From positions 2,093,501 to 2,157,500 of the forward strand of contig NZ_CP022604.1 of NCBI RefSeq assembly GCF_002278035.1: a stretch of 64,000 bases of DNA, in the 5' to 3' direction. The DNA comes from Ochrobactrum quorumnocens. GTDB lineage: Bacteria; Pseudomonadota; Alphaproteobacteria; Rhizobiales; Rhizobiaceae. Below the pieces are notes generated by a model that saw nothing but the letters and a program-made list of their open reading frames with translations, was not told where the DNA came from and searched no databases. Each line of letters begins with the position of its first letter. Position 1 is the stretch's first letter. Both the position numbers and the translations under genes were made by a program. Positions 1 to 64,000 of the stretch are shown here, piece by piece.

Positions 1-212
1 CCGGGCTTGATGCTCTTGAGGATTTCTGCACCGACAGCCTTTTCGCGGACCTTGTCAGTGAACGAACGAACCACTTCCAGCGAGACATCGGCTTCAATCA
101 GCGCACGACGCACTTCGCGCAGCGCAGCCGTCACGTCGCTTTCAGAGAGAGCGCCGCGTCCGGTCAAGCCGTTCAGAATGGAGCCAAGACGCTCCTGAAG
201 TGATTCAAACAT
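1..212 (-). CDS. ffh: Signal recognition particle protein Ffh, N-terminal part only (runs off left edge)
   Basis: The minus strand from 212 encodes a start MFESLQERLGSILNGL followed by about 70 residues of the SRP54 helical N domain (RGALSESDVTAALREVRRAL). The GTPase (G) and methionine-rich (M) domains lie outside the window. Ffh binds 4.5S RNA and signal sequences of nascent membrane proteins and targets ribosomes to FtsY at the membrane. The start is the ATG at 210-212, preceded on the minus strand by a purine-rich stretch ending in aaggaaattcg. The frame is intact up to the window edge. Identity is firm because this N-terminus is highly conserved; nothing can be said about the rest of the gene. 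Confidence 0.93.
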   Translation of the reverse strand, partial: MFESLQERLGSILNGLTGRGALSESDVTAALREVRRALIEADVSLEVVRSFTDKVREKAVGAEILKSIKP

Positions 213-519
213 CGAATTTCCTTTTAATCCGAGAGGAGGCTTAATGCTTCATCAGGGATAGATCGTCCCACATATCTGCCAGTTCAAGAAGCAGCCCAGT
301 TATAAAACCAATCAAAGAGGTACAGCACCCGAGGGCGCATCGCGCTGTCGGATGTGGACCTCCGGGATCGTTTTATACCACAATGGGTCCCGGTCGGCGG
401 CTCGCGTTCTGAAGATCGCGGATAGATTGGGGTAGGCTCTAAGGCGATAAACCTGCAATGTCAAGCAAAAGGCGGGAAGCGGCCCTGTACAATGTAGCAC
501 AGAGCCGCTTGCTCGAGCG
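213..519. other. Intergenic stretch between ffh and the lactate permease gene
   Basis: No convincing gene. It should hold the ffh promoter near 213-260. At about 477-512 an imperfect hairpin (aagcggc ... gccgctt with an inner ctgt/acag pair) lies just past the permease stop and, read leftward, is followed by a modestly T-rich stretch, so it may be the permease terminator. An 84-codon minus-strand frame at 312-566 overlaps the permease end and has no recognisable content. Confidence 0.5.
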
Positions 520-2223
520 TTATTGTGCAACTGCTCCGACAAGTGGATCGCCGATGCCCAGCACATAGAAGCCGATTAACAACAACGTGCCTGCCAGCGT
601 CACATAATAGATCGTCGGAATGATGGTCATGCGCATCGTCAAGCCTTCGCGGCCCAATAATCCGACCGTTGCAGAAGCAGCAACGACATTATGAATAGCG
701 ATCATATTGCCCGCCGCAGCACCAACCGACTGTCCTGCAACCATCAAAGCCCCGGATATTCCCAGCCCTTCCGCAACACCGTACTGGAACTGACTCAGCA
801 TGAGATTGGAAACAGTATTGGAACCTGCAAGAAACGCGCCGAGAGCACCGACGGATGGAGCGAAGAATGGATAGATATTGCCGACCTCGACAGCCACCCA
901 ATCCGCAACCATCAGCGGCATACTTACCAACTCCTTTGAATTGACGCCTGAATTGATCATCACTCGAACCATTGGGACGGTGAAGAGCAGCACAAAGCCA
1001 GCGCCGAGCAACGTCTTTGTACTCTCCCCAAACGCCTTGGATAGTTGTGTTACAGACATGCGGTGAATGAAGAACGTGATCAGGCAGACAATGACGAGCA
1101 GCCCTCCAGGTAGGAACAAGGGCGCAAAGTCACCGCTTATTCCGGTTTCCCCCATGATATTGGTTGCAGCGAAAGTCACCGACTTCAATGCACTGCCAAC
1201 AGCAGGGAATGTACGGCTTATCACAAGGAACAGCGCCAGAAGTATGTAGGGCGTCCAGGCAAGTCCCAACGATATTTTCCGTGATGTCAGCTCATCGAGT
1301 TTCATCTCGACGCTGCCCATCCAGCCTTCCGGCCATTCAGACGCTGGCGCAAAATCCCACGTGTCTTTTGGCATCAGAAATCCGGCACGTGCTGCAAGCG
1401 TGGCGAAAGCCAGACCGACCAGACCGCCGATCATTGACGGAAATTCCGCACCCAGAAACACCGCGCTTAGAGCGTAAGGTATTGTGAATGAAATGGCTGC
1501 GAAGAGCGCGAAAGGCAGAATGGCCAGCCCCTCTGTCCACGACCGGTTGCGCCCGAAGAAACGCGTCATGATAAGAACAAGAAAGAGCGGAATTAAAGTG
1601 CCACAAATTGCATGCAGAATGGCTACTTCCGACGTGATGACGTGAAAGAAGTATTCCCAGCTTGAACCAGCGCCCTGAAGTTGCCCCGTCAATGCCTCGC
1701 GATTGAGGCCCGACTGAACGCCCACAATGAGAGGAGTTCCAACCGCTCCAAATGAAACGGGCGTCGATTGAATAATGAGACCGAATGTGACGGCGGCAAG
1801 CGCTGGGAAGCCAACGGCAACCATCAATGGAGCGACAACAGCCGCAGGCGTTCCAAAGCCAGACGCCCCTTCAATGAAGGAACCGAAAAGCCACGCAATC
1901 AGAAACACCTGAATGCGTCGATCGGGACTAATTTGTGCGAAACCAGACCGGATCGCAGAAATGCCGCCCGAATGCTTCAGTGTGTTAAGCAGCAGGATCG
2001 CTCCGAAGATGATCCAGAGCAATCCGGCAGTCTGGATCAAGCCCTGAATGGTAGAAGCGATGATGCGATTGCCGCTCATACCCCATAGGGCCATGGCAAT
2101 AATGACTGTGACAATGTAAGTGACCGGCATGGCGGTCCGGGCTTGAATACGAAATCCAACCAGCATTACACCGGCTACGAAAATCGGCAAAAATGCAAAT
2201 AACGCAAGAAATCCATTCGACAC
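520..2223 (-). CDS. lldP: L-lactate permease (LctP/LldP family)
   Basis: A 567-residue integral membrane protein with about 12-14 hydrophobic segments. It matches the LctP family in length and in conserved stretches such as [15 protein letters not shown] (near residue 115), [12 protein letters not shown], and [18 protein letters not shown] in the C-terminal third. The family imports L- and D-lactate and glycolate with protons across the inner membrane. The start is a GTG at 2223 preceded by a strong gggagg 7 bases upstream; no better ATG exists. It stands alone, divergent from the transglycosylase gene. A 21-bp perfect palindrome about 55 bases upstream (2277-2297) looks like a GntR-type operator, so lactate- or pyruvate-responsive repression is a reasonable inference. 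No lactate dehydrogenase gene is adjacent. Confidence 0.93.
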
Positions 2224-2276
2224 GTGGCGTCCTCCCTCGTCAATGTCGTGGCCTAAAAGATCAAATTGTAATCATA

Positions 2277-2297
2277 GTGGTAAATAGTTTTTACCAC
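2277..2297. promoter_or_regulatory. Palindromic operator candidate upstream of lldP
   Basis: gtggtaaa-tagtt-tttaccac is a perfect 8-bp inverted repeat with a 5-base spacer. GntR/FadR-family regulators, including LldR and PdhR, commonly bind TGGT...ACCA palindromes, and the site lies just upstream of a lactate transporter gene. The palindrome is seen directly; the regulator is inferred. Confidence 0.55.
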
Positions 2298-2499
2298 CTC
2301 GGCTATAGTTCATAGGTATGAAGCACTTTGTCAACAGGGGCGAAAATGCTCGTTCTCAAGCCCTAAACTTGTCAAACTCCCCTATTTTAGCGATAAAATA
2401 CTTGAAATGGTGGGACTTGGTGTCCGGTTCCGGCATGACATTTGACGTAAAGAATGGCAAATTCGCGCCGAGGTAGAATCAACTCCGAAGGAGAAACGA

Positions 2500-3324
2500 A
2501 TGGCATTGTTTGCCAAGGGCCGGTCTTGGACGGCAGCAGCAGTTCTTGCAGTGGGCATGATGGCCGGAACTGGCCTAGCCGAGGCAGCCCAGTGCGGAAA
2601 CAACGGCGCTGGCTATAATGCCTGGCTCCAGCAGACGATCAAGGAAGCGCAGGGACGTGGTATTGGCAAGCGTGCAATCAGCGCACTGACCAATACAAAA
2701 TATGCGCAGGCCACGATCAATGCTGATCGCAATCAGAAGAGCTTCAAGCTTTCCTTCGAGCAGTTCATGCAGAAGCGTGGCGCAAACACGATCATCCAGC
2801 GCGGACGTTCGATGAAGAAGCAGAATGCAGCGCTCTTTGCTGCAATCGAAAAGCGCTATGGCGTTCCTGCCGGCCCGTTGCTTGCAATCTGGGGTATGGA
2901 AACTGGCTTCGGTGCCTATCTCGGCAAGCAGCACACGCTTTCGGCTGTTGCAACGCTTGCCTATGATTGCCGCCGCAGCGACTATTTCACCCAGCAGCTT
3001 TATGCAGCGCTCAAGCTGATCGACAATCAGGATCTCGATCCAAATGCTGTCGGCGCCATGCATGGCGAAATCGGCCAGACACAGTTCCTGCCTGTTAACG
3101 TTCTGAAATACGGCGTGGACGGCGATGGCAGCGGTCATATTGACATGGCTCGCTCTAAGGCGGATGCACTCTATTCGACTGCTAACTTCCTCGTCGGTCA
3201 CGGCTGGAGACGCGGCGCTGGCTACCAGCCAGGTGAAGCCAACTACGGCGCGATCCAGGGCTGGAATGCTGCAAGCGTTTACCAGCGCGCCATTGCCGAA
3301 ATGGGCAAGGCAATCGACGAATAA
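2500..3324 (+). CDS. Lytic murein transglycosylase, MltB/SLT-like, periplasmic
   Basis: A 274-residue protein with an N-terminal signal peptide (hydrophobic VLAVGMMAGTGLAEA, probable cleavage after AEA near residue 27). The transglycosylase core includes YGVPAGPLLAIWGMETGFGAYLG, with the catalytic glutamate in WGMETGFG, then AVATLAYDCRRSDYF and IGQTQFLPVN. These match the MltB-type fold that cleaves the MurNAc-GlcNAc bond to give 1,6-anhydro ends during wall turnover. It is shorter than E. coli MltB and lacks a lipobox, so it is probably soluble in the periplasm. Start ATG at 2500 follows ggag at a good distance. It is followed by a bidirectional terminator shared with the convergent carbonic anhydrase gene. 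Confidence 0.88.
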   Translation: MALFAKGRSWTAAAVLAVGMMAGTGLAEAAQCGNNGAGYNAWLQQTIKEAQGRGIGKRAISALTNTKYAQATINADRNQKSFKLSFEQFMQKRGANTIIQRGRSMKKQNAALFAAIEKRYGVPAGPLLAIWGMETGFGAYLGKQHTLSAVATLAYDCRRSDYFTQQLYAALKLIDNQDLDPNAVGAMHGEIGQTQFLPVNVLKYGVDGDGSGHIDMARSKADALYSTANFLVGHGWRRGAGYQPGEANYGAIQGWNAASVYQRAIAEMGKAIDE

Positions 3325-3374
3325 TCATACTTATGGCGAAGTGAGAACATTGTTTCGCCATAAAACGAACAGAG

Positions 3375-3401
3375 AAAAGCCCCGAAATTCGGGGCTTTTT
3401 T
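3375..3401. terminator. Bidirectional Rho-independent terminator
   Basis: aaaagccccgaa / ttcggggctttttt is a GC-rich stem flanked by an A run on the left and a T run on the right. It can end both the transglycosylase gene (plus) and the carbonic anhydrase gene (minus), which converge on it. Confidence 0.85.
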
Positions 3402-3405
3402 CGTC

Positions 3406-4077
3406 TTATGCTGCTGTTTCCGGTGCGTCTATGACCGAACCTTCAGGTCTCTTGAAGTCACCGGTCTGCTGATCCATCACCCACAGCTCGCCGGTCGAAA
3501 TATCAAACCACGCGCCATAAAGGGTAAGCTTGCCCTTCTTCTCAAGAATGTCGACACATGGGAATGTGCGCAGATTGTTGAGCGAGTAGCGGATCGAAAT
3601 ACGCTCCAGCGCAGTCTGACGCTCGGTCGGTGTCATCAGCTGGTTGCCACTGATGGTCTCCGCCGCTGGCGCAATCAGGCTCATCCACTTGCCGATAAAG
3701 TCGCTTGGTGAAAGCGGCGCGCTTTGCGTATCAAGCGCTGCTTTAATACCGCCGCATCGACCATGGCCCATGACGACGATATTCTTAACCTTGAGGCTCT
3801 GCACTGCAAATTCGAGCGCAGCAGAAGCCGCATGGAATTCACCATCCGGCTCATAAGGCGGAATAAGATTGGCAACATTGCGCAAAACGAATATTTCGCC
3901 CGGTGCCGTGTTGAAGATTGTTTCCGGAGCGGCGCGGGAATCGCAGCAGGCAATGACCAGCGTTTCTGGTGCCTGACCTTTTTCAGCGAGTTCCTTATAA
4001 CGTGCCGTTTCAGACGCGAAATGCTCGCTCATGAAGGTTTGGTAACCGGCGAGGAGTGTATCTGGAATATCAGCCAT
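3406..4077 (-). CDS. Beta-class carbonic anhydrase
   Basis: A 223-residue cytosolic protein that interconverts CO2 and bicarbonate. The zinc ligands of the beta class are visible: Cys and Asp-Arg in VIACCDSRAAP (near residue 45), and His/Cys in MGHGRCGGIKAAL (near residue 105). Length and spacing fit the family. Start ATG at 4077; the upstream region contains no neighbour on the same strand within 290 bp, so it is probably monocistronic. Nothing odd is seen in the active site. Confidence 0.95.
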   Translation of the reverse strand: MADIPDTLLAGYQTFMSEHFASETARYKELAEKGQAPETLVIACCDSRAAPETIFNTAPGEIFVLRNVANLIPPYEPDGEFHAASAALEFAVQSLKVKNIVVMGHGRCGGIKAALDTQSAPLSPSDFIGKWMSLIAPAAETISGNQLMTPTERQTALERISIRYSLNNLRTFPCVDILEKKGKLTLYGAWFDISTGELWVMDQQTGDFKRPEGSVIDAPETAA

Positions 4078-4227
4078 GGCTTTCCATTATCCCTATCGAA
4101 AACGCAGAGCAATTAAAAACGTGAGGCGACAACTTGCGACCCGTTGCCACTTAACCCAACTCTTATACCAAGGCGGCTCAAGATGCTGCAGACGCATCAC
4201 GCCTTGAAAAGTTCAATCACTGGCGCT

Positions 4228-4332
4228 TACAGCAGTTCCAGTTAATAGTGAATCGTTGGAACTGCTGTAGCTATTTGTTTTTAGGCATTTCCGAACGCAA
4301 AATCGGTTCCCACTTTTGCTGGAAATGCTTTA
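4228..4332. repeat. Bru-RS/RIME-like palindromic intergenic repeat
   Basis: The unit starts with tacagcagttcca ... tggaactgctgta, an imperfect palindrome, and continues through gcatttccgaacgcaaaa and cccacttttgctggaaatgc. A copy in the opposite orientation sits at 8699-8804 and matches over nearly its whole length (roughly 88% by eye). Such mosaic palindromes are abundant in Brucella and related Rhizobiales. Confidence 0.8.
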
Positions 4333-4369
4333 ACCAAAATCCCATGAGTGATTCTCATGGGATTTTGGT
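4333..4369 (-). terminator. Long perfect hairpin directly after pdxY
   Basis: Two 16-base arms (accaaaatcccatgag and its exact complement) flank a 5-base loop, ending 1 base past the pdxY stop. There is no strong T run on the minus strand, so it may act as a 3' stabilising structure rather than a classical terminator. Confidence 0.6.
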
Positions 4370-4370
4370 A

Positions 4371-5255
4371 TTATGCGCGCAATCCCTTGGTTGGATGTAC
4401 CAACCGTCGGGTTTGTACCATTGCCATCGGCGTTGCGAGACTGGACGCATCTGCTTCCAGCATCAGTTCATCAGCCCCGCGCTTCGCAGAACGAGCCATG
4501 ATCTCAAACACTGCAGCTGTCGTACTTTGCAACATCTTCTCGTCGGAAAGACCGGAAAGTTTGCGCGCCAGAAACACCGCCGAAGTTAGATCTCCAAGAC
4601 CATTGGTGGGGCCTTCGACACAACGATGCTCCGCCATCAATGCGGCCGTAGGCGTCAGCAAAATATTACCGATACTGCCCGTCATAAGCGGGAAAGCAGA
4701 TGTCACCAGCATCGTCGCAGGCCCCGCATCAAGTGCTGCTTCCATCAGTGCCTTGTTATCTTCAAGCGGCACGCCGGTCAGCCAGGACAACTCAAATCGA
4801 TTGGGCGTGGCAATATCGGCAAGCGGCAACAACTTGTCGCGGATGCCGACGGCCGTCGCTTCAGGAACATACAGCCCCTTTTGATCGCCGATAACCGGAT
4901 CACACAGATAGAGCGCATTTGGATTGCGCGCTTTCACCGCCTTGATCAGTCCGGCTACAGCTTCTGTTTGTTCGGGATGCCCGAGGTATCCGGTCAGGAT
5001 CGCACCCACTTCACCCAGCCACGGCGCGCGTTCCAGATCCTGCATCAATGTCGCAAATTCCTGCGGCGGCGGCACAATGCGCCCAGCAGGCCCATGACCA
5101 GGATGCCATGGCAACACCACAGTTGGTACGGCCCAAACAGGAAAACCCAGCGTTTCCAATGCGAAAACCGCGGCGCGATTGCCCACCGAACCGCGAACGA
5201 CATGACTTGAAATGACAATAACGGTTGTCGCATCCGACGGCGCTGAGAGCGTCAT
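4371..5255 (-). CDS. pdxY: Pyridoxal kinase (PdxY/PdxK type)
   Basis: A 294-residue ribokinase-fold enzyme of vitamin B6 salvage: pyridoxal + ATP gives pyridoxal 5'-phosphate. It begins MTLSAPSDATTVIVISSHVVRG. Visible family features are SHVVRGSVGNRAA at the substrate site, LYLCDPVIGDQKGLYVP with the acidic metal/ATP loop near residue 125, TPNRFELSWLTG, and GPTNGLGDLTSAVFLA with the anion-hole glycine and catalytic Asp near residue 225. A 70-codon in-frame extension upstream exists, but it overlaps the neighbouring membrane-protein gene and has no conserved content, so the ATG at 5255 was chosen. It lies 7 bases after the stop of that gene, suggesting a two-gene operon. Confidence 0.93.
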   Translation of the reverse strand: MTLSAPSDATTVIVISSHVVRGSVGNRAAVFALETLGFPVWAVPTVVLPWHPGHGPAGRIVPPPQEFATLMQDLERAPWLGEVGAILTGYLGHPEQTEAVAGLIKAVKARNPNALYLCDPVIGDQKGLYVPEATAVGIRDKLLPLADIATPNRFELSWLTGVPLEDNKALMEAALDAGPATMLVTSAFPLMTGSIGNILLTPTAALMAEHRCVEGPTNGLGDLTSAVFLARKLSGLSDEKMLQSTTAAVFEIMARSAKRGADELMLEADASSLATPMAMVQTRRLVHPTKGLRA

Positions 5256-5262
5256 GTTGAAC

Positions 5263-5544
5263 CTAGCTTTGCATGAGATAGAAAAGGAGCCAGCCGATAA
5301 TCGCCAGCGTGATGATGAGGCCGAGTCCGCGCCCAACGCGCGTAGCCCAGAGTTCGATTGGATCATTCTCTGGTGCGTCGCTGGCGGAGAGATGATCGGC
5401 GGTGCGAGAAAGCCCACGCCGCACAATGCCCTCGGCACCAATCTGTTCACGCTGCAGCCGATCAAGAATACGCTGCGCCTCGTCCTGACGCTCGCGTCCC
5501 GGACCGCTGCCCTCGCCTATACCCGCCTGCTGGCGTTCACCCAT
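5263..5544 (-). CDS. Small single-pass membrane protein of unknown function
   Basis: A 93-residue protein. A charged N-terminal two-thirds (QDEAQRILDRLQREQIGAEG, probably helical) is followed by one C-terminal membrane segment (GLGLIITLAIIGWLLFYLMQS, residues ~73-93) ending at the stop codon, so it looks tail-anchored with the N-terminus in the cytosol. A start ATG at 5544 has agggcagg just upstream. It is immediately 5' of pdxY on the same strand. No family was recognised; function unknown. Confidence 0.65.
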   Translation of the reverse strand: MGERQQAGIGEGSGPGRERQDEAQRILDRLQREQIGAEGIVRRGLSRTADHLSASDAPENDPIELWATRVGRGLGLIITLAIIGWLLFYLMQS

Positions 5545-5680
5545 GACCTGCCTGCCCTCAAGAAAAGACTCGCGTCTCAGAGAAGAACCACAGCATCACG
5601 CCCGAAGCGCCGTTCTGCAAGCAGAATGTTTGATCAAACGTAACTCGTCTGCAAACAGATTGGCATTTTTCGAAATACAC

Positions 5681-6700
5681 TCATGCGATTTTCACGATCA
5701 GCTTGCCAAAATTACCGCCCTCAAGCAGCGAGAAGAAGGCTTTTGGTGCATTTTCAAGCCCGTCAACAATGTCCTCGCGATAGCGCACATGACCATCGGC
5801 AATCCACTTCGCCATATCATGATAGAAGGCCGGGCGCTGCTCCACGAAATCACGCTGGATAAAACCGCGAATGGTAAGGCTCTTTGACAAAACGTCCCGC
5901 ATGAAAACCGGCAGTCGATCCGGTCCATCGAACGCTCCGCTTTGGTTATATTGGGCAATCAGACCACAGACCGGCACACGCGCAAACTGATTGAGCAGCG
6001 GGAAAACTCCCGCAAAGACTTTGCCGCCTACATTCTCAAAATAAACGTCAATGCCTTTGGGGCAGGCTGCGGCCAGCTCTTCTGCAAAGTTATCGCTACG
6101 ATGATCAATTGCTGCATCAAAGCCAAACTCTTCAATCAGCGCACGACATTTATCTGCACCACCCGCGATGCCGACAGCGCGCGCGCCTTTCAGCTTCGCA
6201 ATCTGGCCAACAGCTGAACCCACAGGTCCTGTTGCTGCGGCGACCACAACGGTCTCACCTTCTTTCGGTTGACCAATTGTGAGAAGGCCCGAATAAGCGG
6301 TAAAGCCCGGCATTCCAAGAATGCCAAGTGCCGTGGTTACGGGCGCTGCTTTCTGATCAAGCTTGCGAACATCGGTGGCTTTTGCCAGCGCATAACTTTG
6401 CCAGCCCGAATGGGAAAGCACGAGGTCGCCCGGCGCAAAACCAGCGCTTCGACTTTCAACCACTTCGCCCACGGTCCCACCATCCATGACGCCGCCGATC
6501 TCGACAGGTGCAGCATAGGATTTGGCGGCACTCATGCGCCCACGCATATAGGGATCAAGCGAAAGGTAACGCAGTTTCAGAAGCAGTTCACCTTCGCCCG
6601 GGCTTGGGATTGCCACTTCCTCAAGTCGAAAATTCTCAGCTACCGGCTGCCCATCGGGACGCGATGCGAGGACGATACGTTGATTGACTTTCGTGGCCAT
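5681..6700 (-). CDS. NADP-dependent oxidoreductase, medium-chain (CurA/leukotriene B4 dehydrogenase-like)
   Basis: A 339-residue MDR-superfamily reductase. The N-terminal catalytic half includes LSLDPYMRGRMS (residues ~47-58). The Rossmann half starts at GETVVVAAATGPVGSAVGQIAKLKG, and the family signature VDVYFENVGG appears here as IDVYFENVGGKVF. No zinc-binding cysteines are present, as expected for the double-bond reductase branch (curcumin/alkenal reductases). Such enzymes reduce alpha,beta-unsaturated aldehydes and ketones with NADPH. The start was set at MATKVNQR (6700); six further codons upstream are possible but are not conserved in type. It is probably monocistronic. Confidence 0.88.
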   Translation of the reverse strand: MATKVNQRIVLASRPDGQPVAENFRLEEVAIPSPGEGELLLKLRYLSLDPYMRGRMSAAKSYAAPVEIGGVMDGGTVGEVVESRSAGFAPGDLVLSHSGWQSYALAKATDVRKLDQKAAPVTTALGILGMPGFTAYSGLLTIGQPKEGETVVVAAATGPVGSAVGQIAKLKGARAVGIAGGADKCRALIEEFGFDAAIDHRSDNFAEELAAACPKGIDVYFENVGGKVFAGVFPLLNQFARVPVCGLIAQYNQSGAFDGPDRLPVFMRDVLSKSLTIRGFIQRDFVEQRPAFYHDMAKWIADGHVRYREDIVDGLENAPKAFFSLLEGGNFGKLIVKIA

Positions 6701-6915
6701 GGAAAACTCCCTGCACATTCTGGCTGATCAAAAGGCATTATGCCCCTTACTCTTGATCCGAACGTAAGTGAATCGCTTCGACTGCGAAACGACCGCACGG
6801 AAATCTTCGTGCTTGTTTTAAACGAATGGAAAGAAACTCTGTTCCCTTTCCGGCACGCCGTTAGAAAAGAAAATCCCGCCACGATGGGCGGGGTCGATAT
6901 TCCATAAAATGCGGT

Positions 6916-6962
6916 CGTTACTTCATCGTAGGAATGACGAATTCGGCTCCGTCCTTGACGCC
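6916..6962 (-). repeat. Duplicated 3' end of mmsA
   Basis: This 47-bp segment repeats the last codons and stop of mmsA (7012-7058) with 2 mismatches, in the same orientation, separated by 49 bp. It encodes the same tail DGAEFVIPTMK in the minus frame but has no gene attached. It is a small tandem duplication or the scar of a gene-end rearrangement. Confidence 0.85.
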
Positions 6963-7013
6963 ACCGCGCGCCCGCAGCGGAGCGAGGACGCGCAATGTGA
7001 AAATCGTCTGGCG

Positions 7014-8510
7014 TTACTTCATCGTTGGAATAACGAATTCGGCTCCGTCCTTGACGCCTGACGGCCAGCGCGAGGTGACTGTCTTGGTCTTGGTATAGAA
7101 GCGGAATGCATCCGGGCCATGCTGGTTGAGATCACCGAAGCCAGAAGCTTTCCAGCCACCAAAGGTGTAATAAGCAATCGGAACAGGGATCGGCACATTG
7201 ATACCAACCATGCCGACCTGAACACGGCTTGCGAAATCCCGGGCTGCATCACCGTCGCGGGTGAAAATGGCAACGCCGTTGCCGTATTCATGTTCATTCG
7301 GAAGGGCCAGCGCTTCCTCGTAGGTCTTAGCGCGCACAACCGAGAGAACCGGACCGAAGATTTCTTCCTTATAGATGCGCATATCCGACGTGACATTATC
7401 GAACAGGCAACCACCCATGTAGAAGCCGTTTTCATAACCCTGCATCTTGAAGTTGCGGCCATCGACGACGAGCTTTGCACCTTCTTCGACACCGAGATCG
7501 ACATAACCACGAATGCGATCTAGTGCAGCCTTGGTAACAACCGGACCGTAATCAGCTGAATTATCAGTCGAAGGACCAATCTTTAGCGATTCAACGCGTG
7601 GGATCAACTTTTCCATCAGGCGGTTTGCAGTGTCTTCACCAACCGGAACAGCTACCGAGATCGCCATGCAGCGTTCGCCTGCCGAACCGTAACCCGCGCC
7701 GATTAGTGCATCCACGGTCTGATCCATGTCCGCATCCGGCATGATCAGCATGTGGTTCTTGGCACCACCGAAACACTGGACGCGCTTGCCGTTCGAGCAG
7801 CCGCGACCATAGATATACTGCGCAATCGGTGTTGAGCCGACAAAGCCAATAGCCTGAACATCAGGATCATCAAGCAGCGCATCAACGGCATCCTTGTCGC
7901 CATTGACGACGTTGAAAATGCCGGCTGGAAGACCGGCTTCCATGAACAGTTCGGCCAAGCGCATCGGCACACCTGGATCGCGCTCGGATGGCTTCAACAC
8001 AAAAGCATTGCCGCAAGCAATCGCAGGTCCGGCCTTCCAAAGGGGAATCATTGCCGGGAAGTTGAACGGAGTAATACCAGCAACCACACCCAGCGGCTGG
8101 CGCATGGAATAGGTGTCGATGCCGGTTCCTGCATTGTCGGTGAATTCGCCCTTCAGCATATGCGCAGAGCCAAGACAAACCTCGACCACTTCAAGACCGC
8201 GCTGAATATCGCCCTTGGCGTCAGCAATGGTTTTGCCGTGTTCACGTGCAAGCAGTTCGGCAAGGCTGTCATATTCGGCTTCAACCAGTTCAAGGAACTT
8301 GCGCAAAATACGAACGCGGCGCTGCGGGTTGGTTGCACCCCATGCAGGCTGTGCGGCCTTGGCATTTTCCACCGCTTCGCGGACTTCGTCTTTTGTGGCG
8401 AGAGCGACAGTACCCTGCACCGTGCCATCAAGCGGCTGGAAAATATCCGATGTACGTCCGCTTTTGCCAGCGACATGCTTGCCGCCGATGAAATGTCCTA
8501 CAGTGCGCAT
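7014..8510 (-). CDS. mmsA: CoA-acylating methylmalonate-semialdehyde dehydrogenase
   Basis: A 498-residue aldehyde-dehydrogenase-fold enzyme. It converts methylmalonate semialdehyde (valine and thymine catabolism) or malonate semialdehyde (inositol catabolism) with NAD+ and CoA to propionyl-CoA or acetyl-CoA. Conserved stretches: PLGVVAGITPFNFPAMIP (cofactor region), FVGSTPIAQYIY, and GSAGERCMAIS with the catalytic Cys near residue 285, then KEEIFGPVLSVVR. The length matches the family. The start is MRTVGHFIGGKHV at 8510; the ten extra codons upstream lack a better ribosome site. A LysR gene reads divergently 318 bp away and is a plausible regulator. The 3' end is partly duplicated downstream. 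Confidence 0.94.
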   Translation of the reverse strand: MRTVGHFIGGKHVAGKSGRTSDIFQPLDGTVQGTVALATKDEVREAVENAKAAQPAWGATNPQRRVRILRKFLELVEAEYDSLAELLAREHGKTIADAKGDIQRGLEVVEVCLGSAHMLKGEFTDNAGTGIDTYSMRQPLGVVAGITPFNFPAMIPLWKAGPAIACGNAFVLKPSERDPGVPMRLAELFMEAGLPAGIFNVVNGDKDAVDALLDDPDVQAIGFVGSTPIAQYIYGRGCSNGKRVQCFGGAKNHMLIMPDADMDQTVDALIGAGYGSAGERCMAISVAVPVGEDTANRLMEKLIPRVESLKIGPSTDNSADYGPVVTKAALDRIRGYVDLGVEEGAKLVVDGRNFKMQGYENGFYMGGCLFDNVTSDMRIYKEEIFGPVLSVVRAKTYEEALALPNEHEYGNGVAIFTRDGDAARDFASRVQVGMVGINVPIPVPIAYYTFGGWKASGFGDLNQHGPDAFRFYTKTKTVTSRWPSGVKDGAEFVIPTMK

Positions 8511-8652
8511 TGAAAAGACCTCCCTGAATTCCGGTTCCATCTGGCAGATTCAAAACTGCCATCTTGATATCCATCCTGGCTCTGCAAATTCACAATTGCA
8601 AGGCGCTGAAAAGCGTATCCGTTGTGCATTTTCTATAGTACGATGGAGCAAT

Positions 8653-8804
8653 ATTCCGAAAAGTGCGTAGCGGTTTTCGGACAAGGTCATGCTCAAATTA
8701 AAGCATTTCCAGCAAAAGTGGGAACCGCTTTTGCGTTCGGAAATGCGTAAAAACAAATAGTTACAGCGGCTCCAACGATTCAATATTAACTGGAACCGCT
8801 GTAA
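8653..8804. repeat. Composite Bru-RS/RIME-like repeat between mmsA and LysR gene
   Basis: A short core (ttccgaaaagtgcgtagcgg...ttttcgg, 8653-8692) is followed by a 105-bp unit (8699-8804) that is the reverse-orientation counterpart of the one at 4228-4332, ending in ggaaccgctgta. It fills most of the 318-bp gap; the remaining ~140 bp next to mmsA should contain the mmsA promoter, and no other gene is seen. Confidence 0.8.
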
Positions 8805-8828
8805 GATCACGCTCAAACAAAGAACGCC

Positions 8829-9710
8829 ATGAACTGGGACGATATCCGCATATTCCTTGCCGTTGCGCGCTCTGGGCAGATTCTGGGCGCGGCCAAAAGG
8901 CTTGGCCTCAATCATACAACAGTTGCCCGCAGACTGACTGCACTTGAGGCTGCACTTTCCACGACTCTGCTGACGCGCCGAACCAACGGCTCGACGCTCA
9001 CGCAGGCGGGCGAGGAATTTCTGCTTGCAGCCGAACGCATGGAAGCAGAAATGCTTTCCGCGCGTTCGCAGGTCGGCAATGCGGATATCGCTGTTTCAGG
9101 TACAGTGCGGATCGGTGCGCCCGATGGTTTTGGCGTTACGTTTCTGGCTCCAAGGCTGGCGAGGCTGACACAGCAATATCCCGACCTCACGATCCAGCTT
9201 GTGCCGGTGCCGCGCTCCTTCTCATTGTCGCGACGTGAAGCAGATATAGCTATCACGGTCGAACGCCCGGAACAGGGGCGGCTGATCGCCCGCAGGCTGG
9301 TCGATTATACGCTCGGTCTTTTTGCACATCGCTCCTACATTGAAGCGAATGGCATGCCGGAAAGCGTCGAAGATCTGAACAAGCATCGGACCATTGGCTA
9401 TGTGGAAGATCTGGTGATCAATCCGTCTCTGGCATATGCGCCGGAAATCAGCCGCGATTGGAAGCCTGCTTTTGAAGTTTCAAGTGCGCTGGGACAGGTA
9501 GAGGCAGTTCGTGCGGGTGCTGGCATTGGCATTCTTCACGCGTTCATCGCACGCGCTGATCCCAATCTGGTGCCTGTTCTGCCCGATCGCATCATCCGTC
9601 GATCCTATTGGCTGACCTATCACGAATCCGCGCGCACCCTGCGGCGCGTTACTGCCGTCTCAGCTTTGATTTCCGAGCTGGTAGAGAGCGAGAAGTCGCT
9701 GTTTAGCTAG
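8829..9710 (+). CDS. LysR-family transcriptional regulator
   Basis: A 293-residue protein. The winged HTH is at residues 1-60 (MNWDDIRIFLAVARSGQILGAAKRLGLNHTTVARRLTALE), and the effector-binding fold follows from about residue 90. The DNA-binding half is close to the subgroup that carries HTTVARRL and often regulates adjacent dehydrogenase genes. Divergence from mmsA suggests control of methylmalonate-semialdehyde dehydrogenase and autoregulation; this is inference. ATG start at 8829 after caaagaacgcc, with a weak ribosome site. A palindromic repeat abuts its 3' end. Confidence 0.88.
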   Translation: MNWDDIRIFLAVARSGQILGAAKRLGLNHTTVARRLTALEAALSTTLLTRRTNGSTLTQAGEEFLLAAERMEAEMLSARSQVGNADIAVSGTVRIGAPDGFGVTFLAPRLARLTQQYPDLTIQLVPVPRSFSLSRREADIAITVERPEQGRLIARRLVDYTLGLFAHRSYIEANGMPESVEDLNKHRTIGYVEDLVINPSLAYAPEISRDWKPAFEVSSALGQVEAVRAGAGIGILHAFIARADPNLVPVLPDRIIRRSYWLTYHESARTLRRVTAVSALISELVESEKSLFS

Positions 9711-9764
9711 AGCGATCCCGAAAAGTGTGAAACGGTTTTCGGGATGCACGTAGAAACGCGCTCT
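9709..9764. repeat. Short RIME-like palindrome
   Basis: agagcg...cgctct ends enclose the cccgaaaagtgtgaaacggttttcggg core. It separates the convergent LysR and YoaK-family genes and could form a terminator-like hairpin on either strand. Confidence 0.75.
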
Positions 9765-10407
9765 AATTCGCTCGCCAGTAAATTGCCATCACACTGAGGA
9801 TCATAGCTGCTGGGATAAACAGCGCATCAAGGCCAATGAAATAATGCGCAAAGCCGCCCAGAACGGCACCAATCATCAGTGACAGCCAAACGGCGAAATG
9901 TTGCAACCAGCGCCACCTTGGTGCTTCGCCCCGCAATGATCCGGCAAGATCGGCAGCAGAATTAAACAAAGTTCCTGTCACATAAGTCACACCGAGGCGC
10001 GCTGAGCCGATCGGTTGTACGGCGGCATTCTGCGCACCCATGGCGGCTGCCAGAAGCAGCACCGGATGGATAAGATTGAGCCCCTCGTGGCGCAAGACAC
10101 TGACCAGAAGAAGTATCGCCGCCACGCTAGCCATAACTGCAAGACTACCGTTCTTGCCATGAGCGCGAACGGTCAACGTACCTAAAAAAGCTCCGGTGAA
10201 AAACAAGGCGATAAGAGCCGCCGGAAGCCAGATAATTGCCCGTCCCATCGCATCCGACTGCCCGGCAATAGCGAGACCGAGCTGTGTGGTGTTGCCACTC
10301 ATGAAAGAGGCAAAAAAGCCGCCCAGTTCGAGAAAAGCAATTCCATCAATGAAGCCCGCCGATGCGGTCAGAGCCAGACCGAGAGACAGTCGCGAATTCG
10401 GTGTCAT
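9763..10407 (-). CDS. YoaK family (DUF1275) membrane protein
   Basis: A 214-residue protein with about six hydrophobic segments. It opens with the family hallmark ASAGFIDGIAFLELGGFFASFMSGNTTQLGLA, in which GFIDG...F.SFMSGN is conserved. The C-terminus is WLSLMIGAVLGGFAHYFIG and a last membrane helix. The family is widespread and its molecular function is unknown; some members are linked to stress or transport. The start ATG at 10407 is the only reasonable one. It has its own 3' boundary at the palindromic repeat and a terminator-like stem upstream separating it from the next gene. Confidence 0.85.
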   Translation of the reverse strand: MTPNSRLSLGLALTASAGFIDGIAFLELGGFFASFMSGNTTQLGLAIAGQSDAMGRAIIWLPAALIALFFTGAFLGTLTVRAHGKNGSLAVMASVAAILLLVSVLRHEGLNLIHPVLLLAAAMGAQNAAVQPIGSARLGVTYVTGTLFNSAADLAGSLRGEAPRWRWLQHFAVWLSLMIGAVLGGFAHYFIGLDALFIPAAMILSVMAIYWRAN

Positions 10408-10430
10408 GGGATTGAACTTTGAAAAAGAGT

Positions 10431-10456
10431 GGCCCGGCTTTTGAAAAAACCGGGCC
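10431..10456 (-). terminator. Rho-independent terminator after the GlsB/YeaQ-type gene
   Basis: ggcccgg ... ccgggcc stem with a loop rich in A (T on the minus strand), followed on the minus strand by actctttttc. Confidence 0.7.
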
Positions 10457-10480
10457 TTAATTCAAGATTGGAACGCGCCC

Positions 10481-10735
10481 TCAGACGCGTTTAACGATAC
10501 GCAGAATAACAAGAAGGATCGCAGCACCGATAAAGGCGTTGACGATAGCCGCGATAATACCGCCGCCGACCGAAAAACCCAGTCGCGGCAAAAGCCAGCC
10601 TGCGAAGAAAGCGCCGATCACACCCACAATGATGTTACCGATGAGGCCGAAACCACCACCCTGAACCACTTTGCCAGCTAGCCAGCCGGCGATCAGGCCG
10701 ACCAATAGAAATACGAGAAGACTTCCACCGTCCAT
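10481..10735 (-). CDS. GlsB/YeaQ/YmgE-family small membrane protein
   Basis: An 84-residue transglycosylase-associated-protein family member with three hydrophobic segments. The family's glycine pattern is seen in GLIAGWLAGKVVQGGGFGLIGNIIVGVIGA, and the tail is IVNAFIGAAILLVILRIVKRV. Members are induced in stress or stationary phase; the function is not established. The start is the ATG at 10735, 9 bases after gaggga; a TTG two codons earlier is in frame but too close to the ribosome site. Confidence 0.85.
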   Translation of the reverse strand: MDGGSLLVFLLVGLIAGWLAGKVVQGGGFGLIGNIIVGVIGAFFAGWLLPRLGFSVGGGIIAAIVNAFIGAAILLVILRIVKRV

Positions 10736-10823
10736 AAGCAATTCTCCCTCTCATCATGCATCCCGCGACGCATCTGCAATGAGTTGACAATATGTTGGCC
10801 TGTCAGACAAGAGGCTATGAGAA

Positions 10824-11348
10824 TTAAGGCGCCAGATGCCGGAAAGCGGCAACCACATCTTCATAGACCTTACGCTTGAAGGGCACGATCAAATCCGGCA
10901 GTTCCTGCATCGGTTTCCACGCCCATTCCTCGAATTCAGCCGTATGACCACCGGGAGGAGGATTGATCGCGATCTCGCTCTCGTCGCCTTCAAAGCGATA
11001 AGCAAACCACTTCTGGGTCTGTCCGCGATATTTTCCTTTAAGCGCCTGCCCGACCAGGCGTGGAGGTAGATCGTAATTGATCCAGTTTGGGGCTTCAGCA
11101 AGGAGGGATACCGACTTCATGCCGGTTTCCTCATAAAGCTCACGCAGCGATGCAACTGCTGGATCTTCGCCTTTATCGATACCGCCTTGCGGCATCTGCC
11201 AAAGCTGTGTTGCCCCATCCATCTCATCACCTGGAATAACGATGCGCCGCCCGGCCCAGACGAGACCTTCCTTGTTGAGCACCATCAACCCAACACAGGG
11301 GCGATAAGGCAGGCTTTCGGGATCGACAGGACCTTTATGCTTCGACAT
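10824..11348 (-). CDS. rppH: RNA pyrophosphohydrolase (Nudix)
   Basis: A 174-residue Nudix hydrolase that removes pyrophosphate from 5'-triphosphate RNA, starting RNase E-dependent decay (also described as diadenosine polyphosphate hydrolase in this group). It begins [20 protein letters not shown]. The Nudix box [22 protein letters not shown] is complete (G...E...REL.EE.G) near residue 60. The start at 11348 is favoured over an upstream ATG at 11384 because homology begins here. It sits downstream of envC-ctpA, as is usual in Rhizobiales, but behind a terminator hairpin, so it is probably transcribed separately. Confidence 0.93.
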
Positions 11349-11436
11349 CGTAATCTCCGTGTATTCGCAGGTATGCGCACCCATTGATATGCGGCAGCTC
11401 TTAGCGTTTCAATGTTATTAAACTGCGACAAAAAGA

Positions 11437-11464
11437 AAACGCGGGAGCCGAGGCTTCCGCGTTT
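11437..11464 (-). terminator. Rho-independent terminator after ctpA
   Basis: aaacgcggaagcc / ggctcccgcgttt stem as read on the minus strand, followed by tctttttg. It lies 28 bases past the ctpA stop. Confidence 0.8.
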
Positions 11465-11491
11465 GTTGTTTCAGTCGTCGTCACAGATAGA

Positions 11492-12823
11492 TCAGTTCAG
11501 CACACCCTTTTTAGGGTCTGGCGGGAACGCAGCATTGGCTTCCTCACCGCGCAGAAGCTTCAGCGCTTCGTTGAGCTGAACGTCATCCTTAGTCTCAAGC
11601 GGAACATAAGCTGCCGAACCCGATCCCTGATCGTCTTCAGCATTGCCCTTGATGTGGCCCTTGAGCTCGGACTCACCGCGAACAACATCCTCACCGCGCA
11701 GTTCTGGCGGCAATGGCTGTTCAACCTTGATGTCCGGCGTGATGCCCTTGCCCTGGATCGACTTGCCCGACGGCGTATAATAGAGCGCTGTCGTCAGACG
11801 CAGCGAACCATTTTCACCAAGCGGGATGATCGTCTGAACGGAACCCTTGCCGAAAGACTGCGTGCCCAGCACGGTCGCACGACGATGATCCTGCAATGCA
11901 CCGGCAACGATTTCCGAAGCACTGGCCGAGCCGCCATTGATCAGCACGATCACTGGCTTGCCATCAACAAGATCACCCTTGCGCGCGTCAAAGCGGGTTA
12001 CATCCTGCGGATCACGTCCACGGGTCGAAACAATTTCACCCTTATCGAGGAACGTGTCTGAAACAGCCACGGCCTGATCAAGCAGTCCACCTGGATTGAG
12101 GCGAAGGTCGAGCACATAGCCTTTGAGCTTGTCGCCCGGCAGCTTCTCCTGAATGTCCTTGATCGCCTTCTTGAGATCTTCCGAAGTCTGCTCGGTGAAG
12201 GAAATCACGCGCAGATAGCCAACATCATTCTCAATCCGCGAGCGAACCGCCTTGACCTTGATCACAGCGCGATCGATCTTGAGCGTGATAGGCTTATCAG
12301 CACCCTGACGAATAAGTGTGAGCTCAATCGGCGAACCGATTTCACCGCGCATCTTTTCAACGGCGTCGCTGAGGCTCAATCCACGGACTTCCTGGCCGTC
12401 GATCTTGCTGATCAGATCGCCCGCAAGAACACCGGCCTTGGAGGCAGGCGTATCATCAATCGGCGCGATGACCTTCACAAGATCATTGTCCATTGTCACT
12501 TCGATACCAAGGCCACCGAACTCACCTTTGGTCTGCACGCGCATATCCTGCGCGGCTTCCGGGTTGAGATAGGAGGAATGTGGATCCAGCGACGTCAACA
12601 TGCCGTTGATCGCGCTTTCGGTCAGCTTCTTGTCATCGGGCGGCGTCACGTATTGCTGACGCACACGCTCGAAAATATCACCGAAGAGTGCAAGGTCCTT
12701 ATAGACATCGCTGTCTTTCCCCGCTGCCGCAAAGGCAGTGGAAGCAGGCGCGCCCTGAACCATCACCATGGCTGACGCCCCCATAAGGGCTCCGGCGAAC
12801 AGCAGCGACAGTTTACGTATCAT
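11492..12823 (-). CDS. ctpA: Carboxy-terminal processing protease CtpA (S41 family), periplasmic
   Basis: A 443-residue protein. It starts MIRKLSLLFAGALMGASAM with a signal peptide, then a PDZ domain (residues ~85-170: GGLGIEVTMDNDLVKVIAPIDDTPASKAGVLAGDLI) and an S41 catalytic domain with LRLNPGGLLDQAV, NGGSASASEIVAGAL (nucleophile Ser) and GTQSFGKGSVQTI (catalytic Lys). Tail-specific proteases of this kind trim C-termini of periplasmic proteins and control murein hydrolases. The gene start overlaps the envC stop by 11 bp, so the two are translationally coupled; the EnvC-type activator beside it fits a cell-wall role. In-frame sequence upstream to 12919 lies inside envC and was not used. Confidence 0.94.
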   Translation of the reverse strand: MIRKLSLLFAGALMGASAMVMVQGAPASTAFAAAGKDSDVYKDLALFGDIFERVRQQYVTPPDDKKLTESAINGMLTSLDPHSSYLNPEAAQDMRVQTKGEFGGLGIEVTMDNDLVKVIAPIDDTPASKAGVLAGDLISKIDGQEVRGLSLSDAVEKMRGEIGSPIELTLIRQGADKPITLKIDRAVIKVKAVRSRIENDVGYLRVISFTEQTSEDLKKAIKDIQEKLPGDKLKGYVLDLRLNPGGLLDQAVAVSDTFLDKGEIVSTRGRDPQDVTRFDARKGDLVDGKPVIVLINGGSASASEIVAGALQDHRRATVLGTQSFGKGSVQTIIPLGENGSLRLTTALYYTPSGKSIQGKGITPDIKVEQPLPPELRGEDVVRGESELKGHIKGNAEDDQGSGSAAYVPLETKDDVQLNEALKLLRGEEANAAFPPDPKKGVLN

Positions 12824-14147
12824 TTTGTGTCCTTCCAGAAAGCCGTTCAGTCCACCACGGGGCCGGATCAACGGGTTTTCCATCCTTTCGAAACTCAATG
12901 TAAAGCAATGGCGCGCCATTGCCCACCTCTATCGGTGCAACACTTGCGAGAAGTTTTTCACCCATTGCGCCGACAGGTTCACCCGCCAACACAAACTGAC
13001 CTTGCGCCACATCGATTCGACCCATGCCAGCCATCACGATATGATATCCGCCGCCCGCGTCCAGGATCAAGAGCTGCCCATAAGATCTGAATGTACCTGC
13101 ATAAAGCACAACGCCATCGGAAGGTGACGTAATCGTGGCAGCGGGCAAGGTTTCGACCACCTGCCCCATCATGTTGCCGCCAACCCCATCCTTTTCAGCA
13201 AAGTGTCGGATTGTCTTGCCCGCAGCAGGCAATCCCAACTTTCCCTGCAATGATGCAAAGTCGATCTGAGCATGCAAGCGGTTCTCGCCAGGCGTTGCTT
13301 CTCCGGCCTTTTCTTGCGCTTTTGCAAGACGTTCGGCTTCCGCCTTGCGCGCAGCATCAGCCGCATCCCGGACCCCTGCCATCTGCTCATCGAGCCCGTC
13401 GATCAGCTCCTTGATGCTACCCGCCTTGGCCGCAAGTTCTTCCGAACGCTTGCGCTGTGTCTCTATTTCCTGCTCGGATTGTGCCTGCAACTTCTTCTTT
13501 TCTTCAAGAAGAAGTGATTGACGCTTCTGCTCTTCGGCCTGCGCAGTGCGTGTTTCCTTGAGCTTGTCCTGCTCTTGAGTAATCGAGGCCGTGACACGCT
13601 GCATATCCTGGAGATCGCTTGTGAGTTCTTCCACCTGCTCGCGCATTTCAGGCACAACCGCGCCAAGCAGCACCGCACTGCGTACCGATGCCAGGGCATC
13701 GTCGGGCCGTACAAGAATGGCAGGCGGCGGGTTCAAACCCATCCGCTGCAGGGCTGCCAGCACTTCAGCCAGAATGCTGCGCCGCGCACGCAAGGAATTG
13801 CGAATGCCGTCTTCCTGCTCACGCAAAGACATGAGTTTGTCGGCACTATCAGCAATATCCTGCTGCAATTTCTTGTCAGTCTTTGCAGATTGGATCAGTG
13901 CTGCCGTAATCGTTGCCTGGTCTTTCTTAAGGTTGGCTACCTCGTCTTCGAGCTGCTTCAGCTTGTCGCTTGATACCGAGAGTTCGGTGCTGAGCTGCTC
14001 ATATTCACTTGCTGCCTTGTCGCGCTGCTGCTGGATTCCTTCCTGTGCAAAAGCCAGCGTTGCGCCCGACATAAGCGCAGTCGCAACAAGGCCAGCCCGC
14101 ATCAAGGCAGACAGCAAAGACTTTTTTGGAAGGCGAAAAGGACTCAT
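12813..14147 (-). CDS. Murein hydrolase activator EnvC-like, coiled-coil plus LytM (M23) domain
   Basis: A 444-residue exported protein. The signal peptide runs to about residue 34 (VATALMSGATLAFA). Two long coiled-coil stretches follow (residues ~35-110 and ~150-265, heptads rich in K/E/Q), then a C-terminal M23/LytM domain (residues ~305-430: SPSDGVVLYAGTFRSYGQLLILDAGGGYHIVMAGM). The metalloprotease zinc ligands are degenerate here, as in EnvC, which activates division amidases rather than cutting peptidoglycan itself. Part of the Rhizobiales rlmH-envC-ctpA order. A start ATG at 14147 immediately precedes the signal sequence. Confidence 0.88.
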   Translation of the reverse strand: MSPFRLPKKSLLSALMRAGLVATALMSGATLAFAQEGIQQQRDKAASEYEQLSTELSVSSDKLKQLEDEVANLKKDQATITAALIQSAKTDKKLQQDIADSADKLMSLREQEDGIRNSLRARRSILAEVLAALQRMGLNPPPAILVRPDDALASVRSAVLLGAVVPEMREQVEELTSDLQDMQRVTASITQEQDKLKETRTAQAEEQKRQSLLLEEKKKLQAQSEQEIETQRKRSEELAAKAGSIKELIDGLDEQMAGVRDAADAARKAEAERLAKAQEKAGEATPGENRLHAQIDFASLQGKLGLPAAGKTIRHFAEKDGVGGNMMGQVVETLPAATITSPSDGVVLYAGTFRSYGQLLILDAGGGYHIVMAGMGRIDVAQGQFVLAGEPVGAMGEKLLASVAPIEVGNGAPLLYIEFRKDGKPVDPAPWWTERLSGRTQNDT

Positions 14148-14238
14148 GGCGCGCTATATCAGGAACAAACAAGGCCAAAACTAGCCGCATACTGTTAACG
14201 AACCATCAACCATAACCCGGCAGAGCCGATTATAGCCG

Positions 14239-14607
14239 TCATGACGCGAGCTGTTCCATCAATTCGATACGATTCCCGAATGGATCAGAGATATAGCATC
14301 TTGCATAACCAATCAGCGGTTCATCGTCGACAACAGAGACACCGGCGGCGGTCAGCGTTTCGATCAACTTTGCCAGCTCCTTAACAATGAAGGCCGGATG
14401 CGCTTTGCGGGCGGGAACAAATTCGGGATCGATACCGAGGTGAATTTTCAACGAACCTCGCTCAAACCAGCAACCACCTCTTACCGCCAGATTTGATGGC
14501 TTCGGCTCTTCAGGAATTCCCAGAAGTCCTTCGTAAAAAGCACGAGCTTTTTCTTCTTCGCCCTTTGGCATCGCCAGCTGTATATGATCGAGCCGAGTGA
14601 TATGCAT
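14239..14607 (-). CDS. VOC-superfamily (glyoxalase-like) protein
   Basis: A 122-residue single VOC module. It opens MHITRLDHIQLAMPKGEEEKAR with the first metal-ligand His in LDHIQLA, has GLLGIPEEPKP, and ends with YISDPFGNRIELMEQ containing the terminal Glu ligand. Family members include glyoxalases, dioxygenases and resistance proteins; the substrate cannot be told. Start at 14607 (ggacaagcacgg upstream) is preferred to an ATG six codons earlier. Its position between envC and the glycosyltransferase gene interrupts the usual wall-gene order. Confidence 0.75.
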   Translation of the reverse strand: MHITRLDHIQLAMPKGEEEKARAFYEGLLGIPEEPKPSNLAVRGGCWFERGSLKIHLGIDPEFVPARKAHPAFIVKELAKLIETLTAAGVSVVDDEPLIGYARCYISDPFGNRIELMEQLAS

Positions 14608-14656
14608 CCGTGCTTGTCCAACCATTGTTCGTGGCAGTATTAGGCAAGAAGATTAC

Positions 14657-15571
14657 TCAAAGGGCAAGGTCAGGGTATTTGCTCGCATATTCCTGCATTT
14701 CACGGCGATAGCGCCAGACGGCTCGTGCGCGACTTTTCCAAAGATCGCGGCGCGGTCTTTTCCACGGTTTTTCCGGGCCATGGAAATGCACGATAATATC
14801 CGGAACCGTCTTGCTTTCCTCGGCGTCTCCACCAAGTCGGACAATATGTCTGCGTTGTCGGGAGGAATCGCGCCATGAAGAATTGTAAGCCGGATTGATA
14901 AGATGCACACGACCACGAAACACATTATTGAGGTGGTCCTGATCACCTAGCGGGAATGCGGAAGCTCGAACGAGATCGTGCATTGCTTGATGTAGTTCTG
15001 GCTCGGCGCGGATCGCATCTGTATCAAGCAGCAAGACACCGGCGTTAAAATAGCGCGATATATCGGTCTGCTCCATCAGTCCCTGTAACTCGCTTACGCG
15101 AACCAGACATTTATCGCGCACTTTAAGACCGCGCGCCGACCACTTCGCCACGACGCAATCACGTACTGCACCAATCGGACAACCATTGAGATTGAGCGAG
15201 AAAAGCGGTGCAACATCACCGACGACCTGAGTATCGCCGTCGATATAAAGAACGCGACCAGAAATTCGAGCTGGAATATGCAGACGCCCCATCGTTGCAG
15301 CTGAAATATGTGCGGTCGGCCCCTTGGCGCCATCCAGATCATCGGCCGACAAAGCGAGGCAATTAAGTGTAACAGCCGGATTTGTCATCGCAACACGCCT
15401 GACCGCGTCCCAGTCCTGGTCGCTAAGGCCGTCACCCCAGAAATGAATGATACCCGGTAGGGTCAAGTGACGGAGCACGCCCCACATAGCCACAAGAGTG
15501 GGTTTGAGAAAGCCGCTATCCGTCACGAAAGCGATCTGTGGCAACGTCTCGGTAAGTGAGTTATGTGACAT
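14657..15571 (-). CDS. Glycosyltransferase, family 8-like
   Basis: A 304-residue cytosolic protein starting MSHNSLTETLPQIAFVTDSG. The GT-A fold signature for a GT8 enzyme is visible: ARISGRVLYIDGDTQVVGD (DGD as the DxD metal/nucleotide-sugar motif, residues ~110-112), then YFNAGVLLLDTDAIR and GDQDHLNNVFRGRV. A second His motif IVHFHGPEKPW near residue 265 is typical of GT8 (HF.G..KPW). This group adds galactose or glucose to surface polysaccharides. The acceptor is unknown. Twenty-two in-frame codons before the chosen ATG look non-conserved. Confidence 0.85.
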   Translation of the reverse strand: MSHNSLTETLPQIAFVTDSGFLKPTLVAMWGVLRHLTLPGIIHFWGDGLSDQDWDAVRRVAMTNPAVTLNCLALSADDLDGAKGPTAHISAATMGRLHIPARISGRVLYIDGDTQVVGDVAPLFSLNLNGCPIGAVRDCVVAKWSARGLKVRDKCLVRVSELQGLMEQTDISRYFNAGVLLLDTDAIRAEPELHQAMHDLVRASAFPLGDQDHLNNVFRGRVHLINPAYNSSWRDSSRQRRHIVRLGGDAEESKTVPDIIVHFHGPEKPWKRPRRDLWKSRARAVWRYRREMQEYASKYPDLAL

Positions 15572-15659
15572 GGTTTTCTGCAGGTGATGCAAGAGGCAGT
15601 TATAAAATCGGCCAAAAAACAGGACCGATTTCGCCACCTATTTGAAAAACATGAAAGAA

Positions 15660-16142
15660 CTAGGACCGATGATACGGATGGCCTGCAAGAATTGTTGCAG
15701 CACGATATAATTGCTCAGCTATCAATATACGCGCGATCTGATGCGGCCATGTGAGCTCGCCTAGCGCCAGAACCAGATCTGCGCGCGATCGTAACGAAGG
15801 ATCGTGCCCATCCGGGCCGCCAATGGCAACAATCAGCTGGCGCTTGCCATCATCACGCATGCGGCCAATGCGTTCAGCAAAAGATTCTGAGCCGAGCGCT
15901 TTGCCGCGCTCGTCGAGCAGGATAAGGGCTGCCCCGTTATCAAGTGCTTCATTGATGCGCTGTGCTTCTTCGGCCTTACGCAGATCAGCTGTTTGTCCGC
16001 GGCTTTCGGGTATTTCATTCACACCCGCAAATTCGAGCCCTAATGGCGGTCCCGCCTTGGAAAAGCGGCCGAAATAACGCTCGACCAACTCCCGCTCGGG
16101 GCCGGCTTTCATCCGGCCCACGGCCATCACACTCACACGCAT
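15660..16142 (-). CDS. rlmH: 23S rRNA (pseudouridine1915-N3)-methyltransferase RlmH
   Basis: A 160-residue SPOUT methyltransferase. The knot region is LIVAIGGPDGHDPSLRSRAD with SAM-binding GG.DG, and the C-terminus ALGELTWPHQIARILIAEQLYRAATILAGHPYHR is a near-perfect family signature. It modifies m3-psi1915 in helix 69 on assembled 70S ribosomes. It directly follows rsfS (20 bp gap), the normal arrangement. Confidence 0.96.
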   Translation of the reverse strand: MRVSVMAVGRMKAGPERELVERYFGRFSKAGPPLGLEFAGVNEIPESRGQTADLRKAEEAQRINEALDNGAALILLDERGKALGSESFAERIGRMRDDGKRQLIVAIGGPDGHDPSLRSRADLVLALGELTWPHQIARILIAEQLYRAATILAGHPYHRS

Positions 16143-16162
16143 AGTGCCCTCTTACGACTTGA

Positions 16163-16534
16163 TCAGTGCACCGTTCCCGATGCGCGCTGATCTTCGGCAT
16201 CGTCGTTGATCCAGATTTTTTCCAGATTATAGAAATCACGGATTTCCGGACGGAAAATATGGACGACAATATCGCCTGTATCGATGAGAACCCAATCACC
16301 GCCCTCGAGCCCTTCGACCCGGACATTCTTGCAGCCCATTTGACTGAGCGCCTGCAAAAGATGGTCAGCGACAGCCGTCACGTGACGATGCGAACGACCA
16401 GAAGCGACGATCATATAATCGCCGATCGAAGATCTTCCGCGAATGTCGATGGGGATAATGGATTCTGCTTTGGAGTTTTCGAGACTGGCCAAAGCCGCGT
16501 CGAAGGTCTGGGACACGAAAGCTGTTTCGTTCAT
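16163..16534 (-). CDS. rsfS: Ribosome silencing factor RsfS (Iojap)
   Basis: A 123-residue protein that binds uL14 and blocks subunit joining when nutrients are short. Family signatures: IPIDIRGRSSIGDYMIVASGRSHRHVTAVADHL, then VEGLEGGDWVLIDTGDIVVHIFRPEIRDFYNLEKIW. I place the start at the ATG 16534 (MNETAFVSQTFD) because the conserved fold begins about nine residues later. The frame stays open upstream; aagga followed six bases later by an in-frame CTG (near 16581) has a better ribosome site than the ATG, so a CTG-started form about 16 residues longer is possible. Operon with nadD and rlmH. Confidence 0.9.
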   Translation of the reverse strand: MNETAFVSQTFDAALASLENSKAESIIPIDIRGRSSIGDYMIVASGRSHRHVTAVADHLLQALSQMGCKNVRVEGLEGGDWVLIDTGDIVVHIFRPEIRDFYNLEKIWINDDAEDQRASGTVH

Positions 16535-16692
16535 CCCGACCGGTGAAGGCGCGTGGTGAGCCTTCTTCTCAATTGCTGTTCTCAGTGTAGTTCCTTTCCG
16601 ACAAGAACAACGCCGTACGGCAGTCATAAGCACCGCACATACCTAAGATAGGCAGAGTCCCTGTATTCTTTCAAGAGTCTTGGCTTCTTTTG

Positions 16693-16742
16693 AAGCGCAT
16701 CTTAGACGTAAAGTGGCTTTACACTTTTCGGATGTGCTCAAG
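16693..16742. repeat. RIME-like palindrome between rsfS and nadD
   Basis: gcgcatct...cacttttcggatgtgc, a degenerate copy of the core seen elsewhere in the window. Confidence 0.6.
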
Positions 16743-16749
16743 ACATCCT

Positions 16750-17409
16750 TCATTTGTTCGATTTTTGTTTACGCAGCGCACTTGAAGAAAGCGAAGAACG
16801 CGGCCCGTGAATAAACGTCCAGGCCGGTGGATTACGCCGTGCAAGGATCGGCGCGTAATGTTCATCTAGCCGGCTATCGGAAAATGTTTGCGCCATCCGT
16901 GACGACAGATAAGCCAAAGTCGAACCCGGCCGGTCGATCACTGCGATCGGGAAGTTCTGCGCAATCTCCCGCCAGCGCTGCCAGCGATGGAAAGAAGCCA
17001 GATTGTCTGCACCCATAACCCAGACGAAATGCACACCGGGATTGGCCTTGCGGATCAGCGCCAGAGTGTCGGCTGTGTAGCGCACATTGAAGGCTGCTTC
17101 CAGCGCCGTCACCTTGATGCGCGGATCGCTTGCGACATGCTCACTGAGCTCTAAGCGTTCAGCAAGCGGCGCAAGTTCCCGCTTATCCTTCAGTGGATTG
17201 CCGGGCGTCACCATCCACCAGAGCTGATCGAGCTTCAGCCGCCGGATGGCGATTTCAGCGACCAGCGCATGACCACCATGTGGTGGATTGAACGAGCCGC
17301 CAAACAGGCCGACCGTCATGCCCTTTTCGACATGCGGCATGCGCAAATATTGTGCATCAACGTCCGGATAACTCGCCTTTAATGCGGAAAGCCCAAAGCC
17401 GAACCGCAT
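16750..17409 (-). CDS. nadD: Nicotinate-nucleotide adenylyltransferase
   Basis: A 219-residue nucleotidyltransferase that makes deamido-NAD+ from nicotinate mononucleotide and ATP. The motif GLFGGSFNPPHGGHALVAE (the H-x-G-H type site, residues ~34-52) and FVWVMGADNLASFHRWQRW are diagnostic, as is SSTALR-like SSSALRKQ at the end. About 30 residues precede the fold, which also occurs in Brucella homologues as I recall. The start was taken as the ATG at 17409; a GTG two codons upstream is possible. The upstream neighbour proA ends 55 bp away, with only a palindromic repeat between. Confidence 0.92.
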   Translation of the reverse strand: MRFGFGLSALKASYPDVDAQYLRMPHVEKGMTVGLFGGSFNPPHGGHALVAEIAIRRLKLDQLWWMVTPGNPLKDKRELAPLAERLELSEHVASDPRIKVTALEAAFNVRYTADTLALIRKANPGVHFVWVMGADNLASFHRWQRWREIAQNFPIAVIDRPGSTLAYLSSRMAQTFSDSRLDEHYAPILARRNPPAWTFIHGPRSSLSSSALRKQKSNK

Positions 17410-17411
17410 TA

Positions 17412-17461
17412 GCACATGATCCCGAAAAGGGGGTACCAGTTTTCGGATAAGATCATGTCGA
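17412..17461. repeat. RIME-like palindrome between nadD and proA
   Basis: gcacatgat-cccgaaaag...ttttcgga-taagatcatgtc. It fills the whole nadD-proA gap and overlaps the nadD leader, so a hairpin would lie right before the nadD ribosome site. Confidence 0.7.
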
Positions 17462-17463
17462 GC

Positions 17464-18747
17464 CTAACCTCTAACCTGTCCGTTTCCACGAACACGATAT
17501 TTGAAGGAGGTCAGTTGTTCGACGCCAACCGGACCACGCGCATGCATCTTGCCAGTCGCGATACCAATTTCCGCACCCATGCCGAACTCGCCGCCATCAG
17601 CAAACTGCGTCGAAGCATTGTGCAAAAGAATGGCCGAGTCGATCTCGTTGAAGAAGCGTGCAACGACATCCGCATCCCTAGCCACAACAGCTTCGGTGTG
17701 GTGCGAGGAATAACGGTTGATATGCTCAATCGCGCCAGAAACACCATCGACCAGCGCCACCGAAATGATTGCATCGAGATATTCGGTAGACCAGTCTTCT
17801 TGCGCGGCAGGCGTCGCGGCTTCATAAAGTGCGACGACTTCACCGCTGCCCCGAATTTCGCAGCCCTTCGAAGCCAGATCTTCAAGAACCGGCACCAGAT
17901 GCGTTTGAGCCACCGCGCGATCCACAAGCAAGGTTTCGGTCGCACCGCAAATACCGGTGCGGCGCATCTTGGCATTCACAGCAATCGCACGCGCCATGTC
18001 GAGATCAGCGGACTTATCGATATAGAGATGACAGATGCCTTCAAGATGCGCGAAAACCGGCACGCGCGCTTCCGATTGCACCCGCGCAACGAGGCTTTTA
18101 CCGCCCCGTGGCACGATCACGTCAATCGCACCATTGAGACCTTTGAGCAGTTCGCCAACCGCCGCGCGGTCTGTAACCGGCACAATCTGGATTGCATCGG
18201 CAGGCAATTGAGCTGCCTCCAGTCCCGCAACCAGAGCCATATGAATAGCAGCCGACGAATGTGCGGAATCCGAACCACCACGCAAAATCACGGCATTACC
18301 GGCTTTGAGGCACAATGCGCCAGCATCCGCCGTCACATTGGGACGGCTTTCATAGATCACGCCAATCACACCTAACGGCGTGCGAACACGCTCGATATGG
18401 AGACCATTCGGACGATCCCACTCGGCAATCACTTCACCGACCGGATCATTCAATTCAGCAATAGCGCGAATGCCGTCAGCAATCACCTGAATACGACTGT
18501 CATCCAGTGTCAGCCGATCAACAAACGAAGCTGCCATCCCGCTTTCCGCAGCATTGGCAAGATCGAGCTTGTTGGCTTCAAGAATAGCGTCTTTGCTTGC
18601 AAGGATGCTATCTGCAGCAGCAAGCAGGGCTTTGTTTTTCTGTTGAGGCGAAGCGATGGAAAGCGGAGCCGCTGCCTGTCTGGCTTTACGACCAACTTCT
18701 GCCATGATGGCTGCGATGTCAGTTCCGGCATCCACTTTGTTCAACAT
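17464..18747 (-). CDS. proA: Gamma-glutamyl phosphate reductase
   Basis: A 427-residue ALDH-fold enzyme, second step of proline synthesis: gamma-glutamyl phosphate to glutamate semialdehyde with NADPH. Conserved stretches: [52 protein letters not shown], and [15 protein letters not shown] with the catalytic Cys near residue 265, then [30 protein letters not shown]. The length is standard. It starts 10 bp after proB, an obvious operon. A 319-codon antisense frame exists but is only a shadow. Confidence 0.97.
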
Positions 18748-18757
18748 CCTCTTCCCC

Positions 18758-19900
18758 TTACGCTTCTTCCGTCTCGGTAGTGGTCACACCTCGTACCACC
18801 AGATCATTACGGTGGATCATCGCAGCGCGCGCATCATAACCAAGAATGGCACTAATCTCATCGCTTTTATGCCCAGCAATTTTGCGCGCATCGTCAGCAT
18901 CGTAAGCAATCAGTCCACGCGCGATTTCGCGGCGCTCTTCATTCAGCACTGCAACCGTATCACCGCGCTCGAACTGACCTTCAATCTCTTTCACACCCGC
19001 AGGCAGTAGCGATCTTCCAGACTTCAGCGCCTTAGCCGCACCGGCATCGACCAATAATTTTCCAGCAGGTTCCAGATTGCCGGAAATCCAGGTCTTCCAG
19101 GCATTAACCGGCGCACGCGACGGCTCAAACAAGGTTGCGCGTTCTCCACGATCAATGGCTGAAAGTGGCGCCATACGCGTGCCGGAGGTGATAATCATCG
19201 CGGTGCCTGCAGCATTGGCAATCTTGCCAGCATCAAGCTTGGTCTTCATGCCACCGCGCGAAAGTTCGGATGCAGCCGCACCCGCCATAGCCTCAATCTG
19301 GGGAGTAATCGTTGTAACGAGCGGCAGAAACTGCGCGTTCGGGTCCTTGTGCGGAGGTGCCGTATAAAGCCCGTCAATGTCCGAAAGAAGGATCAGCAGA
19401 TCAGCACCCATCATGGTGGCTACACGCGCTGCCAGACGGTCATTGTCGCCATAACGAATTTCGGTTGTCGCGACCGTATCGTTTTCATTGATGATCGGAA
19501 CCGCGCCAAGTTTCAAAAGCGTTTCAATGGTCGCGCGCGCATTGAGGTAGCGGCGGCGCTCCTCGGTGTCTGAAAGTGTCACCAGAATCTGGCCAGACTT
19601 GATGCCGTGGCTGCCGAGCACGTCGGCATAAGCCTTGGCAAGCGCGATCTGACCTGCGGCAGCTGCCGCCTGGCTTTCCTCAAGCTTTAACGACTTTTTC
19701 GGCAGCCCAAGAACTGTGCGGCCAAGTGCAATGGCCCCTGAAGAAACTACCAGAACTTCCACCCCGGCACGCGCCAGATTGGCAATGTCCTGACCCAATG
19801 TCTCAAGCCAGCTCTGCTTGAGACCAGTTGATCGGTCCACCAGCAGAGCGGAACCGATCTTTATGACGATGCGGCGATAGTCTTTGAGTTGTTTCAGCAT
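18758..19900 (-). CDS. proB: Glutamate 5-kinase with C-terminal PUA domain
   Basis: A 380-residue enzyme, first and feedback-controlled step of proline synthesis. The amino-acid kinase domain covers residues ~5-255 ([61 protein letters not shown]). A PUA domain follows from about 275 ([27 protein letters not shown]). The start is [10 protein letters not shown] at 19900; the seven codons before it have weaker signals. Proline inhibition of this step is family knowledge. Confidence 0.96.
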
Positions 19901-19923
19901 GCATTCATTTCCTCGCCGCACCG

Positions 19924-19974
19924 AAAGCGCATCCCCAAAAGGGTGAAGTTGTTTTCGGACAAGATGCGCTTAAG
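19924..19974. repeat. RIME-like palindrome between obgE and proB
   Basis: gcgcatccccaaaagggtgaagttgt...tcggacaagatgcgc. It occupies the obgE-proB gap. Confidence 0.7.
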
Positions 19975-19987
19975 ATAATAATTATCC

Positions 19988-21133
<1,146 letters not shown>

Positions 21134-21218
21134 CTAGTGCTCCGATTCCGACATTTGCATCACTCCGCTGCAGGTAACGAACAAATGTCAAATTCAATCC
21201 ACTCGACGACACTGGTTT

Positions 21219-21776
21219 TCAGCCTAAATTCTGTTTCCACGCAGGATCGCTGAAATCGATATAGAGCAGTTCCTGATCCAGATACTGCCCCTGCACGAAA
21301 AGCGACTTTGGCTCAACGCCATAGGATTTGAAACCAAGCTCATAATAGATGCGCTTCGCAGGCTCATTGGTCGCCACGACTTTCGCATCCAGTATCACGA
21401 CGTGCTGCGCCGCGTGTTCGATAATCCGTTCAACAAGCGCCTTACCAAGAGCTAATCCACGTGCTTCCGGCGCAACATAGACACTTACCAGAGTGCCGCG
21501 ATGCCGCTCCGACTTGCGCTCGTGCCGATAAAGCCCGGCAATGCCCATCAAGTTCTCGCCATCAAAGGCACCGAAAATAACATTGCCATTCACCTGTTCC
21601 AGACGACGTGCAAACACGCTGTCGGAATAGGCGTTTTCTTCATCAAAACTCGATCCGAATGCCTGCGGCGCAAGTTGTAGCGCCGAAAGTCGGATTGCCC
21701 GAAACCTGTGCAGATCGCCTTTGTCGAGTGCACGTAACGTCAGCCGGTCGCGGCTTAACGCGTGAATATCAATCAT
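21219..21776 (-). CDS. GNAT-family N-acetyltransferase
   Basis: A 185-residue single GNAT domain. Motif A is VYVAPEARGLALGKALVERIIEHA (pattern R-G-x-x-x-G-K for acetyl-CoA phosphate binding, residues ~105-120), and motif B is ATNEPAKRIYYELGFKSYGVEP. The substrate is unknown. It is one of two acetyltransferase genes that separate rpmA from obgE. Start ATG at 21776. Confidence 0.87.
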   Translation of the reverse strand: MIDIHALSRDRLTLRALDKGDLHRFRAIRLSALQLAPQAFGSSFDEENAYSDSVFARRLEQVNGNVIFGAFDGENLMGIAGLYRHERKSERHRGTLVSVYVAPEARGLALGKALVERIIEHAAQHVVILDAKVVATNEPAKRIYYELGFKSYGVEPKSLFVQGQYLDQELLYIDFSDPAWKQNLG

Positions 21777-21833
21777 TTCATTCCCCGATCATTATCGGCC
21801 CTGTAACTGAAGCCACAGGGCCATTTTTTATAA

Positions 21834-22478
21834 TTATGACTGCCAGCTTCTCAGGCCGATCCAAGTCCGACGGTCAAGAACGTAACGTTCGACAGGAACG
21901 TTACCAACGGCCAGCGAATCCGACATGCCCATTCCGCTGAACTGGAAGCCACACTTATGGATCACCCGTCTTGAACCGTCATTGCTGACACGGCACGAAA
22001 CATGCAGCCGTTCTATAGGCGTTGCCCGGAAAGCCAGATCAATCAACACGTGCGCGGCTTCGGTGGCAAAACCATGCCCCCAATAGGGCTCGCCGAGCCA
22101 ATATCCGATCTCCAGCCCTTCGCCGTGTTTATGCGCGTGGATGCCACAACAGCCCATAAATATGCCAGTTTCAGCTTGGGTAATTGCGTAAATGCAATTG
22201 CCCATCTCGCCTTTTCGCACGCGCTCGACAAAGTCGACTGCATTTTCGCGGGTGTACGGATGAGGCATACGGGCGAGCATAGCGGAGACGCGGGTGTTAT
22301 CGGCAAGATAGGAAATTGCATCCACGTCTTCAGTGTGCGGCGGGCGGAGCACCAGCCGTTCGGTAACGAGGACGGGGCAATCTAACTGATCTGCTAATCC
22401 GGGCGAGAGATCAGCATAGCTGTCCTCCCGCTCACTACAGCTCTCGTAATAATCTTCTTCTAAAACTTCGACGACCAT
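21834..22478 (-). CDS. GNAT-family N-acetyltransferase, RimJ/RimL-like
   Basis: A 214-residue protein. An acidic N-terminal tail (MVVEVLEEDYYESCSERED) precedes a RimJ-type GNAT fold: TERLVLRPPHTEDVDAIS, IGYWLGEPYWGHGFATEAAHVLID (acetyl-CoA loop, residues ~125-147) and SNDGSRRVIHKCGFQFSG. Family members acetylate ribosomal-protein N-termini or small molecules. The start at 22478 was chosen because the longer frame runs back through the rpmA terminator hairpin. It follows that terminator by about 17 bp. Confidence 0.87.
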   Translation of the reverse strand: MVVEVLEEDYYESCSEREDSYADLSPGLADQLDCPVLVTERLVLRPPHTEDVDAISYLADNTRVSAMLARMPHPYTRENAVDFVERVRKGEMGNCIYAITQAETGIFMGCCGIHAHKHGEGLEIGYWLGEPYWGHGFATEAAHVLIDLAFRATPIERLHVSCRVSNDGSRRVIHKCGFQFSGMGMSDSLAVGNVPVERYVLDRRTWIGLRSWQS

Positions 22479-22494
22479 TGTTCTGTCCTCCAGA

Positions 22495-22530
22495 TGAAAA
22501 AAAGGGAAGATGGTTGTCCCATCTTCCCTT
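22495..22530 (-). terminator. Rho-independent terminator of the rplU-rpmA operon
   Basis: Twelve-base perfect arms (22502-22513 and 22519-22530) with a 5-base loop, followed on the minus strand by seven T. It lies 67 bases past the rpmA stop. Confidence 0.9.
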
Positions 22531-22596
22531 CGATCTTCTGGCAGGTCGCCATATGTACCGGGTCCATGGGACGCCGGTACTTTATAGAGGTCCGGC

Positions 22597-22866
22597 TTAC
22601 TCTGCTGCTTCCGCGATCGGATTGACCGACACGTAGGTGCGGCCGTTGGCTTTCGCGCGGAAAGACACCGAACCTTGGGTAAGCGCAAACAAGGTGTGAT
22701 CCTTGCCGATGCCTACATTGGCGCCCGGATGCCACTTGGTGCCGCGCTGACGCACGATAATGTTGCCAGCGAGCACAGCTTCGCCACCAAACTTCTTCAC
22801 GCCAAGGCGCTTCGACTCTGAATCGCGACCGTTACGCGACGAACCACCAGCTTTTTTGTGTGCCAT
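22597..22866 (-). CDS. rpmA: 50S ribosomal protein bL27
   Basis: An 89-residue protein beginning [20 protein letters not shown], with the canonical [28 protein letters not shown] and [11 protein letters not shown]. Its N-terminal tail reaches the peptidyl-transferase centre. Downstream of rplU by 26 bp with a good ribosome site (aaaggagaaatccaatg). Confidence 0.98.
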
Positions 22867-22892
22867 TGGATTTCTCCTTTAATCTCTTCTAC

Positions 22893-23324
22893 TTACTCAG
22901 CCGACTCAGCCTTGGCTGCAGCCTTCTTAGGCGCTGCCTTCTTTGGCTTTGCGGCTTCGCCTTCAGCGGCGTCTGCCTTCGGAGCTGCCTTCTTGGCTTC
23001 TGCCTTCTTGGAAGGCTTCGCACCATCGGTGAGGATCTCCGAGATACGGATAGTCGTCAGTTCCTGACGATGACCGCGGGTACGCTTGGAGTTCTGACGA
23101 CGACGCTTCTTGAACGCGATCACCTTGCGAGCGCGGCCCTGTTCAACGACTTCTGCCGTTACCAGAGCGCCTTCAACAACTGGCGCGCCAATGGTCGAAC
23201 CAACCATCAGAACTTCTGCAAATTCTACAATGTCGCCAGCTTCGCCAGCAACCTTTTCAACCTTGATCAGGTCGTTTGCGGCAACGCGGTACTGCTTGCC
23301 ACCAGTCTTAATGACTGCGAACAT
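22893..23324 (-). CDS. rplU: 50S ribosomal protein bL21 with long Ala/Lys-rich tail
   Basis: A 143-residue protein. Residues 1-103 are the L21 core ([47 protein letters not shown]). The last ~40 residues are a low-complexity K/A/E tail, as found in Brucella-type L21. The start at 23324 is the conserved MFAVIKTGG, with aaaggaaaacaa upstream; 21 codons before it are leader. About 195 nt of untranslated leader precede it, including a tccggttttccgg-type hairpin, so an autoregulatory leader is possible but not shown. Confidence 0.97.
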
Positions 23325-23680
23325 TTGTTTTCCTTTCGGGTCGTTCGGTCCAGCTCTCATACCCAGCAACGCAAGCGCCTTGGGCACGGGCCGTCTTTTT
23401 ATCAGTCGATTGATTTTGGAAGCTTCTCAGCCTCCTGATCAGAGCCCGGAAAACCGGAAATCTCCAATCAAAACAATAAGCGCGGACTACCCCACACATA
23501 AAGTCAGGTGCTTATAGATATGAGGTAGCGGAAAAGTCAAGAATTTTCGTCCCGGAATGCAAATTAGGTCTTGTCTAATTGTGTTTGGCCCGTTATTGAG
23601 CCGCTACACACTTAGCATTCGCTTTAGATGCTTACCGACGGCGCGATTTTCATAGATCGTTTTACCGTAGTGCACAATGC

Positions 23681-23770
<90 letters not shown>

Positions 23771-23875
23771 TTTAATTATTGAAATCAAATTCTTACACGA
23801 AATACAGCTTAATCGTAGGGATTTCCACGCGCGGCCCAGCGCTTGTCTGCAATCAAGAGCCACGCTCAAGGCACG
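23771..23875. repeat. tRNA-flanking direct repeat, copy 1
   Basis: The sequence just 3' of tRNA-Ser aligns with 26757-26858 from tttaattattg through cacgctcaaggcacg, about 70% identical by eye with small gaps. It marks the tRNA-proximal side of the island. Confidence 0.65.
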
Positions 23876-23886
23876 TCGCAGAGATT

Positions 23887-24537
23887 CTACTCATATCTAT
23901 TGATAGGCTGAGAAGCTCCTTTCAACTCCGCTAAAGCCAATGTTATGAGTTCTTCCCATGTTTGGCTGAGCAAAGAGGTTTGCCGATTCAGTTCACCTAT
24001 CCTACTCATAACTCTATCATACACATCCTGCGACACCCAGCCCTCTCCGGCAACGCGCCAAGTCATCCAACCACGACCATCCGAGGTGTAGAGATTGAAA
24101 AGGTCACGTAGAAATTTTTCAGCATCGCGACAAAGCTGTTCATAGTGCACCTGGATATTCTTATTGTGGAAGGGGAAGATATCGTCGTTGTGATACCGGA
24201 CGAGTTGTTGGATGCCATCGTAGTCGGTATCGTGCATAGATGTTTCAATAGCGTGCTCGCGTAAAATGTAAGCTTGATGCCGGTCTACGAGCTTAAGAAG
24301 CGAGTTCAACTTATTTACATCATCGACCATCATACCGTCGTGCGCACTGTTGCCATTAGAGAAATCTGCAAGCTCGATTCCCAACCACGTAACGAGTGAT
24401 CCGATCAAGAGGATTACGCCCGCGATATTCAGATTTTGAAAGTCAATCGGCCACTGCACCCACACAAGTGACCCCATGACAGCCAAGCAGGAGCCAATTC
24501 GTGCAAGCTTACTCGGATGTTCAGGGATTACTCGCAT
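23887..24537 (-). CDS. Hypothetical protein with two N-terminal membrane segments
   Basis: A 216-residue protein. Two adjacent hydrophobic segments (GSCLAVMGSLVWVQWPI and IAGVILLIGSLVTWLGIELA, residues ~16-56) form a hairpin anchor. The rest (57-216) is soluble, mostly helical and Trp/His-rich (HNDDIFPFHNKNIQVHYEQL, TWRVAGEGWVSQDVYDRV). No family was recognised. It is the first gene of the tRNA-Ser island, 40 bp downstream of the GIY-YIG gene on the same strand, so it is probably co-transcribed with it and with the PAN-domain gene. Confidence 0.7.
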   Translation of the reverse strand: MRVIPEHPSKLARIGSCLAVMGSLVWVQWPIDFQNLNIAGVILLIGSLVTWLGIELADFSNGNSAHDGMMVDDVNKLNSLLKLVDRHQAYILREHAIETSMHDTDYDGIQQLVRYHNDDIFPFHNKNIQVHYEQLCRDAEKFLRDLFNLYTSDGRGWMTWRVAGEGWVSQDVYDRVMSRIGELNRQTSLLSQTWEELITLALAELKGASQPINRYE

Positions 24538-24577
24538 ATAAAATAGCTCCTGCTAATTCTATCGGTCTTATCGCATT

Positions 24578-25345
24578 TCAGCACTTCCAAAATCGCACGG
24601 GATTCTGAACATGCTTTAATTCTGGGTTCGTAATCTGCTTGCCCCGGTTTCCTACATACAGATCCCACACACTTTCTGGTGCTTCTTTGCCAATGAACCC
24701 AAATCGATGTCCCTCAGCATCTGACGCGTGTGGCACATCAGAGAAGTTTTCAAGCGTTGCGGGTAGCCAGACCTCCGACGAAAACACCCCAACGGCCACA
24801 CCACGAATGACCGCAATCACGTAAGCGGCATTCTCCGCCCGCTTCCTATTGATGCGCCAGCAGTATCGGACGAGATCATATATCGCTTTCCGATTGAAAC
24901 GCTCCTCAAGCTTGTTGATGCAAATAAGGACCAGCCCGTCTGCAGGTTCTGTCGGAAACTCAGGAAGGCTGTATTTGTCTATTAATTCGATGTGATTCAT
25001 CGGACCACGATCAGTGCTTGCATGACCGCCCTGAATATTGGTTAGTCCGGGATAAGCATCGATCAGCGCCGCTTCTACTTCGAATATAGCTGCGTCCGGG
25101 ATTTCGTGCCTGTGAATGACGTGGGTGACGGAAAGACCGGCGTTCTTGATTGCCCGAATACGATCCAGCTTGGCGCCAAGGATTTGATCCCCGTCTCCGT
25201 CGCCAGCGGACACGCCTGCCGCATGGTCAAACACACGATTGGCTTTGCCTTTTCCGACATAAAACGTCTCGCCGTTGCGCGGATCGATTAGTCGATAGAC
25301 ATAATTGCCAAGCTTCTCGCAAACTTCTTCCGAAAAACGCATCAT
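24578..25345 (-). CDS. GIY-YIG nuclease-domain protein (LEM-3-like)
   Basis: A 255-residue protein. The N-terminal GIY-YIG module is GNYVYRLIDPRNGETFYVGKGKANRVFDHA (residues ~12-41; NYVYRL and FYVGKGKANR replace GIY/YIG), with the acidic EVEAALIDAYPGLTNIQGG near residue 95. The C-terminal half ends in VWDLYVGNRGKQITNPELKHVQNPVRFW, a tail I associate with the same family in mobile regions. It is a predicted DNA endonuclease or nickase fold; target and role are unknown. It starts 7 bases after the PAN-protein stop, indicating an operon. ATG at 25345 (a second ATG follows directly). Confidence 0.75.
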   Translation of the reverse strand: MMRFSEEVCEKLGNYVYRLIDPRNGETFYVGKGKANRVFDHAAGVSAGDGDGDQILGAKLDRIRAIKNAGLSVTHVIHRHEIPDAAIFEVEAALIDAYPGLTNIQGGHASTDRGPMNHIELIDKYSLPEFPTEPADGLVLICINKLEERFNRKAIYDLVRYCWRINRKRAENAAYVIAVIRGVAVGVFSSEVWLPATLENFSDVPHASDAEGHRFGFIGKEAPESVWDLYVGNRGKQITNPELKHVQNPVRFWKC

Positions 25346-25351
25346 TAAATC

Positions 25352-26635
25352 TCAGTTCAAAGTGATAATTTTGGCAGGCGCGAACGTCTCATATTTTTTG
25401 ACACCGGTAACCAGCCCCTTACCAAACTTCGGTGATCCAACAGTTCCCTTCAGCCAGCACTCCTTTTTAGGTTTGACGTATGTAAAAGCCACGCAGCGAT
25501 TATTGTCGATACACGCAAGACGGCACGTCAAAGGGGTTCGAGCTGATGTATGAGGGCGACGAGACAGATCGCCTCCTGGCAAATCGACATCGTCAAAAAG
25601 CGCTTTTGCCGGATCAATCATACCAAGCGAAAATGGTTCAGGATCAGACTCCGAACCGCTGAGAAAACGACCAGAGAATGCGACGCTATTTCCGTCCGCT
25701 CGCCCCTCGTTCGACTTAAGAAAGCAGTTCGGCCCCTTTTTAACCTTAGGATTAGTATTGAACGTAAACGCCTTGCACTGGCCGTTCATTTCAAGACAGC
25801 TTTTAGCACATGCAGCAGCGTCGACGACGCGAACGCTGGATATATCTTCACCGAAGAGATCAAGCCCTGTGTAAACCGCTATCCTGTTCGGGCGTTTGGT
25901 AAACTCTTCAAGCGGTGACAGCTTGGCGAGGGTTTCAGCTTCAACATTTGGGGGCGGCGCAGGAGCTATAGTTTCAATACCGGCTTCAGGCCTGACAGTT
26001 CCTGCATCTTCCTCGTTTTTTTCAGAAGTTGAACCAGCAGCTGGCCGACCAACGTCTATTCGCTGATCGACTGACCGATTAAGTTCGTATCGCTGAATTT
26101 CTTCCGGACTGAATACGTGCATCTCATTTGGTGGCGTCTTGAACATGATCTGCATAACCGCTGGCGGCGTATCAAATCTGCTCAGCACTTCTATAATGTC
26201 GGATATCGCCAATTGAGCACCGACCAGATCAGGTGAGTCTGACGATATCTGATGAACGCCTAATTCGCCATCAGCCTTGCGCTCCTTGCCCGACAGGAAG
26301 ATATATGAACATGCCGAATAGCACTTGCTCGCTTTTGGAATGTAAGTCGCCAAGGCTCGCTGGTGGATGTCGTCGGCTATGAGCAAGCCAGCCTGAACGT
26401 TGCCACCATCGCTATTAAGTATGATCAGTTTGGCATCTGGTGCAGCGCGGAGAGCTCTACGAAAATCCAGAGCAGCCCCCGGAGCTACAATGCCATTCAT
26501 CTTAATTACATCTGGCTTAGATTCATCAACCGTAAAAGGACCGAAGCTAGTCTCGGTCGCAAACGCGACTCCGACGGCAATTATATAGAATGCTGACAAA
26601 ATGCCCGCAACGGCGCAAACAAAAGACTTACGCAT
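25352..26635 (-). CDS. Secreted ClpP/crotonase-fold protein with two PAN/apple-like domains
   Basis: A 427-residue exported protein. Signal peptide at residues 1-28 (MRKSFVCAVAGILSAFYIIA). Residues ~30-190 resemble the COG3904 periplasmic ClpP-like fold: LIILNSDGGNVQAGLLIADDIHQ, SKCYSACSYIFLSGKERKAD (candidate nucleophile Ser) and LGVHQ (candidate His). A Pro/Glu linker follows. Two Cys-rich PAN/apple modules are at ~240-310 (AACAKSCLEMNGQCKAFTFN) and ~345-415 (LTCRLACIDNNRCVAFTYV). PAN modules bind proteins or sugars. The start at 26635 was chosen because the signal peptide begins there; 22 further codons upstream are open. First gene of the minus-strand island operon. Confidence 0.7.
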   Translation of the reverse strand: MRKSFVCAVAGILSAFYIIAVGVAFATETSFGPFTVDESKPDVIKMNGIVAPGAALDFRRALRAAPDAKLIILNSDGGNVQAGLLIADDIHQRALATYIPKASKCYSACSYIFLSGKERKADGELGVHQISSDSPDLVGAQLAISDIIEVLSRFDTPPAVMQIMFKTPPNEMHVFSPEEIQRYELNRSVDQRIDVGRPAAGSTSEKNEEDAGTVRPEAGIETIAPAPPPNVEAETLAKLSPLEEFTKRPNRIAVYTGLDLFGEDISSVRVVDAAACAKSCLEMNGQCKAFTFNTNPKVKKGPNCFLKSNEGRADGNSVAFSGRFLSGSESDPEPFSLGMIDPAKALFDDVDLPGGDLSRRPHTSARTPLTCRLACIDNNRCVAFTYVKPKKECWLKGTVGSPKFGKGLVTGVKKYETFAPAKIITLN

Positions 26636-26732
26636 GACCCACCCCATTTTCAGATGATCTAGCATCAACCACGAGGTGCGGACAAGAATGCGTTTCTGCA
26701 TATGTAATTCATTGCTACAGGAGGTCGCACTA

Positions 26733-26858
26733 TGTCGGGCTCGAATCCTACGATTTTATTAATTGTATCAAATACTTAACCTGAATACAACTTGCTCGTA
26801 TGGATCTCCGTGCGCTGCTCAGCGCTGGTGCGCTATCAAGGGACACGCTCAAGGCACG
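26733..26858. other. Decayed tRNA-Ser 3' end plus flank (attachment-site remnant)
   Basis: 26733-26752 reads tgtcgggctcgaatcctacg, resembling the T arm of the tRNA at 23735-23760, and is followed at 26757-26858 by a diverged copy of the tRNA flank (23771-23875). The order T arm then flank is the same in both places, as expected if DNA inserted at the tRNA 3' end. No integrase gene is left in the window. Confidence 0.55.
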
Positions 26859-26963
26859 CCTTGCCTCATACTGGCATTTTTTTGCTCCATTACTGTTACA
26901 CATACTTCTGCTTTCACGTAATTAAACCTAGTTGACAATTTATCTCTTCCTACTATTTTGATC

Positions 26964-27131
26964 TTGCTTACGTGTATTGAGTGCATAGTGTGGCACTTGG
27001 CCTAGCGTTTCGTCTGGGTCTCATTATATTGCGGAATTTTGGTGCCCTGTAAGGTAGTGATGAAACATCGCCCTACGGGACGCTCCGCTCGATGAAACAT
27101 CCCTACCTTACAGGGCTTTAAGGGTAAGCAA
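26964..27131 (+). ncRNA. Retron msr-msd-like non-coding RNA
   Basis: Ends pair as a1/a2: ttgcttac (26964-26971) with gtaagcaa (27124-27131). The G at 26972, right after a1, is a candidate branching guanosine. An msr-like small hairpin is at 27001-27017. The msd part is a 14-bp perfect stem, gccctgtaaggtag (27044-27057) against ctaccttacagggc (27103-27116), with inner gatg/catc pairing and a GC-rich tip. The a2 arm abuts the start codon of a Retron-Eco1-like effector gene, the ncRNA-effector order of that retron type. No reverse transcriptase remains, so it should be silent for cDNA synthesis. Confidence 0.72.
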
Positions 27132-27640
27132 TGTTGCCATTCGCAGAAGAGCTCGACGTGGATAAAATCCATGTCCAATCGCCTTCTGCGGTGGTATTCC
27201 TGTGTGGTGGACAATACTCAGATATCAGCGAGCCTGTTCCGCTTTCACTTCGCGATGGCTTCCTTAAAATACTTGATAATCCAGTGCTCAGGGGAAAAGT
27301 TATAATTCAAGCAGAAGACATTACTAAGCTTCATATATTTTCAGACGCTTATGATGATGTGCTTCAATTTGAAACGGATTTAGCCGAAATTTCCGAACTA
27401 ATTCTGCTCTTCTGTGAAAGCGAAGGGAGCATGGCAGAGTTAGGGGCATTTTGCGTAATCCAGGAAATTGCCTCAAGACTCCTCGTAATTGTTCGAGATA
27501 GGCATTGGCGAGGAAAAGGAGAGACTTCTTTCATTCGTCTCGGCCCACTACGCTCCCTTGAGCGGAAACATGGATCGAACTCAATATTTGTCATAGATGA
27601 TACCGACGTTGGGGACGTGAGCTATTCAGGGGGGTGTTGA
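27131..27640 (+). pseudogene. Truncated retron effector (nucleoside deoxyribosyltransferase-like, Retron-Eco1/St85 type)
   Basis: The intact first ~168 residues match the N-terminal domain of the Eco1 effector: SAVVFLCGGQYSD, SLRDGFLKIL, IIQAEDI, QFETDLAEISELILLFCESEGSMAELGAF and SFIRLGPLRSLERK (compare FLCGG, PED, ILFPESPGSFTELGAF and SFINYGPVRLLRK, recalled from Eco1). Family knowledge: this domain forms filaments with RT and msDNA and, when freed, depletes NAD+ or modifies nucleosides. The reading frame enters the IS21 end at 27635 and stops at 27640; the winged-helix C-terminal half (roughly 130-140 residues) and the RT gene are gone. Start ATG 27131 overlaps the a2 arm. Confidence 0.8.
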
Positions 27641-27708
27641 TTGCCGCTGAGAACTGACCCGGAATTTCCACCGAGAACTGACCCGCCTTTTAATTATTGT
27701 TCGGGTTT

Positions 27709-28500
27709 TTATTCGCGGTCAAGTTTCGTGTTTTCCTTTGGTCGTTTTGTTTCTTGTGCGGAACTGTTTTTGAACCGAAAGCTATCATTTCCGGTTTCAA
27801 GGATGTGGCAGTGATGAGTGAGCCTGTCGAGCAATGCGGTCGTCATTTTGGCATCACCAAACACGCTTGCCCATTCACTGAAGCTGAGATTGGTGGTGAT
27901 TATGACGCTCGTGCGCTCGTAAAGTTTGCTGAGCAGATGGAATAGAAGTGCGCCACCTGATGCGCTGAATGGCAGATATCCGAGTTCATCAAGAATGACG
28001 AGATCGGAATAAATGAGTCGGTTGGCGATCTGCCCCGATTTGCCCTGGATTTTTTCCTGTTCAAGTGCATTCACAAGTTCAACGGTTGAGAAGAACCGGA
28101 CACGTTTGTGGTGGTGCTCGATCGCCTGTACTCCAATAGCGGTGGCGATATGAGTTTTACCCGTGCCGGGTCCACCAACCAGAACGATGTTGTTTGCATC
28201 ATTGAGAAAGTCACAGCGATGCAGCTGCTGGACCAATGCCTCGTTTATCTCACTGCTATCGAAGTCAAAGCCGTTCAGATCACGGTAGGCTGGAAAGCGT
28301 GCAGTTTTGAGCTGATAGGCAACTGATCTGACTTCACGCTCCGCCGTTTCGGCTTTTAGCAGCTGAGAAAGAACTGGAATAGCTGCCTCGAATGCTGGTG
28401 ACCCTTGTTCGGTGAGTTCACCAACTGCTTGTGCCATGCCATGCATCTTTAATTGCCGCAGCATGATAACGATAGCACCACTCGCTGGATTATGACGCAT
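27709..28500 (-). CDS. istB: IS21 helper ATPase IstB
   Basis: A 263-residue AAA+ ATPase, DnaC-like. Walker A is [16 protein letters not shown] (residues ~105-120), Walker B is [16 protein letters not shown], and sensor 1 is VIITTNLSF. It stabilises the IstA transpososome and helps choose targets. Its start overlaps the istA end by 11 bp. Full length. Confidence 0.94.
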
Positions 28501-30049
28501 GACGAGCCTCCGCCTTTCTCAAGGTGTCATAGCGTGCGACGTTGGCCTTGGGTTCATTGTTAAGGGTAAGTGCCTGCGGCGCATTAATCGGGGGTGGAAT
28601 GAGAGATTTGCCGTCGACCAAACGGTGAAGCAAATTGAGGATATGGGTCTTTGTCGGCACTCCCGACTTCAGTGCCATATCGACTGCCATAAGTACGGCC
28701 TGTTCATCATGCTGTAAGACGAGGGAAAGGATATCGACCATTTCCCTATCGCCGCCCGGCTTCTTCAACAGATGAAACTGGAGTGTGCGAAACGCTTCAG
28801 GAAGCTCCGTGAAAGGAGCGCCATTGCGCAATGCACCGGGCTTTCGTTGAACGACCGACAAATAGTGCCGCCACTCATAGACAGTGTGACCTGGTGCTTC
28901 GTGAGAGCGATTGAAGATGCGTGAATGCTCGCAAATGATCTGCCCTTCGGCAGCGACCACGACAAGATCAGGATAGACACGCAGGCTTACTGGACGATTG
29001 GCAAAGGATGCTGGAACACTATAACGCGTACGATCAAAGTGAACGAGGCAGGTCGGTGATACGCGCTTGGTATATTCGACAAAGCCATCAAAAGGTCGGG
29101 AAACGGGCATGAGAGCCTGAGCTTCCTCCATCCAAAGATCGGCTATGCTGCCGCGCATTTTGCCATGCTGTGTCGTTGCCCAGAAAAACCTGCAACGTTC
29201 CTCCAGCCAGTCGTTCAATTCATTCAGTGAAGCAAATCGTGGAGCTGGTTGAAAGAACCGATGCCGAGAATCCTGAACATTCTTCTCAATCTGTCCCTTC
29301 TCCCAACCCGATGCAGGATTGCAGAAGTCTGGTTCAAACAAATAATGGCTGGCCATGGCTTGAAAGCGAATATTGACGTCCCGTTCTTTGCCTCGACCGA
29401 CCTTATCGATGGCTGTACGCATATTGTCATAAATGCCACGCCGTGGAACGCCACCAAGCACACGGAATGCATGGTTGTGAGCGTCAAACAGCATCTCATG
29501 GGACTGTGTGAGATAAGCACGAATGATAAAAGCTCTGGAATAACTTAGCTTCGTATGGGCGACTTGAAGCTTTGTCCGTTCACTGCCGATAATTGCCCAG
29601 TCTTCTGACCAGTCGAATTGAAATGCTTCGCCAGGCTCAAAGCTCAAAGGGACAAACGTACCTCGACCCGATGTCTGGTTGTGCATATGAAGATCGGCCT
29701 TCCACTCGCGGGCAAAGGTGGCAACGCGACTGTATGATCCCTCATAGCCCAGAGCGACAAGGTCAGCGTGCATCTGCTTCACCGTGCGCTTTTGTTTGCG
29801 AGGTTTGCGATCTTCCGACTTTAACCACGTGGTCAGTCGGTCAGAAAATGGGTCGAGTTTGCTTGGCCTGTCCGGAACCTGAAATTTTGGTTCAACGCCA
29901 TTGAGACGCAGATACTTGCGGATGGTGTTCCGCGATAGGCCCGTTCGTCGGGCAATCTCGCGGATCGATAGTTCGTCCCGGTAATGCCACCGGCGGATAA
30001 CGCTCAATAATGCCATGTCGATCACTCCATAGCCCTCGCTGAAAAACAA
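28490..30049 (-). CDS. istA: IS21 transposase IstA
   Basis: A 519-residue DDE transposase. N-terminal HTH ([30 protein letters not shown]), then the integrase core with the first Asp in [12 protein letters not shown], the second in [14 protein letters not shown] and the Glu in [12 protein letters not shown], and a C-terminal beta domain ([12 protein letters not shown]). No frameshift, so the element is potentially active. The first codons ([17 protein letters not shown]) may not all be translated; a start at MALLSV is equally likely. Confidence 0.93.
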
Positions 30050-30191
30050 ACGAGGGAAGGTTCAAACATGGGTCAATTCTAAATGGAAATATCCGCCCAA
30101 ACTGGGTCAGTTCTCAGCGGCAATCAACAATCCTGTCGTTCTGAGGTCCCCTTGCAGCACACCCGATATGCGAGATTCCGTTACCGAAACC

Positions 30192-30743
30192 TCAAATATT
30201 CTTCTGGGCAAATCGATCAAATGCTTTGAGGAATTCGCCTAAGAACTTTGCCGTATCAGGCATAAGCTTGCCGCTTTCATCAACGAGTTTATCAACATGC
30301 GCGAGATAAGCCTCGGGCTGTTGCAAGGTCGGCATATCGAGGAATACCAGCGATTGCCGCAGATGATGATTGGCGCCAAAGGCAGAAATATTTCCCGGCG
30401 AACCGCTGATAATCGCTGCAGGCTTTCCGCTCCAGACACTCTGCCCGTAAGGACGCGACCCCACATCGATTGCGTTCTTCAAAGCACCCGGAACAGATCG
30501 ATTATATTCTGGTGTCACGAAAAGAACGGCATTTGTCTTACTCACTTCTGATCGAAACCGCATCCATTCTGCGGGTGGCGTATTCTCATCTAGATCAGGA
30601 TTATAAAGCGGCAAATCGCCGATCTCAATGCTCCTTAGAGTCATGTCCTTCGGCACAACGGAACTCAACCCCAAAGCCACTCGGCGATTAAACGAATCTT
30701 TTCTCAGGCTTCCAACCAGAACAGCTACATTCAACTGTGACAT
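30192..30743 (-). CDS. NADPH-dependent FMN reductase / quinone reductase
   Basis: A 183-residue flavodoxin-fold enzyme: VAVLVGSLRKDSFNRRVA (FMN phosphate loop, residues ~7-20), NAVLFVTPEYNRSVPGALKNAIDVGSRPYG and AAIISGSPGNISAFGANHHLRQSL. This subgroup (ChrR/YieF/Lot6-like) reduces quinones and chromate by two electrons with NAD(P)H. The start is MSQLNVAVLV at 30743 with gagaaagcga upstream. First gene right of the IS21 element; its 3' end is only 62 bp from the IS edge. Confidence 0.88.
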   Translation of the reverse strand: MSQLNVAVLVGSLRKDSFNRRVALGLSSVVPKDMTLRSIEIGDLPLYNPDLDENTPPAEWMRFRSEVSKTNAVLFVTPEYNRSVPGALKNAIDVGSRPYGQSVWSGKPAAIISGSPGNISAFGANHHLRQSLVFLDMPTLQQPEAYLAHVDKLVDESGKLMPDTAKFLGEFLKAFDRFAQKNI

Positions 30744-30844
30744 TCGCTTTCTCCCTTGTTGCAGCAATACGAGCCGTTTCAAAACACACTCGCCTTATAA
30801 GCTAAGACAGCACACAACAATTGACAGCAGAAACTCAACTCTGA

Positions 30845-31864
30845 TCAAAATTCAATTCGGGATGGGCCGCTTTTCATGCCCGGCTGATAACAACGAAATG
30901 TCGTCTTTCCCGCAGCCTTAGCAGAATAAAGCGCCGTATCCGCATTGATAAAGACACTGGATGCAGAATCTCCTGATATCTCTGCTATGCCGATTGATGC
31001 TCCGAGCTTTAACATTTTATTGCCAAACTTTATCGGTTCACAGAGACGTTCAATTATGATTTGTGCAAGCTTTTCAGCCTCTTCTTTATCATAAGAGCTC
31101 GGCGCGATAACTGCGAACTCATCTCCACCTATTCTGAAAATACTGTTGCCTGTGTGATTTATTGCACTAAGGCGCTCACCCATCGTCTTGATACACGCAT
31201 CACCAGCGAGGTGACCATAATCGTCATTTATACTTTTGAACCCATCCAGATCGATGAGCAAAAGAAATCCAGATTTGCTGTCGATGGCCGCATATTCCAA
31301 CGCTGAAGTCAGTTTTAAATGGAACTGGCTTTTATTGGCCAGTCCCGTCATTTGATCATATTCGGCGAGATATATGATGCGGTCAAACAAAGCTTTCTGA
31401 TCTGTGATATCTTGCTTCATACCAAAAATTCGAACCGGCACGTTATCCTGACATTCGATAGAAGCCGTGATCCGTATCCAGCGCTTGTTACCACGGAATG
31501 TTGTTATTTCGGCTTCCAGTGTGAAACCGCTGCATTCTGCTATGGCACCCGACCTGCGCTTTTGTAGCTCCTGCCGGGAACTCTCGGTATAGCAATCCAG
31601 TGTCTGAGATCGGTTAAGCGGCGCGCCCCGTGGAAGCTCAAATATATCATAGACATAGTCTGACCACGTCAACGCCTCGTCGGGTAATGTACACTCCCAG
31701 ATACCGATTTGAGCGACAATAGAAGATTGCCCATATATTTTTTTGAAGTGTGAAAGCGTTTGCGCCTGCTCATTGATGAGCTTTTCTTTGTTTTCTAAGT
31801 CGAGCCGCAGCCGCTCCAACTCGTCTTTCAACTGGCTCAGCGCAGCGTCATCCTTGATGGACAT
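30845..31864 (-). CDS. PAS-GGDEF diguanylate cyclase
   Basis: A 339-residue soluble signalling protein. N-terminal coiled coil (residues ~8-50), PAS domain (~52-165: IAQIGIWECTLPDEALTWSDYVYDIF, ending EITTFRGNKRWIRITASIE and IFGMKQDITDQK), then a GGDEF domain (~175-330) with FRIGGDEFAVIAP intact, so it should make cyclic di-GMP from two GTP. Inhibitory-site RxxD is not evident. The PAS domain may bind haem or another small ligand. It has no partner gene; the promoter lies in the 234-bp divergent gap before the RluA gene. Confidence 0.9.
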   Translation of the reverse strand: MSIKDDAALSQLKDELERLRLDLENKEKLINEQAQTLSHFKKIYGQSSIVAQIGIWECTLPDEALTWSDYVYDIFELPRGAPLNRSQTLDCYTESSRQELQKRRSGAIAECSGFTLEAEITTFRGNKRWIRITASIECQDNVPVRIFGMKQDITDQKALFDRIIYLAEYDQMTGLANKSQFHLKLTSALEYAAIDSKSGFLLLIDLDGFKSINDDYGHLAGDACIKTMGERLSAINHTGNSIFRIGGDEFAVIAPSSYDKEEAEKLAQIIIERLCEPIKFGNKMLKLGASIGIAEISGDSASSVFINADTALYSAKAAGKTTFRCYQPGMKSGPSRIEF

Positions 31865-32098
31865 TAATATTCTCTACTGTTGCAGCAACAATGACAGTCA
31901 TACCATCATATCCGAAAGGATCCGTTTATTAAGGCACTGCTTATGAAGATAAACTATATATGAGTCATGCTCAACGACGCGGCAAATTCGTTATCGACAC
32001 TAACTCTCAGCATAGCTCACACATGGCCAAACCGCGCCAGTTCAGCATACTCAATTACGCGGTCTTCGCGCTTCTCGTAGAGAGCCAAACCATGCTAG

Positions 32099-32776
32099 AT
32101 GACCGACATGAGTGTGTTGTCTGATATTTCTCCCGTTTATAATCCGCCGTTAGAGCCGTATGTTTCGATCATCCATCGCGATGCGGATATTCTGGTTCTG
32201 GATAAGCCAAGCGGACTGTTATCCGTGCCCGGACGTCATCCGGCGCTTTCTGACAGCCTGGCCACACGCGTCCAAAAACAGTTTCCAAAAGCTTTGATGA
32301 TCAATCGTCTGGACAAGGACACGTCCGGTCTCGTGCTCATGTCGCTCAATCGCAAAGCCCACGCCGCTATTGCAGCGCAGTTTGAAGCGCGCACAACAGA
32401 GAAGCGCTACATTGCCGAGGTTTGGGGTCGGGTGGCACAAGACGAGGGACTGATCGATCTGCCACTGGCAATCGATCCGGACAATAAACCGCGTCATCGG
32501 GTCGATCTTGATAACGGCAAGCAAGCCCAGACACGCTGGCAGGTGCTGGAACGTCATGAAAACAGCACGAGGATTCAGTTGTTTCCGCTGACCGGTCGTA
32601 CTCATCAACTGCGCGTTCACATGAAAGCGCTGGGACATGTTATTCTCGGTGATGAGTTTTATGCCAAAGGTGAGGCACTTGGCGCGGCAGACCGCTTGCT
32701 TCTTCACGCAGAAGAAGTCGCTTTCCATCACCCGGATGGTCGGCATGTGCAATTCACGGCCCCTTGCCCTTTCTAA
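32099..32776 (+). CDS. rluA: RluA-family pseudouridine synthase
   Basis: A 225-residue enzyme of the RluA family without S4 domain. Catalytic motif INRLDKDTSGLVLMSLN (Asp near residue 78), then KRYIAEVWGRV, LTGRTHQLRVHMKALGHVILGDEFYA. The size and motif set fit RluA itself (23S U746 and tRNA U32), but exact substrate cannot be decided. The start at 32099 (MTDMSVL) or the ATG three codons later. Followed after 25 bp by rsmJ, which suggests an rRNA-modification operon. Confidence 0.87.
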   Translation: MTDMSVLSDISPVYNPPLEPYVSIIHRDADILVLDKPSGLLSVPGRHPALSDSLATRVQKQFPKALMINRLDKDTSGLVLMSLNRKAHAAIAAQFEARTTEKRYIAEVWGRVAQDEGLIDLPLAIDPDNKPRHRVDLDNGKQAQTRWQVLERHENSTRIQLFPLTGRTHQLRVHMKALGHVILGDEFYAKGEALGAADRLLLHAEEVAFHHPDGRHVQFTAPCPF

Positions 32777-32801
32777 CAATGGCTATGTTTCGGAAATACC
32801 C

Positions 32802-33425
32802 ATGTCGCAGAAAATAGACACATCGGAACTGGTTGTTGATTTTGTCGGCGGTGCCGTCGGGCATCGCTTTCGTTCTGGCGAGGGGCGCGGACAGGCTCTG
32901 GCAAAGGCGGCGGGTCTTGTAAGTGGCATCACGCCAGACATCGTGGATGCAACAGCCGGTCTTGGCCGCGACGCTTTTCTGCTCGCCGCACTGGGGGCGA
33001 AAGTAACGCTGATAGAGCGATCAGAGAAAATGCACAGTCTGCTGGCTGAAGGGCTGGCGCGCGCTGCAGCTGAAGGCGGTCAGTATGCGGAAACCGTGGC
33101 GCGCATGACGCTATTACATGGCGATTCCTGCCTGCTGATACCGGAATTGAAGCCAATGGTCGTTCTGGTTGATCCCATGCACCCACCGCGAGGGAATTCA
33201 GCACTGGTCAAAAAGGAAATGCGCCAAATCCGCGAGATCGTCGGCACCGACGCAGACTCTGAGAAGCTGATGCAGGTCGCGCTGGAGCATGCGCAAAATC
33301 GCGTCGTGCTCAAATGGCCCTTGCGTGCAGAGCCGATGGCAGGGCTACGCAAGCCCTCCCATCAGATTCTCGGTAAAAGCACCCGCTACGATGTCTTCGT
33401 GAAAGCAAAGATCGTGGCTGATTAG
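32802..33425 (+). CDS. rsmJ: 16S rRNA (guanine1516-N2)-methyltransferase RsmJ-like
   Basis: A 207-residue methyltransferase: GVGHR-like GAVGHRFRSGEGRGQALAKA, SAM site DIVDATAGLGRDAFLLAALG (residues ~42-60), and the catalytic VDPMHPPRGNSALVKKEM. It modifies the base of helix 45 region in 16S rRNA (family knowledge). The in-frame open stretch upstream (from 32637) lies within rluA, so the ATG at 32802 was chosen. Confidence 0.9.
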   Translation: MSQKIDTSELVVDFVGGAVGHRFRSGEGRGQALAKAAGLVSGITPDIVDATAGLGRDAFLLAALGAKVTLIERSEKMHSLLAEGLARAAAEGGQYAETVARMTLLHGDSCLLIPELKPMVVLVDPMHPPRGNSALVKKEMRQIREIVGTDADSEKLMQVALEHAQNRVVLKWPLRAEPMAGLRKPSHQILGKSTRYDVFVKAKIVAD

Positions 33426-33458
33426 ATCAGTGCCCTCAACTTGTTGAGATGCACGCAT

Positions 33459-33566
33459 TAGAGCATTTCCAGTTTTCATTGAACCGCTGGAACTGCTCTA
33501 TCAATCTGTTTTGCGCGCATCTTGTTCTGCAAAACCGCTTCGCACTTTTCGAGATGCGCATTACGC
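33459..33566. repeat. Bru-RS/RIME-like palindromic repeat
   Basis: agagcatttccagtt...tggaactgctct half-element followed by gcgcatcttgttctgcaaaaccgc...acttttcgagatgcgc. It lies between convergent rsmJ and a secreted-protein gene. Confidence 0.75.
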
Positions 33567-34400
33567 TCAATTCGAGCACTTCACATCATAAGACAGGACC
33601 GATGGCGTATCACCTACCGTTGTGACAGACAGGCTGTGGTCAGCATTCTTATAGGAGAAGCCGCAATAGCCGAAGCCGGTTCCTGAGCAGCCATCAACCT
33701 CGCTGATACCCATCTCTCGCAAACCCTTCGATATGATGTCCAGCTCATCCTTGCTTTCTTCTGGCTGCCAGCCATGTTCATTGAGCATGATACGCGCCAG
33801 ACTAATCGGCAGTCGATAAATATTAGGTACCGTCACCTGGCCGGAACAGAATTTCTCTTCGCCCGGTAATGCGGTGATAATGATACCTTTGCCACCAACC
33901 AGCTTCACATCAGCAACCGGCTGCTGTACCCAGTCGCCGTCCCAAATGCGCAGGCCGTCGCCATTCTGTTCAACACGACCCAGACTGAGCGCGGCATTTT
34001 TGGCCGCATATGCAAGTGCAACAAGTTTGCCGTCTTCATAAAAGGCAAGATTGCCTTCCTTCAACAGGCACGATCCGCTCGTTCCTTGTTCCATGTCGGC
34101 CACGAAGCTGACAGCCTGCAGAGAACCAAGTTTCGCTTCACCGGTTACGGTCCAGCCCTGCTGTTCAACCGCGCGCGCCTCGACACTTGGAGTTTTGCTG
34201 GCTGGGGTATCACAGGATTCCGCTTCGTGACTCTTTTTCGGAACTTTCGGCAGTTCTGCTAAGCGCACAATATCAACACCACTGACCTGCGAAACGGGGA
34301 TGAACTTATCGGGTTGAGTTGATGGGGTAGTGTGTGCTTGACCATTCGCAGAGGTTGCAAACGCCAATGTCATGCCGGCCACGAGAAGACGAGAGATCAT
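33567..34400 (-). CDS. Hypothetical secreted protein
   Basis: A 277-residue protein starting MISRLLVAGMTLAFATSANGQA, a clear signal peptide cleaved near residue 20. The mature part has several Cys (CDTPAS, GSCLLKEG, KFCSGQV, DGCSGTGFGYCGFSY, DVKCSN) that could form disulfides in the periplasm. No family was recognised. ATG candidates three codons upstream and further up to 34445 exist. Monocistronic, convergent with rsmJ. Confidence 0.75.
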   Translation of the reverse strand: MISRLLVAGMTLAFATSANGQAHTTPSTQPDKFIPVSQVSGVDIVRLAELPKVPKKSHEAESCDTPASKTPSVEARAVEQQGWTVTGEAKLGSLQAVSFVADMEQGTSGSCLLKEGNLAFYEDGKLVALAYAAKNAALSLGRVEQNGDGLRIWDGDWVQQPVADVKLVGGKGIIITALPGEEKFCSGQVTVPNIYRLPISLARIMLNEHGWQPEESKDELDIISKGLREMGISEVDGCSGTGFGYCGFSYKNADHSLSVTTVGDTPSVLSYDVKCSN

Positions 34401-34640
34401 ACCATCCATTCCAAAATCGATATTCTTGCAGACGAAGCAGAGCATTGACTAAAGAGGCCCGGCCTGATTCCGGCACAAGATAGCAGCCAAACGTTCATTT
34501 TAAAGCCAAAACATTGGTTTTGTTGTTTCTTGACTGCAATTCAACTCAATCGTTCAAGATAGCGATTTGAATTGTTTGAAACTTGGAAGCATTATCGATG
34601 CTTGTGAAGCTGCAACACAGGCGAACCAGATTGAGGCCGG

Positions 34641-36116
34641 ATGAAAAACACCATTGATCTGACGACAGCGCCTATCAATCAAGCATTGTTGCTCTTTGCT
34701 CTGCCCACACTCGGATCTTCGATCCTGCAATCAGCAAACGGCTCCATTGACACAATCTGGATCGGACAGCTGCTCGGGACAGATGCGCTTGCCGCGACCA
34801 CCAACGGCAATCTGGTGATGTTTTTGCTAACAGCCTTTGTCTTTGGCTTTGGGATGGCATCAACTATTCTCATTGGTCAGTCTTTCGGACGCCGCGATAT
34901 AGAAACAGCGCGCGCCATCACAGGCACAACGCTGGGCGCATTCATTCCGGTCAGCATCATAGTCTCAATCGTTGGCTGGTTTCTTGCGCCTTCTGTGTTG
35001 GGGCTTCTCGGAACGCCCGAAACCATCGAGCCATTGGCGCGCGCCTTCCTGCAGGTAACCTTCGTCGCGATGCCTGCCATTCTCATGCAGACCATTCTGA
35101 TGATGGCGCTGCGCGGCAGTGGCGATTCCATGACTCCGCTCATGTTCATGGGTCTCGCCGTCATCCTCGACATAGCACTTAACCCGCTGCTTATTCTTGG
35201 GATCGGTCCTATTCCCGCGCTCGGCATATCAGGCTCAGCACTCGCCACAGCCGTAGCCAATTATATCAGCCTCGCTGCCATGCTCATCTATGTCTATCGC
35301 CGAGATTTGCCTTTGCGTCTCAAGGGACAGGAGCTTTGGCTTCTGGTGCCAGACCTCAAGGTCTTGAAGCTGATTTTCAGCAAAGGACTTCCGATGGGTA
35401 TCCAGATGATCGTGGTATCAAGCGCCATGCTGACAATGATGCGATTGGTCAATCAGGAAGGCGTCAACACGACCGCAGCCTTCGGCGCAACACAACAATT
35501 ATGGACCTATGTTCAGATGCCAGCCATGGCGCTTGGCGCAGCGGTAAGCGCCATGGCAGCGCAAAATATTGGCGCAGGCAAGTGGGACCGCGTCAGCCGC
35601 ATTACTCGCATCGGAGTTTTCTATGCAATCCTGATGACCGGTATTCTCGTTGTTGTTCTACTCACCGCGGACAGGCAAGCCATGCAGATATTCCTGGGTG
35701 CTGACAGCCCTGCCATTCCGATAGGTCAGCACATCGGCAAGATCGCAACATGGGGCTTTATCGCCTTTGGCGTTTCAATGGTCCTGTTTGGTACCGTCCG
35801 AGCCAATGGCCAGGTTATGTGGCCGCTTATCATTCTGTTTGTTTCGATGTATCCGGTGCGACTTGGTGTTGCCGTCGGCATGAGAGACTGGCTCGGACCG
35901 GATGCCCTGTGGCTCAGCTTCCCTGTTGCCATGCTTTCGACGATGCTTATGGCTGGCGCGCTTTATCTTCATGGGGGATGGCGTAAGAACGAGTCAATGC
36001 ATGTCGATAAATTCGAACTGGAAGGCACGGCTGCAGCCACAGCTCAGACAGCTGAAGCTGCCCCTTCATCGAACGCCCTGACACCGAACCCGTCGCACGT
36101 TCCTGAGAATAGTTAG
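34641..36116 (+). CDS. MATE-family efflux transporter
   Basis: A 491-residue inner-membrane protein with 12 predicted helices in two repeats, each opening with the MATE pattern (LPTLGSSILQSANGSIDTIWIGQLLGTDALAA; LPMGIQMIVVSSAMLTMMRLVN). It exports cationic or toxic compounds using H+ or Na+. The last ~40 residues are an extra Ala/Pro/Thr-rich soluble tail after the final helix, beyond the usual ~450. Start ATG 34641 with ggccgg upstream. No local regulator. Confidence 0.9.
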   Translation: MKNTIDLTTAPINQALLLFALPTLGSSILQSANGSIDTIWIGQLLGTDALAATTNGNLVMFLLTAFVFGFGMASTILIGQSFGRRDIETARAITGTTLGAFIPVSIIVSIVGWFLAPSVLGLLGTPETIEPLARAFLQVTFVAMPAILMQTILMMALRGSGDSMTPLMFMGLAVILDIALNPLLILGIGPIPALGISGSALATAVANYISLAAMLIYVYRRDLPLRLKGQELWLLVPDLKVLKLIFSKGLPMGIQMIVVSSAMLTMMRLVNQEGVNTTAAFGATQQLWTYVQMPAMALGAAVSAMAAQNIGAGKWDRVSRITRIGVFYAILMTGILVVVLLTADRQAMQIFLGADSPAIPIGQHIGKIATWGFIAFGVSMVLFGTVRANGQVMWPLIILFVSMYPVRLGVAVGMRDWLGPDALWLSFPVAMLSTMLMAGALYLHGGWRKNESMHVDKFELEGTAAATAQTAEAAPSSNALTPNPSHVPENS

Positions 36117-36181
36117 AGCTGCCGCACCGTCGTTTTCATTGAGTGTGTGCAAGCAAAGCTCAATTCATCGCTTCGGAATCA

Positions 36182-36213
36182 AAAAGCCCGGCGACAGTTT
36201 GCCACCGGGCTTT
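36182..36213. terminator. Hairpin with T run on the minus strand
   Basis: aaagcccgg ... ccgggcttt stem with a 14-base loop. On the minus strand it runs into tttttga. It lies between the convergent MATE and GST genes and may serve both. Confidence 0.65.
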
Positions 36214-36220
36214 GAGTGCT

Positions 36221-37152
<932 letters not shown>

Positions 37153-37312
37153 CTCCAAGCAAGTAAAGATGGTTGCAGGTTTAAGTCGCGCAATTTCAGA
37201 TTGTTTAACAATGGCTTCCAGGGATATCGTCATCCCGCAAGGCGAACTTTTTGCAACATGGGCATAGCGACCTCGCCTTCAAACCAGAGGGCGAGCAACC
37301 AGTGAAGTCCAA

Positions 37313-37504
37313 TCACTTATCGGCAGTCTGTCCTCGTTCCCAAGGCGCGGGCCGATTTATGAGTTCGACCATTTCCGGAACCGGGGCAGCCGGTTCAGAT
37401 AAGCCCAAGCAAAAATCCGAAAACCCTTCGGGGGTCATGACAATCAAACGCCCATTTATCACGTCGTCTGCGCATCGTAGAATGGAGGTATGCGCAAACT
37501 CCAC
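37313..37504 (-). pseudogene. 3' fragment of a DUF1778 (TacA-like) antitoxin gene
   Basis: The 63-codon frame contains DVINGRLIVMTPEGFSDFCLGLSEPAAPVPEMVELINRPAPWE, which resembles the C-terminal half of DUF1778 antitoxins (…L-t-e-F..f...L..p..p.p.l..l...W). The N-terminal ribbon-helix-helix part and any GNAT toxin partner are absent. It is probably a relic of a TacAT-type toxin-antitoxin pair at the island edge. Confidence 0.5.
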
Positions 37505-37558
37505 CGGCGACTGACCGCATTGGTCGGCTGCACGCTTACAGGCCTTTACCCAGTCTGT

Positions 37559-39064
37559 TTAGATATAGGCTTTGAAGGGAAGAGGAGGCGTGGTCTCAAG
37601 GGGCGCAGCTGTCAGAATTTCGCCTACGAGATCGGCAAATCGCAGTGTAACCGGAAGCCCATCTCCGAATGTGGCGCTATTAAAATTAAGTTTGGTTAGA
37701 GACATCAAGTCTTCCAGAACAGTTCGGATTTCCGCGTCACCTTTGACGATGTCTACCGTGAGTGGATTCGGAACTTCCCTTCCTGGGTATGTATTCAATC
37801 TGGGGACAAAGCCCGTAGTCCATAAGTAAGCACTTCGGCTGTTGGTGATAATGGCCGTACCACGAAGAATCGGATTTTTTCCGAATCGAAACAGCTTTAT
37901 CTCGGATTGTCTGCGAATTCGTATCCCGGTAAGGCGTGTTCCTTCCGGTACGGCTCGGCTAAAGCCGGACCACTCATCATCATCAAACCAGGTCTTGCCG
38001 TGGATGAACAGTTCAGATGGTGCCTTTCCATGCATGTCGATGTATGCGTCCACTATCATCTTCATGAGCTCATGGGCTTTCGCACCGCCGAGATGAAATG
38101 AATTGTCAGCCTCGGAAAACCAAGGACCGACTGCACCCTTGAAAACAACACCTTCTCCGGTATTCAAAAACATCTGAGCCCCGCAGCAGGCATTTTCGGC
38201 GCGGCCGGGAATATCCATCTTTTTAAAGACAAGGCCGACATAGCAAACGCCCTCACGAACATCGGCAACTTTCCAGGGGGTGCCCCCAGCCTTGTAGAAT
38301 GAGGTAGCTGCAAGGTTCCAAGCCACTGACGCAGGGTCTTGAAGCCGCCGTTTTGTATCGCCAAGGTTGCCCCCAGCCAAAGTCGTTTCACGGACGACCT
38401 GCAGGATTTGCCTTGTATCCAGCAGCCTTGCTTTCAATTGGTTATGGAAGTTCTCTTCGTACTTGTAAATCTCCGCTTCTTTGAGGTCCTCTTCGAAGAG
38501 CCAGCCACCCGTGAACATTCTGTTCGCTTGGCGCCTTCCAATTGCGCGGGACGGTATTTGCTCGCTTCGTGGGACTTTGGACTGTGGTCGGCCGTATTTA
38601 AAAACGATCTCCGGCACGATGACGAACCACAGCGCTGGCCGCTCCTCCTCCTGCAGTAGATGACGCCGCAAAGCTTCCTCGTATACGCTGACCGCTGAAT
38701 GGATAGCCTCACTGCGATCGCTGGAGCGTATACGAGTATCGAGTACCTCTGACGCAACCGCACAGGTTACAAATGGTTGCTCCGGCCAGTCGATTCCGAA
38801 AGCGGCCTGAAAGCCTGGCCACATCATTTTGTTCTCCGGCCTGCCAGCTTCCGGGGCACTGATAGTGCCTCTGATCGCCCTTACCCATGCCTTGAATAGC
38901 TCGATTCCCGCCGGTGTACCGATCACCCCTACATCCATTCGTGCTGGATTTCGGTTAGAGGCGGGCGGGCCATAGAGGAACAGACCATCCTTTGGATGTT
39001 GAGCCCTTTGACCATGCCCAAACGCTAGATTTGGTTCCTCAATGTGCACAACTTCCCATTTCAT
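37559..39064 (-). CDS. Short prokaryotic Argonaute (MID-PIWI), SPARTA type, catalytically dead
   Basis: A 501-residue protein with the length of short pAgos and no PAZ domain. PIWI features: VCYVGLVFKKMD where active Argonautes have a catalytic Asp, HELMKMIVDAYIDMHGKAPSELFIHGKTWFDDDEWSGF, and the C-terminal LMSLTKLNFNSATFGDGLPVTLRFADLVGEIL. The DEDX acidic set is missing, so it should bind guide RNA and target DNA but not cut. The start ATG overlaps the TIR-APAZ stop by 4 bp. Family knowledge: the pAgo/TIR-APAZ heterodimer, on finding plasmid transcripts' DNA target, tetramerises and degrades NAD(P)+. It ends 55 bp from the antitoxin relic. Confidence 0.88.
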   Translation of the reverse strand: MKWEVVHIEEPNLAFGHGQRAQHPKDGLFLYGPPASNRNPARMDVGVIGTPAGIELFKAWVRAIRGTISAPEAGRPENKMMWPGFQAAFGIDWPEQPFVTCAVASEVLDTRIRSSDRSEAIHSAVSVYEEALRRHLLQEEERPALWFVIVPEIVFKYGRPQSKVPRSEQIPSRAIGRRQANRMFTGGWLFEEDLKEAEIYKYEENFHNQLKARLLDTRQILQVVRETTLAGGNLGDTKRRLQDPASVAWNLAATSFYKAGGTPWKVADVREGVCYVGLVFKKMDIPGRAENACCGAQMFLNTGEGVVFKGAVGPWFSEADNSFHLGGAKAHELMKMIVDAYIDMHGKAPSELFIHGKTWFDDDEWSGFSRAVPEGTRLTGIRIRRQSEIKLFRFGKNPILRGTAIITNSRSAYLWTTGFVPRLNTYPGREVPNPLTVDIVKGDAEIRTVLEDLMSLTKLNFNSATFGDGLPVTLRFADLVGEILTAAPLETTPPLPFKAYI

Positions 39065-40458
39065 TCTTCGTCGCCCTCTCCAGCCAGGCTGTCCCCATCG
39101 AGGTCTTCGACATCGTCCTCGGGCTCTTCTTGCGGCGTGTCGGGCTCGTCATAGAGAAGAAGATCGGTTGGCATCCGTCGCGCCAGATCGATCGAGACGA
39201 GATCACGATCAAGCGAGAGTGCGTCCCGAGATCCAAGCTCAATCTCCACCGTGGGTTTGTCGTCGGCCAGAAATGCTATGAATGCCTCCTGAAGCCCTCT
39301 CCATTGGGGGTTCCACCAGTTTTTACAAAAGCGCTTCCTCATCGCGGAAGTTCGTTTGGGATCTGTGATCGGCGTGACCCCGTCTTCAGACCAACAGATA
39401 TACGGTTTGAAACGAACCACGGGGTCATCACCGATCGTGACATTCACCTTCATGGCCAGATGCCAGAAGACGCCCATCTTTTCACTTCGACCAACCACCG
39501 CTTTCCAAGTGCGTTTTCCCTGGGGAAGCTGGTAGAATACCTTGTTGTTCAGCAGTAAATCCTTTGGGAAAAAGTATGCGGCCTGTCTCCCTGAGAACTC
39601 TCGCAAGCCGCGTACGCACAGGTACCTCTCAATATTTGCGCGGAGCATTGCTGTTGCCATGTTTTTTGCGTCTATCTTTTTGGGGCGGGTTGCGCCCTTG
39701 TCCGTGCCATCGATGAATTCCTCGAATGCATACGATGAATGCTCGCTCAGCTTAAAGTGGTCTGGCAACCTTTCCTGGAGAAACCCGATGTCGGAGAAAG
39801 TGACGACAAGTCTGTAGAACTGGCTGCAGGGCACTTCAGTCTTTCTGAGCGCAGCCGAAAACTTGTCTAGGTCTCCCTGGAACGAAAAGACATTCACAGT
39901 CGTAGGCAGTTTGACGATCTGTACGAGGTTGGTGAGCGCGCGCTCGGTAGCCGCCTCGACGATGCTTGACGCGGATTCCGATATCCTCCGCCAGTCTTCA
40001 AAAAGGGTGCTGTCAGCGGACGCATCCTTCGTGACGCCCATCTTTTCAAGCGAGCGTATAAGATCCAGGTAGCCTTCTCCCCAGTTGCTTGAGAAGTCGA
40101 TGTGATGGAGTTGGTGAAGCTGAGCCGGAAATTCGTCTAGAGTGACGTCGTCGAGCCTTATTGGGATAATGAACCGACTATCCTTGAGAGTTCTGCTGCG
40201 CGAGTCGGCGATGGAAAGTTCATTGCGGAAACCCCTCCTGTCTGAGGCAACGCTAGCCTTCGAGACAACGCTGATGAATTTAACGCTATGCTCCCTTATC
40301 GCCACCTCTATGTCTGCCCAGAAAGGGCTACCACCCGTTGAATCAATCAACTCTGCCCAGACCTTGTAGCCCGCGCCTGTCAAGCGAGCGCTGAGCCATC
40401 TGACAAAGTCATTGTCTTCAGGTTTGGCGTGACTGATGAAGATAGTTTGCAAAGACAT
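39061..40458 (-). CDS. TIR-APAZ protein, NADase subunit of SPARTA
   Basis: A 465-residue protein. TIR domain at residues 1-~140: MSLQTIFISHAKPEDNDFVRWL, GYKVWAELID, VKFISVVSKASVASDRRGFRNELSIADS, with a likely catalytic Glu80 in RNEL (the position equivalent to Glu77 of the Crenotalea protein as I recall it). The APAZ part covers ~170-440 and substitutes for the missing N/PAZ lobes of the partner Argonaute. The tail is very acidic (EEPEDDVEDLDGD). Start ATG 40458. Divergent from the Thoeris operon with a 191-bp gap holding both promoters. Confidence 0.87.
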   Translation of the reverse strand: MSLQTIFISHAKPEDNDFVRWLSARLTGAGYKVWAELIDSTGGSPFWADIEVAIREHSVKFISVVSKASVASDRRGFRNELSIADSRSRTLKDSRFIIPIRLDDVTLDEFPAQLHQLHHIDFSSNWGEGYLDLIRSLEKMGVTKDASADSTLFEDWRRISESASSIVEAATERALTNLVQIVKLPTTVNVFSFQGDLDKFSAALRKTEVPCSQFYRLVVTFSDIGFLQERLPDHFKLSEHSSYAFEEFIDGTDKGATRPKKIDAKNMATAMLRANIERYLCVRGLREFSGRQAAYFFPKDLLLNNKVFYQLPQGKRTWKAVVGRSEKMGVFWHLAMKVNVTIGDDPVVRFKPYICWSEDGVTPITDPKRTSAMRKRFCKNWWNPQWRGLQEAFIAFLADDKPTVEIELGSRDALSLDRDLVSIDLARRMPTDLLLYDEPDTPQEEPEDDVEDLDGDSLAGEGDEE

Positions 40459-40649
40459 TGAAAATTCCGCGATTCTACCTTTTCAATATGAGCATCGACC
40501 GATATTGCTATCAAGCGCGGCGGCACGTTATACACGCATGGTTGCACAGATGAGCAATGCTCCTCCGCGTCGCGATGCCACAAGTACTTGGCTGAAGACA
40601 CCCAATTGATTGATCAAGCCTGTAGGAATTCAACGGAGGACGACAAGAC

Positions 40650-41309
40650 GTGACGTTTGGGCTCAGCGGCTACCAACAGCAGAAGAAGAGGCGCGTCTTT
40701 TTCTCTTTCCACTTCAAAGATATTATGAGGGTCAACAATGTCCGGAATTCGGGAGAATTCGCTCGATCCTCAAGCGATACTGGCCGAAATATCGAGGGTT
40801 ACTATGACGCCAGCTTGTGGGAATCGCGTAAGCTAGACGGCGATGAATCATTGAAGCGCCTCATCCGCGACGGTGTGAAGAATACTTCAGCGGTTTGTGT
40901 ATTGGTGGGGTCGCAAACATGGCATCGGCGCTGGGTACGCTACGAGATAGCCCGCAGCGTGGTGGATGGTAAAGGTCTTCTCGCAGTCCACATCAACAGC
41001 ATCAATCACCATGAGCGAAGACTCCCCGACGATAGGGGCGATAATCCCTGCCGCTACATAGGAATCGCTGCAGCCGAGAGCGGTCAATACTACCTGTGTG
41101 AGCGGTTTAATCACAACGGCGCCTGGAGCTGGCGATGGTATCAAGACTACACCCAGCCGATCGGTCTTCCCCAATATTTCCACTCCCCTCCGAACAGGGG
41201 AGCGCCCGTGCGCCTGTCAGAGATGACACACGAGTATGACTGGAGTCAAAACGGGTTCAAAAACATCGGGAATTGGATCGACATGGCAGCGTCAGCAGCG
41301 GGGCGCTAA
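40650..41309 (+). CDS. thsB: Thoeris ThsB-like TIR (DUF1863) sensor
   Basis: A 219-residue TIR-like protein of the MTH538/DUF1863 family: KRRVFFSFHFKDIMRVNNVRNSGEF, DGVKNTSAVCVLVGSQTWHRRWVRYEIARSVVDGKGLLAVHIN, where WVRYE carries the catalytic-type Glu. In Thoeris, ThsB recognises phage and turns NAD+ into a cyclic ADP-ribose isomer. The start is GTG 40650, preceded by cggagga nine bases upstream; an ATG at 40725 would remove the first beta strand. ThsA follows 196 bp downstream on the same strand. Confidence 0.85.
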   Translation: MTFGLSGYQQQKKRRVFFSFHFKDIMRVNNVRNSGEFARSSSDTGRNIEGYYDASLWESRKLDGDESLKRLIRDGVKNTSAVCVLVGSQTWHRRWVRYEIARSVVDGKGLLAVHINSINHHERRLPDDRGDNPCRYIGIAAAESGQYYLCERFNHNGAWSWRWYQDYTQPIGLPQYFHSPPNRGAPVRLSEMTHEYDWSQNGFKNIGNWIDMAASAAGR

Positions 41310-41505
41310 CGCCCCGTCACCAAACAGCGTTGCCTCGCAATAGTAGGCCCATTAACAAGATTGCACAGGACTAAATCGCGTAAGGAAGTTTTAGTACCGC
41401 CGCGCGCAATGAATCTGCTAGAGAATTGAGGGAGCGCGGCGGTCTGGGACGGCCGCCTTGCAGACATCAATACACGCTGTGGTTTTCTTGGAAAAGAAAA
41501 ACGTT

Positions 41506-42942
41506 ATGAAACCTAAGGTCAAGCAGTTCGTCGAACGTTACCTGAAAGAAATTGTCGAGGGTAACGCTGCAGTGTTCGCCGGAGCGGGTCTATCGGCTCC
41601 GGCCGGGTTCGTAAATTGGCGAGAGCTCCTTCGCCCGATCGCGGAAGAGCTCGACCTAGACGCCGATATTGAAACCGATTTTGTTGCTCTCGCACAGTTT
41701 CACCGCAACAAGCATCACGGAAACAAGGGGCAGCAAAACCAGCTTCTCATCGAACGGTTTGGCGTTCCGAAAAACCCCACTGCTAATCACAATACCCTCG
41801 CCCGACTGCCGATTGCGACCTATTGGACGACAAACTACGATGACTTGATCGAAAAATCCCTTTCAGCCCAGGGTAAAACACCAGATATAAAATATACGGA
41901 GGCCCATCTTGCCCTGACGCGACGGGGACGCGATGCCGTCGTCTTTAAAATGCATGGCGACATCTCAAACCCACAGGATGCCGTCCTGGCAAAGGATGAT
42001 TACGAGCGCTATCATGTAAACCGCGCAGCCTTTGTGACCGCCCTGTCAGGGGATCTTGTTTCGCGAACGTTTCTATTTCTTGGCTTCAGTTTTACCGATC
42101 CAAATCTCGATTATATCCTGAGCAGAGTTCGTCTCAACCTCGACGACAACCAGCGTAAACACTACTGCTTTTTCAAAAAGCGCACGAAAATGCCAGGGGA
42201 GACGGACGAGGCCTTTAAAAACGCCGTCGTTCGACAGGAACTCGTTATTGCGGATCTTCTGCGCTTCAATATTGAAGCCGTGTTGGTCGACGAGTACGCG
42301 GAGATCGATGAAGCCCTACAAATGCTTCACCGCCACTACCGAAGCAAGTCGGTATTCGTTTCGGGAAGCGCAGATACTTTTGATCCGTGGGGGCGATCCA
42401 AGGTCGAAGCATTCAGTCGCATTCTCGGCTCGGAACTGGCGAAGCACGGATATCGAGTGGTTACTGGCCTAGGTAAGGGCGTGGGGGATGCCTTACTCAG
42501 CGGCGTTGTTGACCAAGTTTATCGGACCTCCAGGAACCAACTTGACGACGCGCTGCTAGTTCGCCCCTTCCCGCAGCAGATCGCCGATGGTGATCGGGAG
42601 GCCGTATGGAGAAGGTATCGCGAGGAGCTTATTGGCGAGGCAGGAATTGCGATATTCCTTCTTGGCAACAAGAACGAAAACGGCGCCAATATCATCGCGG
42701 ATGGCATGAAACAGGAATTCGAGATCGCGGCAAGAGACAAGCTGATGGTAATTGCCATGGGCACATCAGGTTATGCTGCCAAAGAGATATTCGACGACGT
42801 TGCCGCCGCTCCGGAAACGTTTTTGTCTGATTTGTCGGCAGAGGCCAAATCCGCGGTACTGCTGCTCGGAGAGCTCGATGCCGAGCCGGACGTATTGGTG
42901 TCGGAAATATTGGAGGCAATCGCTACAGCGTTAAAAAAGTGA
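41506..42942 (+). CDS. thsA: Thoeris ThsA (SIR2 NADase with SLOG/STALD sensor domain)
   Basis: A 478-residue protein, against 476 for Bacillus cereus ThsA. SIR2 domain residues 1-~275: NAAVFAGAGLSAPAGFVNWREL, YWTTNYDDLIE with Asn110, VVFKMHGD with His150 (near-identical spacing to Asn112/His152 of B. cereus). SLOG domain ~280-478: KSVFVSGSADTFDPWG, VVTGLGKGVGDALLSGVVDQV. The ADPR-isomer made by ThsB binds SLOG and unleashes NAD+ hydrolysis, killing the infected cell. Start at MKPKVKQF; sixteen codons upstream are open but exceed the family. The stop is 10 bp before the next TIR gene. Confidence 0.92.
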   Translation: MKPKVKQFVERYLKEIVEGNAAVFAGAGLSAPAGFVNWRELLRPIAEELDLDADIETDFVALAQFHRNKHHGNKGQQNQLLIERFGVPKNPTANHNTLARLPIATYWTTNYDDLIEKSLSAQGKTPDIKYTEAHLALTRRGRDAVVFKMHGDISNPQDAVLAKDDYERYHVNRAAFVTALSGDLVSRTFLFLGFSFTDPNLDYILSRVRLNLDDNQRKHYCFFKKRTKMPGETDEAFKNAVVRQELVIADLLRFNIEAVLVDEYAEIDEALQMLHRHYRSKSVFVSGSADTFDPWGRSKVEAFSRILGSELAKHGYRVVTGLGKGVGDALLSGVVDQVYRTSRNQLDDALLVRPFPQQIADGDREAVWRRYREELIGEAGIAIFLLGNKNENGANIIADGMKQEFEIAARDKLMVIAMGTSGYAAKEIFDDVAAAPETFLSDLSAEAKSAVLLLGELDAEPDVLVSEILEAIATALKK

Positions 42943-42952
42943 TGGGGTTGGA

Positions 42953-43543
42953 GTGGCTTACCAATGGGACGTTTTCTTGAGTTATCCGCGAACGCCGTAC
43001 GTGGAGCCATGGCTGGATAATCACTTTTTTCCGCTGTTGCGCGACCATCTCGATGCGCTCTTGCCAGACGAACCACGGATTTTTCTAGATCGCGCCCAAC
43101 CAGTTGGTGTTGTTTGGCCCGACAATATCAAGACTGCTCTTAAGCACAGCAGAATAATGGTTGCTGTCTGGACACCGCCCTATTTTCGCTCTCACTGGTG
43201 CATTGCAGAATGGGAGAGCATGCTCGCACGTGAACAGCGGTATGCTCGTCCTGGCGCCGTCAACCAGTCAAGCCTCGTATATCCAATCAAATACTCGGAC
43301 GGACAAAATTTCGACAAGCGCGCCCAAGCTATCCAGGTGAAGGATCTCAGCAGCTTTGGCTACCCGCTGCCAAATTTTCGCGAAGCCATCGCGTACATTG
43401 ATTTCTACAACGCCGTTCGTGATGTCGCAGAGGATATTCAAGCCCGTCTCGCAGCAGCCCCTGAGTGGGAACCTGATTTCCCTCTTGTGGACGTTGAGCC
43501 AATTGCTCAAAAAGGCCCAAGAGTGCGGTTGCCGAGGATCTGA
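42953..43543 (+). CDS. Small TIR-domain protein, FxsC-like
   Basis: A 196-residue protein. TIR fold residues ~5-140: YQWDVFLSYPRTPYVEPWLDNHFFPLL, RIFLDRAQPVGVVWPDNIKTALKHSRIMVAVWTPPYFRSHWCIAEWESMLARE; the E in IAEWE fits the NADase Glu position. The FLD.....G..W...I..AL..S pattern resembles TIR-like FxsC proteins that accompany KGGVGR ATPases. The C-terminal ~50 residues are Pro-rich and unassigned. GTG start 42953, 10 bp after thsA; its stop is 1 base before the next gene's ATG, so it is tightly coupled to that ATPase gene. Either an extra Thoeris sensor or the partner of the ATPase. Confidence 0.8.
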   Translation: MAYQWDVFLSYPRTPYVEPWLDNHFFPLLRDHLDALLPDEPRIFLDRAQPVGVVWPDNIKTALKHSRIMVAVWTPPYFRSHWCIAEWESMLAREQRYARPGAVNQSSLVYPIKYSDGQNFDKRAQAIQVKDLSSFGYPLPNFREAIAYIDFYNAVRDVAEDIQARLAAAPEWEPDFPLVDVEPIAQKGPRVRLPRI

Positions 43544-43544
43544 G

Positions 43545-45725
43545 ATGAGAGGAACCGTAATCACATTCTATTCCTACAAAGGTGGGGTTGGGCGTTCTTT
43601 TGCGCTCGCTAATATCGCGGCATTGCTCGGCCGATGGGGGTTTCGCGTTCTGTGTGTGGATTGGGATCTGGAGGCCCCTGGCCTCGAAGACTTTTTCAAA
43701 CCTTACAGACGTGACAATCGCTTCCTCGAAGGAAATGGCCTTGTTGAGCTTTTGCTGGATTTCCATAAACGAGCCCAGGTTCCTTTGCTGTGGCGTGAAC
43801 TCGTCATCCCCTTGGATAGTCGCCAACTTCCCGGTGTCGATCTCATCAAATCCGGTCTCGCTGACGAAGGCTATACTCGCCGACTGCAACAGCTCAACTG
43901 GGACAGGCTTTACAAGAAAGGCCTAGGAGACGCGCTCGAAACGATGTTCGATGAAATCAGGGAAACCTACGATTTTGTCCTTATCGACTCGAGAACCGGT
44001 GTGACCGATTTTTCAGGCATCGTGACAGCGCAGCTACCTGATATTCTGGCGTTCTTGTTTACAGCAAACGAGCAGAGCATCAGCGGTGCGACAAAGGTAG
44101 CAAGACGCGCGACAACGATTAGAAACGACATTGCCCTCGACCGTTCTCCGTTGCTGACGCTGCCTATTCCGGCACGGTTTGAAGCGCAGGTTGAGCACCG
44201 AATATCACAAGAATGGCGAGAGAGATTCGTCGCTGAACTCAAAGAGTTTTATTCGGGTTGGGCCAGTCAGGATGCAAGGCTCGAAAAGCTGATTCCAGCT
44301 ACGACTATTCCATACGTCCCCTTTTGGAGCTTTGGTGAAAAACTCTCCGTTGTCGAAGATCCGATTGGGGACCAGTCAAGCATCAATTTTGCGATGGAGA
44401 ATCTGGCCGCGCTTCTCGCGCACAATCTGAGCAAGACACATCTTCTTGTTGGGTCGCGCGACGAATTCGTCGGGGCAGCACGAAGAATCGGCCGTGATCC
44501 CGAGAACAGGTCGGTCTTCATAGGCTTCTCATCTGAGCATCGAGACATCGGGGACAAGCTCGCTTCAGAGCTGAGCCGCAATGGTATTGACGTCAGAATT
44601 CCCGATCATGTCATTGCGGGAGAGGACTGGGCTCGATCTGTTTCGGATGCATTGGAAAATGTCGATCACTTTGTTCTGCTATTTGGCGACGGCGATGATC
44701 GAAACCGCGCCGTGGAAACTGACGTTCGCATGTTTCTACGGCAAGCTGCTTCTGATGAAAGACCACGTCTCCTGATACCATTTATATTGGAAGATGCAGG
44801 TACTGAGCGGCTCCCGTCCTACCTTCAACATCTGAAAACTTACGGCATCGCGAAGGACAACGTCGGCGCTGCCGCACAGCAAGTGCTGAAACTGATACGT
44901 CCTCATGAGGTGGCCGCGACCAGTGAACAGACGAGCATTCGTATCCATATCTTGGCAGATGGGAATAATCCAATCAACGGTGCGATGATTTCGGCGATCG
45001 CGGAAAACGGCACGACAATCGATGCCGTAAGTGACAGCGAAGGACGAGCGATACTGCCGGTGGTGCACTCGCGGACTTATCGAGTGCTTGTCGCGCACCC
45101 CCGTTACTGTCCCAAAATATTGACGAACCTGAATACATCAGAACAGCTGGAAGTCCGCCTGAAAAAGCGAGGCGATGTCGGCTCAATCATAATCCAGTCT
45201 ACAGGTCATATCGAAGGGCTGAGCGGACGGCTAAATCCCATTCTCGATACAAGCGAACGAACCTACTTGTATGCTGAGAATATTGCGATCGATGGCGGAA
45301 AGCGTCAGCCTACCACTTTCTCTGTCGATGAACCCTTCGTCCTAGAGGATGCTCATGGGCACGTTTTTCGTGCGATTGTCCGCTTCATTGAAGGCCGGAC
45401 CGCCTTGATCGAATACGAGCAGGTTGGATCACAGCTTGAAAAACTCGTGTCACTTCGAAATATGATCGACCGTGCTATCGGGATGCTGGCAGACCAAGCA
45501 GTTAAGAATGGGGACCTCAAGATAGCTGGCAGGAAGACGCCACCACGCCAACTGGCAGACATTGTCGTTCGCTCTGATCCAAGCCTATCACCGTCATATG
45601 GCATGCTCGTCGAATTCTGGGCCGTCGCAAACTCAGCGATCCACGGGCAGGACGTCACCACTACGGAAATCAATAAAGCACTTGATCTTGGCAGAAAGGC
45701 ACTTCAAATCCTCAGGTCAAATTAA
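43545..45725 (+). CDS. Multidomain KGGVGR-type ATPase - TIR - beta-sandwich - HEPN-like protein
   Basis: A 726-residue fusion with no exact family recognised. Residues 1-~290 are a MinD/ParA-like P-loop ATPase with deviant Walker A FYSYKGGVGRSFALANIA (Arg replaces the usual Lys), VLCVDWDLEAPGLEDFF and Walker B-like FVLIDSRTGVTDFSG. Residues ~320-455 are TIR-like (RSVFIGFSSEHRDIGDKLA, NRAVETDVRMFLRQA). Residues ~465-545 look like a transthyretin/carboxypeptidase-regulatory sandwich (NGAMISAIAENGTTIDAVSDSEGRAILPV). ~545-625 is an extra beta region (GLSGRLNPILDTSERTYLYAENIAIDGG). ~630-726 is helical with ANSAIHG, HEPN-like. ATG 43545 one base after the TIR stop. Confidence 0.75.
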   Translation: MRGTVITFYSYKGGVGRSFALANIAALLGRWGFRVLCVDWDLEAPGLEDFFKPYRRDNRFLEGNGLVELLLDFHKRAQVPLLWRELVIPLDSRQLPGVDLIKSGLADEGYTRRLQQLNWDRLYKKGLGDALETMFDEIRETYDFVLIDSRTGVTDFSGIVTAQLPDILAFLFTANEQSISGATKVARRATTIRNDIALDRSPLLTLPIPARFEAQVEHRISQEWRERFVAELKEFYSGWASQDARLEKLIPATTIPYVPFWSFGEKLSVVEDPIGDQSSINFAMENLAALLAHNLSKTHLLVGSRDEFVGAARRIGRDPENRSVFIGFSSEHRDIGDKLASELSRNGIDVRIPDHVIAGEDWARSVSDALENVDHFVLLFGDGDDRNRAVETDVRMFLRQAASDERPRLLIPFILEDAGTERLPSYLQHLKTYGIAKDNVGAAAQQVLKLIRPHEVAATSEQTSIRIHILADGNNPINGAMISAIAENGTTIDAVSDSEGRAILPVVHSRTYRVLVAHPRYCPKILTNLNTSEQLEVRLKKRGDVGSIIIQSTGHIEGLSGRLNPILDTSERTYLYAENIAIDGGKRQPTTFSVDEPFVLEDAHGHVFRAIVRFIEGRTALIEYEQVGSQLEKLVSLRNMIDRAIGMLADQAVKNGDLKIAGRKTPPRQLADIVVRSDPSLSPSYGMLVEFWAVANSAIHGQDVTTTEINKALDLGRKALQILRSN

Positions 45726-45764
45726 TCGGAGCTTGGTCCGACGACCGTGGCGGAGTAATTTGAA

Positions 45765-46064
45765 TTGCCAACATATGTTACGGAAGCTCAAGTCCGCGCA
45801 AAAATTGCCGGAGTTGACCAACAGGCAGCACGCGTATTTCTTGCCTTTCATAACGCTCTCGCAGCATTTCGTGACGAGTTTGATATTTTCCTATCTCACT
45901 CAATCAAAGACGCGAGCTTAATTCTTGGCATAAAGCGATTGCTCGAAGAGGCCGGGAAGTCAGTTTACATCGACTGGATCGGACACGCACTTCATCCGCG
46001 CGAACGTGCGCCCCCTGCTTTGCACCTGCTGATCTTGGATTTGTGTTTTATGTCGGGGATTTAG
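45765..46064 (+). pseudogene. Truncated TIR-domain gene
   Basis: The frame starts at a TTG (45765) after cggag. After an N-terminal helix, FDIFLSHSIKDASLILGIKRLLEEAGKSVYIDWIG is the first half of a TIR domain (residues ~38-72). Past about 45985 the sequence no longer resembles TIR (HALHPRERAPPALHLL) and stops at 46064, 73 bp short of the right direct repeat. The lost half includes the catalytic Glu. It probably was a third TIR sensor of the operon, cut when the island edge formed. Confidence 0.7.
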
Positions 46065-46137
46065 CCTGTTTGATCGTAGCTGTTTAGCGTACAGGACCGT
46101 GGTTTTCGGCTATTGCGGGATAGCTTGGAGTAGGAAA

Positions 46138-46171
46138 TGGTTGCGGGGGCCTGCTTTCATCTTAACTTGCG
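46138..46171. repeat. Island-flanking direct repeat, right copy
   Basis: Matches 37119-37152 at 31 of 34 positions in direct orientation. The spacing places the whole SPARTA-Thoeris-TIR gene set between the two copies, 9.0 kb apart. Confidence 0.65.
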
Positions 46172-46199
46172 ATCATCGCGACCGCCCCGTGCTTTAATA

Positions 46200-46250
46200 A
46201 AATCTCTTCCTACCTGCGAGCGTAGCGGTCTATTTCGTACCACCGCGTAG
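46200..46250. repeat. 51-bp direct repeat, copy 1
   Basis: 42 of 51 bases match 56129-56179, sharing cttcctacc, tagcgg, ctatttcgtac and cgcgta. The last 8 bases are the IS66 target duplication. Origin unknown; a recombinase site or transposon end is possible. Confidence 0.65.
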
Positions 46251-46292
46251 TAAGCATCCGGCGTAGGCCGCGGATGGGTCTTCAGCATCCGG

Positions 46293-46907
46293 TCAGTGGG
46301 GTTTGGTTCGGCTTTTTGCGAAGCCAGCTTTCCCGAGCGTTCGGCGACGCGCCAGTTTCGCTATCCGCTCATTGATCGTATCGACGCCAATATCATTCGG
46401 CTCGAAGCGACCGCCATACCAGTCCACGACTTTGCGATGTTGTGCATGTCGTGGCTTTGACATTGCGATGAGGAAGTCTTCGAAGCCGGGCAAGCCGCCG
46501 ACATCTTCCGGCGGCGCGCGCCGGTCGCCGTCGAGGAAGCGCGGATATTCGACTGCCGGATCGGCGTCCGTGACGGCCTCGACAGTGATTGAGTGCCGCC
46601 AGTCGTCGCCGAAGTCATAGGTATAGTTGAAGGTGGTGATACCGCGATCCACCAGAGCGCCGATGCGAACATTGCGGGCAGCATAGGTATCAGCCCCGAA
46701 GTCCCATTCGGGATCGGGAACGGCATAGCGCTTGCCGCCGGCATTGAACTCGAAGAGGTGATAATCCTTGAAGAGCATGACGGCCTGGATGACGTCGTGC
46801 AGCCCCTTCAGACTGGTGGTGATCGGGACCTCGACCCTGCGCCAGATAACTGGCTCGATATGATCGAGCTTGATGTGAAGCCGGGCGATGCGTTCGTTGG
46901 ATGTCAT
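46293..46907 (-). CDS. pRiA4b ORF-3 family protein (IS66 passenger)
   Basis: A 204-residue protein: ARLHIKLDHIEPVIWRRVEVPITTSLKGLHDVIQAVM, HLFEFNAGGKRYAVPDPEW, FNYTYDFGDDWRHSITVEAV, PPEDVGGLPGFEDFL. This is the pRiA4b ORF-3 family, often found with IS66 in rhizobia; function unknown. ATG 46907 overlaps the tnpC stop by 4 bp, so it belongs to the element's transcript. The longer frame upstream overlaps tnpC and was rejected. Confidence 0.87.
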   Translation of the reverse strand: MTSNERIARLHIKLDHIEPVIWRRVEVPITTSLKGLHDVIQAVMLFKDYHLFEFNAGGKRYAVPDPEWDFGADTYAARNVRIGALVDRGITTFNYTYDFGDDWRHSITVEAVTDADPAVEYPRFLDGDRRAPPEDVGGLPGFEDFLIAMSKPRHAQHRKVVDWYGGRFEPNDIGVDTINERIAKLARRRTLGKAGFAKSRTKPH

Positions 46908-48562
46908 GATGCCAATGCCAGGGGTGACCGTGCCGATATCCAGTTCCACGGAAGCAGTTGCTCCAACTTGCTGAGCGGAGTGTCGGCGATGCGAGCAAGG
47001 ACGTCGGCGAGCCAGGCCTGCGGATCGATGTCGTTGAGCTTGGCGCTCATGATCAGCGTCGCCATGAAGGCGGCGCGATCTGCACCACGATCCGATCCGG
47101 CAAAGAGCCATGACTTCCTTCCGAGTGCAAAACCTCTGAGCGCGCGTTCGGCGGCATTGTTTGTGAGACAAATCCGGCCGTCGTCGAGGAATGACGTGAA
47201 GCCGTTCCAGCGCTTCAGCATGTAGTCGATTGCCTCGGCGACGGGAGAACTGCGCGACAGCTTTGCCCGCTCGGTTAGGAGCCAGTCGTGCAGTTCTTCG
47301 ACGAGCGGCTGGCTGTCCTTGCGACGGTGCTCCAGTCGTTGCTGGGCGGCAAGACCGTTTGTATCGCGTTCGATGTCGAACAGGGCGTCGATCCGTTTTA
47401 CCACCTCCAGCGCCATCGGCGAGATCGGCGCGGCTTTGCTGCCACGTTTGGCATTCGTGGCAATGTCAGCGAGCACGAAGAACTTGCGGCGCGCGTGTGC
47501 CCAGCACAGCGCCTGTGTCAGAGGCGCGGGATCGCGATCAATCTTGAACAGCGGGTTGTAGCCGCCATAGGCATCTGCTTGCAGAATGCCGGTGAAGGTC
47601 TTCAGGTGGCGTTCGGGATGCTCCTGTCGCCGGTCTCGCGAGGCATAGTAGAGGGCGGCGGGCGGTGACTGCCCGCCGAACGGCCGGTCATCCCGGACAT
47701 AGGTCCAGATGCGGCCCGTATCGGTCTTGCCCTTCGCCAGGATCGGCACGGTGGTGTCGTCGCCATGCAGCCGCTCGGCGGCCATGACATGCGCCTCGAT
47801 CAGAGAATGGATGGGCTTCAGGGCAGCGGCACACGCGCCGACCTGGTCGGCCAGCGTCGACAGGCTGAGGACAATGCCCTCTCGGGCATAGCGCTCGCTT
47901 TGACGGTTCAGCGGTTGGTGCTGGGCGAACTTCTCGAACAGGATCATCGCCAGAAGGTTGGGTCCGGCAAAGCCGCGCGGCGTCACATGGAAGGGCGCTG
48001 GTGGCTGCGTGATCTTCTCGCATTCGCGGCAGGAGAACTTCTCCCGCACCGTCTGGATGACCTTCCACTGACGTGGGATGACCTCCAGGGTCTCGGTGAT
48101 ATCCTCGCCGAGCTTCGACAGCTTGGCTGAACCGCAGCAGAGGCAGGTTGTCGGGGCAGCGATGACGACACGCTCGCGCGGCAGATGTTCTGGAAACGGC
48201 TTGCGTGACGGACGTCTGCGCTCAAAGGCCCTGACGGTCGAGGCATTGGCTGCGATCTCTGCTGCCAGTTCATCTTCGCCAGCATCAGCCTCCAGCTCCT
48301 CGAGCTGTAGTTCCATCTGTTCAAGGAGCCGCGCTTTGCGCTCAGACCTGCTGCCGTAGAGCTCACGGCGAACCTTCTCGATCTCCAGCTTCAACCGCGC
48401 GATCAACGCCTCGGAATGTGACACCAGTGCCTTTGCGCTGGCGGCCTCCGCCTTGGCGGTCGCGGCATCTGCCTCGGCCGTGATGCGCCGGGCACGCTCC
48501 TTCGCCAGGGCCGCAAGTGCGCTGGCAAGGTCGTCAGGAAGCTGTTCGGCCGCATTGTTCAT
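46904..48562 (-). CDS. tnpC: IS66 transposase TnpC
   Basis: A 552-residue DDE transposase. N-terminal leucine-zipper-like coiled coil (residues ~10-90), a zinc-finger region (TTCLCCGSAKLSKLGEDITE, FSCRECEKITQPPAP), then the catalytic core with ERLHGDDTTVPILAKGK, LQADAYGGYNPLF, and LTNNAAERALRGFALGRKSWLFAGSDRGADRAA. Intact and full length. Confidence 0.96.
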   Translation of the reverse strand: MNNAAEQLPDDLASALAALAKERARRITAEADAATAKAEAASAKALVSHSEALIARLKLEIEKVRRELYGSRSERKARLLEQMELQLEELEADAGEDELAAEIAANASTVRAFERRRPSRKPFPEHLPRERVVIAAPTTCLCCGSAKLSKLGEDITETLEVIPRQWKVIQTVREKFSCRECEKITQPPAPFHVTPRGFAGPNLLAMILFEKFAQHQPLNRQSERYAREGIVLSLSTLADQVGACAAALKPIHSLIEAHVMAAERLHGDDTTVPILAKGKTDTGRIWTYVRDDRPFGGQSPPAALYYASRDRRQEHPERHLKTFTGILQADAYGGYNPLFKIDRDPAPLTQALCWAHARRKFFVLADIATNAKRGSKAAPISPMALEVVKRIDALFDIERDTNGLAAQQRLEHRRKDSQPLVEELHDWLLTERAKLSRSSPVAEAIDYMLKRWNGFTSFLDDGRICLTNNAAERALRGFALGRKSWLFAGSDRGADRAAFMATLIMSAKLNDIDPQAWLADVLARIADTPLSKLEQLLPWNWISARSPLALAS

Positions 48563-48607
48563 GGACTGATGGAATCATATTCGACCCCGCCATTCCAGTG
48601 TTTTTGC

Positions 48608-48955
48608 TCATCCGGCCGACGTCGGTCGCCAGGTTTTTTGCGGCATCCGCCAGTCGATACCTTCCAGCAAATAACCGAGCGGCCCAGGGGTAATCACGAC
48701 CGTCCCATCGGCCGTCGACGGCCATATGAAGCGTCCGCGTTCCAGCTTCTTCGTGAACAGGCAAGCGCCTTGGCCGTCATGCCAGATGACCTTGATCAAG
48801 CCACCACCGCGGCCGCGGAACACGAACAGATGTCCACACATGGGATCGCGCTTCAGTGTCTCTTGCACCATCAGCGACAGACCGGGAAAGCCCTTGCGCA
48901 TATCGGTATGGCCGGTTGCCAACCAGACCTTCACGGCAGCAGGAACCGGTATCAT
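48608..48955 (-). CDS. tnpB: IS66 accessory protein TnpB
   Basis: A 115-residue IS66 Orf2: MIPVPAAVKVWLATGHTDMRKGFPGLSLMVQE, HLFVFRGRGGGLIKVIWHDGQGACLFTKKLERGRF. Required for IS66 transposition with TnpA and TnpC. ATG overlaps the tnpA stop by 4 bp. Confidence 0.95.
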   Translation of the reverse strand: MIPVPAAVKVWLATGHTDMRKGFPGLSLMVQETLKRDPMCGHLFVFRGRGGGLIKVIWHDGQGACLFTKKLERGRFIWPSTADGTVVITPGPLGYLLEGIDWRMPQKTWRPTSAG

Positions 48956-49350
48956 CGCCGACCCAGCACACAATCGAGAATGCGGCCAAGCGCTTCCGTG
49001 TCGATGTCGCTGTCCACTCGAACACGACGGCCACGGCCCAGCTCAATCGTTACATCGCTACGCTTCCGGCGGGGCTGCGATGGGGCCGGCGCTTCCGTAG
49101 CGGCGGGTTGGGCCTCCGACACGATCACCGGCACCAACGTGCTCGCCGTATCAGGCCTCGGTTCCTCGATTTGGCAAAGCTCCTTGCGCCAACGGAAGAG
49201 TTGGCTCACATGGATACCGGCCGCACGGGCAATCTCGGAAAGCACCGCACCTGGCTCAAGGCAGGCCGCAACGAGCCGCTCTTTGTCCTCGCGAGACCAG
49301 CGCCGGCGGCGCTCGACAGACGTGATCACTTCAATCGGATGCTTCGTCAT
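48952..49350 (-). CDS. tnpA: IS66 accessory protein TnpA
   Basis: A 132-residue protein with an HTH of the transposase-8 type: RRRRWSREDKERLVAACLEPGAVLSEIARAAGIHVSQLFRWRKELC, then a basic C-terminus. First gene of the element; its start is 78 bp from the right inverted repeat. Confidence 0.93.
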   Translation of the reverse strand: MTKHPIEVITSVERRRRWSREDKERLVAACLEPGAVLSEIARAAGIHVSQLFRWRKELCQIEEPRPDTASTLVPVIVSEAQPAATEAPAPSQPRRKRSDVTIELGRGRRVRVDSDIDTEALGRILDCVLGRR

Positions 49351-49725
49351 AGGACTACTCCTAGTGTTTGCACTAGGACTTCCGATGTTCGCATCAACCT
49401 CGCAAGACGGCCCTCACCGGGGGCTTACACCGCGTAGGAACCTGACGCCAAAATACTCATCGAGAGAAAACGAATTAACCCTTCACTCAAAGGTGCCGCC
49501 TGGCACTTACGACGACGGGTAATGCTGTGATAGCTGCTGCCTTGTCACGCTAACCGCGATGAGACCACGCTTCACGAAGGCGTTTGTCACCGCTTGGGCA
49601 CTAACTGCAAAATTCTTGATCCTGTTCAACCGGGCGCTTGAAAACATCGATGTAATTCAGGACTGCCAACGGAGCTATGAGATGCCCGTCAAGATCAGGC
49701 CGTAGGCTGAGCGCTGAGTGAAATA
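49351..49725. other. IS66 end and following gap
   Basis: Contains the IS66 right end (to 49428), the target duplication, and ~290 bp of flank. The only frame there is a 48-codon one at 49559-49705 (listed separately). No promoter or RNA was recognised. Confidence 0.5.
49559..49705 (+). CDS. Possible 48-residue ORF, unassigned
   Basis: ATG at 49559, stop TAG at 49705. It encodes MRPRFTKAFVTAWALTAKFL and continues with a region around ALENIDVIQDCQRSYEMPV. No family was recognised and no ribosome site is evident; it may be a fragment of a larger lost gene. Confidence 0.2.
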   Translation: MRPRFTKAFVTAWALTAKFLILFNRALENIDVIQDCQRSYEMPVKIRP

Positions 49726-50673
49726 TCAGCTTTCCGGCAAGGCATTAGAAAGATCGATGGGCGGCACGATCTTATTTGCCTGCGAGCGCTGGATCGCACA
49801 TTCATGGGCAAGAAAATCGACCAGCGCCCGCACCGATGGCAGCAGCCCGCGGCGGGTGGGAAAAACCGCGTGTACAATGCCTGCCATAGGTCGCCAGTCG
49901 GGAAGAACATGAATGAGCCGACCCGCTCTGATATCATCCCAGACAAAAATGGTCGGCAATTGTACCGCACCCGCGCCGGCAATTGCCGCATCGCGAAGCA
50001 CCTTCATGTCATCGGTGATCAGGCGGGGCGAATGCGGAACGGTCGCGACTTGCCCATCGGCGTGATGCAGCTCCCAGGCATAATCCCTGTGAGGCCGCTT
50101 CCAATCCAGGCTCGGCAGCCCCCTCAAATCGGCAGGCGATTTTACGGCGCCTGAAATCAGGCCAGGCGCGGAAACCAGGCACTGGCTGCTTTCATCGAGC
50201 CAGCGCATGACAAGATCAGTCGAATCAAGCGGCGGGAACCGTACCCGGATGGCCAGATCGATCGCTTCCGAAATGACGTCAACGCGGCGGTTCGTACTTT
50301 CCAGATGAATTTCGATGCCCGGATTCTGCATCATGAAACGCGAAATCAGCTCACCGAACTGAAACGAAAGCAATGCCGTCGGGCAGCTCATGCGTACAAC
50401 ACCGCGCGGCTCCGTCCTCACCCTGGCGATAACCTTTTCGGCAGCCTCAGCCTCGACAAGCATTGCCACGCAACGCTCGTAGAACTCGCGACCGATCTCC
50501 GTCACGGAAAAGCGGCGAGAAGAACGGTTGAGAAGGCGCACGCCCAGACGTTCTTCCAGATGAAGAATACGACGGCTCAGTCTTGACTTCTGAATGCCAA
50601 GCGCACGCCCGGCTGGAGAGAAGCCACCATGGTCGACAACGGCCACAAAATAATAAAAATCGTTAAGGTCCTG
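49726..50673 (-). CDS. LysR-family regulator divergent from pirin gene
   Basis: A 315-residue protein. HTH at residues 1-60 (MQDLNDFYYFVAVVDHGGFSPAGRALGIQKSRLSRRILHLEERLG), effector domain from ~90 (GVVRMSCPTALLSFQFGELISRFM). Sequence is of the CrgA/aldehyde-stress LysR subgroup. The start at 50673 was chosen over a longer frame. It probably controls the divergent pirin-isochorismatase-monooxygenase genes, whose homologues are often induced by quinones or electrophiles (inference). Confidence 0.88.
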   Translation of the reverse strand, partial: QDLNDFYYFVAVVDHGGFSPAGRALGIQKSRLSRRILHLEERLGVRLLNRSSRRFSVTEIGREFYERCVAMLVEAEAAEKVIARVRTEPRGVVRMSCPTALLSFQFGELISRFMMQNPGIEIHLESTNRRVDVISEAIDLAIRVRFPPLDSTDLVMRWLDESSQCLVSAPGLISGAVKSPADLRGLPSLDWKRPHRDYAWELHHADGQVATVPHSPRLITDDMKVLRDAAIAGAGAVQLPTIFVWDDIRAGRLIHVLPDWRPMAGIVHAVFPTRRGLLPSVRALVDFLAHECAIQRSQANKIVPPIDLSNALPES

Positions 50674-50786
50674 CATTGTCCTTTTTGTAGGACGCTGCGT
50701 CGCTTTTTGCAATCTTTTTTCATCATCGTTGCGATGTTATTCCTTCCTTCATCAAGCTCTACTGCAGCGTTGATGGAGGAAAAAAC

Positions 50787-51656
50787 ATGGGTAAGAAAGT
50801 CATTGGCCGCTACGGGAATGATCGGCAACATTGGGTCGGCAACGGTTTTCCCGTTCGCTCGCTTTTCTCCTATAATACCCTCGGCGCCCACATCAGCCCG
50901 TTCCTCCTACTCGATTACGCCGGGCCATATGACTTTCAACCAACTACGCAGCGGCGTGGCGTCGGCAAGCATCCGCACCGCGGCTTCGAGACCGTCACCA
51001 TCGTCTATGACGGCGAGGTCGAACATCACGATTCGGCAGGCAATGGCGGTATTATCGGGCCGGGTGACGTCCAGTGGATGACGGCGGCTGGCGGCATCAT
51101 TCATGAGGAATACCATTCGTCAGCCTTCGCAAAGGCGGGAGGGACATTGCGCATGGTTCAGCTCTGGCTGAACCTGCCCGCCAAGGACAAGATGACATCG
51201 GGCGGCTATCAGAGCATCCTGAAGACGGACATTCCCCAGGTCTCTTTGCCCGGAAACGCCGGGAAGGCACGGATCATAGCCGGTCAGTATCGCGCAATAA
51301 AAGGGCCGGCAAAAACCTTCACCCCCATCAACCTGTGGGACTTGACCCTCAAGACCGACGCAGAACTGACGCTCGATCTGCCCGAGAGGCATACCGCGAT
51401 GATCGTGGTGCTAAGCGATCGCGTCGTCATCGATAACAACCATGAGGCAGGTGAAGCGGAGATGGTACTGCTCGATCCGGCAGGCCGCGAGGCTCGCATT
51501 CATAGCGATGGTGAAGCGCAGTTGTTGGTCCTGACGGGAGAGCCGATCGATGAACCCATCGTGGGCTACGGGCCGTTTGTTATGAACAACGAGGCTGAAA
51601 TCAGACAGGCGATCGAAGACGTTGACAGCGGATGCTTCGGCATCGCCGCAGCATGA
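50787..51656 (+). CDS. Pirin-family cupin protein
   Basis: A 289-residue bicupin. Pirin signature GVGKHPHRGFETVTIVYDGEVEHHDSAGNGGIIGPGDVQWMTAAGGIIHEE (residues ~55-110) holds the metal ligands His-x-His, His and Glu. The second cupin spans ~165-270. Some pirins are quercetin 2,3-dioxygenases, others are regulators. ATG 50787; it heads a plus-strand run with the two genes downstream. Confidence 0.92.
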   Translation: MGKKVIGRYGNDRQHWVGNGFPVRSLFSYNTLGAHISPFLLLDYAGPYDFQPTTQRRGVGKHPHRGFETVTIVYDGEVEHHDSAGNGGIIGPGDVQWMTAAGGIIHEEYHSSAFAKAGGTLRMVQLWLNLPAKDKMTSGGYQSILKTDIPQVSLPGNAGKARIIAGQYRAIKGPAKTFTPINLWDLTLKTDAELTLDLPERHTAMIVVLSDRVVIDNNHEAGEAEMVLLDPAGREARIHSDGEAQLLVLTGEPIDEPIVGYGPFVMNNEAEIRQAIEDVDSGCFGIAAA

Positions 51657-51786
51657 TCGGGAGAGCCGGAAGCATACAGCATCCGGCTCCTCTTTCCTGT
51701 GGAAGGGTCCGCGCTCGCTCGTCCACTTGATCGAGGGCTTCGGCCCGCGCCAGCGCAAAATTCCAATCGATGAAAGAAACCTACCA

Positions 51787-52416
51787 ATGGCAAGCGAAGA
51801 AATCCGCAATCCCCATACCGACCAGCTTCTCACGCCGCAAAACTCTGCCCTCATCGTCATCGACTACCAGCCGATACAGGTATCGTCGATCCGCTCGATG
51901 CCGCGCGACGAACTGGTCTTCAACATCACAAGCGTCGCCAAGGCGGCGGTCAACTACGATCTGCCGATCATCCATTCGACCGTCAATGTCGCAACCGGCC
52001 GCAACAAGCCGCCGATCGCCGAACTTCAGGACGTGCTCGGCCATCTGCCGACCTATGACCGTACCTCTATCAACAGCTGGGAGGATGTGGCGTTCAAACA
52101 GGCCGTCAAGGCCATTGGCCGCCGCAAACTCATCATGACCGCGTTGTGGACCGAGGCATGCCTAACCTTCCCCGCGCTCGATGCCATTCAGGAAGGTTAT
52201 GAAGTCTATTTGCCGGTCGATGCCATCGGTGGCACTTCTCTTGCCGCCCATGAAGCAGCACTACGCCGCATCGAACAGGCTGGGGGAAAGCTGATCAGCC
52301 GCGTTCAGATGTATTGCGAACTCCAGCGCGACTGGGCACGCGAGGCGACGGTTCCGGGCTTCATGGGCGTGTTCGACAATTACGATGGTTTCAACGTCGA
52401 AAAAGCCGCCAAATAA
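51787..52416 (+). CDS. Isochorismatase-family cysteine hydrolase
   Basis: A 209-residue alpha/beta hydrolase: TPQNSALIVIDYQPIQVSSIRSM (catalytic Asp), RKLIMTALWTEACLTFPALDA with nucleophile Cys near residue 126, and the cis-peptide TALWTEAC. The family hydrolyses isochorismate, nicotinamide or ureides; the substrate here is unknown. The open frame upstream of 51787 lies in the intergenic region and lacks conserved residues. Confidence 0.88.
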   Translation: MASEEIRNPHTDQLLTPQNSALIVIDYQPIQVSSIRSMPRDELVFNITSVAKAAVNYDLPIIHSTVNVATGRNKPPIAELQDVLGHLPTYDRTSINSWEDVAFKQAVKAIGRRKLIMTALWTEACLTFPALDAIQEGYEVYLPVDAIGGTSLAAHEAALRRIEQAGGKLISRVQMYCELQRDWAREATVPGFMGVFDNYDGFNVEKAAK

Positions 52417-52497
52417 CCTTTAGCCGACAAGCAACAACCAAGATCCATGGCGATGGCGGCTCGGCTGCTGTCGCCGCATTTTGCAAGGAGAAAGCAA

Positions 52498-52794
52498 ATG
52501 AGCGAGCTATTCATAGTCGTCGGGCTGAAAGCCAAGGCAGGCAAGGAAGACGAACTGCGTCATGACCTGTCGGTGCTCGTCGAACCTTCTCGAAACGAGG
52601 AAGGTAATATCCGTTACGATCTGTTCGAGGATCAAAACGAACCGGGACGTTTTGTGTTCGTTGAGGAATGGGCATCCGTGGAAACCCGTAATCGACACCA
52701 CGAGCATGGTCCGCATATTGCGGATTTTCATGCCAACGGGCGCAGCAATGTCGAAAAAACAGAGTTTGCACATATGCTCAAACGCGTTGTCTGA
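52498..52794 (+). CDS. Antibiotic biosynthesis monooxygenase (ABM) family protein
   Basis: A 98-residue ferredoxin-like dimeric protein: MSELFIVVGLKAKAGKEDELR, EEGNIRYDLFEDQNEPGRFVFVEEWAS, HEHGPHIADF. Related to YgiN quinol monooxygenase and LsrG. Ribosome site aaggag in front of the ATG at 52498. Its place after pirin and isochorismatase genes fits a quinone/electrophile-handling cluster. Confidence 0.9.
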   Translation: MSELFIVVGLKAKAGKEDELRHDLSVLVEPSRNEEGNIRYDLFEDQNEPGRFVFVEEWASVETRNRHHEHGPHIADFHANGRSNVEKTEFAHMLKRVV

Positions 52795-53051
52795 CAGTTT
52801 TATCGCAACTGCCGCACCGTTTATTCAGATGACATCAATACCTCAGACAACGTCTATTTGAGCGCATGCCTGCCCGCATAACCTATCCGAACTAGAGCAG
52901 CGGCCAAGGACACACTCAGACCCTCTTTCCAGCAACTCCGCTTTCTGGGCCGTGTCCAGACTGTCGTGGGAAATGCTCGGAAACACTCTCTCTTGAGAGA
53001 CCACCGCGCAGAACCCTCCGCCACATTTGGATTAACTCACGGAACGTCTCT

Positions 53052-54038
53052 ATGCCTCCATTCTACACCCCCGGCCTGCCGCTCAACCGCCGTGATGCCC
53101 TGATCGCGGGCGCGGCGCTTGCCGCAAGCCTTACATTACTGCCACGCGCAGCGCGTGCCCGCAGCCCCGTCACCCTAAAACATTCAGAAGGAGAACTCAC
53201 CATGGGCTTTGTCACGACCGGCGACAATGTTCAGATTTTTTACAAGGATTGGGGCCCCAAGGATGCGCAGCCAATTGTATTCCACCACGGCTGGCCGCTC
53301 AGTTCCGATGACTGGGATGCACAGATGCTTTTCTTTCTGTCGAAAGGATATCGCGTCGTCGCCCACGATCGGCGTGGGCATGGGCGTTCGGAGCAGGTCT
53401 CCGAAGGTCACGACATCGACCATTACGCGGCCGACGCCTTTGCGGTCGTAAAGGCGCTGGACCTGCGAGACGCGGTCCATATCGGCCATTCCACCGGCGG
53501 CGGCGAAGTTGCCCGCTATGTGGCGCAACATGGCGAACCTGCAGGCCGCGTGGCTAAAGCCGTCCTTGTAGCCGCCATCCCACCGCTGATGCTGAAAACC
53601 ACTGACAACCCCGAAGGCACACCGAAGGAGGTCTTCGACGGTTTTCGGACAGCGCTGGCCGGCAACCGTGCACAGTTCTTCCGCGATGTCCCGTCAGGTC
53701 CTTTCTATGGCTTCAACCGCGAAGGCGCGACGGTCCATGAGGGAGTCATTCAGAACTGGTGGCGGCAAGGCATGATGGGCAGCGCCAAGGCGCACTACGA
53801 CGGCATCAAGGCCTTCTCGGAAACGGACCAGACCGAGGATTTGAAAGCAATCACCGTACCGACCCTCGTGCTGCACGGTGAGGACGATCAGGTCGTCCCG
53901 ATCGCTGCCTCGGCATTGAAATCCGTCAAGCTGCTGAAGAACGGAACGCTGAGGACCTATCCCGGCTATTCTCACGGCATGTTGACGGTCAATGCCGATG
54001 TGCTGAACGCGGATATCCTGGCATTCATCACCGGATAA
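53052..54038 (+). CDS. Alpha/beta hydrolase, non-haem chloroperoxidase-like, with possible Tat leader
   Basis: A 328-residue frame. Residues 51-328 form a chloroperoxidase/esterase fold: YKDWGPKDAQPIVFHHGWPLSSDDWDAQM, VVAHDRRGHGRS, VHIGHSTGGGEVARY (nucleophile Ser), HGEDDQVVP (Asp), YSHGML (His). Residues 1-40 resemble a Tat signal, NRRDALIAGAALAASLTLLPRAARA. An internal ATG at 53202 has a stronger ribosome site (aaggagaactcacc) than 53052, so a 278-residue cytosolic form may be the main or an alternative product. It stands 257 bp after the ABM gene. Confidence 0.85.
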   Translation: MPPFYTPGLPLNRRDALIAGAALAASLTLLPRAARARSPVTLKHSEGELTMGFVTTGDNVQIFYKDWGPKDAQPIVFHHGWPLSSDDWDAQMLFFLSKGYRVVAHDRRGHGRSEQVSEGHDIDHYAADAFAVVKALDLRDAVHIGHSTGGGEVARYVAQHGEPAGRVAKAVLVAAIPPLMLKTTDNPEGTPKEVFDGFRTALAGNRAQFFRDVPSGPFYGFNREGATVHEGVIQNWWRQGMMGSAKAHYDGIKAFSETDQTEDLKAITVPTLVLHGEDDQVVPIAASALKSVKLLKNGTLRTYPGYSHGMLTVNADVLNADILAFITG

Positions 54039-54199
54039 TAAACTTCGGGACGCAATTCGCAGCTCATATCTACCATGCCAGCCGGACCACCGCTTGGAGC
54101 ACTTGCCCGCGATGGTCCGGCAAGGGATGTCCTAGGCATCAAAGACAGCGGCAAGCCAAGTGACGAGGCGCCACGCGTTGGCATCGATTGCCCTTGAAA

Positions 54200-54219
54200 T
54201 GTAAAACGTTCGTTTTACA
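54200..54219. promoter_or_regulatory. TetR operator
   Basis: tgtaaaacgttcgttttaca, a near-perfect 20-bp palindrome (9-base arms tgtaaaacg / cgttttaca around tt). It is 32 bp before the tetR start and should mediate autorepression of the tetR-MFS operon. Confidence 0.75.
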
Positions 54220-54251
54220 TAATGGTCATGACCCGGCACGGAGGATCCGAG

Positions 54252-54776
54252 ATGAACATGAAACAAAGGCTCGTCACCGCAGCCGAGAAACTGTTCGATG
54301 AGCACGGCTTCACGGCAACTGGTATGGACCAGCTGACTGAAGCCGCATGCATGTCGAGCCGGACGCTCTACAAGCATGCCGGTAGCAAGGTAAAGCTCAT
54401 GGCCTCGATCCTCACCGAACGGGATCGGCGGTTCATGCGCAGAATCGAAGTCGGGAGTGTGGACGCGCTCTTCGCTGCGCTCGAAGATTGGAACCGCGTC
54501 GAAGGAACACGAGGCTGCCTCTTCCTGCGCGCCCGTGCTGAGACAGGCGGAGAGATTCCTGAAATCTCGGCGGCGGTCGCTGCGCACAAGTCAGCCCTTC
54601 GGAAGCGGATCGCTGACATCGTTCTGACGGAACTCGGATACGATGACCCAATCTTGGCCGAACAGGTTCTCGTTCTTTTCGAGGGCGCGATCCATGCCGC
54701 CGTGTATCGGGGTGCTTTCTCCGTCTCGGCCGCGCGGGCTGCGGCTTCGGTGCTCGTTGAAAAGGCACGGTCATGA
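54252..54776 (+). CDS. TetR-family repressor
   Basis: A 174-residue protein. HTH residues 1-50: MKQRLVTAAEKLFDEHGFTATGMDQLTEAACMSSRTLYKHAGSK. The ligand domain is 60-174. ATG 54252 has ggagg 7 bases upstream; the ORF opens further but would start almost on the operator. The stop overlaps the MFS start (ATGA), so it is coupled to the exporter it most likely regulates. Confidence 0.9.
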   Translation: MNMKQRLVTAAEKLFDEHGFTATGMDQLTEAACMSSRTLYKHAGSKVKLMASILTERDRRFMRRIEVGSVDALFAALEDWNRVEGTRGCLFLRARAETGGEIPEISAAVAAHKSALRKRIADIVLTELGYDDPILAEQVLVLFEGAIHAAVYRGAFSVSAARAAASVLVEKARS

Positions 54777-55924
54777 GCCCGGCTTTCCGTACTGGTGCGA
54801 TAGGCCTCGGCCTGATCGCCGTATGCTACGGGTTCGCCCGGTTTGCCTTCGGATTACTCTTGCCTCAGATCGGCGCGGATCTTGCGCTTGGTCCAGAATT
54901 GCGCGGCGTAATCTCGGGTGGTGCCTTCGCCACCTATTGTGTTACTATCATCGCCTCCGCCTACCTTACCGAAAGGGTCGGAGCCACGGTGGTCGCAACC
55001 ATAGCCGCGACAGTCGCGGCCATTGGCATGGCGGGTATTGCACTGGCACCGTCTGCGCTAATTCTGGCTATTTCCGTGATGGTGGCCGGCGCCAGCACCG
55101 GGCTGGCGTCGCCGCCGATGGCCGCGGTCGTGGCGGCGGCTGTCCCGCCGTCCGGCCAGGATAGGACGAACACGACAATCAATGCCGGGGCAAGCGTCGG
55201 CGTTGCCATCTCGGGTCCTATCGCTCTTGCTATGGCGGAACAATGGCGGCTTGGCTTTGCCGTCTTTGCGGCCATGGCGGTGATCTTGGCAGTTATCACC
55301 GCAGCTTTGTTACCGAATGCTCGCACTGGTAAGAGAGTTGCCGAAGAGCCGGTCGCATCCACATCTTTGCTGCGCCTGATCGCTGCAACGTTTTTGATGG
55401 GCGCGGCGAGTACGGCGGTGTGGTCTTTCGGCAGCGAGCTCGTGTCGCGGCAACTGGCTTGGGGCCCGGCGGGCGTCAGCCTCCTATGGAGTTGCATCGG
55501 CCTCGGCGGGATAACGGGCATATGGGCTGGTGGCTGCATCGCGCGTTTCGGACTGGTGCCTGTCCACTGGACACTTCTTGTCCTGATGGCGACAGCCATC
55601 CTGAGCTTTGGTCCCGGGGCTAGGACGCCTGCAATAGTACTCCTTGGCGGGGCCGTGTTCGGAGCGGCCTACGTGATGCTCACCGGCGTCTATCTTGTGT
55701 GGGGGGTGCGCACCTTGGCCGACCGCCCCGCTACAGGTTTAATGATCGCCTTCCTGACGATTGCCATCGGCCAGACGGCCGGCGCCCCGCTGTTCGGCCT
55801 GCTTCTGGGCAGCTTTGGCGCCATGCCGTCGGTGGCGACCTTCGCGGCCTTCGCGCTCGCTGCCGGATGCGCCCCAGAGAATACCGCGAAGTCCGGGATC
55901 GGATCTCGCGACAGCCGATTTTGA
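54773..55924 (+). CDS. MFS transporter (YbfB/CynX-like)
   Basis: A 383-residue, 12-TM major-facilitator protein: GLIAVCYGFARFAFGLLLPQIGADL (helix 1), ASTGLASPPMAAVVAAAVP, GAVFGAAYVMLTGVYLVWGVR. The FARFAFGLL pattern matches the YbfB/YjiJ MFS family; substrate unknown, likely a drug or small organic molecule whose presence relieves the TetR repressor. Confidence 0.87.
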   Translation: MSPAFRTGAIGLGLIAVCYGFARFAFGLLLPQIGADLALGPELRGVISGGAFATYCVTIIASAYLTERVGATVVATIAATVAAIGMAGIALAPSALILAISVMVAGASTGLASPPMAAVVAAAVPPSGQDRTNTTINAGASVGVAISGPIALAMAEQWRLGFAVFAAMAVILAVITAALLPNARTGKRVAEEPVASTSLLRLIAATFLMGAASTAVWSFGSELVSRQLAWGPAGVSLLWSCIGLGGITGIWAGGCIARFGLVPVHWTLLVLMATAILSFGPGARTPAIVLLGGAVFGAAYVMLTGVYLVWGVRTLADRPATGLMIAFLTIAIGQTAGAPLFGLLLGSFGAMPSVATFAAFALAAGCAPENTAKSGIGSRDSRF

Positions 55925-56128
55925 TCTGCCTCAATAGGCGCTCTGGCTCGTTGTCCGGACGCAAGCAAACCGACCAGTGACAGCTGATGCCCAGAAGCGG
56001 TCCAGACCTGCTTGGAGCCTGTCAATTTAATGGGACAACGCACCGCAGTGTTAACTGTGTGCCATTGCGTGAGTGTGGGCTAGGGTTTCTCTTAAGTACC
56101 GATCATTATCACCGTTGTATGCCCTTCT

Positions 56129-56179
56129 AAAATCACTTCCTACCAGCAACCATAGCGGACTATTTCGTACAGTCGCGTA
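56129..56179. repeat. 51-bp direct repeat, copy 2
   Basis: 42 of 51 bases match 46200-46250. It lies just past the stop of the minus-strand hydrolase gene at 56191, 10 kb from the first copy. Confidence 0.65.
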
Positions 56180-56190
56180 ACTGCGAAGTG

Positions 56191-57357
56191 CTAGCGCTCG
56201 ATGGTCTTTGTATCTGCGACCCGTTGGACCAGTCGGGCGTCGAGCGTTTCGAACTTGTTAGCGACATCAAGCTCGTAGACACCCGGACCGATGTCGGAAG
56301 CAACCCTTCCGTCTGAGCTCTGCGGGAGGCGGCCATAGATGGAAGCGAAGGCCGCGAAACCATCGTGGCCGGCTCCCGCCTGCGTGGCCAGGTTGGTTAT
56401 GTCGATCACGCGGAGGTTTGAATTCCGCGCTTCGACGAGAACTTGGGGATCATCGATGTTGGCTGCGCCGGCACGGAATTGCCCTCCGGCGATAAATCTG
56501 GATACCGACAGCGCCTGATCCTTCCTGGAGACCAGAACGGTGACGGGAGAGCGCAGGCGGCCGACGACCCGGAGTTGTTGAAGAAAGACTTCCGCGTCTA
56601 TATCTGGCGCAGCGAGCGTGAGGTCGATGAGCTTGCCGAGGGTGCGCTCGTCTTTGGCAATCCGGATTTGCCGGACAGACTCCATAGTTAGCCAAGCCCC
56701 CATGCTGTGAGCGTAAAGCTTCATCCCCCGGACATGGCGGTCGCCAGCGACCCGCTCGACCACCCGGGCAAGCGCATCGCGCGAGAACGTCACCGCGTCT
56801 TTGTCTGCGAGATACCCGGTGATCGCTGCCTTCGAAGGCCATGAGAACAGCACTGCTGACTGCGCGACCTGGACGTCGGCGGTGAGTTGAGCCGTGCGGA
56901 ACAGCGTTTCCGGAAAGTTGCTGTTGAAGCCGTGGACAAAGATGGCGACGTCGCGGCCGAGCCCTTCTCCGCGGGCGGCAGTGCCCCCGACTTCCGCAAA
57001 GAACCGCCTTTCATCGAGGCGCTCGGACGAAACGATCGCGAAGTGCCGGGTCGGGTCCGGCACATCCGTCGGCCATTCGATCTCGGTCGGTCGGTGGGTC
57101 GGGGGAATGGAGACGACATAGCGAACATAGGTAGTTGTGGCCGTAAACCGGTCGGTCAGGAAGGTTGGTGTACTCGGATCGGTTGCCCGCGTACTCGCCA
57201 CGAAGATGGTAACCTGCTTCGCGCCCTCGACGGCAGCCACCGGAGTGAGGACGGATGAGCCGGGCCGCGCGGCGCAGGCGCACAATGCAAGTGCCAGCGC
57301 CGTGAACAGTATGGCTGCCATGTATCGCCCGGATTGCTGTCGCCGCCTGATCGCCAT
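56191..57357 (-). CDS. Alpha/beta hydrolase of DUF900 family, probable lipoprotein
   Basis: A 388-residue protein. Residues ~13-33 form a signal with lipobox-like LALALCAC. Then VTIFVASTRATDPSTPTFL, DVAIFVHGFNSNFPETLFRTAQL, VLFSWPSKAAITGYLADKDAV and KLYAHSMGAWLTMESVRQ (nucleophile Ser in AHSMG) mark DUF900, esterase/lipase-like proteins common in rhizobia. The start at 57357 has ggagggg just ahead. The upstream open stretch to 57831 has no conserved residues. Confidence 0.85.
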   Translation of the reverse strand: MAIRRRQQSGRYMAAILFTALALALCACAARPGSSVLTPVAAVEGAKQVTIFVASTRATDPSTPTFLTDRFTATTTYVRYVVSIPPTHRPTEIEWPTDVPDPTRHFAIVSSERLDERRFFAEVGGTAARGEGLGRDVAIFVHGFNSNFPETLFRTAQLTADVQVAQSAVLFSWPSKAAITGYLADKDAVTFSRDALARVVERVAGDRHVRGMKLYAHSMGAWLTMESVRQIRIAKDERTLGKLIDLTLAAPDIDAEVFLQQLRVVGRLRSPVTVLVSRKDQALSVSRFIAGGQFRAGAANIDDPQVLVEARNSNLRVIDITNLATQAGAGHDGFAAFASIYGRLPQSSDGRVASDIGPGVYELDVANKFETLDARLVQRVADTKTIER

Positions 57358-57706
57358 CCCCTCCGCTCCCCATCGCGCGGAACAGCTTGCTTCTAACACC
57401 CCGATCGTAGACTGATTTCCGGTCACGCAGCCCCAGGTAATAATTGAAAGATCTCGCCGACTTCGCCGAAGAAGTGACTTCAGATCATCGCGGAACGCCA
57501 TTTTCAATCTTTCTACTGAGGTCATCGGTAGTTCGTGCGAAGTGCAGAAACCCCATGCATATAGCCCTCTTCTAACGTTCGATTGGGCGTCACTGTAGTC
57601 TCGCCGCGCGCGAAACTGTGTCCTACAATGAGGAACGCGAGCGAGAGGGTCGACGATTTGCAAAGCCTCGTTGGATCGCGAATGCCGGCGCACAATAATA
57701 CTATTT
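57358..57706. other. Gap upstream of DUF900 gene
   Basis: No gene assigned. A minus-strand frame is open through it (57358-57831), containing MTSVERLKMAFRDDLKSLLR, but codon content and lack of homology argue for chance. The promoter of the DUF900 gene should be here. Confidence 0.4.
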
Positions 57707-58048
57707 TCACTTGGCTGGATAAGGCTCGATGTCTGCCGACCAATAGTGTTTAGCAATATTCTGGCTGTTGCGGATAACGTGGTAGGCGATATCCGGATCG
57801 CCTCCTTGAAAAGTGTCCGGATTCGCACCACACATCAAACAATACATTTGCTGATGAACGACGCTTGCAAAATATTGCAGAACCGGCGTGGCGTCCTCCT
57901 GGCCGATTGCTCGCAGGTCATGGGCAGCCTGTTCGATCGCCTTTTCCAAAGCCGCCGAAACGGCAGCAGCCAACATCCTGTCCGCACGGCTGATGACGAC
58001 AGCGATTTGGCGTTCAGCCGGGGTAAGATCAGGTCCAATATCTGTCAT
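57707..58048 (-). CDS. Hypothetical protein, 113 residues
   Basis: Begins MTDIGPDLTPAERQIAVVIS, helix-rich, Ala-heavy middle (RMLAAAVSAALEKAIEQAAH), with QQMYCLMCGANP as a possible single CxxC. ATG 58048 has gaggtgaacaa in front, a credible ribosome site. No family was recognised. Monocistronic. Confidence 0.55.
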   Translation of the reverse strand: MTDIGPDLTPAERQIAVVISRADRMLAAAVSAALEKAIEQAAHDLRAIGQEDATPVLQYFASVVHQQMYCLMCGANPDTFQGGDPDIAYHVIRNSQNIAKHYWSADIEPYPAK

Positions 58049-58854
58049 TGTTCACCTCACATGTTGTTAGCGTACTTCAATTGTGCTGCCACAGCGTCTA
58101 CTCTGGCGAAGTGCTGAGAAGCGACGGATAGCTTCTGCCGTGTGCATAAACTCGCGGTCGTTGATGAGCCGAACGACTGCCCGTTGCTGCTGTTCACTCC
58201 ATCTTTGGGAACAGTCTTCTGGCGTTCCCTTTCCTTCCGAGTGCCGCCGCGCAGCCACGTTCCCTCGTCTTTCGCCTTCGGGGCGGCAACCCGAGATACC
58301 CCTCATCTTGCCGATCAACCTTTCAACGCGGTTGGTATCGTCGCCGTCATAGATTGGGTAGTCCCGCTATTCGCAATACTCCGTCACCAAAGGTGGAACG
58401 CGTACCGCCTGGCTGCTTGCAACGGGAAACACCACGCCCTGCGATCATTCGGTCCAATGCACCGAGACGGATAATCTGGTCAGCCGTCCTGCAGCAGCGA
58501 TGAAAGTTGCCGCGATACAGGCACCTGACAGTGGCAAGGCCGATAAAGTGCTGGGTCGAACGTCGATGCCGTGACCGGTCACCAACTCGGCCGGGCAGGT
58601 CTGATCGAAGAAGAACGTCTCGCCATTTGTCGCTTCGGCGCCGGTAAATCTGTCAGTCGCTATCTTGTTCCCGCCGTCTACGCATGATAGCAGTGAGGAT
58701 ATGGACAGACTTTTTGCCAACGCCACGATGATGATGCTGCGCTCCTAGCGTGGCGGATTTTGTGCGCTTTTTATGCACCCTAGACCGCCCTTGAGGCGGT
58801 TTTTCATTGGTCGATCCGCTTTGAGGGATACTCAACCTCCACAAGGATATCCCA
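58049..58854. other. 806-bp gap before metG-like gene
   Basis: No supported gene. Several overlapping frames on both strands (58067-58318 minus, 58142-58474 plus, 58445-58726 minus) are open but carry no recognised domain or credible ribosome site; the minus 58445-58726 frame opens with a signal-like stretch and could be a small exported protein. The last 75 bases hold two hairpins (58762-58779, gtgc/gcac; and the terminator at 58784). Confidence 0.4.
58784..58804 (+). terminator. Intrinsic terminator hairpin 51 bp ahead of the metG-like gene
   Basis: accgcc / ggcggt stem, 5-base loop, then tttt. No plus-strand gene precedes it closely, so it may work as an attenuator in the metG leader. Confidence 0.65.
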
Positions 58855-60420
58855 ATGAACAACACGACGACTTACATCACAACGTCGATTCCATATGTCA
58901 ATGCCGCACCACATGTGGGTTTTGCGCTCGAACTCGTGCAGGCCGACGCTTATGCTCGCCATTCCCGACTTCTCGGCAAAGACGTCAGGTTTCAATGCGG
59001 GACGGATGATAATAGCTTGAAGAATGTCCGAGCCGCGGAAACGGCAGGACGTCCCGTGGCCGACTTCGTCGGCGAAAATGCAGCCCGCTTCGAAGAGCTT
59101 GGCAAGCGCCTCCACATCTCAAACGATGCGTTCGTCCGCACATCCGCTGATTCAGGACATGCCGCCTGTGTTCATTCCCTCTGGAATGCATGTGCGAAGA
59201 ATGGCGATCTTTATCGAAAGAGCTATGAGGGCTTTTATTGCGTGGGCTGTGAGCAGTTCTACGACCTACCAGATCTTGATGACGGCAGATGCCCGGAGCA
59301 CGGTATCCCGCTTGAAGTCATCAAGGAAGAAAACTGGTTCTTCCGCCTCTCCCGATATGGCTCCCGTATCCTCCGTCTGATCGAGACGGAGGAGCTTCAG
59401 GTCGTGCCGGGTCACCGGCGAAACGAGATACTTGCCTTGCTCCGGCACGGGCTCGAGGACATCAGTGTGTCGCGCAGTGCCGAGCGGGCACGCGGCTGGG
59501 GAGTTCCCGTGCCCGGCAGTGATGAAGTTATCTATGTCTGGTTCGATGCCTTGGCGAACTACCTGACAGGGCTCGGCTACGGTTCCGACGAGGTGCTGTT
59601 CAGCCACTATTGGGCGCGTCAGGGCGAGCGCATTCACTTCGTCGGAAAGGGAATATCCAAGTTCCATGCGATCTACTGGCCGGCGATACTCCTTTCCGCT
59701 GGCCTACCGCTGCCGTCGTCGATCTACGTTCATGGCTATCTGACCGCCGACGGGCGGAAGATCGGAAAATCGACCGGCAACGGCATCGATCCCGATGGTC
59801 TCGTTCAAAACTACCGGACTCCGGACGCACTTCGTTATTACCTGCTCCGCCATATCCGTTCGGCCGATGATGGAGACTTTTCCGAGGAACGGCTCGACGC
59901 TGCGTGGTCCGGAGAACTCGGCGGGCAGCTTGGAAATCTCCTCAATCGGGTTATCACGTTACTGTCTTCGTCCTTCTCCGGTGTAACGCCAGCCGTTCCC
60001 GACAGTGCCCTTGTTCGCGAAGCAGCGTCTCTTCCAGAAAAAATCCTGGACGCCTTCGATAACTACGAACTTCACGTCGGCTTGGCAGAAATCTTTTCCT
60101 ATCTGGGGTCCGCGAACAGGGAGTTTACGCGGAAAGCGCCTTGGTCTGACGCCAAGGCCTTGCTGGGCGAGCTCAACCAAACGGAACGGCAGAGGATTTC
60201 GGATCGTCTTGGTGCGACACTGGCGGAGCAGGTCCATGGGCTCGCCATCGTCGCTCGCTGCTTGCTCCCGTTTCTGCCTGAATCAGCTTCACGGCTGCAC
60301 ACGAGGCTCGGGATACGGTGCCCGGCGAGGTATGACGCTCCGCTCGTTGTCAGCGGAGTGAAGACATCTTCTGGAGGCATTCTCTTTCCGAGGCAGACGG
60401 TGGTGCGAGCGACGCCATGA
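58855..60420 (+). CDS. metG: Second methionyl-tRNA synthetase-like protein, divergent
   Basis: A 521-residue class I synthetase. Rossmann site YVNAAPHVGFALELVQADAYAR with HVGF at residues 20-23 instead of HIGH; zinc region CVGCEQFYDLPDLDDGRCPEHG; WFFRLSRYGSRI; VIYVWFDALANYLTG; second motif DGRKIGKSTGNG at 300-307 (KIGKS for KMSKS). The C-terminal helical anticodon domain is ~370-490; no tRNA-binding tail. The first and fourth HIGH positions differ, so activity may be altered. Housekeeping metG is not in the window. The accessory location suggests a resistance or conditional role. ATG 58855 with aagga. Confidence 0.85.
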   Translation: MNNTTTYITTSIPYVNAAPHVGFALELVQADAYARHSRLLGKDVRFQCGTDDNSLKNVRAAETAGRPVADFVGENAARFEELGKRLHISNDAFVRTSADSGHAACVHSLWNACAKNGDLYRKSYEGFYCVGCEQFYDLPDLDDGRCPEHGIPLEVIKEENWFFRLSRYGSRILRLIETEELQVVPGHRRNEILALLRHGLEDISVSRSAERARGWGVPVPGSDEVIYVWFDALANYLTGLGYGSDEVLFSHYWARQGERIHFVGKGISKFHAIYWPAILLSAGLPLPSSIYVHGYLTADGRKIGKSTGNGIDPDGLVQNYRTPDALRYYLLRHIRSADDGDFSEERLDAAWSGELGGQLGNLLNRVITLLSSSFSGVTPAVPDSALVREAASLPEKILDAFDNYELHVGLAEIFSYLGSANREFTRKAPWSDAKALLGELNQTERQRISDRLGATLAEQVHGLAIVARCLLPFLPESASRLHTRLGIRCPARYDAPLVVSGVKTSSGGILFPRQTVVRATP

Positions 60421-60560
60421 TTCAACGCTCGTGTTTCCGGCAGATCTCCGCACCATACGGGACCACTATGGTATATCTCTGCTGGAGCGGTTTTGTCGTC
60501 TTCGCTTCAGTCGGCCCTCATGGCTTCAATGCCGGGAATGTCACTACCCTGCACTGATCG

Positions 60561-61469
60561 TTAGAATACCTTGTCGGCAGCCGACTTCCCCTCGCTAACG
60601 GACGTCGTTCCAAATCGTTCGATAAGCATCTCGGTGAGGGTTCGCACTTTTCGAGAGGGATATTGGCCCGGCGGCCTCACCACGAAGATGCCGGCCGGCG
60701 GAATTGGATGACGCGCCATGATTGGCACCAGCGCGCCCGAACGAATATGATCCGCGACCAACGGCTCTGGCAGATAGGCGACCCCGACACCGTCCAGAGC
60801 GGCCGCTACCAGTGACATTGCGTTATCAGCGATGAAGCGCCCCTGGGGCCGCACTGTGACGATCTCGTCTCCATCCATGAATTGCCATTTCTCGGCATCC
60901 CGCATAACGGTCTGATGCTTCACAATCTCGTCGGGCGTCTCTGGAGCACCGTGAGCCTCGATATAAGCAGGACTTGCAACCAGCTTGCCAAAGATTGGTC
61001 CGATCCGTCTTGCGACGAGGTTCGAATCCGACAGATGCCCCAGCCGGATTGCGCAATCAAACCCTTCTCCCACGAGATCCACGAAGCGATCAGTAAAGGA
61101 AGAGAGGATTTGTAGCTGCGGGTGTTGGCTCGCCATCCGCGAAAGGACGGGAGCAAAACAGGTCGGACCAAATGATAATGGGGCAGCTACGCGCATGCGG
61201 CCTCGAAGCTTACCGGCGGGCAGGATCGTTTCGCGAACCAGGTCCAATTCAGCGGAGGTCCTGGCTGCGTAATCGCGGAATGTAGCTCCTGCTTCAGTGA
61301 GCGCTATACCACGGGTCGTCCTTGCAAATAGCTGTGCGCCGAGTTCGGCCTCAAGCCTGTTAATCCGCCGGCTGACCATCGACTTTGAGATGCCCAGTCG
61401 TAGCGCTGCCGACGATAATCCGCCCGCATCGGCAACTTCAACGAATATCCTTAGATCCTCAATTTCCAC
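60561..61469 (-). CDS. LysR-family regulator
   Basis: A 302-residue protein starting at GTG 61469 (V-E-I-E-D-L-R-I-F), with aaggaa 7 bases ahead. HTH: LRIFVEVADAGGLSSAALRLGISKSMVSRRINRLEAELGAQLF. Effector domain from ~88 (GRMRVAAPLSFGPTCFAPVLSRM). CrgA-like. Divergent from the porin gene, which it may regulate. The longer frame to 61592 is not conserved. Confidence 0.88.
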   Translation of the reverse strand: MEIEDLRIFVEVADAGGLSSAALRLGISKSMVSRRINRLEAELGAQLFARTTRGIALTEAGATFRDYAARTSAELDLVRETILPAGKLRGRMRVAAPLSFGPTCFAPVLSRMASQHPQLQILSSFTDRFVDLVGEGFDCAIRLGHLSDSNLVARRIGPIFGKLVASPAYIEAHGAPETPDEIVKHQTVMRDAEKWQFMDGDEIVTVRPQGRFIADNAMSLVAAALDGVGVAYLPEPLVADHIRSGALVPIMARHPIPPAGIFVVRPPGQYPSRKVRTLTEMLIERFGTTSVSEGKSAADKVF

Positions 61470-61716
61470 AAAGCGTTCCTTATTTTGCGACACGGCTTCA
61501 CGCGACCGGGGGCTACCAAGGCGAAGAAGAGAATGACAACGTCGGCGCCGGTGAATCTTCCAGGAAGGCATCTTCGCAACGTACCGCACCAACCGCGAAC
61601 ATAGGATCGATTCTATAATCTTTCATAGCCGCTTCAACTCGTTTCTCCGTCCATCGCATACCGTGCCAGCGACGGACGGCGGCGACCACTCAAGAAAAAC
61701 AACACAGGATGTGTCC

Positions 61717-63219
61717 ATGTGCCTAAGGTCGAAAGGCGAGCAGAGGATTGACCGACAGAGATACGCCATTTCGCGTTTTTCAATAACGCTTGGCCTTTGG
61801 TCCGCATCCAGGGCGCGGTTACCGTTGATTTCTCTTGCTGCCCTCGCCATTGTTCAGTGGGACTACCTGCCCGCCATGGCAGATGCTTCTGCCCTGAAGC
61901 AGCAAAGGCCTTCGATAAAAGCCGACAGGTCGCGAGAGGACTGGTCGCTTCTCGCAGATCCAAAACTGCGGACTGAGCCGCTGGACAACCTCAAATACAT
62001 TCCCTTGTTTTCTTCCAATCCCGACAGCTACATCTCGCTCGGGCTCAATCTGCGCGAAATCTTCGAAGTCAGTGATGCGCCGGCATTCGGAACCGTGCGC
62101 GCGAATCCCGGGGACTCCTACTGGTTGCAGCGCGCACAGTTCCATATCGATGTTCACCTGAATGAAAACTGGCAATTATTCACACAGTTCGAGGATGTAC
62201 GTGCGTTCAACAAGACGGTAGTCGGTCCCAATGACGCGAACCGATTTGACCTTCGTCAAGCCTTCATCGGTTATACGCAGGAGACCGACGCGGGAACGTT
62301 CAGGGCAAGGGTTGGCCGTCAGGACTTTGCGTTCGACCTGGAACGGTTCGTTTCGACGCGCGATGGGCCGAATGTCCGTCAGTCGTTCGATGCGGTCTGG
62401 GCCGGGTGGGAGACGGATGCATGGCGCTTCTATGGACTTGTCAGCAGACCTGTCCAGTATCGCGATGACCGCCCTTTCGATGATCGATCGAGTGGCGATG
62501 CAATGTTCAGCGGAGCTCGTGTGGAATGGCAGCTGTCGCCGGATATCGAGGCCTCCGCGTATTATGCACTTTATCAGCGCAAGGACGCCACCTTTCTCAC
62601 CGCGTCGGGTGAGGAGGACAGGCATATTCTCAATATCCGGACGGCTGGCAAATATGCCGGTTTCGACTGGGACGCGGAAGCGATGGGACAGGTCGGCAAG
62701 GTCGGCTCGGCTGATATTCTAGCCTGGGCCGTAGGCGCGAGGACCGGATACACGTTCGAGGATATTACCTGGTCGCCGCGGATTGGTCTGCAGTTCGACG
62801 TGGCGTCGGGCGACAGTGATGCGGGCGACGACACGCTCGGCACTTTCAATCCGCTGTTTCCGAACGGCTTTTATTTCTCGCTCGGCGGTCATACCGGATA
62901 CGCCAACCTCGTCCACATCAAACCATCGGTCACCGTTCAGCCGACAGAAGACCTGACCTTGATGGCCGGGGTCGGACTGCTCTGGCGACAAACGACTGAT
63001 GACGCCGTCTACACCCTGCCAAGCATTCCCGTGTCCGGCACGGCGGGTCAGGGGTCGGCATGGACAGGAGCCTATTTGCAGGTCAGGGCGGACTACCGTT
63101 TCACCCCCGTTCTCACGGGATCGCTGGAGGCCGTCCATTATCAAGTCGGCTCGGCGCTTCGCGACGCCGGAGGCAGTGACAGCAACTATGTTCGAGCGGA
63201 ATTGAAATACTCATGGTAG
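61717..63219 (+). CDS. Alginate-export (AlgE)-like outer-membrane porin
   Basis: A 500-residue protein from an ATG at 61717. A signal-like stretch (ARLPLISLAALAIVQW) precedes ADAS. Strands of a beta barrel alternate from about residue 110 to the end, which is W (AELKYSW, outer-membrane C-terminus). LREIFEVSDAPAFG, YWLQRAQFHIDVHLNENWQLFTQFEDVRAF and RVGRQDFAFDLERFVSTRDGPNVRQSFDAVWAGW match the alginate-export domain family. In such strains it may import sugar acids. Start uncertain: 18 codons upstream are open. Confidence 0.85.
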   Translation: MCLRSKGEQRIDRQRYAISRFSITLGLWSASRARLPLISLAALAIVQWDYLPAMADASALKQQRPSIKADRSREDWSLLADPKLRTEPLDNLKYIPLFSSNPDSYISLGLNLREIFEVSDAPAFGTVRANPGDSYWLQRAQFHIDVHLNENWQLFTQFEDVRAFNKTVVGPNDANRFDLRQAFIGYTQETDAGTFRARVGRQDFAFDLERFVSTRDGPNVRQSFDAVWAGWETDAWRFYGLVSRPVQYRDDRPFDDRSSGDAMFSGARVEWQLSPDIEASAYYALYQRKDATFLTASGEEDRHILNIRTAGKYAGFDWDAEAMGQVGKVGSADILAWAVGARTGYTFEDITWSPRIGLQFDVASGDSDAGDDTLGTFNPLFPNGFYFSLGGHTGYANLVHIKPSVTVQPTEDLTLMAGVGLLWRQTTDDAVYTLPSIPVSGTAGQGSAWTGAYLQVRADYRFTPVLTGSLEAVHYQVGSALRDAGGSDSNYVRAELKYSW

Positions 63220-63367
63220 CGAACGCACAACTCTACGCACCAACGCCGCCTTTCGCCGTGCCGAACACTGAGGGACGATAGATCGGTCGTCTGATATGCA
63301 AGACGCGGTGCTGCACGATGAGGAAAGCCGGATAGGCATTCTTGGGCCGATATCGCAGCACCCATTC

Positions 63368-63784
63368 TCAGGACGCCGGTTGAAACAACTCGACCAGCAT
63401 CCTCTCATTGTCCCGGATGTAAGCGAAACGATCGCCGGAATTGTTGGGAACGGAGGTTGGCGGTATAACGATTTCAACACCCTTGGCCGCCAGCGCGGCT
63501 ATGGTCTCTTCCAGTTCATCAACATTGAGCGCGAAATGGTTGACGCCACCGCGTTTCAGGAGTGTTTCGATGTCTTCGCGCTCGCTTGCCATCGGCGTAG
63601 CACCTTCGACTTGAAAGATTTCGAGCCTAGCTTGGCCGCGGACGAGCATGGCCACCTGCGCGCCAGGCACGATGAAACTGTACTGGTGCTCGAATCCAAG
63701 CTTATCACGATACCAGTCAAGGCTAGCCCGCAGGTCATTGACGACGACACCGACATGATGAAGGCGATGGACGATATCTACCAT
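63368..63784 (-). CDS. VOC-superfamily (glyoxalase-like) protein
   Basis: A 138-residue protein: DIVHRLHHVGVVVNDLRASLDWYRDKLGFEHQYSF (His ligand), MLVRGQARLEIFQVEGA (Glu/Gln), NHFALNVDELEETIAALAAKGVE (His), YIRDNERMLVELFQ (Glu). The complete set of four metal ligands supports a glyoxalase or dioxygenase. ATG 63784. 216 bp remain to the window end, with no gene seen. Confidence 0.87.
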   Translation of the reverse strand: MVDIVHRLHHVGVVVNDLRASLDWYRDKLGFEHQYSFIVPGAQVAMLVRGQARLEIFQVEGATPMASEREDIETLLKRGGVNHFALNVDELEETIAALAAKGVEIVIPPTSVPNNSGDRFAYIRDNERMLVELFQPAS

Positions 63785-64000
63785 GTGATTTCCTGAGTTT
63801 TATTTTTATCGCTCCGGATTTGGTTCGAGATACCACCGCTGTTATAGCTGCGGCTGTAAGTGCCCTCCGGGAAATGGCCGCCTTCATTAGAATTTCATGG
63901 CGTGGAGGTTAGTACTGCATCGGCGAGCAGCATAGTCTCCCCGAATGCGAAACGTTGTTGCAAAACGTGGAACGGCAGGCCGATCAAGGATGTCATGGCA

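Follow-up and report, generated by a model that had tools for sequence, protein, structure and literature searches.

The Gene Pair and Its Setting

The window, a 64,000-nucleotide stretch of Ochrobactrum quorumnocens contig NZ_CP022604.1, contains a small TIR gene followed by a gene for a 726-residue KGGVGR ATPase, and the pair, which the initial annotation put forward as an undescribed defence system, is real at the positions listed in Table 1. The local gene order is ThsB-ThsA-TIR-KGGVGR-ThsB, with a gap of 10 bases between the ThsA gene and the small TIR gene on the same strand. A ThsA effector and at least one ThsB, the components of a Thoeris system, are thus present, and ThsA is presumed to be the effector for the pair. 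The second ThsB is truncated and has a full-length relative (215 bits) at another locus (L085:7175-7768). A SPARTA system is encoded in the same island on the opposite strand. Inverted repeats were also sought to set the limits of an IS66 copy, and no convincing ends were found.

Table 1. Genes and protein domains of the TIR-KGGVGR pair and its Thoeris neighbours (window coordinates).
Feature	Position	Strand	Remarks
ThsB (Thoeris TIR)	40650..41309	+	PF08937 74.9 bits (cut-off 21.2); PADLOC ThsB 149 bits
ThsA (SIR2 + STALD/SLOG)	41458..42942	+	STALD 197.6 bits, SIR2_2 103.7 bits; PADLOC ThsA 611 bits
Small TIR gene	42953..43543	+	196 aa; predicted to be the catalytic subunit that cleaves NAD; contains Glu86 (PPYFRSxWCxAEW)
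KGGVGR ATPase - TIR - TTR-like - beta domain - helical end gene	43545..45725	+	726 aa; predicted to act as sensor and switch
MinD/ParA-fold ATPase domain, residues 1-302	43545..44450	+	KGGVGRS; K12 kept, P-loop Lys replaced by R17
TIR domain of large protein, residues 321-453	44505..44903	+	Catalytic position is Asp393
Transthyretin/carboxypeptidase-regulatory-like domain, residues 458-540	44916..45164	+	
Conserved beta domain, residues 541-628	45165..45428	+	IPGLxGRLNPIxDxxxRTYLYAxNIAIxGGxxQP; no Pfam match at E <= 5
Four-helix end, residues 629-726	45429..45722	+	AN-x3-HG motif; HEPN Arg absent
Second ThsB, truncated	45765..46064	+	PADLOC PDLC00422 65 bits; matches only positions 2-82 of the 194-position ThsB model

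The Small TIR Protein

The small TIR carries the glutamate after SxWC that marks catalytic TIR NADases, and this Glu86 aligns with the glutamate of WCLxE in plant TIR proteins. The column is Glu in all 36 sequences of one alignment (A2) and in 76/76 pairs of the larger set (74 loci among the best 80 of at least 571 matches, plus the window and L085), a figure that comes from two alignments, which may favour Glu in divergent members. A motif test is less clear-cut: the strict form occurs in 12/76 small TIRs and WCxxE in 62/76, one has another residue and 13 have no WC; W82 is retained in 62/76. The small TIR is predicted, from its sequence, probably to be an NAD-consuming enzyme.

The Large ATPase Protein

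The N-terminal domain of the large protein has the MinD fold of the MinD/ParA (SIMIBI) ATPases. These enzymes typically bear a deviant Walker A motif, KGGxGK[ST], with a P-loop lysine; here arginine stands at the lysine position, and the same replacement, KGG[VT]GR[ST], is found in 79/79 ATPases from the loci among the best 80 of at least 571 matches. The ATPase partner often includes a TIR domain, and its C-terminus varies among relatives. In this second TIR the catalytic column is Glu in 35/40 wider and 29/38 close relatives, so the label “degenerate,” suggested by Asp393, may apply to the window lineage only.

The initial annotation also described a HEPN-like end, a reading that finds no support. 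HEPN ribonucleases share an Rx4-6H motif, whereas the four-helix end has A695 five residues before H700, where the arginine is needed, and the same alanine is present in the other six AN-x3-HG sequences. The end has no Pfam match and is found in 9/38 aligned homologues, so that the 726-residue form is, by this alignment, a minor variant; on these grounds the HEPN ribonuclease assignment was rejected. None of the 50 rows of a fold search was a HEPN entry, which tests the fold only weakly. The fold lists were filled by the transthyretin-like and helical parts of the query.

Conservation and Spread of the Pair

Of the 80 genome loci that are the best of at least 571 matches, 75 carry an ATPase ORF above 150 bits, and in 74 of these a gene related to the small TIR immediately precedes the ATPase gene, the sole exception being L072. 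The lack of conserved pairing in other genomes that would have refuted the initial annotation is thus not observed. The window and L085 add two further cases. Of the five remaining loci of the 80, which have no ATPase ORF above 150 bits, four adjoin a small TIR by their coordinates and one (L063) does not. Since these 80 loci are the best of at least 571 confirmed matches, they are biased toward close relatives. Between the small TIR stop codon and a point four residues ahead of KGG there are 6-57 nt at the pair loci among these 80, and overlaps of 4 nt between the two genes are common among the matches listed.

According to the record titles, the pair occurs in Actinobacteria, Bacteroidetes, Acidobacteria, Planctomycetes, Cyanobacteria and Proteobacteria. 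Divergence in the small TIR is matched by divergence in the ATPase protein (Mantel r 0.82 for 76 pairs, with 0/999 shuffles as high; r 0.68 in 40 non-actinobacterial pairs). This recurrence in many phyla, together with the co-divergence, led us to reject the ideas that the pairing is accidental or peculiar to rhizobia. The converse rule, that every KGGVGR protein has a small TIR partner, is false: a small TIR of the pair's family is absent at seven more distant NF047398 loci in six alphaproteobacterial genomes (L110-L116) and at thirteen viral-contig loci (L086-L098), and when the viral contigs were searched with the small-TIR alignment none of six pattern matches was confirmed. At closer range the distribution is patchy. 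A family sweep, in which two candidates per genome were scored, found the pair in 1/394 genomes and a phylum sweep found the small TIR in 1/398, in both cases the source genome only; a sweep of the genus of R. mongolense likewise returned 1/148, that genome only.

Upstream Neighbours and Links to ThsB

At some other loci the position of ThsA is filled by different likely effectors. Directly upstream of the pair and on the same strand are a classic patatin (L060, gap 11; PADLOC “Effector, Phospholipase,” 196 bits), a large patatin-like protein (L085, gap 210), a CHAT + LCAT protein (L058, gap 30), PDC-M50A (L044, gap 15) and 8xMP (L018, gap 56). PDC-M50A also precedes a ThsB-TIR-KGGVGR run (L054), and other TIR proteins occupy the upstream position in L040 and L056. 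The patatins, the CHAT/lipase protein and the small, possibly membrane-bound proteins are likely to be different effectors. Among 45 mechanically listed upstream ORFs, the only ones identified are those named here, and many of the others seem spurious. In Actinobacteria, conserved extra genes are found downstream of the pair. The “thsb,” “thsb2” and “pat” profiles were built partly from the loci that they then matched, and the independent test is that by PADLOC and Pfam.

The initial interpretation is supported in part. No Pfam, NCBIfam or PADLOC match covers the full domain order of the large protein, so that no known family for it emerged, but in the window the pair is flanked by thsA and the second thsB and is therefore probably not free-standing. 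The pair is found in many phyla next to a range of probable cell-killing genes, and in the window it lies within a Thoeris cluster; it therefore probably serves as an alarm unit that can be connected to various kill switches.

The strongest competitor is a rather unlikely one, namely that the small TIR, released or assembled by its ATPase partner, is a stand-alone abortive-infection NADase that kills by draining NAD, with Thoeris and SPARTA as mere defence-island neighbours. Many loci do have the pair without a recognised effector, SPARTA shares the island from the other strand, and ThsA lies beside the pair in the window only, among 102 sources scanned. Set against this are the recurrence of likely effectors in the upstream slot across phyla, the short same-strand gap to ThsA in the window, and the existence of proteins in which ThsB is fused to KGGVGR-TIR (P0050, P0053, P0058).

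ThsB-type genes accompany the pair in the window and at L004, L052, L054, L079 and L085, the last of which has four TIR genes. Two ThsB profiles detect them in 4/80 loci (the best 80 of at least 571 matches), a lower bound that misses other ThsB types and cut contigs. PF08937 was found in 26/240 alphaproteobacterial genomes (34 matches), so nearness of ThsB by chance should be rare; as proof of a link this nearness was nonetheless rejected, because defence islands break independence. A quite improbable alternative is that the pair makes no signal of its own and acts on ThsB TIRs, by gating them or assembling with them, and so broadens the range that Thoeris detects. The gene order in the window, the several TIR genes per locus and the ThsB fusions would fit such an accessory, yet the pair and its TIR glutamate are retained although so few loci have a detected ThsB.

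Relationship to Known Systems

The pair resembles FxsC-FxsT (NF040588, TIGR04276, NF040586), where a TIR gene likewise immediately precedes the gene for a KGGVGR ATPase, and the search that retrieved the pair also returned a genuine FxsC + FxSxx_TPR locus (L070; NF040586, 809 bits). By contrast, the ATPase of the window continues into TIR-TTR-beta-helices and has no FxSxx_TPR (NF040586) match at E <= 0.1; its small TIR reaches 58.1 bits with FxsC_Nterm, below the required 130, and has no match to the FxsC C-terminal domain TIGR04276 at E <= 0.1. The small TIR scores 17.8 of 220 bits with NCBIfam ThcB4, and neither protein gives a PADLOC ThsB row at E <= 0.1. A classification of the pair with ThsB or with FxsC/FxsT was rejected, since the defining scores are not reached. 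The domain order is to that extent distinct from named systems, as had been proposed, but the genuine FxsC-FxsT genes of L070 belong to the same gene pair. The pair accordingly looks like a common core, of which FxsC-FxsT are, judged by sequence, one branch.

This kinship also allows a very improbable reading in which the pair is not directed at phages and forms an FxSxx-like or developmental programmed-death module with the ATPase itself as effector. The shared arrangement with FxsC-FxsT favours it, as do Kaur et al. (2020; PMC7159879), for whom MinD/ParA-like domains are predicted inactive effector domains, whereas the missing FxSxx_TPR and FxsC C-terminal matches, and a patchiness like that of defence genes, argue against it. 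In passages of that paper, inactive-looking MinD/ParA domains stand, as in the pair, beside TIR, AP-ATPase and TPR parts in VMAP ternary/peptide-processing conflict systems; they are described as effectors of MoxR-vWA systems or as lying beside FxSxx systems, and those passages mention no TIR-KGGVGR gene pair whose upstream effector varies.

Thoeris (SIR2-SLOG with several ThsB) likewise encodes its TIR proteins next to ThsA in a single run of genes, but its PADLOC ThsB models match neither protein of the pair. It is described as one ThsA with one or several ThsB, in a paper from which the word “ATPase” is absent (PMC11204291). In another study (PMC12578639), a TIR sensor of Staphylococcus aureus ThsB1/ThsB2 recruits a small catalytic TIR without needing its own catalytic residues, a division between one catalytic and one sensing TIR that resembles the one proposed for the window pair; the roles are swapped in Streptococcus, where ThsB1 is the catalytic one.

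The patatin beside the pair in L060 recalls CBASS with a phospholipase effector, the PADLOC “Effector, Phospholipase” model set being, we assume, that of CBASS; here the TIR-KGGVGR pair occupies the signal-maker position. Neither ThsA nor ThsB was found in the stretch examined around L060. The PADLOC candidate system PDC-M50 (A, a small protein; B, a ThsB-like TIR) contributes PDC-M50A beside the pair in L044 and L054, but its two models match neither gene of the pair.

In the open-licence literature, no mention of KGGVGR and no report joining Thoeris, patatin and ThsA was found. Among the matches listed there, “ParA-like” and “MinD-like” were both absent for TIR in phage defence, “Thoeris” was absent for ThcA/ThcB, and the 8xMP/PDC names gave nothing on this subject by title. 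The term “FxSxx-COOH” appeared, among the matches listed, in Kaur et al. (2020; PMC7159879) and in a fungal paper (PMC12734244).

A Proposed Signalling Mechanism

We infer a role of the pair in signalling and phage defence. The specific proposal, which we regard as evenly poised, is that the two genes together sense a threat and signal it to a co-encoded upstream effector. The large protein would be a MinD/ParA-type nucleotide switch that presumably dimerises, its TIR domain (degenerate in the window) may serve as a scaffold, and its exchangeable C-terminal part would detect the threat, possibly a phage. Once activated, it would assemble with the small TIR, which seems to retain a complete NAD-cleaving site, and, TIR by TIR, switch on NAD cleavage. 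The product would be an ADP-ribose-type signal that activates the upstream effector: ThsA in the window, and at other loci a patatin, the CHAT/lipase protein or one of the small proteins that may be membrane-bound. In ThsA, as described in the literature, the SLOG domain senses such signals, whereupon the SIR2 domain depletes NAD and the infected cell is arrested. The defence role suggested by the initial annotation is supported as TIR-type immunity by the neighbours and the fusions, that is, by sequence and not by experiment.

Several observations count against the signalling model. Thoeris, SPARTA and the pair could be neighbours merely through the clustering of defence genes; the role swap in Streptococcus Thoeris, the many loci lacking a recognised effector and the restriction of ThsA to one of 102 sources also weigh against it. 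So do the Glu of the second TIR in most relatives, the less clear-cut motif test of the small TIR, the other TIR proteins upstream in L040 and L056, and the downstream position of the extra genes in Actinobacteria.

More tentatively, and at somewhat below even, the pair may be the core of an unnamed class of second-messenger immunity parallel to CBASS and Thoeris, in which an ancient, co-inherited signal-maker is combined with swappable effectors and recognition ends; FxSxx-COOH would be a decorated branch and the window a capture by a Thoeris operon. The interchangeable effectors of such a class would comprise SIR2-SLOG, patatins, CHAT/lipase and small membrane proteins, and the ATPase recognition ends TPR, NB-ARC, NACHT, FGE, ThsB-TIR and TTR-beta. 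If this is true, a gene pair that is widespread yet unnamed would define a kind of bacterial immunity open to testing, with the TIR enzyme under the control of a ParA-type switch rather than of a nucleotide cyclase or a STAND ATPase. Such a class would also suggest a role for the “KGGVGR-motif variant AAA ATPase” and the FxsC/FxsT proteins, would add patatins to the effectors of Thoeris and give it a new input, and poses the question of why the P-loop lysine is always arginine.

The Beta Domain

The beta domain is highly conserved and is present in all 88 new proteins found with residues 455-628, of which 86 are not KGGVGR-TIR proteins; as the query contained that very region, the count reflects the spread of architectures and not frequency. 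It also occurs in fusions with caspase, trypsin, CHAT, Fic and Schlafen-type proteins, and this domain without a Pfam name offers a second lead, perhaps to a trigger that these proteins have in common.

Conservation of the Gene Pair

The small TIR gene and the gene for the large KGGVGR ATPase protein lie one base apart, as the initial annotation had it, and their placement in a SPARTA-Thoeris island also holds: ThsA and a truncated ThsB flank them, and the SPARTA genes are divergent on the minus strand. The plus-strand order is ThsB, ThsA, small TIR, KGGVGR protein and truncated ThsB. The nearest named relatives of the small TIR protein come from Rhizobium leguminosarum (83%) and Ensifer (82%), which places the host probably in the Rhizobiaceae.

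Relatives of the large protein were gathered from 80 genome loci (the best 80 of 571 confirmed matches), which were scanned for an upstream partner with a small TIR profile built from 36 sequences. In nearly all of these best 80 loci a family member sits just upstream of the ATPase gene. A stricter count, limited to ATPase ORFs above 150 bits, finds the partner in 74 of 75 genome loci among the best 80 of 571, and also in the window and in the S. chiapasense plasmid locus (L085), a conserved pairing in other genomes whose absence would have refuted the initial annotation's proposal. In this strict count the partner is missing from one genome locus (L072) and two viral-contig loci, and it is likewise missing from the distant KGGVGR loci L110-L116 (genomes) and L086-L098 (viral contigs). 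Divergence runs in parallel in the two proteins: a Mantel test on their pairwise distances gives r 0.82 over 76 pairs, a value that none of 999 shuffles reached, and r 0.68 in the 40 non-actinobacterial pairs; organismal history in common contributes to this correlation. The gene pair is real and conserved.

Two NAD-based systems, SPARTA and Thoeris, are arranged back to back in the window. Beyond the truncated ThsB come a pRiA4b ORF-3-like gene and an IS66 transposase, and GC content climbs there from about 0.52 to 0.60-0.62.

Features of the window and of related loci (gaps are to the small TIR gene)
Source	Feature	Position	Strand	Remarks
Window	SPARTA short pAgo	37559-39064	-	PADLOC 688 bits; pair spans 37559-40458
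Window	SPARTA TIR-APAZ	39061-40458	-	PADLOC 498 bits
Window	ThsB	40650-41309	+	first in plus-strand run
Window	ThsA	41458-42942	+	same strand, upstream, gap 10
Window	Small TIR	42953-43543	+	196 aa
Window	Large KGGVGR protein	43545-45725	+	726 aa
Window	Beta domain of large protein	45165-45428		residues 541-628
Window	Truncated ThsB	45765-46064	+	positions 2-82 of 194-position ThsB model only
Window	pRiA4b ORF-3-like gene and IS66	46293-48562		3' of truncated ThsB
Window	IS66 transposase	46904-48562	-	PF03050 300 bits
L085	Four consecutive TIR genes	5407-8313		
L085	Large patatin-like protein, 889 aa	8529-11198	same as pair	upstream, gap 210; PF01734 25.3 bits, just under cut-off of 27.7
L004	Gene of 153 aa	13028-13489		
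L004	RT-TIR (type XII)	14477-15985		
L004	Large patatin-like protein	16079-19048		PF01734 32.2 bits
L079	Large patatin-like protein	15127-17862		PF01734 31.5 bits
L018	8xMP-family protein	8820-9338		same strand as pair, directly upstream, gap 56; PF24838 137.9 bits
L024	N-terminal domain of large patatins only, 220 aa	2822-3484		same strand as pair, directly upstream, gap 23
L060	Classic patatin		same as pair	upstream, gap 11; Pfam 117 bits; PADLOC "Effector, Phospholipase" 196 bits
L058	DUF7379-CHAT-LCAT protein		same as pair	upstream, gap 30
L044	PDC-M50A		same as pair	upstream, gap 15
L054	PDC-M50A, then ThsB		same as pair	upstream

ATPase and TIR Domains

Canonical ParA/MinD proteins contain the motif KGGxGK[ST]. 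The large protein keeps the first Lys and replaces the P-loop Lys by Arg; every one of the 79 proteins whose ATPase match exceeds 150 bits reads KGG[VT]GR[ST], and both residues (K12 and R17) are invariant across the 38 aligned sequences. From this altered P-loop we infer that nucleotide is bound and hydrolysis changed. MinD/ParA-like domains that are "predicted inactive" appear in Kaur et al. (2020, PMC7159879) both as parts of VMAP systems and as neighbors of FxSxx peptide systems; the terms MinD and FxsC do not occur in Kaur et al. (2021, PMC8195603). Among the papers listed in searches of open-licence literature, none deals, by title or hit counts, with a TIR-KGGVGR pair.

Glu86, the predicted catalytic residue of the small TIR, is present in 36 of 36 aligned sequences and, over two alignments, at 76 of 76 paired loci among the best matches, and aligns with the Glu of WCLxE in plant TIR proteins. 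A motif test is less clear-cut than the alignment (strict form 12/76, WCxxE 62/76). The same column in the TIR domain of the large protein holds Asp in the window and varies among 38 close relatives (E 29, D 7, I 1, A 1) and 40 wider ones (E 35, D 3, A 1, I 1). This difference makes the small TIR protein the likely enzyme of the pair; in the large protein, catalysis may have been lost in the window's lineage only.

Variable Ends, Neighbors and the Beta Domain

The large protein ends in a TTR-beta-helices arrangement in the window, in TPR and TIR at L054, NACHT and FGE at L052 and L037, FGE at L069 and L079, a CATASP-like region at L008 (26.3 of 29 bits), and a ThsB-TIR in P0050, P0053 and P0058. 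At L070 the end is FxSxx_TPR (809 bits), and the TIR protein is FxsC (177 bits) with the FxsC C-terminal domain (121 bits), so that genuine FxsC-FxsT genes lie inside the pair set. Such variation is what one would expect of a common switch whose recognition ends can be exchanged.

The likely effector gene also differs between loci while the pair remains. The upstream genes in the table come from scanning some of 45 listed upstream ORFs, so they are examples and give no rate; others are the TIR proteins TIR-NACHT-FGE (L040) and TIR-Sel1 (L056). The PDC-M50A proteins are, in our reading of their sequences, membrane-located. The patatin-like relatives at L004 and L079 exceed the PF01734 cut-off, and neither is directly upstream of the pair. 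Fifteen actinobacterial loci carry a protein of ~1030 aa downstream, AAA/HerA-like at L008 (the one scanned), and 10 loci (7 of them among these 15) a 210-aa protein, which has no Pfam match at L008.

The 8xMP (octameric membrane protein family) member, from an Anaerolineae MAG, is a possible membrane effector. The large patatin-like proteins of L085, L004 and L079 have in common an adaptor-like N-terminal domain with the motif VRPFTAKWH, which stands alone at L024 and has weaker copies at L029 and L056.

The beta domain of the large protein has no Pfam match and is strikingly conserved: the motif IPGLxGRLNPIxDxxxRTYLYAxNIAIxGGxxQP barely varies among 18 sequences compared. A search with residues 455-628, which shows the spread of architectures and no frequency, returned 110 proteins. 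All 88 new ones contain the domain, 64 with a TTR match as well, and 86 have no match to the KGGVGR/TIR profiles. In those scanned, the N-terminal parts include trypsin (P0166, with three copies of the beta domain), M48 peptidase (P0169), caspase (P0176), CHAT (P0178), AAA_14/DUF4143 (P0187), Fic (P0236) and Schlafen AlbA_2 with HATPase (P0193), the kind to which most of the 88 belong. By precomputed annotation, P0175 and P0177 carry PF07804, a HipA-type family. The beta domain seems to be a mobile module that serves conflict proteins as an adaptor or in recognition and is not confined to the pair.

Relation to Thoeris

ThsB-type genes are present in the window, at L085 and at no fewer than 4 of the 80 genome loci (L004, L052, L054, L079; at least, among the best 80 of 571), the match at L052 being weak (PADLOC, 35-38 bits); for comparison, 26 of 240 alphaproteobacterial genomes have any PF08937 match. 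ThsA was found in the window only, among 102 sources scanned. The fusions of ThsB to KGGVGR-TIR in P0050, P0053 and P0058 are stronger evidence for a Thoeris link than neighborhood is.

Thoeris is described as one ThsA with one or several ThsB (PMC11204291). In S. aureus Thoeris, according to PMC12578639, the major head protein of the phage is bound by ThsB1, whose putative catalytic residues are dispensable and which brings in and activates ThsB2, a small catalytic protein. In a Streptococcus system it is ThsB1 that acts as the catalytic one. By analogy with the S. aureus division of labor, the ATPase protein would be the sensing partner of a small catalytic TIR. Judged by sequence, the pair is probably a TIR signaling unit captured by a Thoeris operon; in predicted function it adds a new variant to TIR-based immunity and could plausibly count as a class in its own right.

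The TIR run of L085 comprises three ThsB-type genes and one for a 383-aa TIR protein whose N-terminal part is unassigned, and adjoins the divergent patatin-TIR-KGGVGR genes of the plasmid. At L004 (R. mongolense) the 153-aa gene beside the ThsB-type gene has no Pfam or PADLOC match, and an RT-TIR protein is encoded nearby.
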